Under the pieces are notes generated by a model, which ran no database searches, had not been told where the DNA came from, and worked only from the letters and a program-made list of their open reading frames with translations. From contig JAAXQE010000067.1 in the NCBI GenBank assembly GCA_012974425.1, forward strand, positions 1-58,164: DNA of 58,164 bases. Reading direction: 5' to 3'. The stretch is from Geopsychrobacter sp. GTDB lineage: Bacteria > Desulfobacterota > Desulfuromonadia > Desulfuromonadales > Geopsychrobacteraceae. A program made the position numbers and the translations under genes. Below, in pieces: positions 1 to 58,164 of the stretch (position 1 is the stretch's first letter; every line of letters begins with the position of its first letter).

Positions 1-79
1 GCTTTGGGGCGCTCCGAGGTTCTCGTACGCTCAGTCGCTTTTGGACGCTCCGAGGTTCTCGTACGCTCAGTCGCTTTGG
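1..79. repeat. 36-bp tandem direct repeat inside the PSP1 gene tail
   Basis: Two copies of a 36-bp unit stand head to tail (1-36 and 37-72, differing at two positions near their starts), and a third copy begins at 73 before diverging. On the minus strand, in the gene's frame, each unit encodes TERTRTSERPKA. The period is a multiple of three, so copy-number change would keep the frame. The array may continue outside the window. Confidence 0.85.
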
Positions 80-926
80 CCGCTGGGCGTGCAGGTCTTT
101 GTTGCGCGGCGGGTGCTGCCGGTACCTTTGGCTTGTTGATGTCGTCGATGTGGATTTCTCGGCGGCCATCCTTGTCGGCAACCGTAATCTTTTGGGCCAG
201 GACGTTGAGAGAAACAACCTCTGCTGGTCCGTCGGGAAGATTAAGGGTCTTGCCGGTTTTAGGTAGATTCTTACGCAGCTCGTTGTAGGTGTCATATTCG
301 TAGCCGAGACAACAGAGCAGACGACCACATTGGCCACTGATCTTACTCGGGTTTAATGCCAGACCCTGTGCTTTAGCCATCTTGACCGAAACCGGGGCAA
401 AGCTGCGCAGATAGCTGCTACAGCAAAGCTCGCGACCGCAACAGCCGAGCCCGCCGACCATCTTGGCCTCATCACGCACACCGATCTGGCGCATTTCAAT
501 CCGGGTGCGGAAATGTTGCGCCAGGTCACGCACCAGTTCGCGAAAATCGATACGGCCATCTGCGGTAAAGTAGAAGACGATCTTGGAGCCGTCAAACAAA
601 TATTCGGCGCGCACCAGTTTCATCTCCAGTTTGCGCTCTTGAACCCGTTTTTTACAGAACTTCAGGGCCTCTTCTTCGCGCGCGGCGTTTTTATCGGCCA
701 TCTCAATATCATGTTCATTGGCCTTGCGCAGGATAGTTTTGAGTTTGGCCTGGCAGTCGGCAGGATCTTCCTCACGTACCGCGCCTATAACTGTACCCAG
801 AGATTTACCCCGTTCGGTCTCTACGACAACCATATCTCTATTGTTGAGATCCAGATCGGTGGCATCAAAATCAAAGAGTTTCCCGGCACACTGAAATGAG
901 ACGGCAACGATTCTTTTCTTATCCAT
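1..926 (-). CDS. PSP1-domain protein (RicT/YaaT-like), 3' end cut by the window edge
   Basis: Read on the minus strand from ATG at 926, starting MDKKRIVAVSFQCAGKLFDF; the frame stays open to the edge, so the C-terminus is missing. The PSP1 family is shown by the core and by a cysteine-rich block (GGLGCCGRELCC and, later, GQCGRLLCCLGY, roughly residues 165-205). In Bacillus, RicT/YaaT is part of an iron-sulfur complex acting with RNase Y; a role here is only inferred. The start lies 28 bp after holB, so it is the last visible gene of the tmk-holB operon. After the conserved part comes an Ala/Pro-rich linker and then a 12-residue tandem repeat, TERTRTSERPKA, running off the window. Family call is firm, function is not. 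Confidence 0.85.
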   Translation of the reverse strand, partial: MDKKRIVAVSFQCAGKLFDFDATDLDLNNRDMVVVETERGKSLGTVIGAVREEDPADCQAKLKTILRKANEHDIEMADKNAAREEEALKFCKKRVQERKLEMKLVRAEYLFDGSKIVFYFTADGRIDFRELVRDLAQHFRTRIEMRQIGVRDEAKMVGGLGCCGRELCCSSYLRSFAPVSVKMAKAQGLALNPSKISGQCGRLLCCLGYEYDTYNELRKNLPKTGKTLNLPDGPAEVVSLNVLAQKITVADKDGRREIHIDDINKPKVPAAPAAQQRPARPAAKATERTRTSERPKATERTRTSERPK

Positions 927-954
927 GAATATTTGAACTCACTTTTTGAGGTTG

Positions 955-1926
955 TCATGCAGCAGTCATCTCCATCAACATTGTTTCCATGGCGAGTTGA
1001 CGGTTGACGTTGCGTTGCAGGTGGAATCGTGCCTGATCCAGGGATTCCAATTTTTTTAAGAGTCCGCTGACCTGTTCGGTGCGGGACTGTGTGTAAAGCG
1101 TTTCTCTGAAATCGATATTGACCAGCTCATTTTCGGGTCTGCCGTGCAATAAAAGTAATAAGTCCCGATAGAAGGATTGAAAAATATCCAGGATATCCGG
1201 GAGGTTCTCTTTGTCGTCTGCTAATTCCTGCGCCAGTTCAAACAGGGGGAAGATCGATCCACTTGAAAGGGAGATGAGCGATTTCAGCAACTGCTTGCGG
1301 CGCTCGAGGTAGAGGGTTCGATTTTCACCAAAGGCTTTTTTGAAGCTGCCATTGGAGAGTGCGGCCATGATCTGGGCATCCTGTTCGGAAAGGTCGAGGC
1401 GATGCTCGAGGATCCCAGCGAGTCTAGCACGCGGAAGGCGATTAAAGCGCAGACGTTGGCAGCGTGAGCGGATTGTGTCGAGCAGTATCTCCGGTTTGGC
1501 ACTCAGCAGGATCAGGATGGTGCCGGGCAGGGGCTCTTCCAGAGTTTTAAGCAGGGCATTGGATGCCGCAGTATTGAGTGTTTCGGCCGCGTCGATCAGG
1601 CAGACCCTGATGTCGCCTTCCAGGGGGCGCAATGACAGGTCTTGCTGCAGCTTGCGAACCTGATCTATCTTTATTTGGGCGCCTTCTGCGGATAGAAGGT
1701 GCAGGTCGGGGTGATTGAGGTGATCTACCTTGCGACAGGCGGCACATTCGCCACAACCATCACCTGCATCGCAAAAAAGTGCGCGGGCCAGCGCCAGGGC
1801 CATCAGCTTTTTGCCGACGCCCTCGGGGCCCTCAAACAGGTAGGCATGAGCGAGGCGTTTATTCTGCAGTGCCAGACGCAGAATTTCTTTCTGGCGTTCA
1901 TGGTCAATGATGTTGGCAAAGGTCAC
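955..1926 (-). CDS. holB: DNA polymerase III delta' subunit
   Basis: 323 aa clamp-loader subunit of the AAA+ fold that helps DnaX and delta load the sliding clamp. Near the N-terminus are LFEGPEGVGKK (Walker A position) and a four-cysteine zinc module (CGECAAC preceded by CDAGDGC); the SRC motif is in LDTIRSRCQRLRF. The last Walker A residue is Lys rather than Thr/Ser, so ATP hydrolysis is unlikely, as in other delta' proteins. Start is GTG at 1926, overlapping the tmk stop as GTGA, with AGAGGG about 8 nt upstream. Between tmk and the PSP1 gene, the usual order in this group. Dedicated delta' rather than DnaX because the protein is short and lacks the tau tail. Confidence 0.93.
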   Translation of the reverse strand: MTFANIIDHERQKEILRLALQNKRLAHAYLFEGPEGVGKKLMALALARALFCDAGDGCGECAACRKVDHLNHPDLHLLSAEGAQIKIDQVRKLQQDLSLRPLEGDIRVCLIDAAETLNTAASNALLKTLEEPLPGTILILLSAKPEILLDTIRSRCQRLRFNRLPRARLAGILEHRLDLSEQDAQIMAALSNGSFKKAFGENRTLYLERRKQLLKSLISLSSGSIFPLFELAQELADDKENLPDILDIFQSFYRDLLLLLHGRPENELVNIDFRETLYTQSRTEQVSGLLKKLESLDQARFHLQRNVNRQLAMETMLMEMTAA

Positions 1927-2576
1927 AGTTGGACCCTCTTCTGTTTAAGAAATTTAAGGGTTTCTGTCAGGATTTCGGCGGCCAACTGCTTAACCGTGAG
2001 ACTGCCGTCCACTATAACAAAGCGCTCAGGCTCATTCTTTGCCAGGGCGAGATAGCCATCCCGGACACGTTGGTGGAACTCCATTGCTTCGCGTTCAAAT
2101 CGACCCTCTGAGCTGTCTTGGCGTTCGACTTCACGTGAAAGGGCGCGTCCCAGGCCAATCTCCACTTGCAGGTCGATCAGAATTGTCAGATCGGGGGTCG
2201 TCGCCTGCGCAGCCACCTTGTTCAGGTATAAAATCAATTGTTGATCGAGGCCGCGGCCATCCCCCTGATAGGCAAGTGTCGCATCGGTGTAGCGATCACA
2301 AAGCACAAGTTGACCACGTTCGAGAGCAGGGCGGATGACCTCACTCACATGCTGTGCACGAGCTGCCGCATAGAGAAGCAGTTCGGCAGTAGGGTCAAGC
2401 GCGGTGTTTTTCGGATGGAGCAATATACTGCGCACCTGATCGGCAATATCGCAGCCCCCCGGTTCTCGCGTCTGGATAACGGCATGTTCCATTTGCTGGA
2501 GTGCCGCGCGTAACAAGGCAATCTGGGTCGATTTTCCCGAACCCTCGATTCCTTCAAATGTTATGAAATGGCCCAT
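1923..2576 (-). CDS. tmk: Thymidylate kinase
   Basis: 217 aa; phosphorylates dTMP to dTDP with ATP in the cytoplasm, on the way to dTTP. The N-terminus MGHFITFEGIEGSGKSTQ carries the P-loop (GIEGSGKST, residues 9-17) typical of the family; the DRY motif is in LVLCDRYTDATLAYQG, and a basic/acidic lid follows near EVERQDSSEGRFE. The frame is open upstream to an ATG at 2639, but family proteins begin right at the MGxFITFEG block, so 2576 is chosen; neither start has a strong Shine-Dalgarno. First gene of the tmk-holB-PSP1 operon, with a good promoter about 100 bp upstream. Confidence 0.94.
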   Translation of the reverse strand: MGHFITFEGIEGSGKSTQIALLRAALQQMEHAVIQTREPGGCDIADQVRSILLHPKNTALDPTAELLLYAAARAQHVSEVIRPALERGQLVLCDRYTDATLAYQGDGRGLDQQLILYLNKVAAQATTPDLTILIDLQVEIGLGRALSREVERQDSSEGRFEREAMEFHQRVRDGYLALAKNEPERFVIVDGSLTVKQLAAEILTETLKFLKQKRVQL

Positions 2577-2674
2577 CGGCGATCGATCTTGAGAAGGGTT
2601 GTGGGTCAGTAAAAACTGAGTCCCTGCAGACCCAAGCATGCTCTATTGATTATGCCTGAGACGTAAATCGTGTC

Positions 2675-2703
2675 ATTATAGGAACTGCAGGTCGATGAAG
2701 CAA
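2675..2703 (-). promoter_or_regulatory. Sigma70-type promoter for tmk-holB-PSP1
   Basis: On the minus strand, TTGCTT (2703-2698), a 17-bp spacer and a perfect TATAAT (2680-2675). It points at tmk and lies back to back with the rnc promoter. Predicted transcript start is near 2668, giving about a 90-nt leader to the chosen tmk start. Confidence 0.75.
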
Positions 2704-2770
2704 GGAGAAACGCCGGTTTTTCATGCCCGTTTCCCCTTGGGTTGCTTGTGCGCTGGCTCCGTTATTAAGT

Positions 2771-2799
2771 TTGAACATCAAGGGTCTTTTCGTTATACT
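2771..2799 (+). promoter_or_regulatory. Sigma70-type promoter for rnc-era-der
   Basis: TTGAAC (2771-2776), a 17-bp spacer and TATACT (2794-2799), about 58 bp before the rnc start. Good match at both boxes with ideal spacing. The 280-bp spacer 2577-2856 holds this promoter and the divergent tmk promoter; I see no other gene in it. Confidence 0.75.
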
Positions 2800-2856
2800 T
2801 CGTCCGCTACTCATCAACTGAAATCGCGTGGTACCTAAAGGAAATTTATAGAGAGA

Positions 2857-3567
2857 ATGTCGGATTTTTCGATTGAACAGCTTCAGCAGGATTTAGGCTA
2901 TGTTTTTGTTGATTCTGCCCTGCCTCTTCAGGCCCTGACTCATAAATCGTTCAGTAACGAGCAACGCAATACCGATGAACCGCATAATGAGCGTCTCGAA
3001 TTCCTGGGCGATGCTGTGCTTGAGCTGGCGGTCAGCGATAGAATTTACCGGATATACCCTGATATCCCCGAAGGTGGATTAACGCGAATCCGGGCCGAGG
3101 TTGTTTGTGAAAAAGGCTTGGATCGGATTGCCAAACGACTCAATCTTGGACCGGGCCTCCGGCTAGGTAAGGGTGAGGAAAAGTGCGGTGGTCGTACCAA
3201 GGCGAGTCTCTTGTCGGATGCCCTTGAGGCCTTGATTGGTGCGGTTTTTCTGGAGGGAGGCTTTGCCGCGGCCTGCCAGGTTGTCGTAAGAGTTTTTTCT
3301 CAGGAACTGGAGAGCTCGGCCAATATTCGTTACGGGACCGATCATAAGACGGCACTCCAGGAAAACTTGCAAGCGCGTTTCGGGCGCTTGCCAGAATATG
3401 AATTAGTCAAAATTGATGGGCCTGACCATAGCCGTATTTTCACCATACAGGTCAATTTTGATGGACGTGAACTTGGCTGTGGTGCAGGAAGCAGTAAGAA
3501 ACAGGCGGAACAGAACGCCGCATCCGAGGCATTGCTGCACAGCTTTGTGGTCGGATTGGAGGATTGA
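2857..3567 (+). CDS. rnc: Ribonuclease III
   Basis: 236 aa double-strand-specific endoribonuclease that processes rRNA precursors and structured mRNAs. The signature ERLEFLGDAVL is at residues 45-55; the four metal-binding acids line up as E48, D52, D121 and E124. The C-terminal third, from about 160, is a double-stranded RNA-binding domain ending GSSKKQAEQNAASEALL. Length is usual for the family. First gene of rnc-era-der, 3 bp ahead of era, the common arrangement linking RNA processing to ribosome-assembly GTPases. A purine-rich stretch with AAAGGAAA sits about 15 nt upstream. Confidence 0.96.
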   Translation: MSDFSIEQLQQDLGYVFVDSALPLQALTHKSFSNEQRNTDEPHNERLEFLGDAVLELAVSDRIYRIYPDIPEGGLTRIRAEVVCEKGLDRIAKRLNLGPGLRLGKGEEKCGGRTKASLLSDALEALIGAVFLEGGFAAACQVVVRVFSQELESSANIRYGTDHKTALQENLQARFGRLPEYELVKIDGPDHSRIFTIQVNFDGRELGCGAGSSKKQAEQNAASEALLHSFVVGLED

Positions 3568-3570
3568 TAA

Positions 3571-4470
3571 ATGTCAGAACAGCAGCCTTTTCGTAGTGGG
3601 TTCGTCTCTCTAATCGGTCGGCCCAATGTAGGCAAGTCGACCCTGTTGAATAAAATCCTTGGACAGAAGATCGCGATAACTTCGAATAAGCCTCAGACTA
3701 CACGTAACCGGATTCTCGGAATCCATAATCTGCCAGATGGGCAGGTTATGTTTCTGGATACCCCGGGGATTCACAAACCCCAGGGCAAGCTGAACCGTTT
3801 CATGGTTGATCAGGCTATCGCTGCTACCAGCGACGTTGATCTGGCTTTTTTTCTGGTTGAGGCGACCTCTCTGCCGGGTGGCGGTGATGAATATGCACTC
3901 AATATTCTTAAGAAATCAGCGGTCCCAGTCGTGCTGGTTATCAATAAAATCGATCTGGTTGAACCACCACAACTGCTGAGATTGATCGAGGCTTTTTCGC
4001 GGAAACATGAGTTCCATGCCGTTGTTCCGCTCTCGGCAAAAACCGGCAATGGCATCGATCGGCTCCTGAAGGAGATTGAGCCTTTCTTGAGCGAGGGGCC
4101 CAGGTATTTCCCCGAGGAGATGATTACTGATCTTCCGGAGCGTTTTATCGTGGCCGAGATGGTGCGTGAAAAAGTTATGCGACGCACCCGTGAGGAGATT
4201 CCTTACGGGTGCGCCGTTCAAATTGAGACCTTCACCGAGAAGCCAGAGAAGAATCTGGTCGTTATCCAGGCGATGATTCATGTTGAGCGTGAGAGCCACA
4301 AGCGGATATTGGTTGGACATCGTGGCCAGATGATTCGTGATCTCGGTCAGGATGCCCGAAAGGAAATAGAGCGTTTTCTCGGAACGAGGGTTTTCTTGGA
4401 ACTCTTTGTCCGGGTGGATGAAAACTGGAGCCAGAGCGAACGAATGCTGCGCGAGCTCGGCTACGAATAA
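3571..4470 (+). CDS. era: GTPase Era
   Basis: 299 aa GTPase that binds the 3' end of 16S rRNA and helps mature the 30S subunit. GTP motifs are visible: G1 GRPNVGKST (16-24), G3 DTPG (63-66) and G4 NKID (125-128). The C-terminal KH RNA-binding domain covers about 205-285, with the HRGQMIRDLGQDARKEIE segment. Starts 3 bp after rnc, so translation is probably coupled, and precedes der. Length and layout match the family with nothing missing. Confidence 0.97.
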   Translation: MSEQQPFRSGFVSLIGRPNVGKSTLLNKILGQKIAITSNKPQTTRNRILGIHNLPDGQVMFLDTPGIHKPQGKLNRFMVDQAIAATSDVDLAFFLVEATSLPGGGDEYALNILKKSAVPVVLVINKIDLVEPPQLLRLIEAFSRKHEFHAVVPLSAKTGNGIDRLLKEIEPFLSEGPRYFPEEMITDLPERFIVAEMVREKVMRRTREEIPYGCAVQIETFTEKPEKNLVVIQAMIHVERESHKRILVGHRGQMIRDLGQDARKEIERFLGTRVFLELFVRVDENWSQSERMLRELGYE

Positions 4471-4521
4471 GCTTTTGAATGCTTTTCAGCTCATAAAAAT
4501 GAAGAAGGAACTGATTCTCTG

Positions 4522-5835
4522 ATGCCCCCTGTTGTCGCAATCGTCGGTCGACCCAATGTCGGCAAATCGACCCTGTTTAATCGAATTATTGGCCAGCGCA
4601 AGGCAATTGTAGAAGATTTTGCCGGGGTCACGCGTGATCGTAACTACGCGGAAGTTACACGTTACGAAAAACCGTTCTTGTTGATCGATACCGGTGGCTT
4701 CGAGCCAGCCAGTACTGATCGTCTCTTGACGCAGATGCGCGAACAATCGCAACTTGCCGTCGAAGAAGCCGACATTGTCGTCCTGTTGATGGATGTACGT
4801 GATGGTCTGACCCCCTCGGATATCGAGGTCGCCCAGATGCTGCGCAAGACCCGTAAACCTGTTTTCTTCGTGGTGAACAAGGTTGATGGTGACAAACAGG
4901 AGTTTGACGTTCCTGAATTCTATGGCCTGGGTGTAGATCAGATCTATTCGCTCTCCTCGGCCCATGGGAGGGGTGTCGGGCAGTTGATCGATGACATGCT
5001 TGAGCTCATGCCGCTTGAGCCGCAGCCTGAAATTGAAGGCGAGGTGCGGATGGCTGTTATCGGGCGGCCCAACGTTGGCAAGTCGTCACTGGTAAACCGC
5101 TTACTCGGTTTCGAGCGGGTCGTAGCCAATCCAACCGCCGGGACGACGCGTGACAGTGTGGATACGCCCTTCGAGTATGAGGGTCAGCGTTATGTCTTGA
5201 TCGATACCGCCGGGATCAGACGCAAAGGGAAGGTCAGTCAGACCCTCGAGAAATATAGTGCGATTCAGGCCCTTAAGGCGATGGACAGAGCCCATGTCGT
5301 GATGATGATTATCGATGCCGAAGAGGGGGTGACCGATCAGGATTTGTCGGTTGCGGGCTATGCCTATGAAAAGGGGCGTGCCTTGATCCTGGCCGTCAAT
5401 AAATGGGACCTGCCTGAAAAGGACACGCAGACCATGAAGCGCTATCTTGAAGATGTCCGGCGTCGTTTCAAATATCTTCCCTTCGCGCCAGTTCTTTTTA
5501 TCTCTGCATTAACTGGCCAGCGGATCGACAAGATCATGCCCTGCGTGGCGCGTGTTTTTGGTGAGTTTAACCGCAAAGTCACCACCTCTGAACTGAATTC
5601 CGTGTTGGCAGAGACCGTCGTACGTCATCCGCCACCAATGTCGAAGGGACGCAGGATCAAGCTTTTTTATGCGACCCAGACAACGGTGCGGCCTCCGACC
5701 TTTACGATTTTCACCAATAGCCCGGAAGACATCCACTTTTCATATGAACGTTATCTGCAGAATTCTCTGCGCGAGGCCTTCGGTTACGAGGGAGTTCCGA
5801 TCCGCTTGAAGTTCCGGGGCCGCGACAAGAAATGA
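4522..5835 (+). CDS. der: GTPase Der (EngA), tandem G domains
   Basis: 437 aa GTPase required for late 50S subunit assembly. Two complete G domains follow each other: GRPNVGKST at 9-17, DTGG 56-59 and NKVD 119-122; then GRPNVGKSS at 181-189, DTAG 228-231 and NKWD 293-296. The last 90 residues form the KH-like domain ending [10 protein letters not shown]. The 51-bp gap after era has a possible ribosome site (AAGAAGGAA) but no terminator, so co-transcription with era is likely. Twin G domains in one chain are unique to this family. Confidence 0.97.
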
Positions 5836-5851
5836 GAGATGAGTAATAATC

Positions 5852-5880
5852 TTTACTGGCGCTCGTATCTTCGCTATTTT
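5852..5880 (+). promoter_or_regulatory. Possible promoter of the chemosensory-like cluster
   Basis: TTTACT (5852-5857), 17-bp spacer, TATTTT (5875-5880), about 58 bp before the DUF4388 gene. Each box matches the sigma70 consensus at four of six positions. It lies in the only sizeable spacer between der and the cluster. Modest support. Confidence 0.4.
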
Positions 5881-5937
5881 AAGCTAATATTATCAACGCG
5901 TTTTGGTAGTTTTAATTAAATAACGGGTGATTTTCCA

Positions 5938-7578
5938 ATGAGTTTGATAGGCAACCTTGAAGACTTGGGTCTCGGCGATATCCTGCAGATTGTCAGTCTC
6001 AGTCAAAAATCAGGAGTCCTCTCGCTGACCTGTGGTGAGCGAGAAGGACTTATCGTTTTTATCGAAGGCACAATTGTTGGCGCCGTTTCCAGTCAGTTTA
6101 AATCTACCCTGGGCGACATTCTGCTTAGACATAAATTGCTAAGTCAGCAAACTCTCGATCAGGCGCTTGATGAAAAGAACAGGTCTGGACACCGTTCTTT
6201 GGGTCCGCTCCTTATTTCGCAATATAAGATTTCACCTGAAAAGCTGGAAGCGATCGTTAAGGCTCAAATTGAGCGAACTGTTTACAGCTTCTTTGGTTGG
6301 GAAGAGGGCAGTTTCAAGTTTCAACTTGATGGAGAGGACGCACATGATCTGTTGCGACTCGATGCTCAGGAATTCATGCTCGAACAGGGTCTAAGTGCTC
6401 AATGGCTGGTCGCTGAGGGGCGTCGTCTTGTTGCTGAGGGGCGTCTGATTTCAGCTGACAAGGACGAGTCTGTAAACGAACAAACCCTAGCCGATACGTT
6501 TTCTCCTAATGCTCCACTCGCTTCTGCTGAAGGTGTAGAGAGTGGGTTGCTATTTATTATTGATGATGATGCCCCGACACGCTCTGTTCTTCAAAAAGCC
6601 TTTATAGGGTCGGGGTTTGAGGTTGAGGTTTTCACACTCACTTCTGACCTGATAAAAGCCTGTAGTGACAGGGTCAAACAGGGATACCGGCCGGCGATCT
6701 TGATCGATCTGATTATGCCGCGGCTTGATGGACATGGGATTTTGGGTGGCCTCGAAGTCATGGAGATCGTTGCGGACAAGTTTTCCGGGTTGCCGATGCT
6801 GTTGATGACTGATCATCCCAATGCCGAAGCGGAAAGAAAAGCTCAGGAACTGGGTGGCCTCGCGGTATTGCGTAAGCCCAAAAAAGTTGAAATACGTAAT
6901 GAGCGCGGCATCGATGCCTTGAAGAATCTGCTCGTTGAAGTCGACCGTTATTTGGGGCCAGCCGGGTCAAGACGCAGACCTGCAACTGATGACAGCGTCG
7001 CAGGCAAGAGCCTGGATGATGAGCCCGATACGCTAGAGCAGGGGAGTGGCCTGCCTGAGGGCTCCCCGGGGCTTTATTTGCTAAAAGGAATGTTGCAGGA
7101 GTTGTCAAGCCCGTTGCTCAGCGGTGGAGTCATTCTGCTGATTCTCCGTTTCGCCAGTGAGCTGCTGAACCGGGCGGTTATTTTTAATGTTAACGGTTCT
7201 GAAATTGTCGGGATTGGTCAATTTGGCCTGGATGCGACCACTGAAAATGCCGATCGGATGGTACGAAAACTACGCCTTTCGGTCGATGCTGATTCACTTA
7301 TTTCGCAGGCTCTACGCCAGAAAACTTCAATCAAGGGAGTGTTTGGCACCTGTGCATCGGATCGGGAATTGCTTACATGTCTGGGTGGTGTTGAGCCCAG
7401 CGAAATTTTTCTTGGTCCATTAGTCAGTAACGGTAAGACCGTAGCTCTTCTCTATGGAGACAACATCCCTGAGTCGAAGCCTGTTGGTAATGTCGAGGCT
7501 TTTGAGGTTTTTCTTGCGCAAGCCGGAATGGCCATGGAAGATTTACTTCAGGAGCGGGCAATTGAAAATTCAATCTGA
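5938..7578 (+). CDS. DUF4388 / receiver / GAF-like signalling protein
   Basis: 546 aa, cytoplasmic, no membrane segment. Residues 1-150 form a DUF4388 (PatA-like N-terminal) domain, opening MSLIGNLEDLGLGDILQIVS; such domains occur in chemosensory-linked regulators. Residues about 203-340 are a CheY-type receiver with acidic pair D209-D211, phospho-acceptor D257 (ILIDLIMPR) and K313 (LRKPKK). Residues about 365-540 look GAF-like and would sense a small molecule or partner; the ligand is unknown. There is no output domain such as HTH or GGDEF, so it likely acts through protein contacts. First gene of the cluster, about 100 bp after der. Domains are well supported; role is inferred from context. 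Confidence 0.8.
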   Translation: MSLIGNLEDLGLGDILQIVSLSQKSGVLSLTCGEREGLIVFIEGTIVGAVSSQFKSTLGDILLRHKLLSQQTLDQALDEKNRSGHRSLGPLLISQYKISPEKLEAIVKAQIERTVYSFFGWEEGSFKFQLDGEDAHDLLRLDAQEFMLEQGLSAQWLVAEGRRLVAEGRLISADKDESVNEQTLADTFSPNAPLASAEGVESGLLFIIDDDAPTRSVLQKAFIGSGFEVEVFTLTSDLIKACSDRVKQGYRPAILIDLIMPRLDGHGILGGLEVMEIVADKFSGLPMLLMTDHPNAEAERKAQELGGLAVLRKPKKVEIRNERGIDALKNLLVEVDRYLGPAGSRRRPATDDSVAGKSLDDEPDTLEQGSGLPEGSPGLYLLKGMLQELSSPLLSGGVILLILRFASELLNRAVIFNVNGSEIVGIGQFGLDATTENADRMVRKLRLSVDADSLISQALRQKTSIKGVFGTCASDRELLTCLGGVEPSEIFLGPLVSNGKTVALLYGDNIPESKPVGNVEAFEVFLAQAGMAMEDLLQERAIENSI

Positions 7579-7629
7579 GAACGGCACGTTGAGACGAGGG
7601 TTTGATTTGAGCGGCAAGGGAGTGTTTCT

Positions 7630-7995
7630 TTGAAGAAAATTTTGGTCGCAGAGGATTCCGCCGCGATGCGTGGCTTGATTGTCTCTACCCTTGAAGCGAT
7701 GGAGTGTTGCGAGGTTGTAGAGGCATGTAATGGCTTTGAGGCATTGCGTATGTTGCCCCGCGAAAAAGTCGACTTGATTGTAACCGATATCAATATGCCT
7801 GATATAAATGGGCTTGAGCTTGTTAATTTCTGTCGAAACAATCCACTTTATCAGGCTACCCCGATGATCATTATTAGTACTGAAGGCAGTGAGCGGGATC
7901 GGGAGAAGGGGTTAGCGCTCGGGGCAGATGCTTACCTAATCAAGCCTTTTCGCCCTGCAGATCTCCAGCAACTTATTCGTAAGCTGCTTCACTAA
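7630..7995 (+). CDS. CheY-like single-domain response regulator (copy 1)
   Basis: 121 aa receiver with nothing after it. Key residues: E8-D9, phospho-acceptor D53 (VTDINMP), T84 and K105 (LIKPF). Start is TTG at 7630, with AAGGGAG 7-8 nt upstream; there is no better ATG before the conserved first strand. Directly before cheA (12-bp gap), so it is the likely phosphate acceptor of that kinase. It resembles the CheY at 18362 (shared VTDINMP, RN-P-Y, TEG, LALGA) more than the one at 11697. Confidence 0.88.
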   Translation: MKKILVAEDSAAMRGLIVSTLEAMECCEVVEACNGFEALRMLPREKVDLIVTDINMPDINGLELVNFCRNNPLYQATPMIIISTEGSERDREKGLALGADAYLIKPFRPADLQQLIRKLLH

Positions 7996-8007
7996 GCGGG
8001 AGCAGTT

Positions 8008-10065
8008 ATGGGATCAAGACAGCAGGTTGACGAATTTCTCGCCGAAGCGGAAGAACTGCTTGAAAAGTTGAGTCAGGATCTGGCTGAGCTCGGTGAGGGG
8101 ATTGAAAATGGTGATGTCAACCCCGAGCTGGTAAATGGTATTTTCCGTGACGCTCATTCAATGAAGGGGCTGGCGGGGATGTTTGGCTTTGATGATATCG
8201 CCGAACTTGCCCATCACCTTGAAGATTTACTTGATAAACTGCGGCTCGGTAAAATTTCATTGAACAGGATACTGCTCGATCTGTTGTTCGAGACCATTGA
8301 AGGCGTTGGTTTGTTGGTCCGGGGGAAGGCCGGTGATCCTGATTACACCATAAATGTTGCACCTTATGTACAGCGTATCGGGGATTTGTTAGCAGGGCCG
8401 GATGACAATTCTGCAATTACACTGGAAGCTCTCAATCTTGACGTTGCATTGCTTAATGTCTTGACTGAATATGAAGAACATCGGCTCCAGGAGAACCTGA
8501 CTCAGGGGAGACTCTTGCTGCTCGTTAGTGTTGCATTCCCGCTCGATAGTTTTGATACTGATCTTTCGGATGTTATCGGTGAATTAAAGCATGTCGGTGA
8601 AGTCGTCAGTACTTTGCCGGGAGCAGCAAATGCTGATCCCTCATCTTTGGCCTTTCGCATCCTCTTTGCGTGTAAAATTCCCCTGGAAAACTTATCCGCA
8701 ACCCCCGGCTTGAGCGATTGTTGTTTCGAGACAGTTTCGCCGGCTCCCCCCGTGTCTGTCTCTGTCCCTGCCCCAGTTCTAGCGGGCGTGTCAAAAGGAT
8801 TAACTCAGGCAGAACAACCGCTACCTCAGGAAGCACCCCTGCAACAGACAGGTGAAGATACTTCATTACGTTCAGTCAGTCACTCTGTTCGGGTTGATAT
8901 CGGTAAGCTGGACATTCTCATGAACCTTGTTGGGGAGCTCGGTCTGGTGAAGGGCGGTATCGCACAGGTGGCTTCAGATCTGTCAAATTCGGGGGTTGCT
9001 CAAGCATGTGACCTTGAAAAGAGTGTACATTCACTTGAGCGTCGACTCGCTGAACTGCAGAAGGCGGTTATGGATGTACGGATGGTGCCGGTTCGCCAGC
9101 TGTTTGACAAGATGGGGCGAATCATTCGGCGTATGGCCCAGGAATTAGGCAAGAAGGTTGAGTTGAAAACCTTCGGCTCTGAAACTGAGTTTGATAAGTT
9201 GATTGCTGAAGAGCTGGCTGACCCCTTGATGCATATTATCCGTAATGCTCTCGATCATGGGATCGAGTCCGGGACCGAAAGACTGGCGGCCGGGAAGGCA
9301 GAAGTTGGCTGTATAGAATTACGCGCAACCCAGCGCGGCAATCACGTCGTCCTCGAAATCGCGGATGACGGGAAGGGGATCGACTCTGAGGTGTTGAGAC
9401 GAAAAGGGATAGAGAGAGGTCTGGTCGATTCCGATACCCAGATATCGCGACGGAATTTATTTGGATTACTTTTTCATCCTGGTTTTTCAACGCGTGACGA
9501 AGTTAGTGAGTATTCGGGACGTGGAGTTGGGATGGACGTGGTCAAGAACAACATCTCGGCCCTGTCCGGTATTATCGATATTGACAGCACCTATGGGCAG
9601 GGGACTCAGATCAGTCTGACCTTGCCGATTACGCTGGCAATTATCAAGGCACTGGTTGTTCGTATCCAGGGACGTGATTATGCCATACCGCTGACCTCCG
9701 TCCTTGAGACCCTGCTGCTTGAGCCGGGGATGATTCAAACGATAGAAGGGCAGGAGGTTGTTGAGCTTCGTCGGAGTACCTTGCCGTTGCTGCGCTTGAA
9801 TCAATTATTTAATCTGGATGGACAAACTTCCTCGGGCGGTGATTTTGTGGTTGTTGCCGGTTTTGCCGGGCGCAGGATCGGGATTGTTGTGGAAGAACTC
9901 CGTGGCCAGCAGGATGTCGTTATCAAGTCCCTTGGGAAGTCACTCTCTTTTGTAAAAGGGATCGCTGGGGCCGCTGATCTTGGTAATCAGAAGACAGTTC
10001 TGGTGCTCGATGTCAGCAGTTTGATAACCGATTTATTACGTGGGGATACAGGTTTGAATGTATAG
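8008..10065 (+). CDS. cheA: Chemotaxis-type histidine kinase CheA
   Basis: 685 aa cytoplasmic kinase. The Hpt domain (1-130) has the phosphorylated His50 in RDAHSMKG. A P2-like response-regulator-docking segment covers about 165-235, then a Pro-rich linker. The dimerisation helix is about 293-365. The HATPase runs 366-545, with N box HIIRNALDHG (409-418), ADDGKGID (452-459) and the GRGVGMD box (504-510). The last 135 residues are a CheW-like domain. GGGAG lies 6 nt before the ATG. The end overlaps the next gene by 8 bp. No receptor gene is nearby, so its input must come from a receptor elsewhere or from an unusual partner in this cluster. Confidence 0.94.
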   Translation: MGSRQQVDEFLAEAEELLEKLSQDLAELGEGIENGDVNPELVNGIFRDAHSMKGLAGMFGFDDIAELAHHLEDLLDKLRLGKISLNRILLDLLFETIEGVGLLVRGKAGDPDYTINVAPYVQRIGDLLAGPDDNSAITLEALNLDVALLNVLTEYEEHRLQENLTQGRLLLLVSVAFPLDSFDTDLSDVIGELKHVGEVVSTLPGAANADPSSLAFRILFACKIPLENLSATPGLSDCCFETVSPAPPVSVSVPAPVLAGVSKGLTQAEQPLPQEAPLQQTGEDTSLRSVSHSVRVDIGKLDILMNLVGELGLVKGGIAQVASDLSNSGVAQACDLEKSVHSLERRLAELQKAVMDVRMVPVRQLFDKMGRIIRRMAQELGKKVELKTFGSETEFDKLIAEELADPLMHIIRNALDHGIESGTERLAAGKAEVGCIELRATQRGNHVVLEIADDGKGIDSEVLRRKGIERGLVDSDTQISRRNLFGLLFHPGFSTRDEVSEYSGRGVGMDVVKNNISALSGIIDIDSTYGQGTQISLTLPITLAIIKALVVRIQGRDYAIPLTSVLETLLLEPGMIQTIEGQEVVELRRSTLPLLRLNQLFNLDGQTSSGGDFVVVAGFAGRRIGIVVEELRGQQDVVIKSLGKSLSFVKGIAGAADLGNQKTVLVLDVSSLITDLLRGDTGLNV

Positions 10066-10861
10066 GGAATTTTTTCAGCTGAAAGAGCGACCCTTTAGTA
10101 AAACACCGGACCCGCTTTATCTTTATCCCTCACGTACCCACAAGGAGGCCCTTGCGCGACTCTTGTATGCTGTAGAAGAACGCGAAATGATACTGCTTAC
10201 GGGAGATATAGGCTGCGGCAAAACAACTCTTTCCAGGGCATTGATAGATGAACTTGATGGGATCGCCAAGGTTGCTCTCCTGACTAACCCACGTCTTTCT
10301 CCGCTTGAATTTCTTTACAGCTTGGCGGTTAAGTTTGGTGTTGCTGAGCCCGCTCAGGATCGACTTGGTTTGCTGGAACAAATTGAGCAAGTTCTCTACC
10401 GTCTGTTTCGGAGTGGTTGTGTCCCGGTTTTGATTGTCGATGAGGCACATCTTATCCCGCATCGAGACACCTTTGAAGAGATTCGTCTTTTAACAAATTT
10501 TCAACTCGATGATGGTAATCTGCTCTCGGTTATTTTTATTGGGCAACCGGAGTTGAGGCAACGTTTGGCTCATCCGGTTTATGAGCCCTTACGGCAACGT
10601 ATCGGTTTGCAATTCAATATCGGACCTCTCAACCTGGAAGAGACCAGGGCTTATATATGTCACCGACTTCGTTGTGCCGGGGGCACTGCCGATATTTTTT
10701 TGGATCCTGCAGTCGTTGAGTTACATCGATTCTCGGATGGGGTGCCACGTCGTATCAACCAAGCAGCGTCCTTGGCACTGTTAGAGGCTTTTGGCCGGGG
10801 AGAGCCGCAGATTGGCTCGGGAATCATTAAAGAAGTTGTGGCTGAATTGTCAGGCATTTGA
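10058..10861 (+). CDS. ExeA/MshM-like AAA ATPase
   Basis: 267 aa. Starts MYREFFQLKERPFSKTPDP, the classic opening of ExeA-family ATPases, which act in type II secretion and pilus assembly. Walker A GDIGCGKTT is at 49-57, Walker B VLIVDEA at 124-130, and a sensor region is near IFIGQPELRQRL. It lacks the C-terminal peptidoglycan-binding domain of full-length ExeA. The gene overlaps cheA by 8 bp, so the two are translationally coupled, an unusual place for this family. It could link CheA signalling to a surface machine or act as a switch, but nothing in the sequence proves this. Confidence 0.85.
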   Translation: MYREFFQLKERPFSKTPDPLYLYPSRTHKEALARLLYAVEEREMILLTGDIGCGKTTLSRALIDELDGIAKVALLTNPRLSPLEFLYSLAVKFGVAEPAQDRLGLLEQIEQVLYRLFRSGCVPVLIVDEAHLIPHRDTFEEIRLLTNFQLDDGNLLSVIFIGQPELRQRLAHPVYEPLRQRIGLQFNIGPLNLEETRAYICHRLRCAGGTADIFLDPAVVELHRFSDGVPRRINQAASLALLEAFGRGEPQIGSGIIKEVVAELSGI

Positions 10862-10934
10862 GTGTTTTATTATTCTATTGAGCGCTTCTTCTGCTATAGT
10901 CGCAGAGTTGATTTAGATCTCGTCATAATCAGTA

Positions 10935-11618
10935 ATGGATCGGGTTGAATTGATGGATCTGGCTGAAATACGAAAAAAAGCACGTTCGCGAAGTGCCGAA
11001 GTGCCTGTGATTATACCCGTGCCCGAAGTTTCAACTGGAGCGGATGACGCATCTCGGGAATTTCAATTGCCTCAACCTGCCGAGAATCGCTTCTGGGATG
11101 AGATCGGCACTGAACAGTTTGCAACAGAAGAAGAGTATTTGCAGGGCTTAACAGAGTCAGGCGACGAGGAAGTTGAACAGGTTCAATGGTTGGGCTTCTA
11201 TCTTGGCAAAGAAGAGTATGCCCTTGATCTTGGAGTCGTCTCAGAGTTGATCAAACCGAGAGCATTGACCGAACTGCCACATGTCCCGGATTACGTTTGC
11301 GGAATTATCACCTTGCGCGGAGAGGTGATCCCGGTTATCGATTTGAAACAGCGACTCGGCCTCGACTATGGAACTCTATGTGCCCTTGACTTACAAAGGA
11401 TCATTATTTGTGAGGGGAAAGAGCAGCGGACTGGATTGTTGGTTGATAGAATTTCACAGGTTGTCCGTTTGCCGGAAGATGAGATTGAAGAACCGAACCT
11501 GGTCGGGGATGATCCGTCTGGAGCGTACATACAGGGGATTGGACGTAAGCAAGGAAGAATGTTCATCCAGTTACGCCCAGAAAGGGTAATTGAGATCGAA
11601 CAAATAGTTAGAAGCTAA
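10935..11618 (+). CDS. CheW adaptor with 80-residue N-terminal extension
   Basis: 227 aa. Residues about 83-225 are a CheW domain with the hallmark GIITLRGEVIPVIDLKQRLG; such proteins couple CheA to receptors. The first 80 residues are charged and low in complexity and not part of the fold. The given start is ATG 10935, but ATG 10953 (MDLAEIRKKAR) is equally likely since CheW relatives often begin this way; neither has a clear ribosome site. It keeps the NLRG-type motif that the second CheW of the cluster lacks. Confidence 0.87.
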   Translation: MDRVELMDLAEIRKKARSRSAEVPVIIPVPEVSTGADDASREFQLPQPAENRFWDEIGTEQFATEEEYLQGLTESGDEEVEQVQWLGFYLGKEEYALDLGVVSELIKPRALTELPHVPDYVCGIITLRGEVIPVIDLKQRLGLDYGTLCALDLQRIIICEGKEQRTGLLVDRISQVVRLPEDEIEEPNLVGDDPSGAYIQGIGRKQGRMFIQLRPERVIEIEQIVRS

Positions 11619-11696
11619 GTCTGTTCTAACCGATGTAGGTACACAGTTCGCCAGTAATTCAGTTGCCGGTGACGAAGCGTGGAGGGTGGTATTCAA

Positions 11697-12071
11697 ATGC
11701 AGAAAAAAGTACTGATTGTCGAAGATGAAGAGAGCTTGTTGAAACTGGAAAGTATCCTGCTGACAACCAAAGGCTATCTTGTTCAGGGAGTGACTTCAGG
11801 CCTGGCTGCTCTGGAAGCAGTCAATGAAGAAATACCCGACCTTATTCTGCTTGATGTCATGTTGCCCAAGATGGATGGTTTTGAGGTGTGCAGCCGCTTG
11901 AAGGGTGATCCTGCGACTAAGAACATTCCGGTTGTTCTTTTGACGGCCAAGAAAACACCCGAAGATCTTGCACGTGGCGAAGAGGTTGGTGCCGATCACT
12001 ACATTACCAAGCCCTTCAAGTCTGCCATGGTCATTGATATTATTGAGCAGCTTATTGGTAAAAATCGTTGA
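11697..12071 (+). CDS. CheY-like single-domain response regulator (copy 2)
   Basis: 124 aa receiver only. Acidic pair E9-D10, phospho-acceptor D53 (LLDVMLPKMDGFEV), T84 and K105 (YITKPF). ATG 11697 is chosen because GGAGGGTGG lies at 11681-11689; a GTG at 11679 in frame is ahead of that site and is not needed. Its core is of the OmpR/PhoB-like type and differs from the two other CheYs of the cluster, so it may have a separate job such as phosphate sink or a different partner. Two bases separate it from the next CheW. Confidence 0.9.
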   Translation: MQKKVLIVEDEESLLKLESILLTTKGYLVQGVTSGLAALEAVNEEIPDLILLDVMLPKMDGFEVCSRLKGDPATKNIPVVLLTAKKTPEDLARGEEVGADHYITKPFKSAMVIDIIEQLIGKNR

Positions 12072-12073
12072 CA

Positions 12074-12586
12074 ATGAAGTCTTTGCCATCAGTCCAGAGG
12101 GGGGCTGTCGATGAAATAAAGCTGGCCTGCCTGCGCGTAGGGTCAGTTTTTTATGCTCTGGATATCATGAAGATCCGCGAGATCATTCGACCGGAACCGA
12201 TTGTTCAGGTGCCTCGCTCCCCGCTCTATGTCGATGGGGTTATTAACTTACGCAAAGCAGTTATCCCGGTTGTTGACCTGCGTCGCCGGTTTGGCTCTGA
12301 ACCCCGTGATGAACCTCACGAAAGAATCATAATTTGTTCCGTAGATTGCCGGATTGTCGGTCTGGTGGTTGATGAAGTCAGTGAGGTTGTCGCTTTTACC
12401 TCTGATGAGATTCAACCCGCACCCTATTATATGTCGAGTTGGGAGAGCGGTTTTTTCCCTGGTGTTTGCAGGCATAAAGGAAATCTTTTGTTATTGATAG
12501 ATCTGCGCAAAATTTTATCTAGTGATCAGAGGATTGATGTCAGTCTTATCCAGGAACAGGCACTTGAGGGTGCAGCGAAAGATTAA
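12074..12586 (+). CDS. CheW adaptor, single domain
   Basis: 170 aa, a CheW domain over nearly the whole length. The conserved loop reads GVINLRKAVIPVVDLRRRFG: Lys replaces the Gly of the usual NLRG, a position close to the kinase/receptor contact surface. Start chosen at ATG 12074; a TTG six bases earlier overlaps the stop of the preceding CheY. Having a second CheW beside the CheW domain of CheA and the extended CheW suggests a mixed or layered signalling array. Confidence 0.88.
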   Translation: MKSLPSVQRGAVDEIKLACLRVGSVFYALDIMKIREIIRPEPIVQVPRSPLYVDGVINLRKAVIPVVDLRRRFGSEPRDEPHERIIICSVDCRIVGLVVDEVSEVVAFTSDEIQPAPYYMSSWESGFFPGVCRHKGNLLLLIDLRKILSSDQRIDVSLIQEQALEGAAKD

Positions 12587-12592
12587 GTGCCA

Positions 12593-13417
12593 ATGATTAT
12601 TGCTTGTCCAAAGTGCCAGAAAAAGCTCCGGATTGACGCTGCCAAGTATGCTGGGAAAAATCTTTCTCTGACCTGCCGTAACTGTACGCAGAACTTCCCT
12701 TTCGTTGTGCATGCTTCCTCAAAAGTTCTGGTTGCTCATGGTGAGCCTGAGGTCTGTCAGGATATTCTAGACCTTTGTTGTCAAGATTTAGGTGAAATTC
12801 TGACCTGTAACGATGCCGATACGGCCAGACAGTATCTTGGTTGCCATGCGGTCTCCGCGTTACTTCTTGATGTTGCTCTGCCTGGCGCATTTCCTTTTCA
12901 ATTGATTGAGGAGATTCAACGTCGCGGAGAATCGATAAAGATCATTCTGCTCCCGTCGGTTTATAATCGTACGGCGTATAAGCGTAAGCCCTCTTCACTT
13001 TACGGTGCCGATGCTTATCTTGAACTTCATCATCTGCCGGATCGTCTTATCCCGTTGTTACACGAATTAGTGCCCGAATTGAGCCTAAAGAGTAAACCCT
13101 GCTGTGCAATGAGTGACAAGGTGAAGGGACGGGCACTTCCTGTCGATGCTGATGCCAGGCAGCAGGCTGAAGAGCTCTCACGTCTATTGATCGCTGATAT
13201 AGCTCTTTACCATCAGGAACAGATCGATCTGGGGATTGTCCAAAAGGATCTGGCAACACGCCTGGCTAGCCAGTTGGAAGAGGGGAGGCGGATGTTGGCT
13301 TGCCGAATTCCTCAGGCTGAGCTGGATAGGCAGGATTACATCCTTTCTGCACTTGAATGTTTTGCGACCGCGCGTGAAAGGGAATTGCGTGCCGGGGAAG
13401 AGGATTGCCATGGATGA
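12593..13417 (+). CDS. Zinc-ribbon plus degenerate receiver protein
   Basis: 274 aa, soluble. Residues 1-37 are an MJ0042-type zinc ribbon (CPKC at 5-8, CRNC at 28-31). Residues about 43-165 follow a receiver pattern, with D93 in LLLDVALPG in the phospho-acceptor place. The acidic pair is reduced (VAHGEPE) and the conserved Lys-Pro is absent (AYLELHHLPD), so phosphorylation is doubtful. The C-terminal 100 residues are charged and helical and unknown to me. ATG 12593 is preferred over GTG 12587 because ribbon proteins of this type begin MIIxCPxC. Ends 8 bp inside the HEAT gene. Confidence 0.72.
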   Translation: MIIACPKCQKKLRIDAAKYAGKNLSLTCRNCTQNFPFVVHASSKVLVAHGEPEVCQDILDLCCQDLGEILTCNDADTARQYLGCHAVSALLLDVALPGAFPFQLIEEIQRRGESIKIILLPSVYNRTAYKRKPSSLYGADAYLELHHLPDRLIPLLHELVPELSLKSKPCCAMSDKVKGRALPVDADARQQAEELSRLLIADIALYHQEQIDLGIVQKDLATRLASQLEEGRRMLACRIPQAELDRQDYILSALECFATARERELRAGEEDCHG

Positions 13418-15431
13418 AAAGGCACTGCTGATTCAGGAGCAACTTACATCGTCTGACAGTGAGGTGCGCATTGCGGCAACTCGGCAACTTGCCAGGCTGA
13501 CTGCACCGTCTGTAGACCTGTTTATCTCCAGCCTTGGCGACCCGGATTGGCGGGTCCGTAAGGCTGCTATTGAAACATTTCAGGAGCTTTCTCACTCTGC
13601 AGAAAACATTCAAGATCTGATCAGGCTGCTTTACCATCCAGAAAACGCGGGGCTGCGCAACGCTGCGATCGAAATCTTGATTGGGTTTGGTTCTTTAGCT
13701 GTTGAGCAGTTACGCAGCGAAATATTTAAACCAGATGTTGAGGTCCGAAAATTTGTTATAGATATCCTGGGTGAGATTTGCGATCCAGGCTGTGCGCCGG
13801 ACTTAATCGTTTGTTTGCACGATGCGGATATAAACGTCCGTTATGCAGCAGCTGAAACTCTGGGTAAGTTGAAGGCTGAGGCAGCGGTTGAGCCTCTCAT
13901 GGCACTAATGGCCGATCCGGATCCCGGGCTCAAATTTACAATTCTGCAATCCCTTTCACAGATAGGGGGGAGCATCCCGACAGACCGCCTTTTTGTCTAT
14001 CTGGATGATCGCTTGCTTCGCAAAGCCTTGTTTGATTGTTTCGCAAGGGTCGGTGGGAGCGAGGTGGTGCCTCCACTTATCGAGGGTCTGTGTGACCCAA
14101 TGCGTCAAGTCCGTGAAGCCGCGTTGAGTGCCCTTGATATGTTGCGTGTACGGGAAATTCATACCATAAAAAGAGTCTTGGTCGACGCCGATCTGGAGCA
14201 GATTTCAGCTGACCTTGAACTGATTTTCTCCGGGGAGAAGCTGCAACTGAAGACAGCCGCTCTTGCACTCTATGGAGACGTTGGGGCCGAGCGCGATCTC
14301 TCATTGCTGCTTAACTGTTTTTCAGAAGAAGGTCTGCGCTCTCATGCGTTGAATACGTTCTCTGCTCTTGGTGAAGAGCCGTTTGCGCGCCTGGTGGATC
14401 TGTTTGATTCCGTAGATCAATTACAGACCCTTTATCTTATCTTCGCAGGGGGGGAACTCGGTTTTGTGTCGGTGCTTCCGATAGCGGTTATGGCCTCTCA
14501 ATCGAACGATCCTCAGCTCAGGAATACCGCAGCAAGAGCTATTGGTGCATTGGGGGGTGGTGAGCATCTCGACTTGTTACTGCGCCTGCTCGACGATGAA
14601 ATAACCGACATCCAGAATGCCGCTGCAGCCGCAGTCGCGACGCTTGCCAGGCGCAACAAGACATGCGTTCTGCCTCGGATCTCCTCAATGTTTAACGATC
14701 CCGATGCTGAAAAGCGGATGCGCGTGGTGCGGATTCTCGGCTTGATTGACGGAGAGGGGATTGAGGCACTTTTGTTGAAAGCCTTCAAGGATTCTTCGGC
14801 AACTGTGCGTTGTGAAGCTATCCGGGCCTTAAATGGTCATTTTAGTGAGGTTGTGATCTCTGGACTAACCTTGGCGCTGACCGATGAGTCTGGTGAGGTC
14901 CGACGATTGGCAGTTAGCGCTCTTGGCCAATGCCCGCAAGAGCAGGCCCTGCCAGCATTGACCCTTGCCGCAGCGGATGCCGATTTTTGGGTGCGGGCCG
15001 CGGTGATGCGTGTTTTGGCGGTTTTCCCAGGCGAAAACGTCCGAAATCTGTTGCTGAATGCCTTAATCGATCCCGTCGGCTTGGTGGTTATTGCTGCCCT
15101 GGAAAGTTCTGTTTCCGTTTTGCCCGATGAGTGTCGCAGTTTGTTGGAAGAGGCCTTGATTCATCCAGATGAAGAGGTGGTTAAGGTCGCAATGGATCAA
15201 CTCTCACGCATTCTTGACTGGGATTGGATCGCTCCTTTTTGTGCAGATTTGCTGAATCATGCTCATTGGGATGTGCGTCTGCATGCGGCAAATTTCCTTG
15301 GTCGCAGTGAAATTAATGGGAAGTCTAGACTTCTTGAAGAAAGGTTGGCCGTTGAGGGCGAGGCCCCTGTGCGTCAGGCGATAGAGTCTGCCATCTCCGG
15401 TAGGTTGCGTACCGATAGTCAGGGCTGTTAG
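13410..15431 (+). CDS. HEAT-repeat protein of the chemosensory-like cluster
   Basis: 673 aa built almost wholly of HEAT/PBS-lyase-type helical repeats with a period of about 30-35 residues; recurring pieces include VRKAAIETF, VRYAAAETLGKL, VREAALSALDML and VRRLAVSALGQ. No catalytic motif, signal peptide or membrane segment. Such proteins act as scaffolds, and HEAT proteins are known beside some che clusters of delta-proteobacteria. The frame runs open from 13236, but the true start is ATG 13410 (MDEKALLIQEQL), preceded by GGGGAAGAGG and overlapping the previous gene by 8 bp. Its stop abuts the cheR start. Partner unknown. Confidence 0.85.
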   Translation: MDEKALLIQEQLTSSDSEVRIAATRQLARLTAPSVDLFISSLGDPDWRVRKAAIETFQELSHSAENIQDLIRLLYHPENAGLRNAAIEILIGFGSLAVEQLRSEIFKPDVEVRKFVIDILGEICDPGCAPDLIVCLHDADINVRYAAAETLGKLKAEAAVEPLMALMADPDPGLKFTILQSLSQIGGSIPTDRLFVYLDDRLLRKALFDCFARVGGSEVVPPLIEGLCDPMRQVREAALSALDMLRVREIHTIKRVLVDADLEQISADLELIFSGEKLQLKTAALALYGDVGAERDLSLLLNCFSEEGLRSHALNTFSALGEEPFARLVDLFDSVDQLQTLYLIFAGGELGFVSVLPIAVMASQSNDPQLRNTAARAIGALGGGEHLDLLLRLLDDEITDIQNAAAAAVATLARRNKTCVLPRISSMFNDPDAEKRMRVVRILGLIDGEGIEALLLKAFKDSSATVRCEAIRALNGHFSEVVISGLTLALTDESGEVRRLAVSALGQCPQEQALPALTLAAADADFWVRAAVMRVLAVFPGENVRNLLLNALIDPVGLVVIAALESSVSVLPDECRSLLEEALIHPDEEVVKVAMDQLSRILDWDWIAPFCADLLNHAHWDVRLHAANFLGRSEINGKSRLLEERLAVEGEAPVRQAIESAISGRLRTDSQGC

Positions 15432-16310
15432 ATGTTTATTTTCAGTAGCGATATCCCGCTTGCAACGGAGGAGTTCCGCCTGTTGCGGGATTTCATTTAT
15501 CAGTACTGCGGTATTTTTTTTGCGGATGAATCAAAATATCTGTTGGAAAAACGTCTCAATAAGCGTCTCGCTGAATTGCGCCTGAGCTGTTTTCGTGATT
15601 ACTACTACCAGTTACGCTATGGGCAGGGCCGCGAACAGGAACTTGCTGCTGCTATCGATCTTTTGACTACGAATGAAACGTATTTTTTTCGAGAAGACTT
15701 TCAGCTTAAAGCCTTTACCCAAGAGGTAATTCCTGAATTGATCAAGGTCAAGGCAGGAAGGGGAGATAGATCTTTGCGCATCTGGAGTGCAGGTTGTTCC
15801 AGCGGAGAAGAGCCATATACCCTGGCGATGTTACTGCTCGAAAATCCACAACTGCAAGGTTGGTCGATCGATATTATCGGTACAGATATCAGTCAGAGGG
15901 TTTTGAAAATTGCTCGAGAAGGTCTTTATGGCCAAAATTCTTTTCGGGCAACCGATGCAAGATACCTTGATCGTTATTTTGCTCCGGTTGAGCAGAAGTG
16001 GCAGATTTCCAATCAGGTGAAAGATCTGGTCTCAATCAGTCATCTCAATTTTTTTGATACGAATCGGGTTGCTCTGTTGGGTAACATGGATGCTGTTTTC
16101 TGTCGCAATGTAATAATCTATTTTGATCTGGCCGCTAAAAAGAAAGTCATACGTGCGCTGCATGACCGTTTATGCCCTGGCGGATACCTTATGCTCGGCC
16201 ATTCGGAATCGTTACTGAATATCAGTACCGATTTTAAGCTGCGCCATTTCACCAATGACATGCTCTATCAAAGGCCGGAAGGAGCATATGTGGCAGGAGG
16301 ACTACTCTGA
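15432..16310 (+). CDS. cheR: Chemotaxis protein methyltransferase CheR
   Basis: 292 aa; transfers methyl groups from S-adenosylmethionine to receptor glutamates. An all-helical N-terminal part is followed by the SAM site WSAGCSSGEEPYTLAM (from 118), then GTDIS and the FCRNVIIYF motif. The ATG follows the HEAT stop with no gap (TAGATG). No tetratricopeptide or beta-subdomain pentapeptide-binding extension beyond the core was noticed. Presence of CheR and CheB implies a methylated receptor, yet none is encoded here. Confidence 0.94.
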   Translation: MFIFSSDIPLATEEFRLLRDFIYQYCGIFFADESKYLLEKRLNKRLAELRLSCFRDYYYQLRYGQGREQELAAAIDLLTTNETYFFREDFQLKAFTQEVIPELIKVKAGRGDRSLRIWSAGCSSGEEPYTLAMLLLENPQLQGWSIDIIGTDISQRVLKIAREGLYGQNSFRATDARYLDRYFAPVEQKWQISNQVKDLVSISHLNFFDTNRVALLGNMDAVFCRNVIIYFDLAAKKKVIRALHDRLCPGGYLMLGHSESLLNISTDFKLRHFTNDMLYQRPEGAYVAGGLL

Positions 16311-17374
16311 TGGCGCCTCATATCAGGGTCTTGGTTGTTGATGATTCAGCATTTAACCGTGTCTCGCTCGGCAAGATGTTGGAGAAGATCCCCCGGGTTG
16401 AGGTTGTTGGTTACGCTGCGGATGGCGAGATCGGTTTGCGCAAAATAATCGATCTGAAGCCAGACCTGGTGACTCTCGATCTTGAAATGCCCAAGATGGG
16501 TGGCTTTAGCATGCTGCGTCTGGCGATGCAGAGTTGCCCGACTCCGGTAATCGTGATCTCCTCGCGCAGCAGTGAAGGGGATGTCTTTAAGGCTCTTGAG
16601 CTTGGGGCCATAGATTTTGTTGCCAAGCCATCAAGACCGATCAGTTCTCATTTTTATTCTATCCAGGGTGATTTGGAACGCAAGGTGCGGGATTTTTCAA
16701 ACTGCGCTCCAGGACAGTTTCACTTACCTCCGGCCCCTGATGTGATGGCTAGGCGCAAAATTTCTCTGGTTAACTCTAACCCTAACCCTCAGAAGTCGAA
16801 TTGTCCGCAGGCCGTTGTTATCGGTACTTCTACGGGTGGTCCGCCAGCATTACATACTTTTTTTTCCTCGTTTACCCATCTGCCTGACTTGGGCTTTGCT
16901 GTCGCGCAACATATGCCACCCGGCTTTACCCGTAGTTTTGCTGATCGCCTCAATGATCATTCTGTTTTTAAGGTAACCGAGGCTGCTAATGGCGATACTA
17001 TGAGGGCTGGGCATGTATATATCTGCCCTGGTGGGCGAAATATGCTGTTGCGAAAGGTTGCAGGGGAGGTCAAAATTCAGATTGTGACACCCTCTGCTGC
17101 ACAGATATATACTCCCTCAGTCGATGAGTTGTTTAGGTCTGCTTCTGTCGCTTATGGAGCGGATGTGCTCGGAATGATTCTCACCGGAATGGGAAATGAT
17201 GGTGCCGCTGGCACGCAAGCAATTCATGGGTCTGGGGGCCGAGTGATTGCTGAGGCCGAAGAGTCCTGCATTGTTTATGGTATGCCGAAAGAGGCTGTTG
17301 CCACAGGTTGTGTCAGTCAAGTGATCCCGCTTGGTGGATTATGTGAAGAGATATTGCGTTCTTGCCGTTGCTAG
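16310..17374 (+). CDS. cheB: Chemotaxis response regulator / methylesterase CheB
   Basis: 354 aa. Residues 1-125 form a receiver (D11-D12, phospho-acceptor D57, K106); residues about 165-350 form the methylesterase/glutamine deamidase domain with the triad S174 (GTSTGGP), H201 (QHMPPGF) and D297 (GMGNDGA). Removes methyl groups added by CheR, adapting the pathway. Its ATG shares one base with the cheR stop (TGATG), so the pair is translationally coupled. Complete, all catalytic residues kept. Confidence 0.95.
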   Translation: MAPHIRVLVVDDSAFNRVSLGKMLEKIPRVEVVGYAADGEIGLRKIIDLKPDLVTLDLEMPKMGGFSMLRLAMQSCPTPVIVISSRSSEGDVFKALELGAIDFVAKPSRPISSHFYSIQGDLERKVRDFSNCAPGQFHLPPAPDVMARRKISLVNSNPNPQKSNCPQAVVIGTSTGGPPALHTFFSSFTHLPDLGFAVAQHMPPGFTRSFADRLNDHSVFKVTEAANGDTMRAGHVYICPGGRNMLLRKVAGEVKIQIVTPSAAQIYTPSVDELFRSASVAYGADVLGMILTGMGNDGAAGTQAIHGSGGRVIAEAEESCIVYGMPKEAVATGCVSQVIPLGGLCEEILRSCRC

Positions 17375-17487
17375 AGGCTTATTATAGTTTTTTTTGAACA
17401 TTCCTGCTAGTATGCGATGTTTTTGTTTGTCGGGATTGATGATTCAGTTGAGTGACAGGTGCAGTTAGTCTTCATGCGGAGTTTTTT

Positions 17488-18294
17488 TTGACAGATAGCA
17501 GTGATTCTAATAATGTTCATTCTCGTGCTGAAGAGTTTCTTCAGGTCTTTAAGAAAGGTGCTGAATTTACTCAGGACCTGCTTAAGGAAAACGAACGATT
17601 ACGTTTCCGGTTGCTTGAACTCGAACAGAAAAATCGTGCTGAGGCAACGACCGTTGAGTTGCAATTGCTTAAACAGCAACTGCAGCTAGTCGAAGTTGAG
17701 AAAAAAAATATTTTAGATAAGATTGGAACTGTCGAACGGGAAAACCTCGATTTCACACATCGTTACGCTGAAATAGAAGCTGATAATAACCTGTTGGCGA
17801 ATCTCTATATTACAACTTATCAGCTACATTCTACATTTGAAGTAAGGGAAGTTTTCCGAGTTATTGAAGAAATATTGTTGAATCTTGTTGGTGCTGACGA
17901 GTGTTCACTCTTCTTCCGTGACGAAAACAACCTGTTAATTCAGTCGGTTATGAATGACGAAGGGGAGCCTGAGGTTCGGGTTGTTGGAAATAGTGACCCC
18001 CGGATTGACCTAGCGCTTACAGAAGGACAGATTTGGATTCCTGATTCTGAAGAGTTAGCGCAGCTAGATGAATCCGCAGTGAAGGCTGCAATCCCATTGT
18101 GGGTGGATGGTCATGTGATTGGCGTGCTCGCGATCTATCGTTTGCTGGCACAGAAAAATGGCTTTTCAGGGATAGACGAAGAGATATTTGGCTTGCTAGG
18201 AGAGCATGCTGCGATGGCGATCTGCACCGCTGTGTTGCGACAAGAGCATGACGGCCAAATCGATTTTAAACGAGGCTTCCTGGCCCGGACATGA
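17488..18294 (+). CDS. Coiled-coil plus GAF domain protein
   Basis: 268 aa, soluble. Residues about 10-100 form a long coiled coil rich in Leu, Glu, Lys and Gln (ENERLRFRLLELEQ, ELQLLKQQLQLVEVEKKN); residues about 110-255 are a GAF domain (TFEVREVFRVIEEILLNLV, then ECSLFFRD). No output domain. Start taken as TTG 17488, 7 nt after CGGAG; a GTG at 17452 is in frame but has no good ribosome site. The 113-bp gap after cheB may hold its own promoter, though I see no convincing one. Could act as a receptor-like input for the receptor-less cluster; that is inference. Confidence 0.75.
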   Translation: MTDSSDSNNVHSRAEEFLQVFKKGAEFTQDLLKENERLRFRLLELEQKNRAEATTVELQLLKQQLQLVEVEKKNILDKIGTVERENLDFTHRYAEIEADNNLLANLYITTYQLHSTFEVREVFRVIEEILLNLVGADECSLFFRDENNLLIQSVMNDEGEPEVRVVGNSDPRIDLALTEGQIWIPDSEELAQLDESAVKAAIPLWVDGHVIGVLAIYRLLAQKNGFSGIDEEIFGLLGEHAAMAICTAVLRQEHDGQIDFKRGFLART

Positions 18295-18361
18295 CCTGAT
18301 TATTTGATTTATTGCGTTTATATACAATTTGAAAAAAAAGCATGTCAGGAGGAAGGCTCGC

Positions 18362-18736
18362 ATGTCAGAATACAGAGTTTTAGTTGTTGAAGATTCACCA
18401 ACCATGCGCCAATTGATCGTATTTGCTCTTAAGAGAATTCGCAATCTTCATATCGAAGAGGCTGGGGATGGTGTCGGGGGACTAAAGAAATTGTCAGCAC
18501 AGAAGTTTGACCTGGTGGTCACAGATATCAATATGCCGATCATGGACGGCCTGAAATTGGTCAGCTTGATTCGGAATGACCCTCAATATCGGGATGTCCC
18601 GATTGTTGTCATAACTACTGAAGGTGCGACAGAGGACCGAGATCGCGCCCTCGCTCTTGGTGCCAATGAATATATTACTAAACCAATTCAGACTGCGCGT
18701 ATTCTGGAAGTCGCTAAAAAGATGCTGGGGATCTGA
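18362..18736 (+). CDS. CheY-like single-domain response regulator (copy 3)
   Basis: 124 aa receiver only. Acidic pair E10-D11, phospho-acceptor D55 (VTDINMP), T86 and K107 (YITKPI). ATG 18362 is fixed by AGGAGG at 18344-18349 inside a longer open frame that begins with TTG at 18329. Closely similar to the first CheY of the cluster, so the two look like paralogues placed at either end. Last gene of the cluster; infA follows after a separate promoter. Confidence 0.9.
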   Translation: MSEYRVLVVEDSPTMRQLIVFALKRIRNLHIEEAGDGVGGLKKLSAQKFDLVVTDINMPIMDGLKLVSLIRNDPQYRDVPIVVITTEGATEDRDRALALGANEYITKPIQTARILEVAKKMLGI

Positions 18737-18748
18737 TTTGCCTTGAAC

Positions 18749-18776
18749 TTGACAGGCTTATGGGTTCATGTAATAA
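18749..18776 (+). promoter_or_regulatory. Candidate infA promoter
   Basis: Perfect TTGACA at 18749-18754; the best downstream box is TAATAA at 18771-18776 with a 16-bp spacer, which is weak. A 6-bp hairpin (GTCGTT, TCTT, AACGAC; 18799-18814) lies in the leader, just ahead of the infA ribosome site. Confidence 0.45.
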
Positions 18777-18837
18777 GACGCTCGAAACCGTTATGATGGT
18801 CGTTTCTTAACGACTATCTGTATTTCAGGAGGAACAC

Positions 18838-19056
18838 TTGTCAAAAGAAGAAGCAATTGAGGTAGAAGGTGTGGTCGTTGAGCCACTGCCGAACGCGATG
18901 TTTCGCGTCAAGCTTGATAATGATCACGTTGTTCTGGCCCACATCTCTGGCAAAATGCGTAAATATTACATCCGCATTCTGCCAGGCGATCGTGTGACCG
19001 TTGAGCTTTCACCCTACGATCTGACCCGCGGTCGGATAACCTATCGCGCCAAGTAG
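18838..19056 (+). CDS. infA: Translation initiation factor IF-1
   Basis: 72 aa, standard length; an OB-fold protein that binds the A site of the 30S subunit during initiation. The sequence opens [20 protein letters not shown] and ends [12 protein letters not shown], as in other IF-1. Start codon is TTG, placed by AGGAGG at 18827-18832 five bases upstream; no ATG is available before the conserved region. Stands alone between its candidate promoter and a terminator hairpin at 19118. Confidence 0.96.
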
Positions 19057-19117
19057 TTCGTTATTTTCAGATCGTTAATTTGGCTGTCTGTTAACCCATA
19101 GGACACCCTGACATGAT

Positions 19118-19136
19118 GCCGGCTTGTGCCGGTTTT
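19118..19136 (+). terminator. Rho-independent terminator after infA
   Basis: CCGGC, TTGT loop, GCCGG, followed by TTTT (19119-19136). Short GC-rich stem with a short U-run, 63 bp after infA and 57 bp before leuS. It separates infA from the leuS transcript, probably incompletely. Confidence 0.6.
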
Positions 19137-19192
19137 CGTGTATCTGCGCAAATGATAATTTGACCCGGACGTTTTCGTCGCGGAGGATATTA

Positions 19193-21751
19193 ATGAATAA
19201 TCAGTATATCTCGAGTGAAATTGAAGAGAAGTGGCAGGGATTCTGGGACAACAATGAATCCTTCAAGGTCGATGAATTCGATGAGCGACAGAAATATTAT
19301 CTGCTCGAAATGTTTCCCTATCCATCGGGTCGCATCCATATGGGGCATGTGCGTAATTACGCAATCGGCGATGTCGTTGCTCGCTTCAAACGTCTCCAGG
19401 GATTTAACGTCCTACATCCCATGGGCTGGGACGCATTCGGGATGCCAGCTGAAAATGCCGCGATTGAGCATGGGACACACCCTGGGAAGTGGACCTATGA
19501 AAATATAGACAGTATGCGTGTGCAGCTTAAGCGGATCGGTCTCAGTTATGACTGGACGCGTGAGTTTGCAACCTGTGATGTCGATTATTCCCGATGGGAG
19601 CAATTGATCTTCCTGCGCATGCTTGAAAAAGGCCTGGCCTACAAAAAAACCTCAAACGTCAACTGGTGCAACGATTGTCAGACTGTCTTGGCCAATGAGC
19701 AGGTTGAAGACGGTTGCTGCTGGCGCTGTAATAATCTGGTCGCGCAAAAAGAGCTGGATCAGTGGTTTTTTCGGATTACCGAGTATGCCGATGAGTTGCT
19801 TGCTGAAACGGACAATCTCAAGGGCTGGCCGGAAAAGGTTCTGGCCATGCAACGTAACTGGATCGGCAAAAGTTACGGTTGCGAGATAGATTTTAGCGTT
19901 AAGGATTCGCCAGCGCAGGTCAAGGTGTTTACCACCCGTCCAGATACCCTGTTTGGCGCGACTTTCATGAGCCTTGCCCCTGAGCACCCGCTGGTTGGTT
20001 CACTTGTCACTGAGGATCAGCGGACCGAGGTCGAGGCGTTTGTTGCCGAGGTTGCACGTCAGGACAAGCTTGACCGAACCAGCGGTGAGTTGGAGAAGAA
20101 AGGGGTTTTTACCGGAAGTTACTGCATCAACCCTGTGACGGGGAATGAGATCCCGGTTTTCCTGGCCAACTTTGTGCTGATGGATTATGGCACCGGTGCG
20201 GTTATGGCAGTTCCTGCACATGATCAACGTGATTTTGAGTTTGCCCGTAAATATAATCTGGCGGTTCAGGTTGTTATCCAGCTCGAAGGAGAGACTCTCG
20301 ATCCGAACGCGATGCAGGAAGCGATGACCGGCGCGGGGACTCTGGTCAATTCTGGAGACTTTAACGGAATCGCAAATGAAGAGGCCAAGGAGAAGATTGC
20401 CAGTTTCCTGGATGACAATAAGCAGGGGTGTAAATCGGTTAATTTCCGTCTGCGTGACTGGGGTGTTTCGCGCCAACGTTACTGGGGGACACCGATTCCG
20501 ATCATCTACTGTGACAGTTGCGGAACTGTTCCGGTCCCCGAAAAAGACTTGCCGGTCAAGCTGCCGATGGATGTTGAAGTTACCGGTGAGGGGGGGAGCC
20601 CTCTGGCGCGGCATAAAGACTTCCTGGCGGTTGATTGCCCATGCTGTGGAGCCCCGTCCCGGCGCGAAAGTGACACCTTCGATACCTTTGTCGAAAGCTC
20701 CTGGTATTTCGCACGTTTCACCAGTCCAAGACACGAACTCGCACCGCTCGACAGCAAGGCCGCCAATTATTGGCTTCCGGTCGATCAGTATATTGGTGGT
20801 ATCGAACATGCGGTGATGCATCTGCTCTACGCGCGTTTCTTCACCAAGGTATTGCGTGATCTCGGGATGGTCGACGCAGATGAACCATTTAAAAACCTGT
20901 TGACTCAAGGGATGGTTTGCATGGAGTCGCAACGCTGCTCCGAGCATGGCTGGCTTTATCCCGAGCAGGTCCAGGATGGTAATTGTAGCGAGTGTGGCAA
21001 GGCTGTAGAGCTTGGCCGTACCGAAAAGATGAGCAAATCGAAGAAGAATGTCGTTGACCCCAATGAGTTAATCGTGCGCTATGGTGCCGACACGGCACGT
21101 CTCTTCTCGCTTTTTGCTGCGCCACCAGAGAAAGATCTGGAGTGGAACGAGCAGGGGGTTGAGGGTTGTTATCGTTTCCTCGGTCGTGTCTGGCGAGCGG
21201 TACATGATAATCTCGACAACCTTGGATCGAGTAGTGATCTCGCCAGTCTGGCCGGGTCAACCTCTGAATTGCGGCGCAAGACACATCAAACCATCAAGAA
21301 GGTCAGCGAAGACGTTGACGGTCGTTTCCACTTCAACACCGCAATCGCCTCTGTGATGGAATTAGTTAACGCGATCTACAGCTGCGATAAGCAACAGGAA
21401 AAACCGGAAACTCTGCGTGAGGCGATCGAATCTGTCGTGCGCCTCCTCTCACCTTTTGTGCCACATATCTGTGAGGAACTCTGGCAGCGCTTGGGCTATG
21501 AGGGTGGTATCGAAAAACAGGGCTGGCCGAGCTGGGATGAGGCTGCATTACTTACCACAGAGATTGAAATTGTCGTCCAGGTTAACGGCAAGGTGCGTGG
21601 CAAAATTACTGTGGCTGTCGCTACCGACAATGCCACTTTGGAACAACTCGCATTGGCCGAACAGAATGTCGCGCGCTTTATCGAAGGAAAGCAGGTCCGT
21701 AAGGTTATCTGTGTCCCCGGTCGGCTGATTAATATTGTGGTGAGTGGATGA
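19193..21751 (+). CDS. leuS: Leucyl-tRNA synthetase
   Basis: 852 aa class I synthetase charging tRNA-Leu. HMGH (HIGH motif) at 49-52 within [20 protein letters not shown] at 612-616. Between them lie the CP1 editing domain and cysteine pairs of zinc-ribbon type (CNDC, CWRC; CDSC, CPCC). A leucine-specific insertion with CSECG comes just before KMSKS. The frame is open from 19124, but ATG 19193 has CGGAGGA 6-12 nt upstream and gives the family's normal N-terminus. The end overlaps lptE by 4 bp (ATGA), the leuS-lptE-holA order also seen in gamma-proteobacteria. Confidence 0.97.
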
Positions 21752-22242
21752 GACTGGCGGCCATACTCCTGTTGCTCCTCAGCGGCTGTGGTTACCAGTT
21801 CTCTGGTGGCGCGCTTCCGGGTGATGTCAGCCTGTTGAGTGTGCCCCTCGCGAAGAATCAAACCACTGAGCCGTTTCTAGAGACTGTTTTAATCGCTCCG
21901 CTTACGGCAGTTCTGGCGCGGCAGCGCGGGGTAGAAATCGTTGAATCGCTAGCGCGTGCCGACGCGGTGCTGCTGACAACAATTACCGATTATTCTGTCA
22001 AGCCAGTCTCTTATGATTCGAATGACCGGATAAGTGTTTTTAGGGCGACGTTAAGGGTACATTTCTCGCTGCAGCAACGGACCGATGGCAGGCTTCTTTG
22101 GCAGGGTGATTTCGAGCGTCAGGCGAACTACAGTGCGGCAGTTGATAAGAATCAACAGGAGGATCTCGAGTCTGCAGCTATTGAGGATATGGCCAAGGCT
22201 GTCGCGGATGACCTGATCTATCGCCTGATTACCAGGTTTTAA
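21748..22242 (+). CDS. lptE: LPS-assembly lipoprotein LptE
   Basis: 164 aa outer-membrane lipoprotein that plugs the LptD barrel and helps place lipopolysaccharide at the cell surface. Signal peptide [14 protein letters not shown] with lipobox LSGC; Cys14 would be lipidated. GYQFSGG follows, typical of the family. The call rests on the signal, the GYxF start and the position between leuS and holA; the rest is poorly conserved, as usual for LptE. Overlaps leuS by 4 bp and lies 2 bp before holA. Confidence 0.88.
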
Positions 22243-22244
22243 AC

Positions 22245-23243
22245 ATGACCCCAGATGCGTTGCAGCAGGCAATTAAGAGCCAGAATGTTCCACCAGTTCT
22301 CTTCCTTTATGGTTCCGAACCATTCTTGCAACAGGAAGTAATCAAGCAGTTAGAGGGCTCTGTGCTCTCCCCGGGGAGTGAGGATTTTAATCGACATGTC
22401 TTTCACGCCAAGGGGCTTGCCGTAGATCAGGTCCTTGAGGCGGCCTTAACCTACCCTGCATTTGCTGAGAGGCGCTTGATTATTGTTAGGGATGCCCATT
22501 CTTTAACGACTGCAGATTTTGATGGCCTGCTCGAATATATTCAAAAGCCGGCACCTGAGACTTGTTTGGTATTCAGCGCTGAGAAAATTGACAGCAGACG
22601 AAAGTTTTTTCAATCCCTCAAGAAAACAGATGCCCTGGTTGAGTTCAAGCCATTAGGTGAGCGGCAGATTCCCGGGTTTATCCGCAGGCATCTCGATGGT
22701 CTCGGTTTCACTGTTACTGAGGATGCCATTGGCTTATTCGTGAGCCGTATCGGGAGTAGCCTGCAAGAGGTGATGACGGAGCTTGAAAAGTTAGCACTCT
22801 ATGTTGGCTCCCCGCGCTTAATCGATGTGCCTGACGTTCTGGCTGTGGTCTCAAATGTTCGGGCTGAAAATATCTTTGCCATTGGAAGTGCTGTTGGCTG
22901 TCAGGATGTGGGTAAGGCCTTAGCTCTTGGCCGTCATCTGGTTGCGGATGGTGAAGCTCCCCTCAAGATCCTTTCGTTACTGAGCAGACACTACAGGCAG
23001 CTTTGGAAAGCCCGGGAGTTGCAGGTTGAGGGACGCTCTCCGGCCGAGATAGCCAAGGGGGCAGGTGTGCCGCCATTTGTGGTTGAGGGCTTGATTGCTC
23101 AGTGCCGAAGGTATTCGCGGATCGATTTCAGACGTGCCTTCGGTCTTTTTGTTGAGGCCGATCTTGCAATGAAATCGAGTGGCTCGCAGCCTAATGTGGT
23201 TCTTGAGAAGCTGTTGTTGCAGTTGGCGGGTGGTCGCACATAA
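22245..23243 (+). CDS. holA: DNA polymerase III delta subunit
   Basis: 332 aa clamp-loader subunit that opens the beta clamp. The opening PPVLFLYGSEPFLQQEVIKQL is the family's N-terminal block; the clamp-contacting region and domain III (ILSLLSRHYRQLWKARELQ) follow. No Walker A, as expected for delta. Immediately downstream of lptE and closed by a bidirectional terminator shared with rpsT. The delta' partner holB is also in this window (955-1926). Confidence 0.94.
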   Translation: MTPDALQQAIKSQNVPPVLFLYGSEPFLQQEVIKQLEGSVLSPGSEDFNRHVFHAKGLAVDQVLEAALTYPAFAERRLIIVRDAHSLTTADFDGLLEYIQKPAPETCLVFSAEKIDSRRKFFQSLKKTDALVEFKPLGERQIPGFIRRHLDGLGFTVTEDAIGLFVSRIGSSLQEVMTELEKLALYVGSPRLIDVPDVLAVVSNVRAENIFAIGSAVGCQDVGKALALGRHLVADGEAPLKILSLLSRHYRQLWKARELQVEGRSPAEIAKGAGVPPFVVEGLIAQCRRYSRIDFRRAFGLFVEADLAMKSSGSQPNVVLEKLLLQLAGGRT

Positions 23244-23272
23244 AAAAAGGGACCTCAAGGAGGTCCCTTTTT
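23244..23272. terminator. Bidirectional terminator between holA and rpsT
   Basis: Stem GGGACCTC (23249-23256), loop AAG, GAGGTCCC (23260-23267), flanked by five A on the left and five T on the right, so it can end the plus-strand holA transcript and the minus-strand rpsT transcript. Confidence 0.92.
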
Positions 23273-23292
23273 GATTTAGGCTTTTGCTCGAT

Positions 23293-23556
23293 TTAAGCGA
23301 GGGTATTGACAAGCTTGGTCAGACGCGCGATTTTGCGGCTGGCAGTCGACTTGTGAATAACGCCCTTGGTTGAGCTTTTGTCGATGCAAGGGACAGCAAT
23401 TTTCAGGGCTTGCTGAGCCAGATCCTTATCACCGGCAGCAACCGCTTCGCGGACCGTTTTAACCAGATTGCGTACAGTTGAACGGACGTGATTGTTGCGT
23501 GCCTTACGGACCACGTTCTGCTTGTTACGTTTGATTGCGGATTTATGAGTTGCCAC
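23293..23556 (-). CDS. rpsT: 30S ribosomal protein S20
   Basis: 87 aa, very basic; binds 16S rRNA early in 30S assembly. The reading frame is open from 23628, but the family begins ATHKSAIKRNKQN, which fixes a GTG start at 23556, with GGGAG 9 nt upstream. E. coli rpsT also uses a weak start (TTG) tied to autoregulation, so the GTG may matter. Single gene with its own promoter (23641-23613) and a shared terminator. Confidence 0.95.
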   Translation of the reverse strand: MATHKSAIKRNKQNVVRKARNNHVRSTVRNLVKTVREAVAAGDKDLAQQALKIAVPCIDKSSTKGVIHKSTASRKIARLTKLVNTLA

Positions 23557-23612
23557 TTTTTTTTGCTCCCTTTTAAGACGATCGTCTGTCGCTAGTTGCT
23601 TATCGAAGGCGA

Positions 23613-23641
23613 TTGATAACATCATCATATCTGGCCGTCAA
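23613..23641 (-). promoter_or_regulatory. Sigma70-type promoter of rpsT
   Basis: On the minus strand TTGACG (23641-23636), 17-bp spacer, TATCAA (23618-23613), about 57 bp before the GTG start. Good -35 box and ideal spacing. Confidence 0.7.
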
Positions 23642-23746
23642 GTTAAAAAACGCTTATGTATATACAGAAAAGTGCAAACTATCAGCAAGTTAGGCGTTTT
23701 ATCTTGGGGATTAAAATCTTTAAACGGTTTAACTATGGTTAGTCCG

Positions 23747-25324
23747 ATGAGCGATCGCAAGAAAATTTCCGGGGCAGCATTGGTCATGGCCATTGCGACT
23801 TTTATGAGTCGCATTGCCGGCCTTGTGCGTGATGTTGTGGTCGCGAGGATATTCGGTGCTGGTTTTGTGAGCGATGCCTTCTTTATGGCATTTACCATTC
23901 CGAACCTGTTGCGGCGTTTTTTTGGTGAAGGCGCTTTGACGGCTGCATTTGTGCCGGTCTATACCGAAATATCAACTTCAAAGGGGGAGGATGAGGCAGA
24001 ACGACTCGCGTGCCGTAGTGTTACTCTGCTCTGTCTGGCAATGCTGGTGGTGGTTGCCGCAGGCATGCTGTTATCCCCCTGGATTGTGCGTGGGGTTGGT
24101 TTTGGTTTTGGTGATATCGGTGGCAAGTTGGAGTTGACGACGAGCTTGACGCGGGTCATGTTCCCCTATGTCGGCCTTGTCAGTGTGCTCGCCCTGGTCA
24201 CCGGTATCCTGAATGTCAGAGGACATTTCTTCCTTCCCTCCCTGTCTCCCTTGCTGCTGAATGTCGGGATGATTCTCGGTGCATTACTCCTGGGTGATTT
24301 CTTCAGCCATCCCATTTATGGGTTAGCGACTGGAGTACTGCTCGGCGGGGTTGCTCAATTATTGCTGCAGTACCCGGTACTCCTGCGTTACCGGATCAGG
24401 CTGCGTCCCGATTTCCATTTCGGCGCCGATGCCGCACTCAGGCGTATTACCCGTTTGATGTTGCCGGGTATTGCTGGTGTCGCTATCTACCAAATCAACG
24501 TGATCGTGACGCGCCTGCTGGCTTCATTCCTGCCGCAAGGGAGCGTCTCCTATCTTTATTATGGTCAGCGGCTGTTTGAGTTCCCACAGGGGATATTTGT
24601 GGTTTCACTGGCTCAGGCGGTTTTGCCGATGATGAGTCGTCAGGCTGCAGAAGGTGATGATGAGGCTTTCAGGGATTCTTTACAATTTGCGCTCTCATTG
24701 ATGGTCGTCTTTACCCTGCCGGCAATCTTTGGCTTGATGATCTGTGCGCGTCCCGTTTTCAGTCTCTTTTTCATGGGGGGGGAGTTTGACCTTACTGCAT
24801 TGGACGCAACCTCTTTAACCCTGATCTATTATGCACCTGGTCTTCTTTGTGTGGGACTGAGCCGGGTGGCTGCTCAGACGTTCTACGCCTTGAAGGATAC
24901 TCGTACTCCGGTCATCGTCTCTTTCTGGACGTTGCTCGTGAATGCAGGACTTGGTTTCCTGCTGATGGGGCCACTTCAGTATCTGGGGTTGGCGTTGGCG
25001 CTCAGTCTGGCTTCAGCGTTTAATGCGCTACTCTTGATTATTCTCTTGCGGCGCCGGATTGGACCTTTTGTCAGGCTCTCCTTGCTCAAGCCCTTGCGTG
25101 GTACCATTCCTGCTACGCTCGGGATGATCCTGGTTGCAACACCTATCGTTGGTTTGTGTGATTGGTCTTTACCCGGGTTGGTCTGGCAGAAAAGCATGAT
25201 CCTCTTTCTGGCAGTCGCATCAGGTGGTCTGGTCTTTCTGCTACTCTGTTTGCTGTTCAGGGTTGAGGAGGTTTCACGCGTCTGGCATATGCTACGCCGG
25301 CGCAGGGCAGGGGGCAGTGTTTAG
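23747..25324 (+). CDS. murJ: Lipid II flippase MurJ (MviN)
   Basis: 525 aa inner-membrane protein with about 14 hydrophobic segments, moving the peptidoglycan precursor lipid II across the membrane. Conserved blocks: SRIAGLVRDVVVARIFG, SDAFFMAFTIPNLLRRFFGEGALTAAFVPV and the central QINVIVTRLLASFLPQGSVS. The start is uncertain: ATG 23747 (MSDRKKISG) matches the family best; ATG 23735 and 23672 are in frame. No strong ribosome site at any of them. Divergent from rpsT. Confidence 0.94.
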   Translation: MSDRKKISGAALVMAIATFMSRIAGLVRDVVVARIFGAGFVSDAFFMAFTIPNLLRRFFGEGALTAAFVPVYTEISTSKGEDEAERLACRSVTLLCLAMLVVVAAGMLLSPWIVRGVGFGFGDIGGKLELTTSLTRVMFPYVGLVSVLALVTGILNVRGHFFLPSLSPLLLNVGMILGALLLGDFFSHPIYGLATGVLLGGVAQLLLQYPVLLRYRIRLRPDFHFGADAALRRITRLMLPGIAGVAIYQINVIVTRLLASFLPQGSVSYLYYGQRLFEFPQGIFVVSLAQAVLPMMSRQAAEGDDEAFRDSLQFALSLMVVFTLPAIFGLMICARPVFSLFFMGGEFDLTALDATSLTLIYYAPGLLCVGLSRVAAQTFYALKDTRTPVIVSFWTLLVNAGLGFLLMGPLQYLGLALALSLASAFNALLLIILLRRRIGPFVRLSLLKPLRGTIPATLGMILVATPIVGLCDWSLPGLVWQKSMILFLAVASGGLVFLLLCLLFRVEEVSRVWHMLRRRRAGGSV

Positions 25325-25354
25325 GGTCTGTTTATGGAGGCAGGAGGAGCGTCC

Positions 25355-25747
25355 TTATCCTCTATGAATTTGGATCTGTCCGCTGGCCAGCATGGAACTG
25401 AGCAATTTTTTTAACCATTTTTTAAGAATTGCACGACTGAATGGGGCGAGCAGCAAGAATCCACTCAAGTCGGTACAAAAGCCGGGTGTAAGGAGCAATA
25501 ATCCTCCCGAAAGAACCATTGCGCCATCGAGCAATTCTTCGGCCGGCATTCTCCCTTCCGCCATCTCCTGCTGTATTCTGCGCATCAAGGATATTCCTTG
25601 AGTTTTTGCCAGATGTGCTCCTGCAATTCCGGTCGCAAGGACCAGTAGAATTGTTAGGCCCAGACCGATTGTGTTTCCAACCGCCAGAAGGACATATATT
25701 TCCAGAACTGGAACAACAATAAACAGAAAAAGCAGCTTTATAAACAC
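25355..25747 (-). CDS. fxsA: FxsA family inner-membrane protein
   Basis: 130 aa. The family was named for suppressing F-plasmid exclusion of phage T7 in E. coli; the everyday role is unknown. Opens MFIKLLFLFIVVPVLEIYVL, with three to four hydrophobic segments and the central LATGIAGAHLAKTQG and LLLTPGFCTDLSGFLLL blocks typical of FxsA. Start is GTG 25747 with AAAGGA about 7 nt upstream. Convergent with murJ, with no clear terminator in the 30-bp gap. Lies 280 bp after mazG on the same strand. Confidence 0.88.
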   Translation of the reverse strand: MFIKLLFLFIVVPVLEIYVLLAVGNTIGLGLTILLVLATGIAGAHLAKTQGISLMRRIQQEMAEGRMPAEELLDGAMVLSGGLLLLTPGFCTDLSGFLLLAPFSRAILKKWLKKLLSSMLASGQIQIHRG

Positions 25748-26027
25748 CGGGAGTCCTTTAGTTGAGGTTAAGATTAAAATTCACCTAGGTGGTATTTGGT
25801 ATTTCATTATCTGTACTGGCATGAGCTCTAAGTGTTTGAAATGACAAGCATAAAAAAGTGATTAAAAATTGTGCAAGATGCTGGGGGCGCCGTTTTGTCT
25901 CATATTCTGAAGTTTGCTCACAGTCCTGTCAACAGGTTTTGAACAGTTGGCGTTGAAAAGAAGCTTACCCCCTTGAAAGATCGACATTTTTTGGTCTGTC
26001 AAGCTTTTTCGACCCTTTTTTTGAGGT

Positions 26028-26678
26028 TTATTGACATCCCTTTTGGTCTGCTTTTCGGAGAAGGTTCAGGGTGTAATTGCGCAGTGCCAGCTCGCTGTCT
26101 ATTCCTTGTTGTTGGGCAAGGTGAGCGAGATTGAATAGCTCCTCTGCAATCCTCTCCTCGGTGATATTTCCTGACAGCAAGTCGTTCAGTGTTTCTTGTT
26201 TGGGTATCCGTTTCTTTGTTTCCGGATTCTTGCTCAGGTGATGGCAATATTTGTCGGCTAGCTTGAGTGATGGTAGATTGTCGGGTTGGCGCGAAGCAAA
26301 GTCGGTCGCTTTGCCTTTCTCTTTGAGTTCCTGTTGCTTGATCTGTTCCCAGTCTGGATAATCCTTTATGTTTTCTTCAAGAGAAAAAATGTGCGGATGA
26401 CGGCGTTGCAGTTTACGATTAATCCCCTCGGCGACATCTCCGATACCAAACAGGCCTTTTTCGGAAAATATCTGTGCTTGAAAAATAACTTGCAGGAGCA
26501 GATCACCCAGTTCGGCGAGGATTTCACTGGTGTCACCTGCATCAATTGCGTCAATTAGTTCGTAGGCTTCTTCGAGGATGTAGGGGCGTAGGCTCTCTGG
26601 GGACTGCGCACGGTCCCATGCACAGCCCTTTTGCGAGCGAAGATGACGCATGGTTTTTATAAGCTCAGAAATTTGCAT
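26028..26678 (-). CDS. mazG: Nucleoside triphosphate pyrophosphohydrolase MazG
   Basis: 216 aa with two MazG folds. Hydrolyses (d)NTPs to monophosphates plus pyrophosphate, clearing odd nucleotides and, in E. coli, lowering (p)ppGpp. The N-terminal half has GCAWDRAQSPESLRPYILEE and the metal-binding EEAYE (36-40); the C-terminal half repeats the pattern in EERIAEELFNLAHLAQ. ATG 26678 is chosen because GAGGA lies just upstream and the family begins near MQISELIKTM; ATG 26696 is in frame. Downstream spacer 25748-26027 holds no gene or clear terminator that I can see. Confidence 0.92.
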   Translation of the reverse strand: MQISELIKTMRHLRSQKGCAWDRAQSPESLRPYILEEAYELIDAIDAGDTSEILAELGDLLLQVIFQAQIFSEKGLFGIGDVAEGINRKLQRRHPHIFSLEENIKDYPDWEQIKQQELKEKGKATDFASRQPDNLPSLKLADKYCHHLSKNPETKKRIPKQETLNDLLSGNITEERIAEELFNLAHLAQQQGIDSELALRNYTLNLLRKADQKGCQ

Positions 26679-26858
26679 TATTTCCTCAGTGGTCATTTGG
26701 GCCCTTCTTTCATTTTATGCACCATCAACTGGGTTGGGTGTTTATCGGGTTGGGATTCATATTCTGTCACGTTTGTGCAGGGAGGAGAATTGAAAATAAA
26801 TCCTTGCAAAGTGGTGGCTTATGGGCTATCAAGTACCGCCCGTTTTACTGGAATTTCC

Positions 26859-26886
26859 TTGACATTATTTAGTGTTTTTCTATAGT
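26859..26886 (+). promoter_or_regulatory. Promoter of the yceD-rpmF-plsX-fab operon
   Basis: Perfect TTGACA (26859-26864), 16-bp spacer, TATAGT (26881-26886), 28 bp before the yceD start. One of the strongest promoter matches in the window. The rest of spacer 26697-26913 holds only a short open frame with a good ribosome site (26790-26885), discussed under findings. Confidence 0.8.
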
Positions 26887-26913
26887 GTTGCGTTTTGTCT
26901 TGAGGTTGAGTAG

Positions 26914-27459
26914 GTGAGATTGTTAGTAGAAAAAATCACAGATATTAGTAAGTCTTATATGCTTAGTCTGACAGTCGAAGAGTTAAACTCTCAACTGAAG
27001 TTGACTCAGGCTGCGACCACTGATCTTTTTGCCAGCGATGCTTTGATCAACTATCGGTTGTCACGCGTTAAGGGCAGGCTTTTGTTGGATGGTGATCTGA
27101 GTGCAGATTTGTCTTTGCAATGTGGTCGTTGTCTGACAGGAATTGGTGGGCGTCTCAATGAAACATTCTCTGTCGCGTTGAATATTGTCGACAGTGATGA
27201 GATCCTTGAGGAGGAATTGGAGCTGGATGATGATCAGATTAATACCATCGTTCAAGTAGAGGGCAAGATTGAACTGTTGCCGATTCTCACTGAGCAACTT
27301 TTCATGTCTCTTCCAATCCACAATCTCTGTCGCGAGGATTGCTCGGGCCTTTGCCCTAGTTGTGGTATAGATCTGAATAAGAATAAGTGTACATGTGAAC
27401 CCAAGGTTTTTAATAATCGCTTTGGAAAGTTGAAGGATCTTAAGCTGGATCCCTCGTAA
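26914..27459 (+). CDS. yceD: YceD/DUF177 family protein
   Basis: 181 aa. Family found beside rpmF across bacteria and linked to 23S rRNA metabolism. LSADLSLQCGRCL and the C-terminal zinc-like set CREDCSGLCPSCGIDLN, ending CTC, mark it. Start is GTG 26914 with a GAGG-type site upstream. First gene of the L32/fatty-acid operon. The family call is firm from sequence plus position; the mechanism is not established by anything here. Confidence 0.9.
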   Translation: MRLLVEKITDISKSYMLSLTVEELNSQLKLTQAATTDLFASDALINYRLSRVKGRLLLDGDLSADLSLQCGRCLTGIGGRLNETFSVALNIVDSDEILEEELELDDDQINTIVQVEGKIELLPILTEQLFMSLPIHNLCREDCSGLCPSCGIDLNKNKCTCEPKVFNNRFGKLKDLKLDPS

Positions 27460-27517
27460 GATAAATAGACCGCTAAACCCTGTGCTGTCCTCTGCACTGG
27501 GGAAAGCTAATAAGCAA

Positions 27518-27534
27518 TGGTCGAATTTCGACCA
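27518..27534. promoter_or_regulatory. Perfect inverted repeat ahead of rpmF
   Basis: TGGTCGAA, one central base, TTCGACCA: two perfect 8-bp arms, ending 19 bp before the rpmF ATG. As RNA it can fold as a 6-bp stem with a 5-nt loop followed by GTTTT. It could be an operator for a dimeric repressor or a weak attenuator; the sequence alone does not decide. Confidence 0.55.
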
Positions 27535-27553
27535 GTTTTAAGGAGATACAACA

Positions 27554-27736
27554 ATGGCAGTACCGAAGAAGAAAACCTCGAAATCAAAAAAGAACATGCG
27601 TCGCTCACATGACTCGATCTCCGCACCGGGCATTTCGACCTGCTCTCAATGTCAGGAGCCAAAACTCCCTCATCGTGTTTGTGCTAACTGTGGCACTTAC
27701 AAGGGCAAAGAAATCATTACCGATTCCAGTATCTAG
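27554..27736 (+). CDS. rpmF: 50S ribosomal protein L32
   Basis: 60 aa. Starts [20 protein letters not shown], the usual L32 opening, with a zinc ribbon: CSQC and CANC, followed by GTYKGKEI. Preceded by AAGGAGATA. In the operon yceD-rpmF-plsX-fab, which ties ribosome production to membrane lipid synthesis in many bacteria. Confidence 0.97.
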
Positions 27737-27760
27737 ATATAGCGACTGCTCATTTAAGTC

Positions 27761-28747
27761 ATGAATATCAAAGTAGCAGTTGATGCGATGGGTGGGGACT
27801 TTGCTCCGGTTTCTGAAGTAGCCGGAGCTGTCGCTGCCTGTCAACGTTGGGGTTGTGAAGTCGTGCTGGTTGGCGATGAGACCCTTTTGCGAGCTGAACT
27901 GGCGAAGCACCAGACCGATGGATTGAAGATTACGATTCATCACGCCAGCCAGGTTGTGGGGATGGAAGATTCCGCCTCGGATGCGGTTCGCAAAAAGAAA
28001 GATTCCTCGATACGTGTTGCTTTCGATCTGGTCAAGAGCGGAGACGCTCATGCTGTTGTCAGTACTGGTAACTCTGGTGCGACTATGGCCGCTGGAATGT
28101 TTGTTCTAAGACGTGTCAAGGGAATCGATCGGCCTGCAATCGGGACCCTGCTGCCAAATGTCAAGGGGATGACGTTGGTTCTCGATATGGGTGCTAACGT
28201 TGATTGCAAACCCTTGAATCTGCAACAATTTGCCATCATGGGCAGTTTGTATATGCAGCACGTTGTCGGGATCAAGGCGCCACGCATCGGTCTTCTTTCC
28301 AATGGCGAAGAAGAAAAAAAGGGGACTGAACTAACCCGTGAAGCCCATCGGCTGCTGTCTGAGACTGAGATCAACTATGTTGGCAACGTTGAGGGTGGAG
28401 ACGTCTTTAACGGTGCGGTTGACGTGGTCGTTTGCGATGGTTTTGTCGGAAATGTCTTGCTGAAGGTTTCTGAAGGGCTGGCTGTTGCAATGACCAGCAT
28501 GCTAAGGTCCGAGATAGAGAGTCGCTTTCTGTCAAAATTGGGGGCTCTCCTGAGTCGCAGTGCGTTTCGTGCTTTCAAGAAGAAGGTCGATCCCTGTGAG
28601 TATGGCGGTGCGCCCTTGTTGGGTCTAGCCGGGACCGGTGTTGTTTGTCATGGCAAGGCAACCCCTCTGGCGATTGCGATTGCGATTCGTCAGGCCCATG
28701 AATTCGCCGGTATCAAGATCGAAGAGAAGCTGGCTCACTCTATCTAG
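27761..28747 (+). CDS. plsX: Phosphate acyltransferase PlsX
   Basis: 328 aa; turns acyl-ACP plus phosphate into acyl-phosphate, the substrate of PlsY in phospholipid synthesis. The N-terminal [12 protein letters not shown] is the family signature; [12 protein letters not shown] and [19 protein letters not shown] follow. Peripheral membrane enzyme, length usual. Starts 24 bp after rpmF and leads into the fab genes, fitting its place as the branch point from fatty acid to phospholipid. Confidence 0.97.
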
Positions 28748-28791
28748 GATATGGTCTTGCCAGGTTAAGGCAGGATCTAGGGAGATTTGCT

Positions 28792-29775
28792 GTGATCAGA
28801 GCTCGTATTACGGGTACCGGTTCTTATATGCCGGAAAATATCCGGACCAACTTCGATATCGAGAAGATGGTCGACACCACCAATGATTGGATCGTTGCTC
28901 GCACCGGGATTAATGAACGCCGGATTGCTGCCGAGGGTGAATATACCTCCGATATGGCAACTCGTGCCGCTGAACGCGCCCTTGAGATGGCAGGTATTTC
29001 TGCCAGTGAGATTGATCTAATTGTCCTTGGCACCATTACTGGTGATTATCCCTGGCCTGCGACAGCCTGTATCGTGCAGAATAATTTAGCTGCAAATAAC
29101 GCTCATGCCTACGATATCTCTGCGGCATGTAGCGGTTTTGTCTATGCGCTTGGTTGTGCCAGTGATTTTTTGCAGGCCGGGCGCGGCAAGAAAGCCTTGG
29201 TTATTGGCGCTGAGACCCTGAGTCGCATCGTTGATTGGACCGATCGGAATACCTGTGTCCTCTTTGGTGATGGCGCCGGGGCTGTCGTTCTTGAAACGAC
29301 TGAGGAGTCTGATTTCGGCATCCTTTCATCTCACATGCATTCCGATGGCAGCTATCTCGATCTCCTCTATCAACCTGGCTTCGGTACCCGGATGACTCCG
29401 AGTGCCGAGAATATTGATAACCGTTCAGCGTACTTGAAAATGCAGGGCAATGAAGTCTTTAAGGTTGCTGTCCGTTCGCTGACCGATGTTTCACTGGAGG
29501 CACTCGAAGCTAACGGTATGAGCGCCAGTGATGTTTCGCTGTTTATCCCCCATCAGGCCAATAAGCGTATCCTTGAAGCGACAGCTAAACGGATTAAGCT
29601 GGACGATGATCAGGTCTATATAAATGTCCATAAGTATGGCAATACATCTGGTGCAACTATCCCGGTTGCTATGGATGAAGCCAATCGTGCCGGCATGCTT
29701 AAGTCGGGCGATATTGTGCTCTTGTCGGCCTTCGGCGGTGGATTTACCTGGGGTTCAACTCTGATTCGCTGGTAA
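28792..29775 (+). CDS. fabH: 3-oxoacyl-ACP synthase III
   Basis: 327 aa; condenses acetyl-CoA with malonyl-ACP to start fatty-acid synthesis. Catalytic triad: Cys113 (SAACSGFVYAL), His in PHQANKRI and Asn in NTSGATIP. Start is GTG 28792, preceded by GGGAG. Follows plsX by 44 bp and precedes fabD, the standard order. Complete. Confidence 0.97.
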   Translation: MIRARITGTGSYMPENIRTNFDIEKMVDTTNDWIVARTGINERRIAAEGEYTSDMATRAAERALEMAGISASEIDLIVLGTITGDYPWPATACIVQNNLAANNAHAYDISAACSGFVYALGCASDFLQAGRGKKALVIGAETLSRIVDWTDRNTCVLFGDGAGAVVLETTEESDFGILSSHMHSDGSYLDLLYQPGFGTRMTPSAENIDNRSAYLKMQGNEVFKVAVRSLTDVSLEALEANGMSASDVSLFIPHQANKRILEATAKRIKLDDDQVYINVHKYGNTSGATIPVAMDEANRAGMLKSGDIVLLSAFGGGFTWGSTLIRW

Positions 29776-29806
29776 TCTTACTAATTAAATCAACAGGACT
29801 ACACTG

Positions 29807-30727
29807 ATGATCGCATTTCTTTTTCCCGGTCAGGGTTCGCAATATCCTGGCATGGGTAAACAACTGGTCGAGAATTTTACACTTGCCCGCCAGACCTACG
29901 AAGAAGCCAGTGATGCAATCGGCTTTGATATGGCCGCACTCTGCTTTGAGGGGAGTGAGGCTGACCTGCGCCTGACGGCAAATACCCAACCCGCAATTTT
30001 AACGACAAGTATCGCCACATTACGTATCCTTGAGCAGGAAACAGGTCTTGTTTCTGGTTGTGCTGCGGGCCATTCGCTAGGAGAATTTTCAGCCTTGGTT
30101 GCGGTTGGAGCGCTCCATTTTTCAGATGCGGTTAAGACTGTACGTCAACGCGGCACCTTTATGCAGGACGCTGTGCCGGTTGGAGTTGGTGCGATGGCGG
30201 CTGTCATGGGCGTTGAGCGTGTGCCGCTTGAGCAGATTTGTCTCAAGGCCGCTGAGGGTGAGATTGTTGCCCCGGCCAATTTTAACAGTCCTGGGCAGAT
30301 AGTTATTGCGGGTCACGCAGCGGCTGTCGAGCGTGCGATTGTTCTGGCCAGGGAACAAGGTGCTAAGAGAGCCATGCTGTTACCGGTCAGTGCCCCTTTC
30401 CATTCGGCATTGATGCAACCTGCGGCCGAGCGGCTGGAAGATGTTCTTGCGCCACTTGAGATCGGCACTTTCCGTTGTCCAGTGGTTGGAAATGTCGAAG
30501 CGACCAATTATTCCGACCCGCAGCGGGTCAAGGATCTCTTGGTCAAGCAGGTTTGCTCGGCAGTCCGTTGGGATGAGTCTGTGCTTGAGATGGATCGCAG
30601 TGGCGTGACGCGTTATATTGAAATAGGTCCCGGCAAAGTTCTCTGTGGTCTGGTTAAACGCATCGTTAAGCGGAGTGACACCGCTCAGCTTGATTCGGTT
30701 GATACTCTTGCAAAGTTGGCCCTTTAG
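29807..30727 (+). CDS. fabD: Malonyl-CoA:ACP transacylase
   Basis: 306 aa; loads malonyl groups onto ACP. GQGSQYPGMG (8-17) and the nucleophile Ser90 in GHSLGEF are clear, with a His in SAPFHSALM. ATG 29807, with CAGGA upstream. Fourth catalytic step gene of the operon, 31 bp after fabH. Confidence 0.97.
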   Translation: MIAFLFPGQGSQYPGMGKQLVENFTLARQTYEEASDAIGFDMAALCFEGSEADLRLTANTQPAILTTSIATLRILEQETGLVSGCAAGHSLGEFSALVAVGALHFSDAVKTVRQRGTFMQDAVPVGVGAMAAVMGVERVPLEQICLKAAEGEIVAPANFNSPGQIVIAGHAAAVERAIVLAREQGAKRAMLLPVSAPFHSALMQPAAERLEDVLAPLEIGTFRCPVVGNVEATNYSDPQRVKDLLVKQVCSAVRWDESVLEMDRSGVTRYIEIGPGKVLCGLVKRIVKRSDTAQLDSVDTLAKLAL

Positions 30728-30763
30728 TCCTTTTGTTAGCCTCTGATTCGGGGAGCAAATATT

Positions 30764-31501
30764 ATGCTGGAAGGTAAGATTGCGATCGTCACGGGTGCTT
30801 CGCGTGGAATTGGTCGCTGTACCGCTCTGGAGCTGGCCAAAAGCGGCGCTGATCTGGTTGTTTGTGCCAGGTCTGAGGCTCCACTTAACGAGCTGGTTGC
30901 CGAGATTGAGGCCATGGGCCGCAAGGCTCTGGCCGTTGTGGTTGACGTAGTTAACCCAACGGATGTCGCTAACCTGATCGAACAGGCCCTTGCAACTTTT
31001 GGCAGGATCGATATCCTTGTCAACAATGCCGGGATTACGCGTGACGGACTCTTGTTGCGCATGAAAGATGCTGACTGGGATGCGGTCCTCGATACAAATC
31101 TCAAGAGTGCTTTTCTGTTGACACGTGCCGTCGCGAAGTCCATGAGTAAACAGCGCAGCGGAAGAATTATCAATATTTCATCGGTCGTTGGTGAAATGGG
31201 GAACCCGGGACAGGCTAATTACAGTGCCAGCAAGGCTGGACTGATTGGCTTGACCAAGTCGGTTGCCCGTGAACTGGCGCGCCGCAGCGTAACTGTTAAT
31301 GCGATAACACCCGGCTTTATTGAAACGGACATGACCGAGGACCTTGATGGGAAGGCACGAGCCGAGCTAGCCTCGCAGATCCCCCTCGGTCGTCTTGGTG
31401 GCGCAGAAGAGATCGCTCATGCCGTTATCTATCTCGCTTCGGATCGGGCCGGTTATGTAACCGGACAGGTTCTCGGCGTTAACGGCGGTATGTATATGTA
31501 A
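30764..31501 (+). CDS. fabG: 3-oxoacyl-ACP reductase
   Basis: 245 aa short-chain dehydrogenase using NADPH. The cofactor motif TGASRGIG is at 10-17; NNAGITRD, the active Ser (ISSVVGEMGNPGQ) and YSASKAGL follow; it ends GQVLGVNGGMYM as FabG does. Position between fabD and acpP supports FabG over other short-chain dehydrogenases. Confidence 0.96.
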   Translation: MLEGKIAIVTGASRGIGRCTALELAKSGADLVVCARSEAPLNELVAEIEAMGRKALAVVVDVVNPTDVANLIEQALATFGRIDILVNNAGITRDGLLLRMKDADWDAVLDTNLKSAFLLTRAVAKSMSKQRSGRIINISSVVGEMGNPGQANYSASKAGLIGLTKSVARELARRSVTVNAITPGFIETDMTEDLDGKARAELASQIPLGRLGGAEEIAHAVIYLASDRAGYVTGQVLGVNGGMYM

Positions 31502-31574
31502 CACTGATCATTATACGATCAAAACTTAGTCTATCTGACCTTTTATAGGTCTCAACGAAACAGGAGAAAAGCAA

Positions 31575-31808
31575 ATGGCTTCTATTGAAGAGCGCGTAAA
31601 ACAAATTGTTGCCGAGCAACTTGGTGTTGATGAGGATCAGGTCACCAATCAGGCTGCATTTATGGATGATCTTGGTGCCGACTCCCTGGATACCGTAGAA
31701 CTGGTCATGGCACTCGAAGAGGAGTTCGATGTCGAGATCTCCGACGAAGATGCCGAGAAGATCCAGAAGGTTCAGGACGCAGTTGATTATATCAACAAGT
31801 CTTCCTGA
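31575..31808 (+). CDS. acpP: Acyl carrier protein
   Basis: 77 aa, acidic. The phosphopantetheine attachment Ser37 sits in [16 protein letters not shown] lies about 10 nt before the ATG. A strong terminator-like hairpin follows directly, so acpP is probably made in excess of fabF, as is common. Confidence 0.97.
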
Positions 31809-31818
31809 TTGATTGAGA

Positions 31819-31854
31819 CCGGGAGCAGATAGGCTCTGCTCCCGGTTCTTTCGA
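31819..31854 (+). terminator. Strong hairpin between acpP and fabF
   Basis: Perfect 12-bp stem ACCGGGAGCAGA / TCTGCTCCCGGT with a 5-nt loop (31819-31847), then TCTTTC. The U-run is broken, so read-through into fabF is likely. It may also protect the 3' end of the acpP message. Confidence 0.75.
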
Positions 31855-31925
31855 CCCGCCATGCTCGTACTCAATGAGTATGGCAATATATAACCATTCC
31901 CTTTTAAACAGGAAAAGAGAGTCAC

Positions 31926-33158
31926 ATGCGTAGAGTTGTTGTGACCGGTGTCGGGATCGTTTCTCCCCTGGGAACCGGTGTAGAAAAGACATGGGATGCC
32001 CTGATCGCTGGCCGTTCCGGCATTGACAAGATTACTCGTTTTGACGCTTCAAACCTGCCAACCCAGATCGCTGCTGAGGTTAAGGATTTTGTTGCCGAGG
32101 ACTATATTGATAAAAAAGAGATCAAGAAGATGGACCTCTTTATTCAATACGGTCTGGCGGCTAGCCAGGAAGCGCTTGAAGATTCTGGGCTGGAAATTAA
32201 TGATGAGAATGCCGAGCGTGTCGGCGTGATCGTCGGCTCCGGACTCGGTGGTCTGCCGACCATCGAAAAGTACCACTCAGCCTTAGTTGAGCGTGGGTAC
32301 AAAAAGATTTCCCCCTTCTTTATCCCGATGCTGATTATCAATTTGGCCCCCGGCCACATTTCGATTCGCTTCGGGGCCAAGGGGCCGAATGTCTCATCCG
32401 TATCGGCCTGTGCGTCCGGCACTCACTCGATCGGCGAAGCTTACCATGTGATTGCGCGTGGCGATGCTGACGCGATGTTCGCCGGTGGGACCGAGTCGAC
32501 GATTACCGAGCTGGCGATTGGTGGCTTCAACGTCATGAAGGCTCTCTCGACCCGCAATGACGACCCGCAAGGTGCCAGCCGTCCTTTTGATAAGGGCCGC
32601 GATGGTTTTGTTATGGGTGAAGGCGCCGGTATCCTGATTCTTGAAGAGTATGAGCAGGCCAAGGCCCGTGGAGCCAAGATCTACTGTGAGATCCTTGGCT
32701 ACGGTGCCAGTGCCGATGCCCATCATCTTACCCAACCCGCTGCCGGTGGAGAAGGTGCCGCGCGCTGTATTAATATGGCCCTCAAAAATGCCAAGCTTAA
32801 TCCGCAAGATGTCGATTACATCAATGCGCATGGTACCTCGACCCATTTCAATGATCTCTACGAAACCATGGCGATTAAATCGGTTCTTGGCGAGCACGCC
32901 AAGAAGGTTATGGTGAATTCGATCAAGAGTATGACCGGTCATGGTCTGGGTGCCGCGGGTGGGATTGAAGGCGCCGTCTGTGCCTTGGCAATGGATCGTG
33001 GCATCTCACCACCGACGATCAATCAGCTCGAATCCGACCCTGATTGTGATCTCGATTACGTACCGAATAAGGCCCGCGAGGCTACGATCAATGTCGCCCT
33101 CTCGAATTCTTTCGGTTTCGGTGGCACAAACGCAACCCTGGCATTGCGTAAGATTTGA
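31926..33158 (+). CDS. fabF: 3-oxoacyl-ACP synthase II
   Basis: 410 aa; elongates acyl chains with malonyl-ACP. Active Cys162 in [11 protein letters not shown], the first His in [11 protein letters not shown], the second in [11 protein letters not shown], and a C-terminal [10 protein letters not shown]. The ATG has AGAGAG upstream. Last fab gene of the operon, after the acpP terminator. Confidence 0.97.
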
Positions 33159-33166
33159 GGTCGATG

Positions 33167-33610
33167 ATGATAGCAGTCGGAAGTGACCACGGTGGCCTTG
33201 AGCTCAAGCAGGCTATCTGCGAAATGCTGCAAACACGTGGCCTTGAATTCAGTGATTTGGGGCCGTTCAATGAGAGTTCAGTCGATTATCCTGAATTTGG
33301 TAAAAAGGTTGCAACTGCTGTCGCCGCTGGTGAATTTGAATCCGGTATCCTGATCTGTGGCACCGGGATCGGGATGTCGATTGCGGCCAATAAGGTCGAT
33401 GGCGTTCGGGCTGCACTGGTTCATGACCCTTTCACTGCGCAGATGGCCAAGGAACATAATAATGCCAATGTGCTGGTATTGGGTGGCCGCGTACTAAGTG
33501 TTGAGCTGGGCTGTCAATTGGTTGAGGTTTGGCTTGACAGCAACTTTGAGGGCGGTCGCCATCAGATGCGACTCGACAAGATTCATCGGATCGAAGCTGA
33601 TCGAAAATAA
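33167..33610 (+). CDS. rpiB: Ribose-5-phosphate isomerase B
   Basis: 147 aa. Interconverts ribose 5-phosphate and ribulose 5-phosphate. GSDHGG (5-10), the catalytic Cys64 in LICGTGIGMS, and the EHNNANVLVLGGR block. Three starts are close: TTG 33155 overlapping the fabF stop, ATG 33164 and ATG 33167; the last gives the family's N-terminus and the best spacing to GAGG at 33157-33160. Supplies pentose phosphate next to glyA and the riboflavin genes. Confidence 0.94.
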   Translation: MIAVGSDHGGLELKQAICEMLQTRGLEFSDLGPFNESSVDYPEFGKKVATAVAAGEFESGILICGTGIGMSIAANKVDGVRAALVHDPFTAQMAKEHNNANVLVLGGRVLSVELGCQLVEVWLDSNFEGGRHQMRLDKIHRIEADRK

Positions 33611-33633
33611 ACTTTTACATGTTATGTTCCTTG

Positions 33634-33655
33634 CGGGGCGGCTTTGTCCGCCCCG
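33634..33655 (+). other. GC-rich hairpin between rpiB and glyA
   Basis: CGGGGCGG, loop CTTTGT, CCGCCCCG: perfect 8-bp stem. No U-run follows, so it is not a typical intrinsic terminator; it could pause transcription or stabilise the rpiB 3' end. Confidence 0.6.
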
Positions 33656-33694
33656 TATCAATTCTAAATCGCTAGAGGTCGGAGACTAAAGAGA

Positions 33695-34948
33695 ATGACT
33701 GAGAAATCCCTTGCCGAGTTTGATCCTGAAATCGCAGCAACAATCGCAGAAGAGACTGCCCGTCAGGAATATAGTCTTGAATTTATCGCTTCGGAAAACT
33801 TCGTCAGTGAAGCTGTGCTTGAGGCTCAGGGTTCGGTTCTGACCAACAAGTATGCCGAAGGCTACCCCGGCAAGCGGTACTATGGTGGCTGTGAAGTCGT
33901 CGACAAGGCCGAACAACTTGCTATCGACCGTGCCAAGGAACTCTTCGGTGCCGAACATGTCAACGTTCAGGCTCATTCCGGTTCTCAGGCGAATATGGCG
34001 GTCTATATGGCTGTTTGCAAGCCTGGCGACACCGTACTCGGCATGAATCTGGCTCATGGTGGTCACCTGACCCATGGTTCCCCGGTCAATTTTTCTGGAA
34101 AACTCTATAATATTGTCGCCTATGGTGTTAAGCCAGACACCGGTACCATCGACTATGAAGAGGTAGAAAAATTAGCGCGAGAGCACAAGCCGAAACTGAT
34201 CGTGGTTGGTGCCAGTGCCTATACCCGGATCATCGATTTCGCTGCCTTCCGCCGGATTGCCGATGAGGTTGGCGCCGTGGTGATGGTCGATATGGCGCAT
34301 ATCGCCGGGCTTGTCGCGGGCGGTCAGCACCCGAACCCGGTTCCCTATGCCGAATTCGTCACCACCACGACTCACAAGACTCTGCGTGGGCCGCGTGGCG
34401 GGATGATTATGTGCACCGAGGAATGGGCTAAGAAGCTGAACAGCAATATCTTCCCCGGTATCCAGGGTGGTCCGCTGATGCATGTAATTGCTGCCAAGGC
34501 GGTTTCTTTCAAGGAAGCCCTGAGCCCTGAATTCAAGGAGTATGCCGGGCAGGTTGTTGCAAACGCCAAGACCCTGGCCGTCGAACTGGTCAAGCGTGGC
34601 TATAACCTGGTCTCTGGTGGTACGGATAACCATTTGATGTTGCTTGACTTCACCGGTACCGAAATTACCGGCAAGGTGGCTGAAGCGACCCTCGAGAGAG
34701 CCGGGATCACGGTCAACAAGAATGCCGTTCCTTTCGATACGCGTTCCCCCTTTGTCACCAGTGGTGTGCGGATCGGTACTCCGGCGACTACGACGCGTGG
34801 CCTCAGGGAGGCTGAAATGGTCCAGGTTGCAAAGTGGATTGATCGCGCCTTGAATGCCATCGATGATGAGTCGGCCCTCGAAGCAATTCGTGCTGAAGTC
34901 AAGGAACTCTGTTTGCGTTTTCCTCTCTACGCACACCGTCTGGTTTAG
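33695..34948 (+). CDS. glyA: Serine hydroxymethyltransferase
   Basis: 417 aa PLP enzyme converting serine and tetrahydrofolate to glycine and methylene-THF. K228 in [13 protein letters not shown] binds [14 protein letters not shown] and [12 protein letters not shown] near the N-terminus are family hallmarks. The one-carbon units feed thymidylate and purines, fitting the dCMP deaminase and nrdR genes that follow. Confidence 0.97.
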
Positions 34949-34958
34949 GACTTAAACC

Positions 34959-35414
34959 ATGCAGAGGCCGACCTGGGATCAATATTTCATGCAGATAACC
35001 ACTCTGGTGGCGACTCGCTCGACCTGCATGCGGCGCCAGGTCGGTGCCTTGCTGGTGAAGAATAAGAATATCCTTGCGACGGGTTACAATGGCGTGCCGA
35101 GTGGCATTCGACATTGTGATGAGGTCGGTTGTCTGCGTGAGCAACTCAATGTCCCTTCCGGGGAACGGCATGAGCTCTGTCGTGGTTTGCATGCCGAACA
35201 GAACGCCATCATCCAGGCCGCGCGCCATGGGATCAATATAGAGGGTTCGACCCTCTACTGTACCGATTCCCCCTGCAGTATCTGTAGCAAAATGTTGGTC
35301 AATGCCGGTGTGCTGGAAATTGTTTATGGCCGAGGCTATCCAGATAAGCTGGCGCATGAAATGCTCAGCGAGGCTGGCATCGACGCAACGCTGTTCACTG
35401 GAGAATCGAAATGA
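34959..35414 (+). CDS. dCMP deaminase (ComEB-like)
   Basis: 151 aa zinc deaminase making dUMP from dCMP, a source of dTMP. Zinc and catalytic residues: H78 and E80 in HAEQNAI, C106 and C109 in PCSIC. An extra His/Cys set (C53, C58, H71) may bind a second zinc, as in ComEB and phage enzymes. Starts 10 bp after glyA and overlaps nrdR by 4 bp (ATGA), grouping three genes of dNTP supply and its control. Confidence 0.92.
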
Positions 35415-35872
35415 ATTGTCCCTTCTGTAGCCATGATGATACCCGGGTGGTTGATTCCCGCCTCGGTAAAGAGGGGAACAACGTTCGGCGCAGGCGTGAA
35501 TGCCCAGAATGTGCACGCCGCTTCACTACCTATGAGCGGGTTGAAGAGATGCTCCCCTGGGTAATCAAGAAGGATGGCCGGCGTGAAGCCTTTGATCGTT
35601 GCAAGATTATCTCCGGGATGCAGCGCGCCTGTGAAAAACGTCCGGTTTCGGTAGGACAGATCGAGCAGATGGTCGACCGACTTGAGCGCCATTTTCAGGA
35701 GGCTGGTGAGAGAGAGATTAATGCCAGCATCGTAGGAGAAGAGGTAATGACCTCGCTGCAACAGGTTGATGAGGTCGCCTATGTTCGTTTCGCCTCGGTT
35801 TATCGACAGTTTAAAGACATTAACGAATTCATGCTGGAGCTCAAGGATCTACTCGGCAAGCCGGGGCAATGA
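35411..35872 (+). CDS. nrdR: Transcriptional repressor NrdR
   Basis: 153 aa. Zinc ribbon C3-C6 and C31-C34 ([18 protein letters not shown]) followed by an ATP-cone from about 49 to 139. Binds NrdR boxes ahead of ribonucleotide reductase genes and represses them when dATP is high. Overlaps the dCMP deaminase gene by 4 bp. No nrd genes are in the window. Confidence 0.96.
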
Positions 35873-35898
35873 GTTTGTGTATAGGGTAAATTGTTAAG

Positions 35899-35935
35899 CA
35901 GCCGGGATGCTTCGTGTATCCCGGCTGTATGGTTT
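35899..35935 (+). terminator. Hairpin between nrdR and ribD
   Basis: Perfect 10-bp stem CAGCCGGGAT / ATCCCGGCTG with a 9-nt loop (35899-35927), then TATGGTTTTTA. Probably a partial terminator ending the nrdR transcript; ribD begins 25 bp later. It does not resemble an FMN riboswitch. Confidence 0.6.
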
Positions 35936-35960
35936 TTAGGCTACGAGATGATTTATTGTT

Positions 35961-37070
35961 ATGTGCGATCAACAGATATATATGCTGCGGGCACTCGATC
36001 TGGCCAGAACTGCTTTGGGACGGACAGCGCCTAACCCTGCCGTCGGTGCGCTGATTGTGCGTGACGGTGAGATTGTCGGTGAGGGCTTTCATCCCAGGGC
36101 AGGTGAACCTCATGCTGAAATTTTTGCCCTGCAACAGGCTGGTGAGCTAGCTTTCGGGGCCGATATCTATGTGACCCTCGAGCCCTGTTCTCATCAGGGG
36201 AAGACCGGTCCCTGTGCCGATGCCCTCGTCGCCGCAGGCATAAAGCGTGTCTTTGTCGGCACGATCGATCCCAATCCATTGGTTGCCGGTCGCGGTGTCA
36301 GGCGGTTGCAGGGCGCCGGAGTTGAGGTGCAGGTCGGGATCTGTGAAGCGGAATGCCGCGAATTGATCACCCCTTTTGCCTGGCATATCGAGCATGGAAT
36401 ACCCCATACCCTCTACAAGGCGGCAATGACTTTCGATGGCCAGCTTGCTACTCGCAATGGTGACTCACGTTGGGTGTCAGGCGAAGAGAGTCGGCGCCTG
36501 GTCCATCATCTGCGCGATCAAATTGATGCAATTATGGTCGGGGTCGAGACGATCCTGGCCGATGATCCGCAATTAACCACGCGTCTGGCCGGGGCTGGCC
36601 GCGACCCCCTGCGGGTCGTGGTCGACAGCTGTTTGCGGATCCCGCTTAAGAGTCGTGTTGTTCAACAGCAATCAAGTGCCGTCACGCTGATTGCTACCAC
36701 CAGCCAGGCCCCGGCAGCTAAAATCGCTGAACTGCAGGAAACTGGCTGTGAAATTCTGACTGTGCCTGATGTCGATGGCAAGGTATCTCTTCCTGAGCTC
36801 TGGCGGGAATTGGGCCGCAGGAATGTGCAATCCTTGCTGCTTGAGGGCGGGCGAACTCTGGCTGCTGCCGCGTTGAACGCTGGACTGATCAATCGTCTGC
36901 AGGTCTATATCGCGCCCAAACTGCTCGCTGGTGCAGGTCTCTCCGGGCTTTTTGCTGGTGAGGGTTGTACATTGATGAAAGATGCCTTGCCCCTTGAAAA
37001 TCTGGTCGTTGAGAAGGTCGGCGAGGATTTGTTGCTGAGTGCAGAGGTGAAGAGATGTTTACAGGATTGA
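35961..37070 (+). CDS. ribD: Riboflavin-specific deaminase/reductase RibD
   Basis: 369 aa, two-domain enzyme for steps two and three of riboflavin synthesis. The N-terminal zinc deaminase has H51-E53 (PHAEIFAL), C76 (EPCSH) and C85 (GPCADAL); the C-terminal reductase begins about 150 (PHTLYKAAMTFDGQLATRNGDS) and has LLLEGGRTL. Overlaps ribE by 16 bp. First gene of ribD-ribE-ribBA-ribH. Confidence 0.97.
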   Translation: MCDQQIYMLRALDLARTALGRTAPNPAVGALIVRDGEIVGEGFHPRAGEPHAEIFALQQAGELAFGADIYVTLEPCSHQGKTGPCADALVAAGIKRVFVGTIDPNPLVAGRGVRRLQGAGVEVQVGICEAECRELITPFAWHIEHGIPHTLYKAAMTFDGQLATRNGDSRWVSGEESRRLVHHLRDQIDAIMVGVETILADDPQLTTRLAGAGRDPLRVVVDSCLRIPLKSRVVQQQSSAVTLIATTSQAPAAKIAELQETGCEILTVPDVDGKVSLPELWRELGRRNVQSLLLEGGRTLAAAALNAGLINRLQVYIAPKLLAGAGLSGLFAGEGCTLMKDALPLENLVVEKVGEDLLLSAEVKRCLQD

Positions 37071-37708
37071 TAGAAGCTACCGGTAGCGTTGCCCAGCTCG
37101 AACGGTCCGGTCATAACTGTCGTCTGCGTGTCAACAGCTCTCTTGCGCAGGCTGACCTAAAAATGGGCGAGAGTATCGCAATCAATGGCGTATGCCTGAC
37201 CCTGACAGGTTGGGACCGCCGAAGTTTCACTGCGGATGTCTCGTCAGAGACTCTCGAGGTGACAACCTTAGGCGCGCTTAGACCGGGATCTCTGGTCAAT
37301 CTTGAGCGCGCCTTGCGGCTGTGTGATCGACTCGGTGGGCATATCGTCAGCGGCCATGTCGATGCCGTCGGCCAGCTGCAGTCCAGAACCGGTGAAGGGG
37401 AGGCGCAGCGCCTCGAGTTCAGCCTGCCAGGTGCGATCTCACGCTATGTTGCACCTAAGGGTTCGATTACCATCGATGGGATCAGTCTGACCGTTAACCA
37501 GGTTACGGCCGATAGCTTTTCGGTCATGATTATTCCGCATACCCTGGAGATGACAACTCTCAAGAATATGCGTACTGGAGAGTCGGTGAATCTTGAATCA
37601 GATATCCTTGCGCGCTATGTTGAACGCTTGACCAACCCTGCTTCAGATTCAGTGCCGAATGGGTCTGGGATCTCCCTTGAGTTTCTTGCCAAGAATGGCT
37701 TTATGTGA
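37055..37708 (+). CDS. ribE: Riboflavin synthase alpha chain
   Basis: 217 aa; dismutates two lumazine molecules to riboflavin. Made of two similar barrels, each with its own start-like block (MFTGLIEATGSV; RYVAPKGSITIDGISLTVN). The GDR-x-GGHIVSGHVD region is present as CDRLGGHIVSGHVD. ATG 37055 lies inside the end of ribD. Confidence 0.96.
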   Translation: MFTGLIEATGSVAQLERSGHNCRLRVNSSLAQADLKMGESIAINGVCLTLTGWDRRSFTADVSSETLEVTTLGALRPGSLVNLERALRLCDRLGGHIVSGHVDAVGQLQSRTGEGEAQRLEFSLPGAISRYVAPKGSITIDGISLTVNQVTADSFSVMIIPHTLEMTTLKNMRTGESVNLESDILARYVERLTNPASDSVPNGSGISLEFLAKNGFM

Positions 37709-37786
37709 CATTATTCGCCCCTGCCAGGGCTTGAATGAGCCTGGAAACTAATTGCTTTAGATATAAGACAGAAAGACATTAATCAA

Positions 37787-38989
37787 ATGCCGATTGCAAA
37801 GATAGAAGCTGCCCTCGACGATATTCGTGCCGGTAAAATGGTTATCCTGGTCGACGATGAAGATCGCGAGAATGAAGGCGATCTGACCATGGCTGCCGAA
37901 TTGGTCACACCCGAAGCGATCAACTTTATGGCTACCGAAGGTCGTGGCTTGATCTGCTTGTCGTTGACTGAGGAACGTGCCGACTATCTTGAACTGCCGA
38001 TGATGGTCTCCGATAATAGCTCCTCCTTCGGCACCGGGTTTACGGTGTCGATCGAAGCCCGCAAAGGTGTGACCACAGGGATCTCCGCCGCTGACCGTGC
38101 TACAACCATTCAGGCCGCTGTCGCGGATGAGAGTACTGCTTACGACCTGGCGCGCCCCGGGCACATTTTCCCGCTGCGTGCCCGCAAGGGTGGGGTCATG
38201 GTCCGCACCGGACAGACCGAGGGTTCGGTCGATCTGGCCCGCCTGGCTGGTTTGAAACCGGCTGGAGTTATCTGCGAAATCATGAACACCGATGGCACCA
38301 TGGCCCGCATGCCGCAACTCGAGGAGTTTGCGCAAAAGCATGATATGAAAATCATCAGTATTGCGGAGCTTATCGCCTACCGGATGCGCAAAGAACTCCT
38401 GGTGACCCGTGCGGCCGAGACGGTTCTCCCCACCAGTTACGGTGGAGATTTCCAGGCGATTGTTTATGAAAACGAAGTCGATAAAACCCAGAACATCGCC
38501 TTGATCAAGGGCGATATCGATACCAGCAAGCCGGTGTTGGTGAGGGTGCATTCCGAGTGTTTGACTGGGGATGTTTTTGGTTCGCAACGCTGCGATTGCG
38601 CAGATCAGCTTCACGCCGCCATGCAACAGGTCGAAAAAGAGGGTTCAGGAGTCATTCTCTATATGCGTCAGGAAGGGCGGGGTATAGGTCTGGTCAATAA
38701 GATCAAGGCTTACGCACTGCAGGACCAGGGGCGTGACACGGTAGAGGCCAACGAGGAGCTTGGGTTCAGTGCTGACCTGCGTGATTATGGCATCGGTGCA
38801 CAGATGCTCACCGATCTTGGCATTACCAAGCTGCGCCTGATGACCAATAATCCCAAGAAAATTGTCGGTCTCGAAGGCTACGGTATTGAAATCAGTGAGC
38901 GGGTTTCACTTGAGGTCGCCGCTCGGGATTCCAATCTGAAATATCTGCAGACCAAACGTGAAAAGCTGGGGCACCTGCTTGATCTTTAA
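37787..38989 (+). CDS. ribBA: Bifunctional DHBP synthase / GTP cyclohydrolase II
   Basis: 400 aa fusion. The N-terminal RibB half (to about 200) makes 3,4-dihydroxy-2-butanone 4-phosphate and keeps [10 protein letters not shown] (23-32). The C-terminal RibA half opens GTP; its zinc ligands are C258, C269 and C271 ([13 protein letters not shown]), and RQEGRGIGL is intact. Both halves therefore look active, unlike the RibA-dead fusions of some proteobacteria. Lies 78 bp after ribE. Confidence 0.96.
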
Positions 38990-39022
38990 TTCTTACTTTC
39001 CTGCCGAAAGGGGAGGTCTCTT

Positions 39023-39487
39023 ATGTCGATTGTGATTGAAGGAAACCTGGACGCTGCGGGTTTTAAATTTGGCTTGGTTATCAGCCGTTTCAACAGCTTT
39101 ATCTGTGACCGGTTGCTTGAAGGCGCCCTCGATACCCTTAAGCGTCATGGTGCTGATGACGCGAGTCTGACTGTGGTTAAGGTGCCGGGTGCATTTGAGA
39201 TTCCGCTGATTGCTAAAAAACTTGCAGAAACTGGCAAGTACGATGCCTTGATCTGTCTGGGCGCGGTGATTCGGGGGGGAACCCCGCATTTTGAATATGT
39301 CAGCTCAGAGGTCACCAAGGGGGTTGCCAGCGTCTCGCTCGACTCTGGCGTACCGATCTCTTTTGGGGTCCTGACGACTGACAGCGTTGAGCAGGCAATT
39401 GAGCGCGCTGGAACCAAGTCTGGCAATAAAGGCTGCGAGGCCGCCATGAGTGCGATTGAGATGGTTAACCTTTTTAAGGCCCTATAA
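39023..39487 (+). CDS. ribH: 6,7-dimethyl-8-ribityllumazine synthase
   Basis: 154 aa, the usual length; condenses the RibBA butanone with the RibD product. Motifs: [40 protein letters not shown] (with the catalytic His) and [11 protein letters not shown]. Assembles into 60-mers in many bacteria. Followed at 9 bp by nusB, a widely kept neighbour. Confidence 0.97.
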
Positions 39488-39496
39488 GCGAAGAAC

Positions 39497-39967
39497 ATGC
39501 AGATTCAACATCGTAGACTCGGGCGCGAATGCGCTCTCAAAATTCTCTTTGCCCTGCGGCTGGACACAAATCTTGGTCAGGCAGAACTGCTTGGACACTT
39601 CTGGGATAACTTCCGTTTTGCTGACGATGCCCTAGGTGAGCCACTCGACAGCCTGGATAAGCCGATTCCCGAATCTGCCAAACGCTTCACGGAACAGTTG
39701 GTGGGCGGGATTATTGAGTATCGTCCCGTGCTTGACCAGCGAATCGGCGAGGTGGCCAAGAATTGGTCACTCGAAAGGATGACCGCTGTCGATCTGTCGA
39801 TCCTGCGCATGGCCTGCTATGAGCTTTGTTATATGCCCGATATCCCGGCGCGTGTAACCATGAATGAAGCGATTGAGATAGCCAAGCGCTACGGCACCAA
39901 GGAGTCACCCTCCTTTGTGAACGGACTGCTCGACAAGATAGCTAAGCTGGTTGATAAAAAAGATTAG
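39497..39967 (+). CDS. nusB: Transcription antitermination factor NusB
   Basis: 156 aa, all helical. Binds boxA RNA with S10 (NusE) to keep rRNA transcription from terminating. Conserved pieces: HRRLGRECALKILFAL, the LERMTAVDLSILRMACYEL block and the C-terminal SPSFVNGLLDKIA. Coupled closely to ribH. Confidence 0.96.
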   Translation: MQIQHRRLGRECALKILFALRLDTNLGQAELLGHFWDNFRFADDALGEPLDSLDKPIPESAKRFTEQLVGGIIEYRPVLDQRIGEVAKNWSLERMTAVDLSILRMACYELCYMPDIPARVTMNEAIEIAKRYGTKESPSFVNGLLDKIAKLVDKKD

Positions 39968-40008
39968 CCGATTTTAAATACTCCAGCATATTTCCAGGAT
40001 TAATACTC

Positions 40009-41325
40009 ATGCAAAAAACTCAGCTAAATGTTGGTCTTCTCGGCTTCGGAACTATCGGGACCGGAGTCGTTCAGGCTTTTCAGAAAAATGCCGAAGTGAT
40101 ACGTCAGCGCAGCGGGGTTGAGCTGCGCTTAACCCGGATTGCTGACCTAGATATCACCACAGATCGTGGCGTCAATCTGGCGGAGGGTGTCCTGACGTCC
40201 GATGCCGATGCAGTCCTGACCGATCCGGATATCGATATCGTTATCGAACTGATCGGTGGCTACAAGCCTGCACTGCAGTTTATTCTGAAGGCGATTGAAA
40301 ACGGTAAGCATATCGTGACCGCAAACAAGGCGCTGATGGCGGTGCATGGTCAGGAGATCATCGAAGCGGCCAACCGTGCCAACGTAGATGTTCTGTTTGA
40401 GGCTGCGGTCGGTGGTGGTATCCCGGTGATCTCATCGATCAAGGAGAACCTCTGTGCTAATCGTTTTTCGACTGTGCTTGGGATTCTGAACGGGACCTGC
40501 AATTTCATCTTGACCAAGATGACCAATGAAGGGAGCGACTTTGCTCCTGTTTTGGCCGAAGCGCAACAGCTTGGCTATGCCGAGGCCGATCCAACCTTCG
40601 ATATCGAGGGGGTCGATACCGCGCATAAGATTGCCCTGTTGTCAGCCATCTGTTTCGGAACCCGGATCGACTTTAATCAGGTCTACACCGAGGGGATCAC
40701 CAAGGTCACCGCGGTCGATATCGATTTTGCCAAGCAGATGGGCTACAAGATCAAACTGCTGGCCATCGGTAAGCAATGTGAAGGGGCAGTGGAGGTCCGG
40801 GTGCATCCGACCATGATCCCCCAAAGCTATCAGCTTGCCGAGGTTGATGGCGTGTTTAATGCCGTGCGCCTGTCAGGGGATTTCCTCGGACCGGCCATGC
40901 TGTATGGAAGTGGGGCCGGGATGGCTGCTACTGCCAGCGCGGTTATGGGCGATGTGATGTCGATCGCAAGGAACATCTGCTCTGGAGCTACCAGTCGTAC
41001 CCCAATTATGGGTTACTGTCCGGATGAGATTGTTGATCTGCCACTCCGCCCGATGAGTGAGATTATAAGCCATTATTATCTCCGTTTCACTACTGTTGAT
41101 CGCACTGGTGTCCTAGCTCAGCTCTCGACAATCCTCGGCCAGCATGACATCAGCATTCAGTCGATGATTCAGCCTGAGAGTCATGCGTCCGATTCTGTAC
41201 CGATTGTGCTGATGACCCATGCGGCGAAAGAGGCAGATATTACAAGTGCCTTACAGGAGATTGATCAGTTGGAGATTGTCCAGGAACCGACCTGTCTGAT
41301 TCGCGTAGAGCACGATCTCGACTGA
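40009..41325 (+). CDS. hom: Homoserine dehydrogenase
   Basis: 438 aa; reduces aspartate semialdehyde to homoserine, leading to Thr, Met and Ile. NAD(P) motif GFGTIG at 12-17; the catalytic region has LNGTCNFILTKM and YAEADPTFDIEGVD with the conserved Lys in HKIALL. The last 85 residues are an ACT domain (YYLRFTTVDRTGVLAQL), suggesting threonine feedback. Ends at a long shared terminator. Confidence 0.96.
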   Translation: MQKTQLNVGLLGFGTIGTGVVQAFQKNAEVIRQRSGVELRLTRIADLDITTDRGVNLAEGVLTSDADAVLTDPDIDIVIELIGGYKPALQFILKAIENGKHIVTANKALMAVHGQEIIEAANRANVDVLFEAAVGGGIPVISSIKENLCANRFSTVLGILNGTCNFILTKMTNEGSDFAPVLAEAQQLGYAEADPTFDIEGVDTAHKIALLSAICFGTRIDFNQVYTEGITKVTAVDIDFAKQMGYKIKLLAIGKQCEGAVEVRVHPTMIPQSYQLAEVDGVFNAVRLSGDFLGPAMLYGSGAGMAATASAVMGDVMSIARNICSGATSRTPIMGYCPDEIVDLPLRPMSEIISHYYLRFTTVDRTGVLAQLSTILGQHDISIQSMIQPESHASDSVPIVLMTHAAKEADITSALQEIDQLEIVQEPTCLIRVEHDLD

Positions 41326-41339
41326 TTTTGTTTTTGTGC

Positions 41340-41389
41340 AACAATAAAAGGGGAATCTCCTTGAATGAGGAGATTCCCCTTTTATTGTT
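41340..41389. terminator. Long bidirectional terminator between hom and the acyl-CoA synthetase gene
   Basis: A perfect stem of about 22 bp (41340-41361 with 41368-41389), loop TGAATG. The GC core GGGGAATCTCCT is flanked by AAAA on one side and TTTT on the other, so it stops transcripts from both strands. Confidence 0.93.
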
Positions 41390-41390
41390 T

Positions 41391-43247
41391 CTAATCTTCC
41401 GCAGAAATTGAGGGTTGCAGAACGTAACGCTTTATCTTGCGCGTTGTCGTTTTTGGAAATTCATCCTCGCGCAGGCTGAATTTTTTCACACGTTTATAGT
41501 CTGCTAGATCCTTGCCGTATTCCATGACCTCCTTGCGGATCAGTAGCTCAACCTCGGTTGGAGATAGGGGCCCCTTGTTTTGTCGCTGCTGAAAGTCAAA
41601 GAGCGCTTCTTCGCACGGAAAGATGCTCGCATAGACCTCTTCGCTGGCTTGATTGACCTTATGGCCATAGACGATGATTTCGGCGATGAATGGACTGTTT
41701 AAGAGTTGATTCTCAACCTCTTCCGGGTAGACGTTCTTGCCGTTAGGCATGACAATCAGGTTTTTGACTCGACCGCAGATTAGTAGCAGACCGTCAGCAT
41801 CAATTCTGCCGAGATCACCAGTGCTGTACCAGCCGTCATTTAACACTTCTTTGGTCGCTTGCTCATTCTTGTAGTATCCGAGCATCACATTCGGCCCGCG
41901 CACCTGGATCTCGCCGGTGCCATCAGTGTTTGGCTTGTCGATTCTGATCTCGACCTTCTCCATCGGCAGGCCGACCGTCCCTACTTTACGGCAGTCCGGG
42001 GTCTCGGCTGCGATGACTGGCGAGGTTTCGGTGATACCATAACCCTGCAGGAGGGTCAGGCCGAGACGATTGAAGCCAGCAGCGACAGTGGGGTCGAGGG
42101 CCGCACCCCCGCTCACGAAAATTGTTTCTTTGCCGAAGGTCGCCTGTATTTTATGTGTAACAATTTTACGTCCGATTGGTAGATTGTAGAGAACGCGTGA
42201 AAGCGTTTTGTTGTTGATGTTCTTCATGATTCGATCATAGAGCAGGCGGTAGACTGCGGGGACGCCGAGCAGGAAGCTCGGCTTGATCTCGTGCAGGTTC
42301 TCGCCTAGTTTTTTGAGCGATTCGGCAAAGCTGACCTTTCCGCCGAGCGACAGGGGGAGCAGGACACCACAGACCTGTTCGAAGACATGATTTATCGGCA
42401 GGAACGAGAGGGTGTGTATGCTGCTGTCCAGCCTGAATTGCTTGCTGGCTGCCTGGATGTTGCTGACAATATTGGCATGACTGAGCATCGCCCCCTTGGA
42501 ACGGCCGGTTGTCCCTGAGGTGTAGAGAATAACTGCACAGTCCTCTGCGGTATGGGTCGGCGGAGGGGGTGGCGACTCGCTCTTCAGTTCATCAAGGTAG
42601 AGCAGGCATTTCTCTTCACGCAGGCGAAGGTATTGGTCCTCGTTGATACCGAGTTTGTTGGCTTTCTGCTTTACCTTATTCTCATCGGGGCGAAGCTCCT
42701 GCTCTAGTTTGAGGCACAGGCCCCCAATTTTATCTTGATGGTCCTTGCTGAGGGAATCCTCCGCGACTAATGATCTCAGGGTCTGGGATATCTCGATGAG
42801 CAGGCTGATGTCCCGACCTTCCTCGCCTCTTTGCAGTGGGTCAGTATCGAGCAGGATGATCTTCTTGAGCAGGGGTAGCCCATCGATAATTTCAAGCAGA
42901 ATATCGAGCTGCTGGCGGCCAACGAAGATCAGTTTTGCTTCAGAGTCTGCCAGGATATGGCGCAGTTCCGCTGCCTTGAGATCTTTGTCAACCGGGATAA
43001 CAACGCCGCTGTTACGTAAGGCCCCAAGGTAGCAGGTGATCCAACTGGTGGACGATGGCGCAAGGATGGCAATGTGGTCCCTGGCATTGATGCCAAGATC
43101 GCACAGGCTTGCCGCCAGCATCTCAGCATGATCCCAGAGTGAGCGATAGCTGGTATCAGCCCAGCTCTTGCCAGATTTCTGTTGAAGGGCAAATTTGTCT
43201 GCATGTTGTTGGCAGCTGTTGCCGATCAGCTGATCAATTGTCTGCAC
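41391..43247 (-). CDS. Long-chain acyl-CoA synthetase (AMP-forming)
   Basis: 618 aa ANL-superfamily enzyme. The P-loop-like motif is VILYTSGTTGRSKG; GYGITETSPV and the hinge region YSTGDLGRID-x-DGLLLICGR follow; a lysine near the C-terminus is in TTRKIKRY. Family activity is fatty acid + CoA + ATP to acyl-CoA. FadD or FadD15-like; the exact chain length is not readable. An insert of about 50 residues before the P-loop is charged and helical. Start is GTG 43247, with GGAG 8 nt upstream. Single gene, convergent with hom. Confidence 0.9.
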   Translation of the reverse strand: MQTIDQLIGNSCQQHADKFALQQKSGKSWADTSYRSLWDHAEMLAASLCDLGINARDHIAILAPSSTSWITCYLGALRNSGVVIPVDKDLKAAELRHILADSEAKLIFVGRQQLDILLEIIDGLPLLKKIILLDTDPLQRGEEGRDISLLIEISQTLRSLVAEDSLSKDHQDKIGGLCLKLEQELRPDENKVKQKANKLGINEDQYLRLREEKCLLYLDELKSESPPPPPTHTAEDCAVILYTSGTTGRSKGAMLSHANIVSNIQAASKQFRLDSSIHTLSFLPINHVFEQVCGVLLPLSLGGKVSFAESLKKLGENLHEIKPSFLLGVPAVYRLLYDRIMKNINNKTLSRVLYNLPIGRKIVTHKIQATFGKETIFVSGGAALDPTVAAGFNRLGLTLLQGYGITETSPVIAAETPDCRKVGTVGLPMEKVEIRIDKPNTDGTGEIQVRGPNVMLGYYKNEQATKEVLNDGWYSTGDLGRIDADGLLLICGRVKNLIVMPNGKNVYPEEVENQLLNSPFIAEIIVYGHKVNQASEEVYASIFPCEEALFDFQQRQNKGPLSPTEVELLIRKEVMEYGKDLADYKRVKKFSLREDEFPKTTTRKIKRYVLQPSISAED

Positions 43248-43340
43248 TGCTTGGCTCCATAAGGTTATAAGGTTGGTATCTAGCTAAATTTGGAAAAGCT
43301 CTTTGAATCTAACGTTTCATTGCTGGAAGGGCAAGTATAT

Positions 43341-43383
43341 CCTCTGTCCTATGTCTGCATAGGGTCTATAAAATTTACAGAGG
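43341..43383. promoter_or_regulatory. Nested inverted repeat upstream of the acyl-CoA synthetase gene
   Basis: Inner repeat CCTATG, TCTG, CATAGG (43348-43363) framed by an outer pair CCTCTG (43341-43346) and CAGAGG (43378-43383). It lies about 95-135 bp before the gene's GTG start, where a promoter/operator would be expected. The remaining spacer 43248-43470 shows nothing else clear on the minus strand. Confidence 0.4.
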
Positions 43384-43426
43384 CAGTGGTATTTTAATAA
43401 AAATGCTTCTTTTGTGCGAAAATGCC

Positions 43427-43455
43427 TTGACGTCCGGTAAGCGGTTTGGTACAAA
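43427..43455 (+). promoter_or_regulatory. Promoter of tRNA-Val(GAC)
   Basis: TTGACG (43427-43432), 17-bp spacer, TACAAA (43450-43455), ending 15 bp before the tRNA 5' end. Placement fits a stable-RNA promoter. Confidence 0.75.
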
Positions 43456-43470
43456 ACGCCCGTTGGTTGC

Positions 43471-43545
<75 letters not shown>

Positions 43546-43583
43546 GGCAACTAGAGATAATTAGAGAATACTTGTAACCCCGT

Positions 43584-43609
43584 GAGGCATCATTTAGATG
43601 CCTCTTTTT
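43584..43609 (+). terminator. Terminator between tRNA-Val and thrS
   Basis: Perfect 8-bp stem GAGGCATC / GATGCCTC with loop ATTTA, then TTTTT (43605-43609). Ends 18 bp before the thrS ATG, so it either stops the tRNA transcript or acts as a thrS attenuator. Confidence 0.85.
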
Positions 43610-43627
43610 GTTTAGGGAGTTTGTGTT

Positions 43628-45544
43628 ATGGCGCTAGTCAAGATTGAACTACCCGACGGCTCGCTCAGAGAGGTCGCCGCTGGCTCGACCCCGTATGATA
43701 TTGCGCTTAGTATCGGCGAAGGCCTCGCGCGTCAATCGATCGCGGCACGTTTCGAAGACCGACTGGTCGATATGTCGACTGCGCTGGAGTGCTCCGGAAG
43801 ACTTGCGCTCATTACGCAAAATGCACCTGAGGCACTTGAAGTCTTGCGTCATTCCTCGGCTCACTTGATGGCGCATGCCGTTAAGAGTCTTTACGGTGAT
43901 GATGTCCAGGTGACGATCGGCCCTTCAATCGATACGGGTTTCTATTACGATTTCTTCAGCGAGAAAAAAACCTTCGCACCCGAGGATTTTGAAGCCATTG
44001 AAAAGAAGATGGCCGAACTCGCCAAGCAGGACCTGCCGATTACTCGTGAAGAGATGTCGAGTGCCGAGGCGATAGAACTGTTCAGGGCGATGGGTGAAAA
44101 CTATAAGGTCGAGCTGATCGAAGACCTGGGCGAGACCAGGGTCAGTCTTTATCGCCAGGGTGACTTTGTCGATCTCTGCCGTGGGCCACATGTCCCGCGT
44201 ACCGGATTGCTCAAGGTTTATAAGCTGATCAGCGTCGCCGGGGCCTATTGGCGTGGTAGCGAAAAGAACGCCATGCTGCAGCGCATCTATGCGACGGCTT
44301 TTTCTGATAAGAAGCAGCTCAAGGCTCATCTTGCGCGCCTCGAGGAAGCCAAGAAGCGTGATCATCGTAAGCTGGGTCGCGAGCTTGATCTCTTTTCGTT
44401 TAACGAAGAGGCTGGCGCAGGTTTGGTGATCTGGCACCCCAAGGGAGCACTCCTCAGGTCCTTGATTGAGGATTTTGAGCGCAAAGAGCACCTTAAGCGC
44501 GGTTATGATCTGGTCGTCGGCCCGCAGATTCTCAAGACCGAGTTGTGGAAAATCTCGGGTCATTACGAGAATTACCGTGAAAATATGTATTTCACCGAGG
44601 TTGATGAGCAGGGCTATGGCATTAAGCCGATGAACTGTCTGGCCCATATGCTGGTCTACAAGACGAAGATCCGCTCCTATCGGGACCTGCCCCAGCGTTA
44701 TTTTGAGCTAGGGATGGTTCACCGACACGAGAAGTCGGGCGTGTTGCATGGACTGATGCGCGTGCGCGGTTTTACTCAGGATGATGCGCATATTATCTGT
44801 CGCCCGGATCAGATCGATGCTGAAGTCAAGGCGGTCATGCAGTTTGTGCGGGATGTTGCCGGCATCTTCGGTTTTGAATACTGCATGGAGCTTTCGACCA
44901 GACCAGAAAAGGCGATCGGCAGCGATGCGGATTGGGAGGCTGCGACGAGCGCTTTGCGGTCTGCGTTGGACGATAGCGGCCAGGCTTATGAGGTCAATGA
45001 GGGCGATGGTGCCTTCTATGGGCCGAAGATTGATGTTAAGCTGAAGGACGCGCTTGACAGGGAATGGCAGTGTGCTACTATTCAGTGCGATTTTACCATG
45101 CCAGAGCGATTTGATCTGACCTATGTCGGTGCCGATGGCGAGAAGCATCGCCCAGTTATGTTGCATCGGGTGATCGTTGGTTCGATTGAACGTTTTATCG
45201 GCATATTGATCGAGCATTATGCTGGGAATTTCCCACTCTGGATCTCCCCGGTACAGGCTGTTGTCGTAAATGTTACTGACAAGCAGGCTGAATACGTGAA
45301 AAAGGTAGAGGCTCAGTTGCGTGAAGCTGGGATCCGTGTCCATGCTGATTTGCGCAATGAAAAGCTTGGGTTTAAGATTCGTGAAGCCCAGATGAATAAG
45401 ACCCCCTATATGCTGGTGGTTGGTGATCGCGAGATGGAAGAAGGACAGGTTGCTCCGCGCTTCCGAGATGGGACCTCTCTTGACCCGATGACCGTAGAAG
45501 AATTTATCCGCTTTGCGGCGGAAGAAGTTAAAAGTTTTCACTGA
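43628..45544 (+). CDS. thrS: Threonyl-tRNA synthetase
   Basis: 638 aa class II synthetase. The N-terminal TGS domain (1-62) is followed by the editing domain with [11 protein letters not shown], the catalytic core with zinc-ligand Cys337 in KPMNCLAHM and [12 protein letters not shown], and an anticodon-binding domain from about 540. GGGAG lies 9-13 nt before the ATG. First of the thrS-infC-rpmI-rplT-pheST block. No T-box leader is seen in the 80 bp after the tRNA. Confidence 0.97.
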
Positions 45545-45564
45545 TATAGATTTATATAAGTGAA

Positions 45565-45590
45565 GGCCCTGCATTTCAGGGTCTTTTCTT
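45565..45590 (+). terminator. Terminator between thrS and infC
   Basis: Stem GGCCCTG / CAGGGTC (one G-U pair), loop CATTT, then TTTTCTT. 20 bp after thrS. A second hairpin, GGTACG...CGTACC (45603-45627), lies in the infC leader. Confidence 0.7.
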
Positions 45591-45661
45591 GTGTTGAATG
45601 GAGGTACGCAGGTTGTTTTGCCGTACCGTTGCGAAGGTGATGGAGAGAAGGAGTCAGGCCC

Positions 45662-46177
45662 ATAGCTAAGCAGGAGACAAATATCAACGATGCAATCCGT
45701 GCCTCTCAGGTTCGGGTTATCGATGACGAAGGCAATCAACTCGGTATTCTGAGTACTCCGGACGCCTTGAGTAGGGCAACTGAAGCTGGACTTGATCTGG
45801 TTGAAGTCTCGCCAGGCGCTGATCCACCGGTTTGCCGCATCATGGATTACGGCAAGTACAAGTACCAGATGGCCAAGCGGGCCTCTGAGGCGAAAGCGAA
45901 GCAGGTGCGCGTTGAACTTAAAGAAATCAAGATGCGGCCCAAAACCGATGATCATGATTTCCAGTTCAAGATCAAGCATGCCCGGCGTTTTCTCGAAGAG
46001 GGGAACAAGGTAAAGCTGACCATCATGTTCCGTGGCCGCGAGAACGCTCACCCCGATCAAGGACTCAAGCAGCTCGATCGCGCCGTTGAGGCTCTGAAGG
46101 ATCTGGGCCAAGTTGAATCAAAGCCGAGCAAGATGGGCCGCTTCATGACGATGGTTGTCGGTCCAATTAAAAAATAG
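45662..46177 (+). CDS. infC: Translation initiation factor IF-3, ATA start codon
   Basis: 171 aa. Checks codon-anticodon pairing at the P site and keeps subunits apart. The N-terminus I/M-AKQETNINDAIRASQVRV matches IF-3; DPPVCRIMDYGKYKYQ and the C-terminal KMRPKTDDHDFQFKIK block are unmistakable. An in-frame TGA at 45638 and the lack of ATG, GTG, TTG or CTG between it and the conserved start leave ATA 45662 as the start, with AAGGAG at 45648-45653, 8 nt upstream. IF-3 rejects such codons, so the gene is expected to repress itself, as known for the AUU of E. coli. A later TTG (45767) would remove 35 conserved residues. Confidence 0.93.
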   Translation: MAKQETNINDAIRASQVRVIDDEGNQLGILSTPDALSRATEAGLDLVEVSPGADPPVCRIMDYGKYKYQMAKRASEAKAKQVRVELKEIKMRPKTDDHDFQFKIKHARRFLEEGNKVKLTIMFRGRENAHPDQGLKQLDRAVEALKDLGQVESKPSKMGRFMTMVVGPIKK

Positions 46178-46222
46178 TGCCGCACATGTAGGGCGGTACG
46201 ACGACTGTACAGGAGTAAGACA

Positions 46223-46420
46223 ATGCCCAAGATTAAGACAAACCGAGGTGCTGCCAAGCGCTTCCGCAAGACCGGAACTGGTCGTATCCGTCGCAATAAG
46301 GCGTATACCAGCCACATTCTGACCAAGAAATCGACCAAGCGTAAGCGTGAGTTGCGTCAGGGGACCCTGGTTCACAAGGCTGATGAGCGCAACATCGCAC
46401 GGTTGATCCCCTACTTGTAG
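46223..46420 (+). CDS. rpmI: 50S ribosomal protein L35
   Basis: 65 aa, very basic: [20 protein letters not shown] opens as L35 always does, and [19 protein letters not shown] follows. The middle gene of infC-rpmI-rplT, 45 bp after infC, with CAGGAG upstream. Usual length. Confidence 0.97.
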
Positions 46421-46445
46421 GGAACAGGCAATTGCTGTGAACTGT

Positions 46446-46488
46446 GGGGACAATCTCCCCCTGCAGATCCGGTCGCGGTCACTACCGC
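46446..46488 (+). other. Two small hairpins in the rpmI-rplT spacer
   Basis: GGGGA, CAATC, TCCCC (46446-46460) and GCGGT, CACT, ACCGC (46475-46488). Both lie in the 112-bp spacer ahead of rplT, where L20 autoregulatory RNA structure is known in other bacteria. A match to an L20 site was not established. Confidence 0.4.
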
Positions 46489-46532
46489 AGATCAAACTTA
46501 CAACGTAATATCTATTAGAAGGAAAAAGAGAG

Positions 46533-46889
46533 ATGCCAAGAGTAAAAAGAGGTTTTAAGGCCCGTCGCCGTCGTAATCGCGTACTCAAGCTTGCAAAAGG
46601 TTACAGGGGCGCGCGGAGTAAACTTTTCCGGTCCGCTACCGAAGCCGTTGACCGGGCCCTGAATTACGCATTCCGTGATCGCCGCGTTAAGAAACGGGAT
46701 TTCCGCGCATTGTGGATCACCCGTATTAATGCAGCTGCACGTGAGAACGGACTCTCCTACAGTCGTCTGATTCATGGCCTGAAGTTGGCCGAAGTTGGTC
46801 TTGATCGTAAGATTATGGCCGAACTGGCAGTTACTGATCCTGCTGGTTTCGCATTCGTTGCTGAAACGGCTAAGGCTAAACTGCAGTAG
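46533..46889 (+). CDS. rplT: 50S ribosomal protein L20
   Basis: 118 aa; binds 23S rRNA and is needed for early 50S assembly; in several bacteria it also represses its own operon. Starts [20 protein letters not shown] and holds [28 protein letters not shown] before the ATG. Followed by a terminator. Confidence 0.97.
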
Positions 46890-46909
46890 ATCAACTGTTT
46901 GCCAAATCA

Positions 46910-46944
46910 GGGAGGCCGGGCTCCAGCTCAGTCTCCCTTTTTTT
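46910..46944 (+). terminator. Terminator after rplT
   Basis: GGGAGGC pairs with GTCTCCC (one G-U) around a 14-nt loop, then seven T (46938-46944). Separates rplT from pheST. The spacer 46945-47040 also holds an AACCGG/CCGGTT hairpin but no convincing leader peptide. Confidence 0.85.
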
Positions 46945-47040
46945 ATTTTATGAACCGGAATTTCAATCTGCCGGTTTGCAGGTTTCAGTCGATTCCTGCG
47001 CAATACCCTAAAAAATGACCCCTGTCTGTGGATTATATCT

Positions 47041-48057
47041 ATGAAGGATCGTTTGCAAGAATTAGAGAACGATGCACTCGCTGCAATTAGCAGTGCGGAA
47101 TCTGCCGCAACCCTGCAGGATATTCGTGTTGCATACCTTGGTAAAAAAGGTGCGGTGACCGATATCATGAAAGGGATGCGTGATCTGACCCCTGAAGAGA
47201 GACCTGTTGTCGGTGCATTGGTGAACCGCCTCAAGGAGTCTCTGGAAGACGCCTTTGCAGGGCGCAACTCTGCATTGCAGCAGGATGCTGTTGATCTGCG
47301 GATATCCTCTGAAAAGATTGATATCAGTCTCCCCGGCCGCCAAACCTTCAGCGGTACCAAGCATCCGGTGACCCTGGTTACCGAAGAGATTGTCGAGATT
47401 TTCGGCAAACTTGGTTTCTGTGTCGAAGAGGGCCCGGAGGTTGAGCAGGATTTCTATAATTTTGAAGCTCTGAACATCCCGAAGGATCATCCTGCACGTG
47501 ATATGCAGGATACCTTCTATGTCAGTGAAGATCTGGTGCTGCGGACCCACACTTCACCGGTGCAGATTCGTTCGATGCTCAAGCAGAAGCCCCCGCTGCG
47601 CGTGATTGCTCCCGGAACGGTCTATCGACGTGATTCAGATATAACTCACAGTCCGATGTTTCATCAGATTGAAGGTTTTCTGGTCGACCAGAATGTTACT
47701 TTTGGTGATCTGAAAGGGATTCTGACCCATTTTCTGACGAGTTTTTTCGGCGACAAGTTGGGCGTGCGTTTCCGTCCTTCGTTCTTCCCCTTTACCGAAC
47801 CGAGTGCCGAGGTCGATATTGCCTGTGTCATGTGTAGTAGCAAGGGTTGTCGTGTCTGCAAGGGGACAGGCTGGCTGGAAATCCTGGGTTGCGGCATGAT
47901 CGATCCCGAGGTTTTTAAGTCGGTTGATTATGATGCCGAACAATTTAGCGGGTTCGCCTTCGGTATGGGGCTTGAACGGATCGCCATGCTTAAGTACGGT
48001 GTCAGTGATTTACGCCTCTTCTTTGAAAATGATCTGCGCTTTCTGCGGCAGTTTTAA
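47041..48057 (+). CDS. pheS: Phenylalanyl-tRNA synthetase alpha chain
   Basis: 338 aa class II catalytic subunit. An N-terminal coiled coil is followed by PGRQTFSGTKHPVTLVTEEI and the motif 2 region TVYRRDSDITHSPMFHQIEG; the C-terminal GFAFGMGLERIAMLKYGVSDLR is motif 3. A short CxxC-CxxC insertion (CVMCSSKGCRVC) suggests a zinc-type knob. Works as an alpha2-beta2 enzyme with PheT, 21 bp downstream. Confidence 0.97.
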   Translation: MKDRLQELENDALAAISSAESAATLQDIRVAYLGKKGAVTDIMKGMRDLTPEERPVVGALVNRLKESLEDAFAGRNSALQQDAVDLRISSEKIDISLPGRQTFSGTKHPVTLVTEEIVEIFGKLGFCVEEGPEVEQDFYNFEALNIPKDHPARDMQDTFYVSEDLVLRTHTSPVQIRSMLKQKPPLRVIAPGTVYRRDSDITHSPMFHQIEGFLVDQNVTFGDLKGILTHFLTSFFGDKLGVRFRPSFFPFTEPSAEVDIACVMCSSKGCRVCKGTGWLEILGCGMIDPEVFKSVDYDAEQFSGFAFGMGLERIAMLKYGVSDLRLFFENDLRFLRQF

Positions 48058-48078
48058 GTCCGGACAAAGGTTGCTCCA

Positions 48079-50493
48079 ATGATTGTTACTTACAATTGGT
48101 TGAAAGAATTTGTCGATTTTGACTACAGCCCACAGGAACTTGCTGATCGCTTAACGATGCTTGGGCTCGAGGTTGAGGGAATGACATCTATCGGTGCGGA
48201 GTTCGATACTGTCATTGTGGCGCGCCTGGAAAAGGTAGAGCCGCACCCTGATGCCGATCGCTTGACGGTCTGCCAGGTCGATAACGGGACTGAGGTTGTT
48301 CAGGTTGTTTGTGGTGCGACAAACCACAAGACGGGTGACTTTATCGCATTGGCTCAGCCTGGTTCTGTCCTGCCGGGTGATTTTAAGATCAAGAAGTCGA
48401 AAATCCGTGGCCAGCAATCAGGCGGAATGCTTTGCTCCGAAAAGGAGCTTGGGCTGTCTGGTGAGTCGGCCGGGATCATGATTCTGGATCGATCCTATGA
48501 AGTCGGTATGCCTGTTTTTGAGGCCTTGCAGATCAAGGATACCGTGCTTGAGATCGGTCTGACCCCAAATCGTCCTGACTGTCTGAGTGTCGTGGGCGTT
48601 GCCCGCGAGATTGCGGCAATGTGCGGTAAGCCATTGAATCTGCCCGTGGCTGAAATTGTTGCGCGCGGTGCGGATATCAATGAGTCTGCCAGCGTCGAAA
48701 TTGTCGATCCGCAAGGTTGCCCTAGATACGCTGCGCGGATGATTAACAATGTCAAGATTGGACCTTCGCCTGCGTGGATGGTTCAGCGTCTCGAAGCTGT
48801 CGGGATGCGTTCGATCAATAACGTGGTTGATGTCACCAATTTTGTGATGATGGAACTCGGACATCCGATGCATGCCTTCGATTTTCGTCATCTGGACAAG
48901 GGCAAGATAGTTGTCAGGCGGGCTAGTCTGGACGAGTCTTTCACGACCCTGGATGATGCCAAGCATAAGCTGACTTCTGAAGACCTGATGATTTGTGATG
49001 GTGAGCGTTCGGTTGCGATGGCGGGAGTTATGGGTGGCTTGAATTCTGAAGTCCAGGATGATACCTCGACTATTCTGCTTGAAGCTGCCTATTTCAACCC
49101 CATCAGTATTCGGCGTACCAGTAAGCGTCACGGCCTGCACACAGAGTCCTCGCACCGTTTTGAGCGAGGGGCTGATATAGATATGATCCCCGTTGCGCTT
49201 GATCGTGCGGCGGCGCTGATTGCCGAATTGGCCGGAGGAGAAATTTCTCCCGGTGTGATTGATGAGTATCCGACTCTGCTGCCTAAGGCAAAAATAAATT
49301 TGAGTGCGGCTAACACCGAGAAAATTCTCGGTATCCATGTCGATATTCAGCAAGTCAGCAGTCTCCTGAGGGGAATAGGTCTGAATGTCGCGTCGGGTAA
49401 GATTGATGATGCCGGAACCGTAGAGGTTGGTGTGCCGAGCTTTCGGCCAGATCTCGAACGGGAGATTGACCTGATCGAAGAGGTCGCCCGGCTTTATGGC
49501 TATGATAATATCCCGGTCACCATGCCGCGCGCCTGCCTGGAGAGGCAAGTCGAGAAGCCTGAGTTGAAGCTTGAGATAGCAGTGCGTAATCTTTTGGTTG
49601 GATGTGGTTTTTCAGAAATTATTAATTATTCCTTCTTCGCACCAGGTGATGCCGCAAGGCTTCAGTTGGCAGAAGGTGATCAGCGGCTTGAGTCTGTACG
49701 TATTCTGAACCCGTTGAATGAAGATCAGGCTGTAATGCGCACTACACTGGTCCCGAGCATGCTGGATACTCTGTCGCGAAACTTTTCGCATCGTTCAACC
49801 GATCTCGGCCTATTTGAACTGCGTCCGGTCTTCTTCCCTGTGGGGGATGAGACTGGAAGTCGTCAGGAGTTGCATCTGGCCGCGGCAATTAGTGGCCAGA
49901 GGGCACCTCTTGGCTGGAATCAGGCTAAGGGGACTGTCGATTTCTATGACCTGAAGGGGGTTGTCGAAAAAGTTTTAGCCCTGCTGGGGGTTAAAGATCC
50001 CTGTTTCCGCAGTGAAAATTCAGAGACCTACTTACATCCTGGCAAGTCTGCACAAATTTGTAGTGGCAAGACAGTTCTTGGTTATATTGGTGAGTTACAT
50101 CCTCAGGTTCAGCAGGATTTTGATCTTGACCAGGAGGTCTATCTCGTCGATTTGAATCTTGACGAAGTATTTGCGGTTGCAGGAAACTACACTCCTTTCG
50201 CCGTACCCTCCAGGTTTCCGGCTGTTGAGCGGGACAGTGCCTTGTTGCTTGATGAGACGATTGAAACTAGAAATGTTCTCGATGTGGCAAGGAAAAACCT
50301 TGGTAAACTTGGACAGGATGTTGTGGTTTTTGACGTTTATAAGGGGCAGGGGATTCCTGAGGGGAAGAAGAGCCTTGCCTTCCGCGTACGCTATGGGTCC
50401 CCCGATAAAACCCTGACAGAAGAGGAAGTGGCGAAGGCTCATGGGAAGCTTGTCAGGGCGGTCTGTCAGCAGTTGGCTGCCGAAATTCGTTAA
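48079..50493 (+). CDS. pheT: Phenylalanyl-tRNA synthetase beta chain
   Basis: 804 aa. Order: tRNA-binding OB fold (about 40-150, VEPHPDADRLTVCQVDNG), B3/B4 editing domain (about 210-380, SSHRFERGADIDM at its end), B5, the catalytic-like core (VRILNPLNEDQAVMRTTLVPSML) and a C-terminal FDX-ACB domain (PSRFPAVERDSALLLD). Edits mischarged Tyr-tRNA-Phe. Follows pheS. Confidence 0.97.
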   Translation: MIVTYNWLKEFVDFDYSPQELADRLTMLGLEVEGMTSIGAEFDTVIVARLEKVEPHPDADRLTVCQVDNGTEVVQVVCGATNHKTGDFIALAQPGSVLPGDFKIKKSKIRGQQSGGMLCSEKELGLSGESAGIMILDRSYEVGMPVFEALQIKDTVLEIGLTPNRPDCLSVVGVAREIAAMCGKPLNLPVAEIVARGADINESASVEIVDPQGCPRYAARMINNVKIGPSPAWMVQRLEAVGMRSINNVVDVTNFVMMELGHPMHAFDFRHLDKGKIVVRRASLDESFTTLDDAKHKLTSEDLMICDGERSVAMAGVMGGLNSEVQDDTSTILLEAAYFNPISIRRTSKRHGLHTESSHRFERGADIDMIPVALDRAAALIAELAGGEISPGVIDEYPTLLPKAKINLSAANTEKILGIHVDIQQVSSLLRGIGLNVASGKIDDAGTVEVGVPSFRPDLEREIDLIEEVARLYGYDNIPVTMPRACLERQVEKPELKLEIAVRNLLVGCGFSEIINYSFFAPGDAARLQLAEGDQRLESVRILNPLNEDQAVMRTTLVPSMLDTLSRNFSHRSTDLGLFELRPVFFPVGDETGSRQELHLAAAISGQRAPLGWNQAKGTVDFYDLKGVVEKVLALLGVKDPCFRSENSETYLHPGKSAQICSGKTVLGYIGELHPQVQQDFDLDQEVYLVDLNLDEVFAVAGNYTPFAVPSRFPAVERDSALLLDETIETRNVLDVARKNLGKLGQDVVVFDVYKGQGIPEGKKSLAFRVRYGSPDKTLTEEEVAKAHGKLVRAVCQQLAAEIR

Positions 50494-50566
50494 AAGGTAT
50501 TGCGGTCTTTTTGACCCTGTGATATAAAACCTTAAATATCAGCTAGATAGTAGCTATAGCGCTAAG

Positions 50567-50588
50567 CCTGCCACTGTTTTGCAGGAGG
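50567..50588 (+). promoter_or_regulatory. Hairpin overlapping the ihfA ribosome-binding site
   Basis: CCTGC (50567-50571) can pair with GCAGG (50581-50585), which includes half of the AGGAGG Shine-Dalgarno (50583-50588). The stem is only 5 bp with a 9-nt loop, so the effect on translation may be slight. Confidence 0.35.
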
Positions 50589-50592
50589 AAAT

Positions 50593-50871
50593 ATGACAAA
50601 AGCCGATCTTATTGAAAGCGTCTACCTGGCGACCGGATTCTCCAAGAAGGAATCAGCAGCGATCGTTGAGCTGGTTTTCGATCTTATGAAGGAGACTCTT
50701 GAGGCCGGCGAAAAGATTAAAATTGCCGGATTCGGTAATTTTGTTGTCAAGGATAAGGCGTCCAGACGCGGACGAAATCCTCAGACTGGCAATGAAATTG
50801 AAATTTCATCCAGACGTATCCTGACCTTCAAGCCGAGTCAGGTACTTAAAACTTCAATCAACGATAATTAG
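50593..50871 (+). CDS. ihfA: Integration host factor alpha subunit
   Basis: 92 aa DNA-bending protein of the HU/IHF family. GRNPQTG (60-66) carries the intercalating Pro63; FGNFVVKDKASRRGRNP is IHF-like. Assigned to alpha rather than beta or HU mainly from its place after pheT, where ihfA lies in many proteobacteria. AGGAGG 4 nt before the ATG. Confidence 0.92.
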   Translation: MTKADLIESVYLATGFSKKESAAIVELVFDLMKETLEAGEKIKIAGFGNFVVKDKASRRGRNPQTGNEIEISSRRILTFKPSQVLKTSINDN

Positions 50872-50885
50872 GTTAAGCTGCTGCG

Positions 50886-51233
50886 GTGGCCGATCTGATC
50901 CCGGACAAAATCTACTTTAAGATCGGCGAAGTTGCTGATCTTGTCGGTGTGAAGTCCCATGTTCTGCGTTATTGGGAAGAAGAATTCAAATCTCTGAATC
51001 CGGTCAAGAGCCGTTCCAACCAGCGCCTCTACCGTCGTGAAGATATCGAACAGGCCCTGCTGATAAAGTCACTCCTTTATCAGCAGGGTTTTACTTTAAG
51101 CGGTGCCCGGCAGCAGTTGAAAAATTCACAACCCCCATCTCCGGTCGTGGTGGCCAACCTCGATTCGATCATTGAGCGCTTATGCTGCCTGCGTGACCGC
51201 TTGGCACAGGATATCACAGGGGAGGCCAAGTGA
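50886..51233 (+). CDS. MerR-family transcriptional regulator
   Basis: 115 aa. N-terminal winged helix: YFKIGEVADLVGVKSHVLRYWEEEF, then RSNQRLYRREDIEQALLIKSLL, typical MerR. The C-terminal part is short and helical with no cysteine cluster or drug-binding domain, as in the small regulator that follows ihfA in many proteobacteria. Start is GTG 50886; overlaps surE by 4 bp (GTGA). Effector unknown. Confidence 0.9.
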   Translation: MADLIPDKIYFKIGEVADLVGVKSHVLRYWEEEFKSLNPVKSRSNQRLYRREDIEQALLIKSLLYQQGFTLSGARQQLKNSQPPSPVVVANLDSIIERLCCLRDRLAQDITGEAK

Positions 51234-51985
51234 GTTTTATCCTTGTGACCAATGATGATGGTATCCATTCCCCTGGCCTTGCCTGCCTTGTTGACGCCGT
51301 ATCTGAGGGTGATCCGGTTGTTGTCGTTGCTCCAGATCGTAATCGTAGTGCCATTGGACATGCTTTAACCCTCGATTCGCCGTTGCGTGCAGAAGAGATT
51401 CGCAACGGTGTTTTTTCGGTTGATGGCACCCCAACAGATTGCGTGAATCTGGGAGTGCATGGGCTGGTCGCTGGAAAGCCGAGTTTAGTCGTCTCCGGCA
51501 TTAACCTTGGGGCGAATCTTGGCGATGATATCACCTATTCGGGAACTGTTTGTGCCGCTATGGAGGCCGCCTTGATGGGATTTCCTGCCATTGCCTTTTC
51601 GCTTGCTGCGCGGGAATTTTCGATTGATGATTTGACGCGCTCAACTTCTGTTGTCCGCTATCTGGTAAATACTCTGCTGGTATCGGGCTTGCCTGAGGGC
51701 ATCTTTTTGAATGTCAATATTCCTTCTGGTTCCATCAATGGGATTAGTCTGACCCGTCAGGGCAAGCGACATTACGGGGAAGGGATCGTCCAGAAAACCG
51801 ACCCGCGTGGCCGGAGCTATTATTGGATTGGTGGTGGTGATTCCGGGTTTGAAGATATCCCCGGCAGCGATTGTAATGCCATTGCCGCCGGTCATGTTTC
51901 GATAACCCCTCTGCGGACTGGTTTTACGAGTGAGTCCGCTTTGCAGTCAATGGCAGACTGGCCCCTCTCTTTTACTATGGATTAG
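51230..51985 (+). CDS. surE: 5'/3'-nucleotidase SurE
   Basis: 251 aa metal-dependent phosphatase acting on nucleoside monophosphates and short polyphosphate, a stationary-phase factor. FILVTNDDGIHSPG holds the metal ligands D9-D10; APDRNRSAIGHALT and VVSGINLGANLGDDITYSGTV follow. Start is GTG 51230, after GGGGAGG. Six bases ahead of pcm, the usual pair. Confidence 0.96.
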   Translation: MSFILVTNDDGIHSPGLACLVDAVSEGDPVVVVAPDRNRSAIGHALTLDSPLRAEEIRNGVFSVDGTPTDCVNLGVHGLVAGKPSLVVSGINLGANLGDDITYSGTVCAAMEAALMGFPAIAFSLAAREFSIDDLTRSTSVVRYLVNTLLVSGLPEGIFLNVNIPSGSINGISLTRQGKRHYGEGIVQKTDPRGRSYYWIGGGDSGFEDIPGSDCNAIAAGHVSITPLRTGFTSESALQSMADWPLSFTMD

Positions 51986-51991
51986 AGCTGC

Positions 51992-52642
51992 ATGGATTAC
52001 GCTGTCGCACGCCGCCGAATGGTTGAAAATCAAATTGTGCGGCGAAATATTACGGATCAAGCAGTCCTTGAGGCACTGTTAAAAACCCCGCGGCATCTCT
52101 TTGTTGATGAGGGTCTCAGGCCGCATGCCTATGCTGATGCGTCTCTGCCAATTGGAGAAAAGCAGACGATCTCCCAACCCTTTATGGTCGCTGCCATGAC
52201 CGCAGCTTTAGGGCTGAAGGGCGGGGAGAGGATCCTTGAAATCGGCACTGGCTCAGGTTACCAGACTGCTGTGCTTGCTCATCTCGTCAGCCGTGTCTAT
52301 ACGATAGAGCGTATATCCAGTCTTGCCAGCCGTGCGCGCCGCGTCTTTGATCAACTGCGTCTGACGAATATCAATCTTAAGGTTGGAGACGGGACGATCG
52401 GTTGGAGAGATCATGCTCCGTTTGATGGTATCATCGTGACTGCTGGCGGACCCGAAGTGCCTACAGAGTTTTTAGAACAATTGGCGATTGGTGCCCCACT
52501 TATAGTGCCTGTTGGCCCGCTTGATCAACAGAAGTTATTGAGGCTGGTTCGTACCGACGCAGACAATTATACCCGTGAAGAATTGATGGATTGCCGATTT
52601 GTCCCCTTGATCGGCGAGAATGGCTGGATGGGCGATGGGTAA
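51992..52642 (+). CDS. pcm: Protein-L-isoaspartate O-methyltransferase
   Basis: 216 aa; repairs isoaspartyl damage using SAM. The SAM motif ILEIGTGSGYQTAVLA begins at residue 81; earlier, QTISQPFMVAAM is the family block. Repairs aged protein, fitting a stationary-phase operon with surE and rpoS. Its last 23 bases overlap the next gene. Confidence 0.96.
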   Translation: MDYAVARRRMVENQIVRRNITDQAVLEALLKTPRHLFVDEGLRPHAYADASLPIGEKQTISQPFMVAAMTAALGLKGGERILEIGTGSGYQTAVLAHLVSRVYTIERISSLASRARRVFDQLRLTNINLKVGDGTIGWRDHAPFDGIIVTAGGPEVPTEFLEQLAIGAPLIVPVGPLDQQKLLRLVRTDADNYTREELMDCRFVPLIGENGWMGDG

Positions 52643-53282
52643 TGATGGTCGTACAATTCAACCCGTTTCAAAAAATAGAGCTACTCATTTTTTGAAACGG
52701 ATATACGTCTGGGTCCTTTCGTGGGCGGATACTCCTTATGGCGTTCCGGTGCTTGTTATATTAGCCTTTGCCGAGGCATCTTTTTTTCCGATTCCACCTG
52801 ACGTTCTTCTGATCGCTCTCAGCTTGGCCCGGCCACGGCATGCCCTGCGCTATGCATTTGCGGCAACCATAGGTTCGGTTTGCGGCGGAGTCTTAGGTTA
52901 CGGTATTGGTTACGGTGTCTGGTCGGTTGCTGCAGATTGGTTCTTTGCCTATGTTCCGGGCTTTACTCCTGAACTATTTCAGAAGGTAGGAAATCTTTTT
53001 GCGCGCTACGACTTCTGGACCGTCTTTGCTGCTGGCTTTACCCCGATCCCGTATAAGGTTTTTACTATCTCGGCGGGCGCTTTCGGCATCAATCTGCCTA
53101 TCTTTGTTATCGCATCGTTGATCAGTCGCGCACTGCGTTTTTATCTTGTGGCTGGATTGCTCCGTATCTATGGTGATAGGGCGCGTAACTTTATTGAACG
53201 CTATTTTAACCTGCTGACCATGTTGGCTTTGTTGTTGGTCATTGTCGTTCTAGTCATTTGGAATTTTTTCCCGTATAACTAA
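52620..53282 (+). CDS. yqaA: DedA/YqaA-family (SNARE-associated) membrane protein
   Basis: 220 aa with about five hydrophobic segments. FAEASFFPIPPDVLLIALSLARP and FTPIPYKVFTISAGAFGI are family hallmarks; related DedA proteins are proposed lipid flippases. Starts at ATG 52620 inside pcm; ATG 52635 is in frame and equally possible. It separates pcm from nlpD, an insertion in the surE-pcm-nlpD-rpoS order of gamma-proteobacteria. The symbol rests on family resemblance. Confidence 0.82.
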   Translation: MAGWAMGNDGRTIQPVSKNRATHFLKRIYVWVLSWADTPYGVPVLVILAFAEASFFPIPPDVLLIALSLARPRHALRYAFAATIGSVCGGVLGYGIGYGVWSVAADWFFAYVPGFTPELFQKVGNLFARYDFWTVFAAGFTPIPYKVFTISAGAFGINLPIFVIASLISRALRFYLVAGLLRIYGDRARNFIERYFNLLTMLALLLVIVVLVIWNFFPYN

Positions 53283-53362
53283 TTCGGCTAAAGTGGAGAG
53301 CGGCAAGAGGCGTTATGGCGGAAATAAGACGACCATCACAGTCGGGAAAGGCAGGGCTCAGC

Positions 53363-54127
53363 ATGCGAATATTGCTGGTTGCCCTTGTTTTGCTGCTGTC
53401 TGGCTGTCTCCGTCAGGGTGTTTATCATGAGGTCAAACCTGGCCAGACTCTCTATCGAATCAGTAAAACATATAAAGTTGAGGAGGCTTATCTGGCTCGG
53501 ATCAACGGCATCCCCAGTCCCAAACGGTTGCGTGTCGGTACGCGACTCTTTATCCCTGATGCAACTCATACCCTGTATGTGCCTGCAACAGTCCCTCGCC
53601 CTAAAACTGAAACTCTGAGCAATACAACCCCCCAAACCAAAATCGCAAGTGGCCCCACCAAGACTGCGTCTGTGCGCAAACCAGCGCAAAAGAGTGCGCC
53701 GGGCCTTAAAAATGCTACGAAACCTAAACTAGTGAATACAAAACCTTCCAAACCCAATGTTAAAATGGATTGGCCGCTGCGCGGTAAAATACTGCGCGCC
53801 TTTGGTCAGAGTGGCAAGGGGGGCGGTAAGGGCGTAGAGATTGCTGCCCAAGAGGGATCCAAGGTCACTGCCGCAGCGGCAGGCAAGGTCATCTACAGTG
53901 GTGATGGCGTGCGGGGGTTTGGGCATCTTATGATATTGCAACATGAAAACGATGTCTTTACGGTCTACGGATTTAATAGTCTGAACCATGTAAAGCAGGG
54001 CCAATTCGTCAGTCAGGGGGAGCGTATCGCCAGTTCGGGACGACCTCCTTCGGGTGAGAGTGCGCGTTTGCATTTCGAAGTACGAGTCGGCAAGCAGGCT
54101 GTCAACCCCATTTTGTACTTGCCATGA
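53363..54127 (+). CDS. nlpD: NlpD-like lipoprotein: LysM plus degenerate LytM (M23) domain
   Basis: 254 aa. Signal MRILLVALVLLLSGC with lipobox LSGC, then a LysM domain (HEVKPGQTLYRISKTYKVEE), a Lys/Pro/Thr-rich linker and a C-terminal M23 domain. The zinc ligands are largely lost: the first His is Lys (GKGVEIAA), Asp is Glu, and HxH reads RLH. E. coli NlpD is degenerate in the same way and activates the amidase AmiC in daughter-cell separation. ATG 53363 makes a clean lipoprotein signal; an in-frame ATG 53315 would add 16 residues. The gene precedes rpoS, as in gamma-proteobacteria. Confidence 0.88.
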   Translation: MRILLVALVLLLSGCLRQGVYHEVKPGQTLYRISKTYKVEEAYLARINGIPSPKRLRVGTRLFIPDATHTLYVPATVPRPKTETLSNTTPQTKIASGPTKTASVRKPAQKSAPGLKNATKPKLVNTKPSKPNVKMDWPLRGKILRAFGQSGKGGGKGVEIAAQEGSKVTAAAAGKVIYSGDGVRGFGHLMILQHENDVFTVYGFNSLNHVKQGQFVSQGERIASSGRPPSGESARLHFEVRVGKQAVNPILYLP

Positions 54128-54212
54128 AAAGCGTTAATCTTTAAACTGGGTTTTGCGGTTCTTTCTAATGAATATTGGTTGGGTGAGATCCTAATCGGTT
54201 AAGGGGGAAGTG

Positions 54213-55196
54213 ATGGTCGAGTATCTGTCGGGCTATGAAGATGGTTTAGAGTCTGATTCTGCATCAGACAACGCTTTTGGTGGGTCTGTCCTTAGCGATT
54301 CCTCGCACGCCACCCTCCCTGGAGCAGCATCAAAAGCCAGTACCGCCACTGTTGAAGAAACCGAACATTCAGCTGATGCAATCAAGCTCTATCTCAAAGA
54401 GATTCAGCGCGGAACACTGTTGACCGCCCAGGATGAACGTGATCTGGCAGAACGTATCGCGACTGGGGATATGGCGGCTCGCGATCGGATGATCGAGTCA
54501 AACCTGCGACTGGTCGTGAAAATTGCCAAGCGCTATATGAATCGTGGCCTCCCCTTCCTGGATCTGATTGAAGAGGGGAATATGGGCCTGATCAAGGCCG
54601 TTGAACGCTTCAAGGTCAGCAAGGGCTGTCGTTTTTCGACCTATGCGACCTGGTGGGTAAGACAGTCGATTGAGCGAGCTCTGGTGAACCAGAGCCGCAC
54701 AATCCGTTTACCGGTGCATGTTGCTGACGATATCAATAAGTTAGTGAAGATCAGTCGCGAACTGGTGCAACGCCTCAAGCGTGAACCCTCTCATGCTGAA
54801 ATTGCACAGGCCATGGGATGTGACGAGCGCTATGTTCGCCGTATGCAGGTCTTGGTTAAGAAGACCTTTTCAATTGAGCATCCGATGGGTGAAAATAGCG
54901 ACTATAGTCTGATCGATACGATCGAGGATAAGTCGGCCGTTGACCCAGAGGCGATAATTCAGGATCTGGATCGTTTTAGTCAGCTACTTGAATGGATGGA
55001 TGATTTATCTGAAACAGAGCGTGAGATACTTGCCTTGCGTTTTGGGCTTAACGACAGGGAACCTCAGACTCTGGATACCATCGGTCAGCAATTTGGGGTA
55101 ACCCGTGAGCGGATTCGCCAGATCGAAGCCAAGAGCTTGAATAAGCTACGTAAGGCCTTGGCCGATAAGATGGCTGGCCAGCAAGATGACGACTGA
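54213..55196 (+). CDS. rpoS: RNA polymerase sigma factor RpoS
   Basis: 327 aa group 2 sigma70 factor. A low-complexity, acidic N-terminal 60 residues is followed by region 1.2 ([13 protein letters not shown]), region 2 ([36 protein letters not shown] and the -10 reading [16 protein letters not shown]), region 3 and the region 4 helix-turn-helix ([21 protein letters not shown]). Too short for RpoD. The gene order surE-pcm-nlpD-rpoS supports RpoS. ATG 54213 is chosen over the abutting GTG 54210; AGGGGG lies 5-6 nt upstream. Confidence 0.93.
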
Positions 55197-55237
55197 GCCT
55201 ATTCTTTTTTGCCAAGCCTCAATTGGAGTAACGCAAT

Positions 55238-55753
55238 ATGGACCAACTCAAGAAAATTATTCGCGACATCCCTGATTTCCCCAAAAAGGGTGTCGTCTTT
55301 AAAGACATTACGACTCTGCTGTCAGATGCGCGGAGCTTTCATCGTATGATCGATCTGCTGGCTCATCGCTATGTTGGTGAAAAAATTGATCAGATTGTTG
55401 GCATTGAAGCCCGAGGATTCATCCTCGGTTCCGCTCTCGCCTATAAGCTTGGTACCGGGATTACTCTGGTTCGCAAGCCTGGTAAGCTGCCCTATAAAAC
55501 CCGCAGTATCGATTACGAGCTTGAGTATGGTACCGATACCCTTGAGATTCACGAAGATGCCTTTAAATCGGGTGATCGGGTAATCGTTGCTGACGATCTT
55601 CTTGCAACCGGTGGAACCATGGCCGCTGTCGTCGACCTTGTTGCGCAGGCCGGTGTCGAGATCCACGAGTGTGCCTTCATGGCTGAAATCGAGTTTTTGA
55701 ATGGTCGTGTAAAACTACCTGAAGGGAAGGTCTACAGCCTCCTCAAGTTCTGA
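55238..55753 (+). CDS. apt: Adenine phosphoribosyltransferase
   Basis: 171 aa; salvages adenine with PRPP to AMP. The PRPP motif [13 protein letters not shown] spans 115-127; [14 protein letters not shown] (55-68) and the N-terminal [16 protein letters not shown] are family blocks. GGAG about 12 nt before the ATG. Follows rpoS by 41 bp. Confidence 0.97.
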
Positions 55754-55806
55754 TCTGGGAGGTGAATGGTGTAATTTTCTCGCCTTTCGCCTCGCGTTTC
55801 TCAATC

Positions 55807-55835
55807 TTGTTTTTTTCAAACTTATCCTGTATAAC
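55807..55835 (+). promoter_or_regulatory. Promoter of tRNA-Arg(CCT)
   Basis: TTGTTT (55807-55812), 17-bp spacer, TATAAC (55830-55835), 10 bp before the tRNA 5' end. Good -10 box and spacing; the -35 box is fair. Confidence 0.65.
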
Positions 55836-55845
55836 CCCATGCCAT

Positions 55846-55922
55846 GACTCCGTAGCTCAGCTGGATAGAGCAGCCGCCTCCTAAGCGGCAGGCCGGGCGT
55901 TCGAATCGCCCCGGGGTCGCCA
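55846..55922 (+). tRNA. tRNA-Arg (anticodon CCT)
   Basis: 77 nt with encoded CCA. Acceptor GACTCCG pairs with CGGGGTC (one T-G pair); D arm GCTCAGCTGGATAGAGC; anticodon arm GCCGC, CTCCTAA, GCGGC with anticodon CCT; T arm GGGCG, TTCGAAT, CGCCC. Reads the AGG arginine codon. A terminator follows. Confidence 0.97.
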
Positions 55923-55937
55923 TTAAATATTAAGCAT

Positions 55938-55970
55938 AAAAGGTTTGCCATTGGCAGACCTTTTATTTTT
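55938..55970 (+). terminator. Terminator after tRNA-Arg
   Basis: AAAAGGT-T-TGCC, ATT loop, GGCA-G-ACCTTTT (one internal mismatch), then TTTTT at 55966-55970. Ends the tRNA transcript; the A-rich 5' side would let it work in reverse too. Confidence 0.8.
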
Positions 55971-56044
55971 CACGTCTTGCACCTTAGGATGATTAAGTTT
56001 AAATTTAGACAGTTTCATTGTTCCATCGCGCTAGTGAAAACTAT

Positions 56045-56056
56045 GGGCTTTAGCCC
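56045..56056. repeat. Short palindrome GGGCT-TT-AGCCC
   Basis: 5-bp arms around two bases. First of four inverted repeats in the otherwise gene-free spacer 55971-56265 between tRNA-Arg and ugd. Confidence 0.6.
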
Positions 56057-56083
56057 AAGCCTTTTTCGGTGCTACTCTTTTTT

Positions 56084-56151
56084 GTCATTCCCGCGAAGGC
56101 GGGAATCCAGTGGCTGTTTGAGGTTTGGATCCCCGCCTTCGCGAGGATGAC
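56084..56151. repeat. REP/MITE-like inverted-repeat element
   Basis: Two 26-bp arms (56084-56109 and 56126-56151) match in inverted orientation at 23 of 26 positions, separated by 16 bp; the left arm begins GTCATTCCCGCGAAGGCGGG. Each arm also has an internal hairpin with a GAAG loop (TTCCCGC / GCGGGAA on the left). The core resembles a repeat widely dispersed between genes in many proteobacteria. No open frame inside; probably non-autonomous. Confidence 0.8.
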
Positions 56152-56179
56152 GATTGATAGGTAGTGCTTTTGTTTGTTA

Positions 56180-56194
56180 GGGACTTTCAGTCCC
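56180..56194. repeat. Short palindrome GGGACT-TTC-AGTCCC
   Basis: Perfect 6-bp arms with a 3-nt loop; can form a small hairpin in either transcript. 28 bp after the larger element. Confidence 0.6.
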
Positions 56195-56203
56195 GATAGG
56201 AAC

Positions 56204-56224
56204 CTATGCTTTTTCAGTGCATAG
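56204..56224. repeat. Short inverted repeat CTATGC...GCATAG
   Basis: Perfect 6-bp arms with a 9-nt loop, ending 41 bp before ugd. Could be a leader hairpin of ugd or part of the repeat cluster. Confidence 0.5.
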
Positions 56225-56265
56225 TTGATCAGTTCATTTAAGTGTTACAGGCAAGGGGATAAGCG

Positions 56266-57606
56266 ATGAATTTGACCGTAATCGGGACCGGCTATGTCGG
56301 TCTGGTCACCGGTACCTGTTTTGCCGAAATGGGCAATAATGTAGTCTGTGTTGATGTAGATCAGGCAAAGGTTGAAGGCCTCAGGCAAGGGAAACTGCCA
56401 ATCTATGAGCCGGGACTCGAGCCTCTGGTGCTACGCAACGCCGAGCAGGGACGTCTGCGTTTTACCACCGCGTTGGCGGAAGCCATGGATAAAACCGAGG
56501 TATTTTTCATTGCGGTTGGGACCCCCCCCGGTGAGGATGGCTCAGCTGACTTGAAGTATGTTCAGGCTGTCGCTTGCGAAATAGGCGGGCTGCTGCAGAA
56601 CTATGCGGTGATTGTCGATAAGTCGACCGTACCGGTTGGTACCGCTGAACTGGTCCGTCAGACCGTGCAAGTCGAACTTGATAGGCGCGGTGTGGACGTT
56701 TCATTCGATGTGGTCAGTAACCCTGAGTTTCTGAAAGAAGGGGCGGCGATCGAAGATTTCATGAAGCCTGATCGTGTGGTAATCGGCAGCGATAGCGACA
56801 AGGCTCGTGAACTCATGCGTCAGCTCTATGCTCCGTTTAATCGCAATCATGAACGGACCATTTATATGGGGGTACGTGACGCTGAGATGACGAAATATGC
56901 CGCCAACTCTATGCTGGCGACCAAGATCAGCTTTATCAATGAAATTGCCAACCTGTGTGAAAAACTCGATGTGGACGTAGAAAATGTGCGGAAAGGGATC
57001 GGCTCAGATTCCCGTATCGGCATGTCATTCATTTATCCCGGTTGTGGCTATGGCGGCTCTTGCTTCCCTAAAGATGTTCAGGCTCTCATCCGGATGGCAG
57101 AGGCTACAGGTTTTGATGCGGCCCTGCTCAAGGCTGTTGAGGCACGTAATATGTCACAAAAAGGCTGGATCGCAGATCGGGTCAAGGAACGTTTTGGGGA
57201 CGATTTAAGTGACAAAACCTTTGGCATCTGGGGACTCTCCTTTAAGCCTGGCACGGATGATATGCGCGAAGCACCGGCAATCGTACTGCTTGCTGACTTA
57301 CTTGCAGCAGGAGCGCGGATTTTGGCTTACGATCCTGTTGCCATGGAGACGGCTCGTGAGGAATTACCCGCAGAATGGTATGAGTCTGATTCATTGGTAT
57401 TGACCGATCATCAGTACGATGCTCTGCAGGGTGTTGACGCTATGTTGCTGGTCACAGAATGGAAGCCGTTCCGGAATCCGGACTTAGATGCAATGAAGCG
57501 TTTGATGAAGCAATACATTATTATCGATGGCCGAAATCAATATGATCCGAAACTGATCCGTGATGCAGGTTTTGAATACACCGGAGTTGGGCGCAGTAAT
57601 GCCTGA
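56266..57606 (+). CDS. ugd: UDP-glucose 6-dehydrogenase
   Basis: 446 aa; oxidises UDP-glucose to UDP-glucuronate with NAD, feeding capsule, exopolysaccharide or LPS sugars. NAD motif GTGYVGL (7-13), catalytic Cys266 in GYGGSCFPKD, and the central KYAANSMLATKISFINE. C-terminal UDP-binding domain present. AAGGGG lies about 8 nt before the ATG. Ends 8 bp inside the thioesterase gene. Confidence 0.97.
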   Translation: MNLTVIGTGYVGLVTGTCFAEMGNNVVCVDVDQAKVEGLRQGKLPIYEPGLEPLVLRNAEQGRLRFTTALAEAMDKTEVFFIAVGTPPGEDGSADLKYVQAVACEIGGLLQNYAVIVDKSTVPVGTAELVRQTVQVELDRRGVDVSFDVVSNPEFLKEGAAIEDFMKPDRVVIGSDSDKARELMRQLYAPFNRNHERTIYMGVRDAEMTKYAANSMLATKISFINEIANLCEKLDVDVENVRKGIGSDSRIGMSFIYPGCGYGGSCFPKDVQALIRMAEATGFDAALLKAVEARNMSQKGWIADRVKERFGDDLSDKTFGIWGLSFKPGTDDMREAPAIVLLADLLAAGARILAYDPVAMETAREELPAEWYESDSLVLTDHQYDALQGVDAMLLVTEWKPFRNPDLDAMKRLMKQYIIIDGRNQYDPKLIRDAGFEYTGVGRSNA

Positions 57607-58015
57607 TGCCGCACCGTTTAATGTCGAGGCAGATTCTGGTTGTTTTGTTTGTGGGGTTGATAACCCGGCAGGGCTGAACGCACGCTTTGATGTACATCGA
57701 GAGAATGGATCTGCTTCGGCCCAGTTAACCCTTGGACAACAATATCAGGGCTGGAAAGACGTAATCCATGGCGGTATTTTGGCCACCTTGCTCGATGAAG
57801 TCGCTATCTATGCTTGTCGCAGTCGGGGGGAGCAGTTTGTTACAGTCGAGATAAGTGTTCGTTTCCGCAAGCCGGTCCCAGTTGGCAGTCTTATCGATCT
57901 AAGGGGGCAGATTGTCGAAAACAAACGGAAAATATTTTCTGTGAAATCCAAGATTGAGATCGATGGGATTCTCTATGCCGAGGCCACCGTTAGAGTCATG
58001 TGCCTCGATTCATAG
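57599..58015 (+). CDS. Hotdog-fold thioesterase (PaaI-like)
   Basis: 138 aa. The hotdog core has VIHGGILATLLDEVAIYA, with the Gly-Gly and Asp/Glu expected in PaaI-type thioesterases, and a strand-rich C-terminal half (VEISVRFRKPVPVGSLIDLRG). The N-terminal GCFVCGVDNPAGLN is common in this subgroup. Presumed substrate an acyl-CoA; not identifiable further. ATG 57599 gives a normal length and overlaps ugd by 8 bp; an upstream in-frame ATG at 57560 lies deep in ugd. Confidence 0.85.
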   Translation: MPDAAPFNVEADSGCFVCGVDNPAGLNARFDVHRENGSASAQLTLGQQYQGWKDVIHGGILATLLDEVAIYACRSRGEQFVTVEISVRFRKPVPVGSLIDLRGQIVENKRKIFSVKSKIEIDGILYAEATVRVMCLDS

Positions 58016-58045
58016 GATTAAAGATATTTATCACCTTGTCTTTAA

Positions 58046-58074
58046 TTGACAGGCTAGGATGTTGCTGCTATAAA
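58046..58074 (+). promoter_or_regulatory. Promoter of tRNA-Val(CAC)
   Basis: Perfect TTGACA (58046-58051), 17-bp spacer, TATAAA (58069-58074), 15 bp before the tRNA. Among the best sigma70 matches in the window. Confidence 0.85.
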
Positions 58075-58089
58075 GATGCTCCATTTCTT

Positions 58090-58164
58090 GGGCGTTTAGC
58101 TCAGCGGGAGAGCATTCGCCTCACACGCGAAGGGTCGCTGGTTCAATCCCAGCAACGCCCACCA
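58090..58164 (+). tRNA. tRNA-Val (anticodon CAC)
   Basis: 75 nt with encoded CCA, ending on the last base of the window. Acceptor GGGCGTT pairs with AACGCCC; anticodon arm TTCGC, CTCACAC, GCGAA with anticodon CAC; T arm GCTGG, TTCAATC, CCAGC. Reads GUG; the GAC isoacceptor is at 43471. Confidence 0.97.

Follow-up and report, generated by a model that had tools for sequence, protein, structure and literature searches.

A thirteen-gene, probably Esn-type chemosensory cluster in Geopsychrobacter sp. and its probable receptors elsewhere in the genome

Gene content of the cluster

The window analysed here, a stretch of 58,164 nucleotides from Geopsychrobacter sp. (contig JAAXQE010000067.1), carries at positions 5938-18736 a single che cluster of 13 genes, all on the + strand, as defined by the open reading frame list and Pfam. 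The inventory is one CheA, two CheW, three CheY, CheR and CheB, plus five accessory proteins, and the genes either overlap by at most 8 bp or are separated by gaps of 0-77 bp; both the inventory and the tight packing had been described correctly in an earlier note made from the letters alone. The same note was right on what the cluster lacks: none of the MCP, CheC, CheD, CheX and CheZ families is matched by Pfam at E<=0.001 within the 13 proteins. A Dif-like cluster was rejected on this content (no 44H MCP, CheC or CheD in the cluster), as was a Frz-like cluster with its CheA-CheY fusion, the CheA having no receiver domain.

The cluster opens with P0001 (5938..7578), a DUF4388-receiver-GAF-like protein; DUF4388 is what we take to be the PATAN domain. 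Pfam matches its DUF4388 and receiver parts, and the GAF-like C-terminal part has no Pfam match. The following genes are assigned by Pfam. P0002 (7630..7995) is a CheY, Y1, with its phospho-acceptor D53 in 153/153 aligned sequences, and P0003 (8008..10065) is an EsnC-like CheA of the order Hpt-dimer-HATPase-CheW, with His49 of P1 and the N, G1 and G2 boxes all in place. Overlapping cheA by 8 bp is the gene of an AAA_22/ExeA-like ATPase, P0004 (10058..10861), GSU2221-like by position, which scores 233.9 bits against TIGR03015, under the cut-off of 324.5. Then come P0005 (10935..11618), a CheW with an N-terminal extension that is EsnB-like by position; a second CheY, Y2 (P0006, 11679..12071; D59 in 120/120 aligned); and the second CheW, P0007 (12068..12586). 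P0008 (12587..13417) joins a zinc ribbon (Zn_ribbon_4), a pseudo-receiver and a C-terminal segment; its receiver part matches Pfam under the cut-off, and the zinc-ribbon residues C7, C10, C30 and C33 are conserved in at least 95% of 80 aligned sequences. The HEAT-repeat protein P0009 (13410..15431) most likely starts at the ATG at 13410 rather than at the first start of the reading frame, 13236, which gives an 8-bp overlap with the preceding gene. The block closes with the CheR methyltransferase (P0010, 15432..16310), the CheB methylesterase with a receiver (P0011, 16310..17374), a coiled coil-GAF protein (P0012, 17452..18294) and a third CheY, Y3 (P0013, 18329..18736; D66 in 83/83 aligned). 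A paralogue of P0012 in the same genome is a receiver-PilZ-coiled coil-GAF protein.

As judged from sequence, P0001 appears to hold an MshEN-like inserted module (residues 55-113), that is, one resembling the c-di-GMP-binding part of pilus ATPases, seemingly degenerate in the window copy. The protein scores 39.9 bits against the NCBIfam c-di-GMP motif NF053729 (cut-off 38), which matches 28 of 29 aligned PATAN N-domains, the window's included, at E<=0.001; for the second CheA (L103) the score is 30.6, under the same cut-off, and among the reduced clusters described below the copy at L083 reaches 18.0 bits and that at L084 has no match. At the signature positions, for which we used what we take to be the MshEN consensus motif, the window protein has K66, K80 and S87 where the aligned orthologs keep G66 (83/123), Q80 (111/123) and R87 (79/123), that is, the changes G66K, Q80K and R87S from the majority. 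For the PATAN N-domain, Foldseek by itself found nothing significant: of 538 rows at E<=10 the lowest E was 0.14, and no row reached 0.001. When its top chains were realigned with VIA-align, the GSPII-B domain of PilF ranked first (8pdk, 8pfa), with an rmsd of 1.4 Å over 57 residues, spanning model residues 55-113, and a Z of 5.8, middling by the tool's own note for values below 8. With E allowed up to 1, a phmmer search of residues 42-157 against solved structures brought up 12 sequences, every one of them PilF, PilB or MshE; PilF was best at E 0.0005, none of its individual stretches passing, and MshE came at 0.026. No statement of a PATAN-MshEN link was found in the literature searched, which included parts of PMC5812497 and PMC7690835.

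Conservation between der and leuS

In 107 distinct loci, versions of the block are flanked by der and leuS, and 41 of these have all 13 genes; where there are fewer, gene order is mostly unchanged and some genes are missing. Chance clustering was rejected on these grounds. The set comprises 112 closed loci, of which 107 have distinct CheA, out of 164 stretches, window included, 52 having been dropped because der and leuS were not on one stretch. It is not a random sample: most loci were selected through CheA matches, a few were taken in for a zinc-ribbon or coiled-coil-GAF match, and 80 are the top-ranking relatives of a single Geobacter CheA, none of the 80 being titled G. sulfurreducens. Geobacter sp. 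AOG1 has the complete set (locus L141, the same place as L161).

The earlier note had allowed that its accessory genes might turn out not to be conserved. This did not come true: the ATPase (101/107 loci), HEAT (99/107) and PATAN (96/107) genes are widely kept, and the zinc-ribbon (49/107), coiled-coil-GAF (50/107) and last CheY (57/107) genes occur in about half of the loci. Wherever the HEAT gene occurs, cheR and cheB are alongside, and the 4 loci of 107 that lack cheR and cheB all lack HEAT as well; no EsnA-type receptor was matched in the genomes of these 4.

Receptors and the NAAIIAA tip

All 11 MCP matches of the Geopsychrobacter sp. genome lie on contigs other than the cluster's. One of these receptors (L096) is an EsnA-like GAF-MCP, with GAF and MCPsignal domains by Pfam and a hydrophobic N-terminal segment by crude hydropathy, and it shares with two further MCPs an unusual tip sequence, NAAIIAA. 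"Receptor-less" therefore holds for the cluster and fails for the genome, and the receptors absent from the cluster are probably special receptor genes elsewhere in the same genome. In the NAAIIAA tip the Glu of the inter-dimer ionic lock is replaced, and in 27 of the 28 copies read the Arg is replaced too; in Tsr the lock is E385-R388' (PMC8144572).

As a receptor marker, this tip tracks this CheA across the genomes of the class. A CheA match at E<=1e-120 was obtained in 201 of 277 class genomes, and the NAAIIAA DNA motif is present in 194 of those 201 and in 22 of the 76 others. Among relatives the figures are 58/58 with CheA vs 8/40 without, and at genus level 58/59 vs 5/23; the genomes being related, such counts overstate independence. 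One genome with a truncated CheA match (G070, E 3.3e-117) counts as positive in the 98-genome tables and as negative in the 277-genome table. The exact motif is missing from 7 CheA-positive genomes, and for five of these (G137, G139, G155, G255, G273) completeness is 95% or more. The EsnA-type N-terminus follows the CheA as well (48/58 vs 2/40), with 10 of the 58 CheA-bearing relatives having no EsnA-type receptor.

The DNA pattern yields false matches, and 20 loci were fetched to inspect such matches. Five have no MCP-like tip at the match (L261, L263, L264, L265, L266; L261-L266 had been selected because they looked doubtful), and L261 is one of the four pattern matches in the window genome. 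For the remaining 15, Pfam confirms only L267, L269 and L274, L262 is confirmed by its place, and the rest are judged by tip context. Of the 8 CheA-negative relatives with the pattern, G025, G028, G038 and G043 have non-MCP matches, G009 carries a genuine MCP next to a reduced cluster, G039 and G068 possess receptors of the EsnA type in assemblies 78-80% complete, and G004, 71% complete, has a coiled-coil-GAF gene; inspection covered all but 13 of the 22 class genomes that have the pattern and no CheA match. At two other EsnA loci checked, a pfkA-like gene, pfkA being presumably the neighbour of GSU1704, was found in one and a Crp-like neighbour in neither, and no paper linking GSU1703 to phosphofructokinase came up in a literature search. 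In the chemosensory literature covered, in part and by searches with other aims, we met no statement of a link between tip and cluster.

The window genome also has four MCPs with the canonical tip NAAVEAARAG and, on another contig, a FliG gene; the earlier note's "no flagellar gene" is accurate within the cluster and wrong genome-wide. An auxiliary flagellar chemotaxis pathway sharing ordinary receptors might be read from these genes, but it is very improbable. FliG is missing in 29 of the 58 relatives with CheA vs 8 of the 40 without, so that the cluster does not track flagella, and a flagellar role was rejected on this ground; CheC, CheD, CheX and CheZ are unmatched in the cluster; and the canonical motif NAA[IV]EAA, used as the control, shows no clear tracking of it (53/58 vs 31/40, p=0.08).

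The same data bear on the idea, close to the earlier note's suggestion of GAF proteins as possible inputs, that CheA takes its real inputs from the PATAN-receiver-GAF and coiled-coil-GAF proteins, MCPs being optional. Both proteins have GAF or GAF-like parts, and three loci (L083, L084, L105) keep CheA with PATAN, Y2, coiled-coil GAF and Y3 and have lost cheR, cheB, HEAT, ATPase and Y1; nothing of the EsnA type was matched in the genomes of these loci, and G046 and G085 are without the NAAIIAA motif. We nevertheless hold this unlikely. Full clusters, the window's included, retain both cheR and cheB, whose products are known to act on MCPs, and these clusters occur together with one class of MCP tip; the reduced forms belong to two lineages only, and in one of these (G009) an MCP with the NAAIIAA tip persists. 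Moreover, G. sulfurreducens uses and needs an orphan GAF-MCP, EsnA (GSU1704) (PMC5585712, in the parts used), and the GAF proteins find no support as necessary inputs.

Likely role and comparison with known systems

The cluster likely serves as an insulated array with control over surface growth; the observations behind this reading are its gene content and synteny, co-occurrence, the tip sequences, and matches by motif and by fold. The EsnA-like GAF-MCP and the two other NAAIIAA-tip MCPs, encoded elsewhere, would form an array with CheA and both CheW. Lacking the ionic-lock Glu, and nearly always the Arg, the tip would probably insulate this array from ordinary chemotaxis receptors. CheR and CheB, perhaps with the HEAT protein, would adjust the receptors, and CheA would pass phosphate to the three CheY and to the PATAN-receiver-GAF protein, and these proteins would act on surface growth through type IV pili or through matrix, in connection with c-di-GMP. 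The residues after the tip, 195-197 in EsnA types and 222-246 in other NAAIIAA receptors, make one common array for all of them awkward. A more specific proposal, to which we give somewhat less than an even chance, is that the array is private, the tip with its altered trimer-of-dimers ionic lock barring mixing with ordinary receptors, and that P0001 merges phosphorylation of its receiver by CheA with c-di-GMP on the MshEN-like module, which lies within the PATAN domain, before it acts on the pilus motor.

Many bacteria run several chemosensory arrays in one cell, which raises the question of how receptors keep out of the wrong one, and the tip offers a two-residue hypothesis of insulation; the signature also yields a list of candidate receptors, open to testing, for a cluster that seemed to have none. 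If true, the MshEN-like module would tie CheA signalling directly to c-di-GMP, with a bearing on how electroactive bacteria commit to growth on surfaces. The tax systems of Synechocystis, where PATAN-CheY regulators (PixG, PilG, TaxP2) occur and PATAN binds the pilus ATPase PilB (PMC10519157, in part), likewise combine a che system with a PATAN-bearing regulator, and that contact, if it held here, would extend the link to pili. Unlike Synechocystis, a different phylum, the window has its PATAN-receiver-GAF protein in a 13-gene block and its receptors unlinked.

Che8 of Myxococcus xanthus (MXAN_4751-4759) suggests another output, in which CheA phosphorylates an unlinked receiver controlling the transcription of, for instance, chaperonin genes. 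Che8 is without an MCP, and the published table order CheY-CheB-CheR-(two tags)-CheW-CheW-CheA-CheY mirrors that of the window's cluster, a likeness drawn from locus tags rather than sequences (PMC3945109, in part); CheA8 is involved in phosphorylation of MXAN_4468, which lowers groEL transcription (PMC9040617, in part). The tags of CheA8 and CheW8b are consecutive, so that no ATPase gene lies between them, unlike in the cluster studied here, and the phenotype of the Geobacter relative is one of electrode growth (PMC5585712). We hold a Che8-type role to be fairly unlikely, if slightly less so than GAF proteins as the real inputs.

The reading we favour, and consider quite probable when taken with the array set out above, is that the cluster represents, in Desulfuromonadia, the chemosensory core of the Esn/beta-group, a family already described and one that aids bacteria of the Geobacter kind in settling on surfaces, electrodes among them. 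Cluster 5 of G. sulfurreducens and its relatives form the beta-group, with cheA, cheW, cheB and cheR, no mcp, and conservation in Geobacter and other delta-proteobacteria (Tran 2008, PMC2577667, whose sections used here hold neither receptor assignment nor accessory-gene analysis). The window cluster has the same che genes, no mcp, and conservation in the class and in named Geobacter loci, a likeness by description rather than by the sequence of cluster 5. The electrode sensing network of G. sulfurreducens, EsnA-D (Chan 2017, PMC5585712, in part), has the core CheA-ATPase-CheW as EsnC-GSU2221-EsnB (GSU2222-GSU2221-GSU2220), includes the diguanylate cyclase EsnD, and has EsnA contacting EsnB and EsnC in a two-hybrid assay; without esnB or esnC, growth on electrodes fails and Fe(III) oxide reduction continues. 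Unpublished work adds a matrix role. An equivalent cluster with a known function in a relative, the eventuality that the earlier note had weighed against its own proposal, thus largely exists, and its suspicion of a non-swimming delta-proteobacterial che system is supported by the relative's part in surface growth. The electrode phenotype belongs to G. sulfurreducens, the window organism being known here from its genes; common to both are the CheA-ATPase-CheW adjacency and an unlinked EsnA-like GAF-MCP, on another contig in Geopsychrobacter sp. and matched by architecture rather than by the sequence of GSU1704.

Gene content and conservation between der and leuS

The 13-gene chemosensory cluster is probably a core of the type known from the electrode sensing network (Esn) of G. 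sulfurreducens and from the beta-group che clusters, working with unlinked receptors that carry a NAAIIAA tip and acting on surface growth. The genes occupy 5938-18736 of the forward strand, with neighbors 0 to 77 bp apart or overlapping by at most 8 bp, and their domains bear out those named in the earlier note, with one exception: the first protein, here called the PATAN protein, ends in a GAF-like part without a Pfam match. His49 and the N, G1 and G2 boxes are present in CheA, CheB retains its catalytic motifs, and each of the 3 CheY proteins has its phospho-acceptor aspartate. In the zinc-ribbon protein (12587-13417), 4 cysteines are near-invariant among the aligned sequences, and the usual acidic pair of the receiver-like part reads as replaced. 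In other genomes, the N-terminal part of this protein has counterparts in stand-alone proteins roughly 170-185 residues long; its C-terminal segment (residues ~185-270) has matches as well, in open frames of some 100-140 residues. The HEAT gene most likely starts at 13410.

Upstream of the cluster lie rnc-era-der; downstream are an infA-like frame and then leuS, lptE, holA and murJ. The infA-like (IF-1) short frame, between the last cheY and leuS at about 18835-19056 (+), was recognized by eye, and frames resembling it, also by eye, occur in loci L083, L084 and L106. Further along, 27761-38989 holds ordinary housekeeping genes, by Pfam domains plsX-, fabH-, fabD- and fabF-like fatty-acid synthesis genes followed by the riboflavin genes ribD- and ribBA-like.

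At E<=1e-120, the CheA is matched in 201 of 277 genomes of the class. Profile searches for the cluster genes, which the earlier note had proposed, were evaluated for the 112 of 164 stretches that carry der and leuS together (107 distinct loci, a biased sample), and among the distinct loci they find CheA in 106, CheR and CheB in 103 each, the ATPase and the first CheY (Y1) in 101 each, HEAT in 99, PATAN in 96, the second CheY (Y2) in 75, the third (Y3) in 57, the coiled-coil GAF protein in 50, the zinc ribbon in 49, and the complete set in 41. HEAT is accompanied by CheR and CheB in all 99 loci, and 4 loci have CheR and CheB with no detected HEAT gene. The zinc ribbon, coiled-coil GAF protein and Y3 tend to be gained or lost together (coiled-coil GAF in 46 of the 49 zinc-ribbon loci; Y3 in 49 of the 50 coiled-coil GAF loci).

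Receptors encoded elsewhere and natural deletions

The genome holds 9 MCP genes above the Pfam cut-off and 2 weaker matches, all on other contigs. The tip NAAIIAA[Q/K]AG is found in L096 and 2 further MCPs (L098, L099), and NAAVEAARAG in 4 (L091-L094). The residues altered in the NAAIIAA tip fall at the positions of the E385-R388' ionic lock, reported to join receptor dimers of Tsr (PMC8144572); among the 28 tips read, the Arg position holds Q 21 times, K 6 times and R once. L096 has GAF and MCP domains preceded by a hydrophobic N-terminal segment. The EsnA-type N-terminal part of L096 has matches in 48 of the 58 relatives that carry the cluster CheA, versus 2 of the 40 that lack it. Its neighbors read like genes for a phosphofructokinase and a Crp-type regulator. 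Among 2 other EsnA-type loci, L260 has a phosphofructokinase-like neighbor and L259 does not, and no Crp-like gene was found in either of the stretches examined.

The NAAIIAA tip is strongly associated with the cluster CheA: its DNA pattern occurs in 194 of the 201 class genomes that have this CheA versus 22 of the 76 lacking it, in 58 of 59 genera versus 5 of 23, and in 58 of 58 relatives versus 8 of 40, counts that fall short of an independent-sample test because the genomes are related by descent, part of the matches are non-MCP, and 7 CheA-positive class genomes lack the exact pattern. For the canonical tip there is no clear link (53 of 58 versus 31 of 40, p=0.08). Five of the 7 CheA-positive genomes without the exact motif are well assembled, and this, with the only partly conserved receptor neighbors, slightly reduces our confidence in the overall assignment.

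CheR, CheB and HEAT are jointly missing in 4 loci (L083, L084, L105, L106), 3 of which retain CheA with PATAN, Y2, coiled-coil GAF and Y3. The fourth, L106 of genome G092, is a decaying cluster between der and leuS in which CheA was not found and the PATAN frame is disrupted, with the Y2 and coiled-coil GAF frames still open. No EsnA-type match was obtained in the genomes of these loci (G009, G085, G046 and G092); the NAAIIAA pattern is missing in 3, and G009 has a single MCP with NAAIIAA. This pattern, which represents 2 lineages (G009, and the one genus of the other 3), fits CheR, CheB and HEAT being tied to the receptors. A receptor-free mode in the reduced forms is possible.

A conserved flagellar output is unlikely, given FliG in 29 of 58 relatives with CheA versus 32 of 40 without, although FliG is present in this genome.

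The PATAN protein and c-di-GMP

PATAN residues 58-110 score 39.9 bits against the NCBIfam MshE-related c-di-GMP motif (curated cut-off 38), which is matched at E<=0.001 in 28 of 29 aligned PATAN N-domains, this one among them; the reduced-cluster copies of L083 (18.0 bits) and L084 (no match) fall under the cut-off. With an AlphaFold2 model (mean pLDDT 86.6), VIA-align realignment ranked PilF GSPII-B with c-di-GMP at the top, superposing 57 residues at an rmsd of 1.4 A (Z 5.8), and a Foldseek search returned nothing significant. Searching solved structures by sequence gave weak matches to 12 sequences, all PilF, PilB or MshE. The c-di-GMP signature positions (G66, Q80, R87) are retained in most aligned orthologues and altered here (K66, K80, S87). 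PATAN regulators of Synechocystis are reported to bind the pilus ATPase PilB (PMC10519157). We infer a link of the PATAN protein to pili and c-di-GMP, with c-di-GMP binding putative.

A paralogue of the coiled-coil GAF protein, with receiver, PilZ, coiled-coil and GAF parts, is encoded elsewhere in the genome (L102, 516-1886, +) and hints further at c-di-GMP signaling; longer open frames of this kind are matched in 54 of 98 relatives, with PilZ confirmed in L102 alone. Separately, the second CheA of the genome, on another contig (L103, 549-2822, -), has 2 short repeats like the MshE-type c-di-GMP motif ahead of its dimerization domain, scoring 30.6 with NCBIfam, below the cut-off of 38.

Relation to the electrode sensing network

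Tran et al. 2008 (PMC2577667) describe beta-group clusters as sets of cheA, cheW, cheB and cheR that lack mcp and are conserved in delta-proteobacteria; for the G. sulfurreducens one they mention an unpublished matrix phenotype. Such clusters are also reported in 5 of 5 Desulfuromonas genomes (PMC8235581). In the Tn-Seq of Chan et al. 2017, GSU2220 (CheW, EsnB), GSU2221 (ATPase) and GSU2222 (CheA, EsnC) proved important for growth on electrodes; clean esnA-D deletions reportedly impair electrode growth and leave Fe(III) oxide growth unharmed, EsnB and EsnC each contact EsnA (GSU1704, a GAF-MCP encoded elsewhere) in a two-hybrid assay, and EsnD is a diguanylate cyclase (PMC5585712). Loss of esnD is reported to lower c-di-GMP and raise cGAMP (PMC6456294), and an esnB insertion to raise a cGAMP reporter (PMC8835794). 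The earlier note had treated an identical cluster with an assigned function in a close relative as counting against its reading, and the G. sulfurreducens work already suggests a function. For a cluster whose CheA-ATPase-CheW order is identical to that of the Esn network, this analysis seems to add receptors assigned through the signature of their tips, the pattern of genes lost together, and an MshEN-like module within PATAN.
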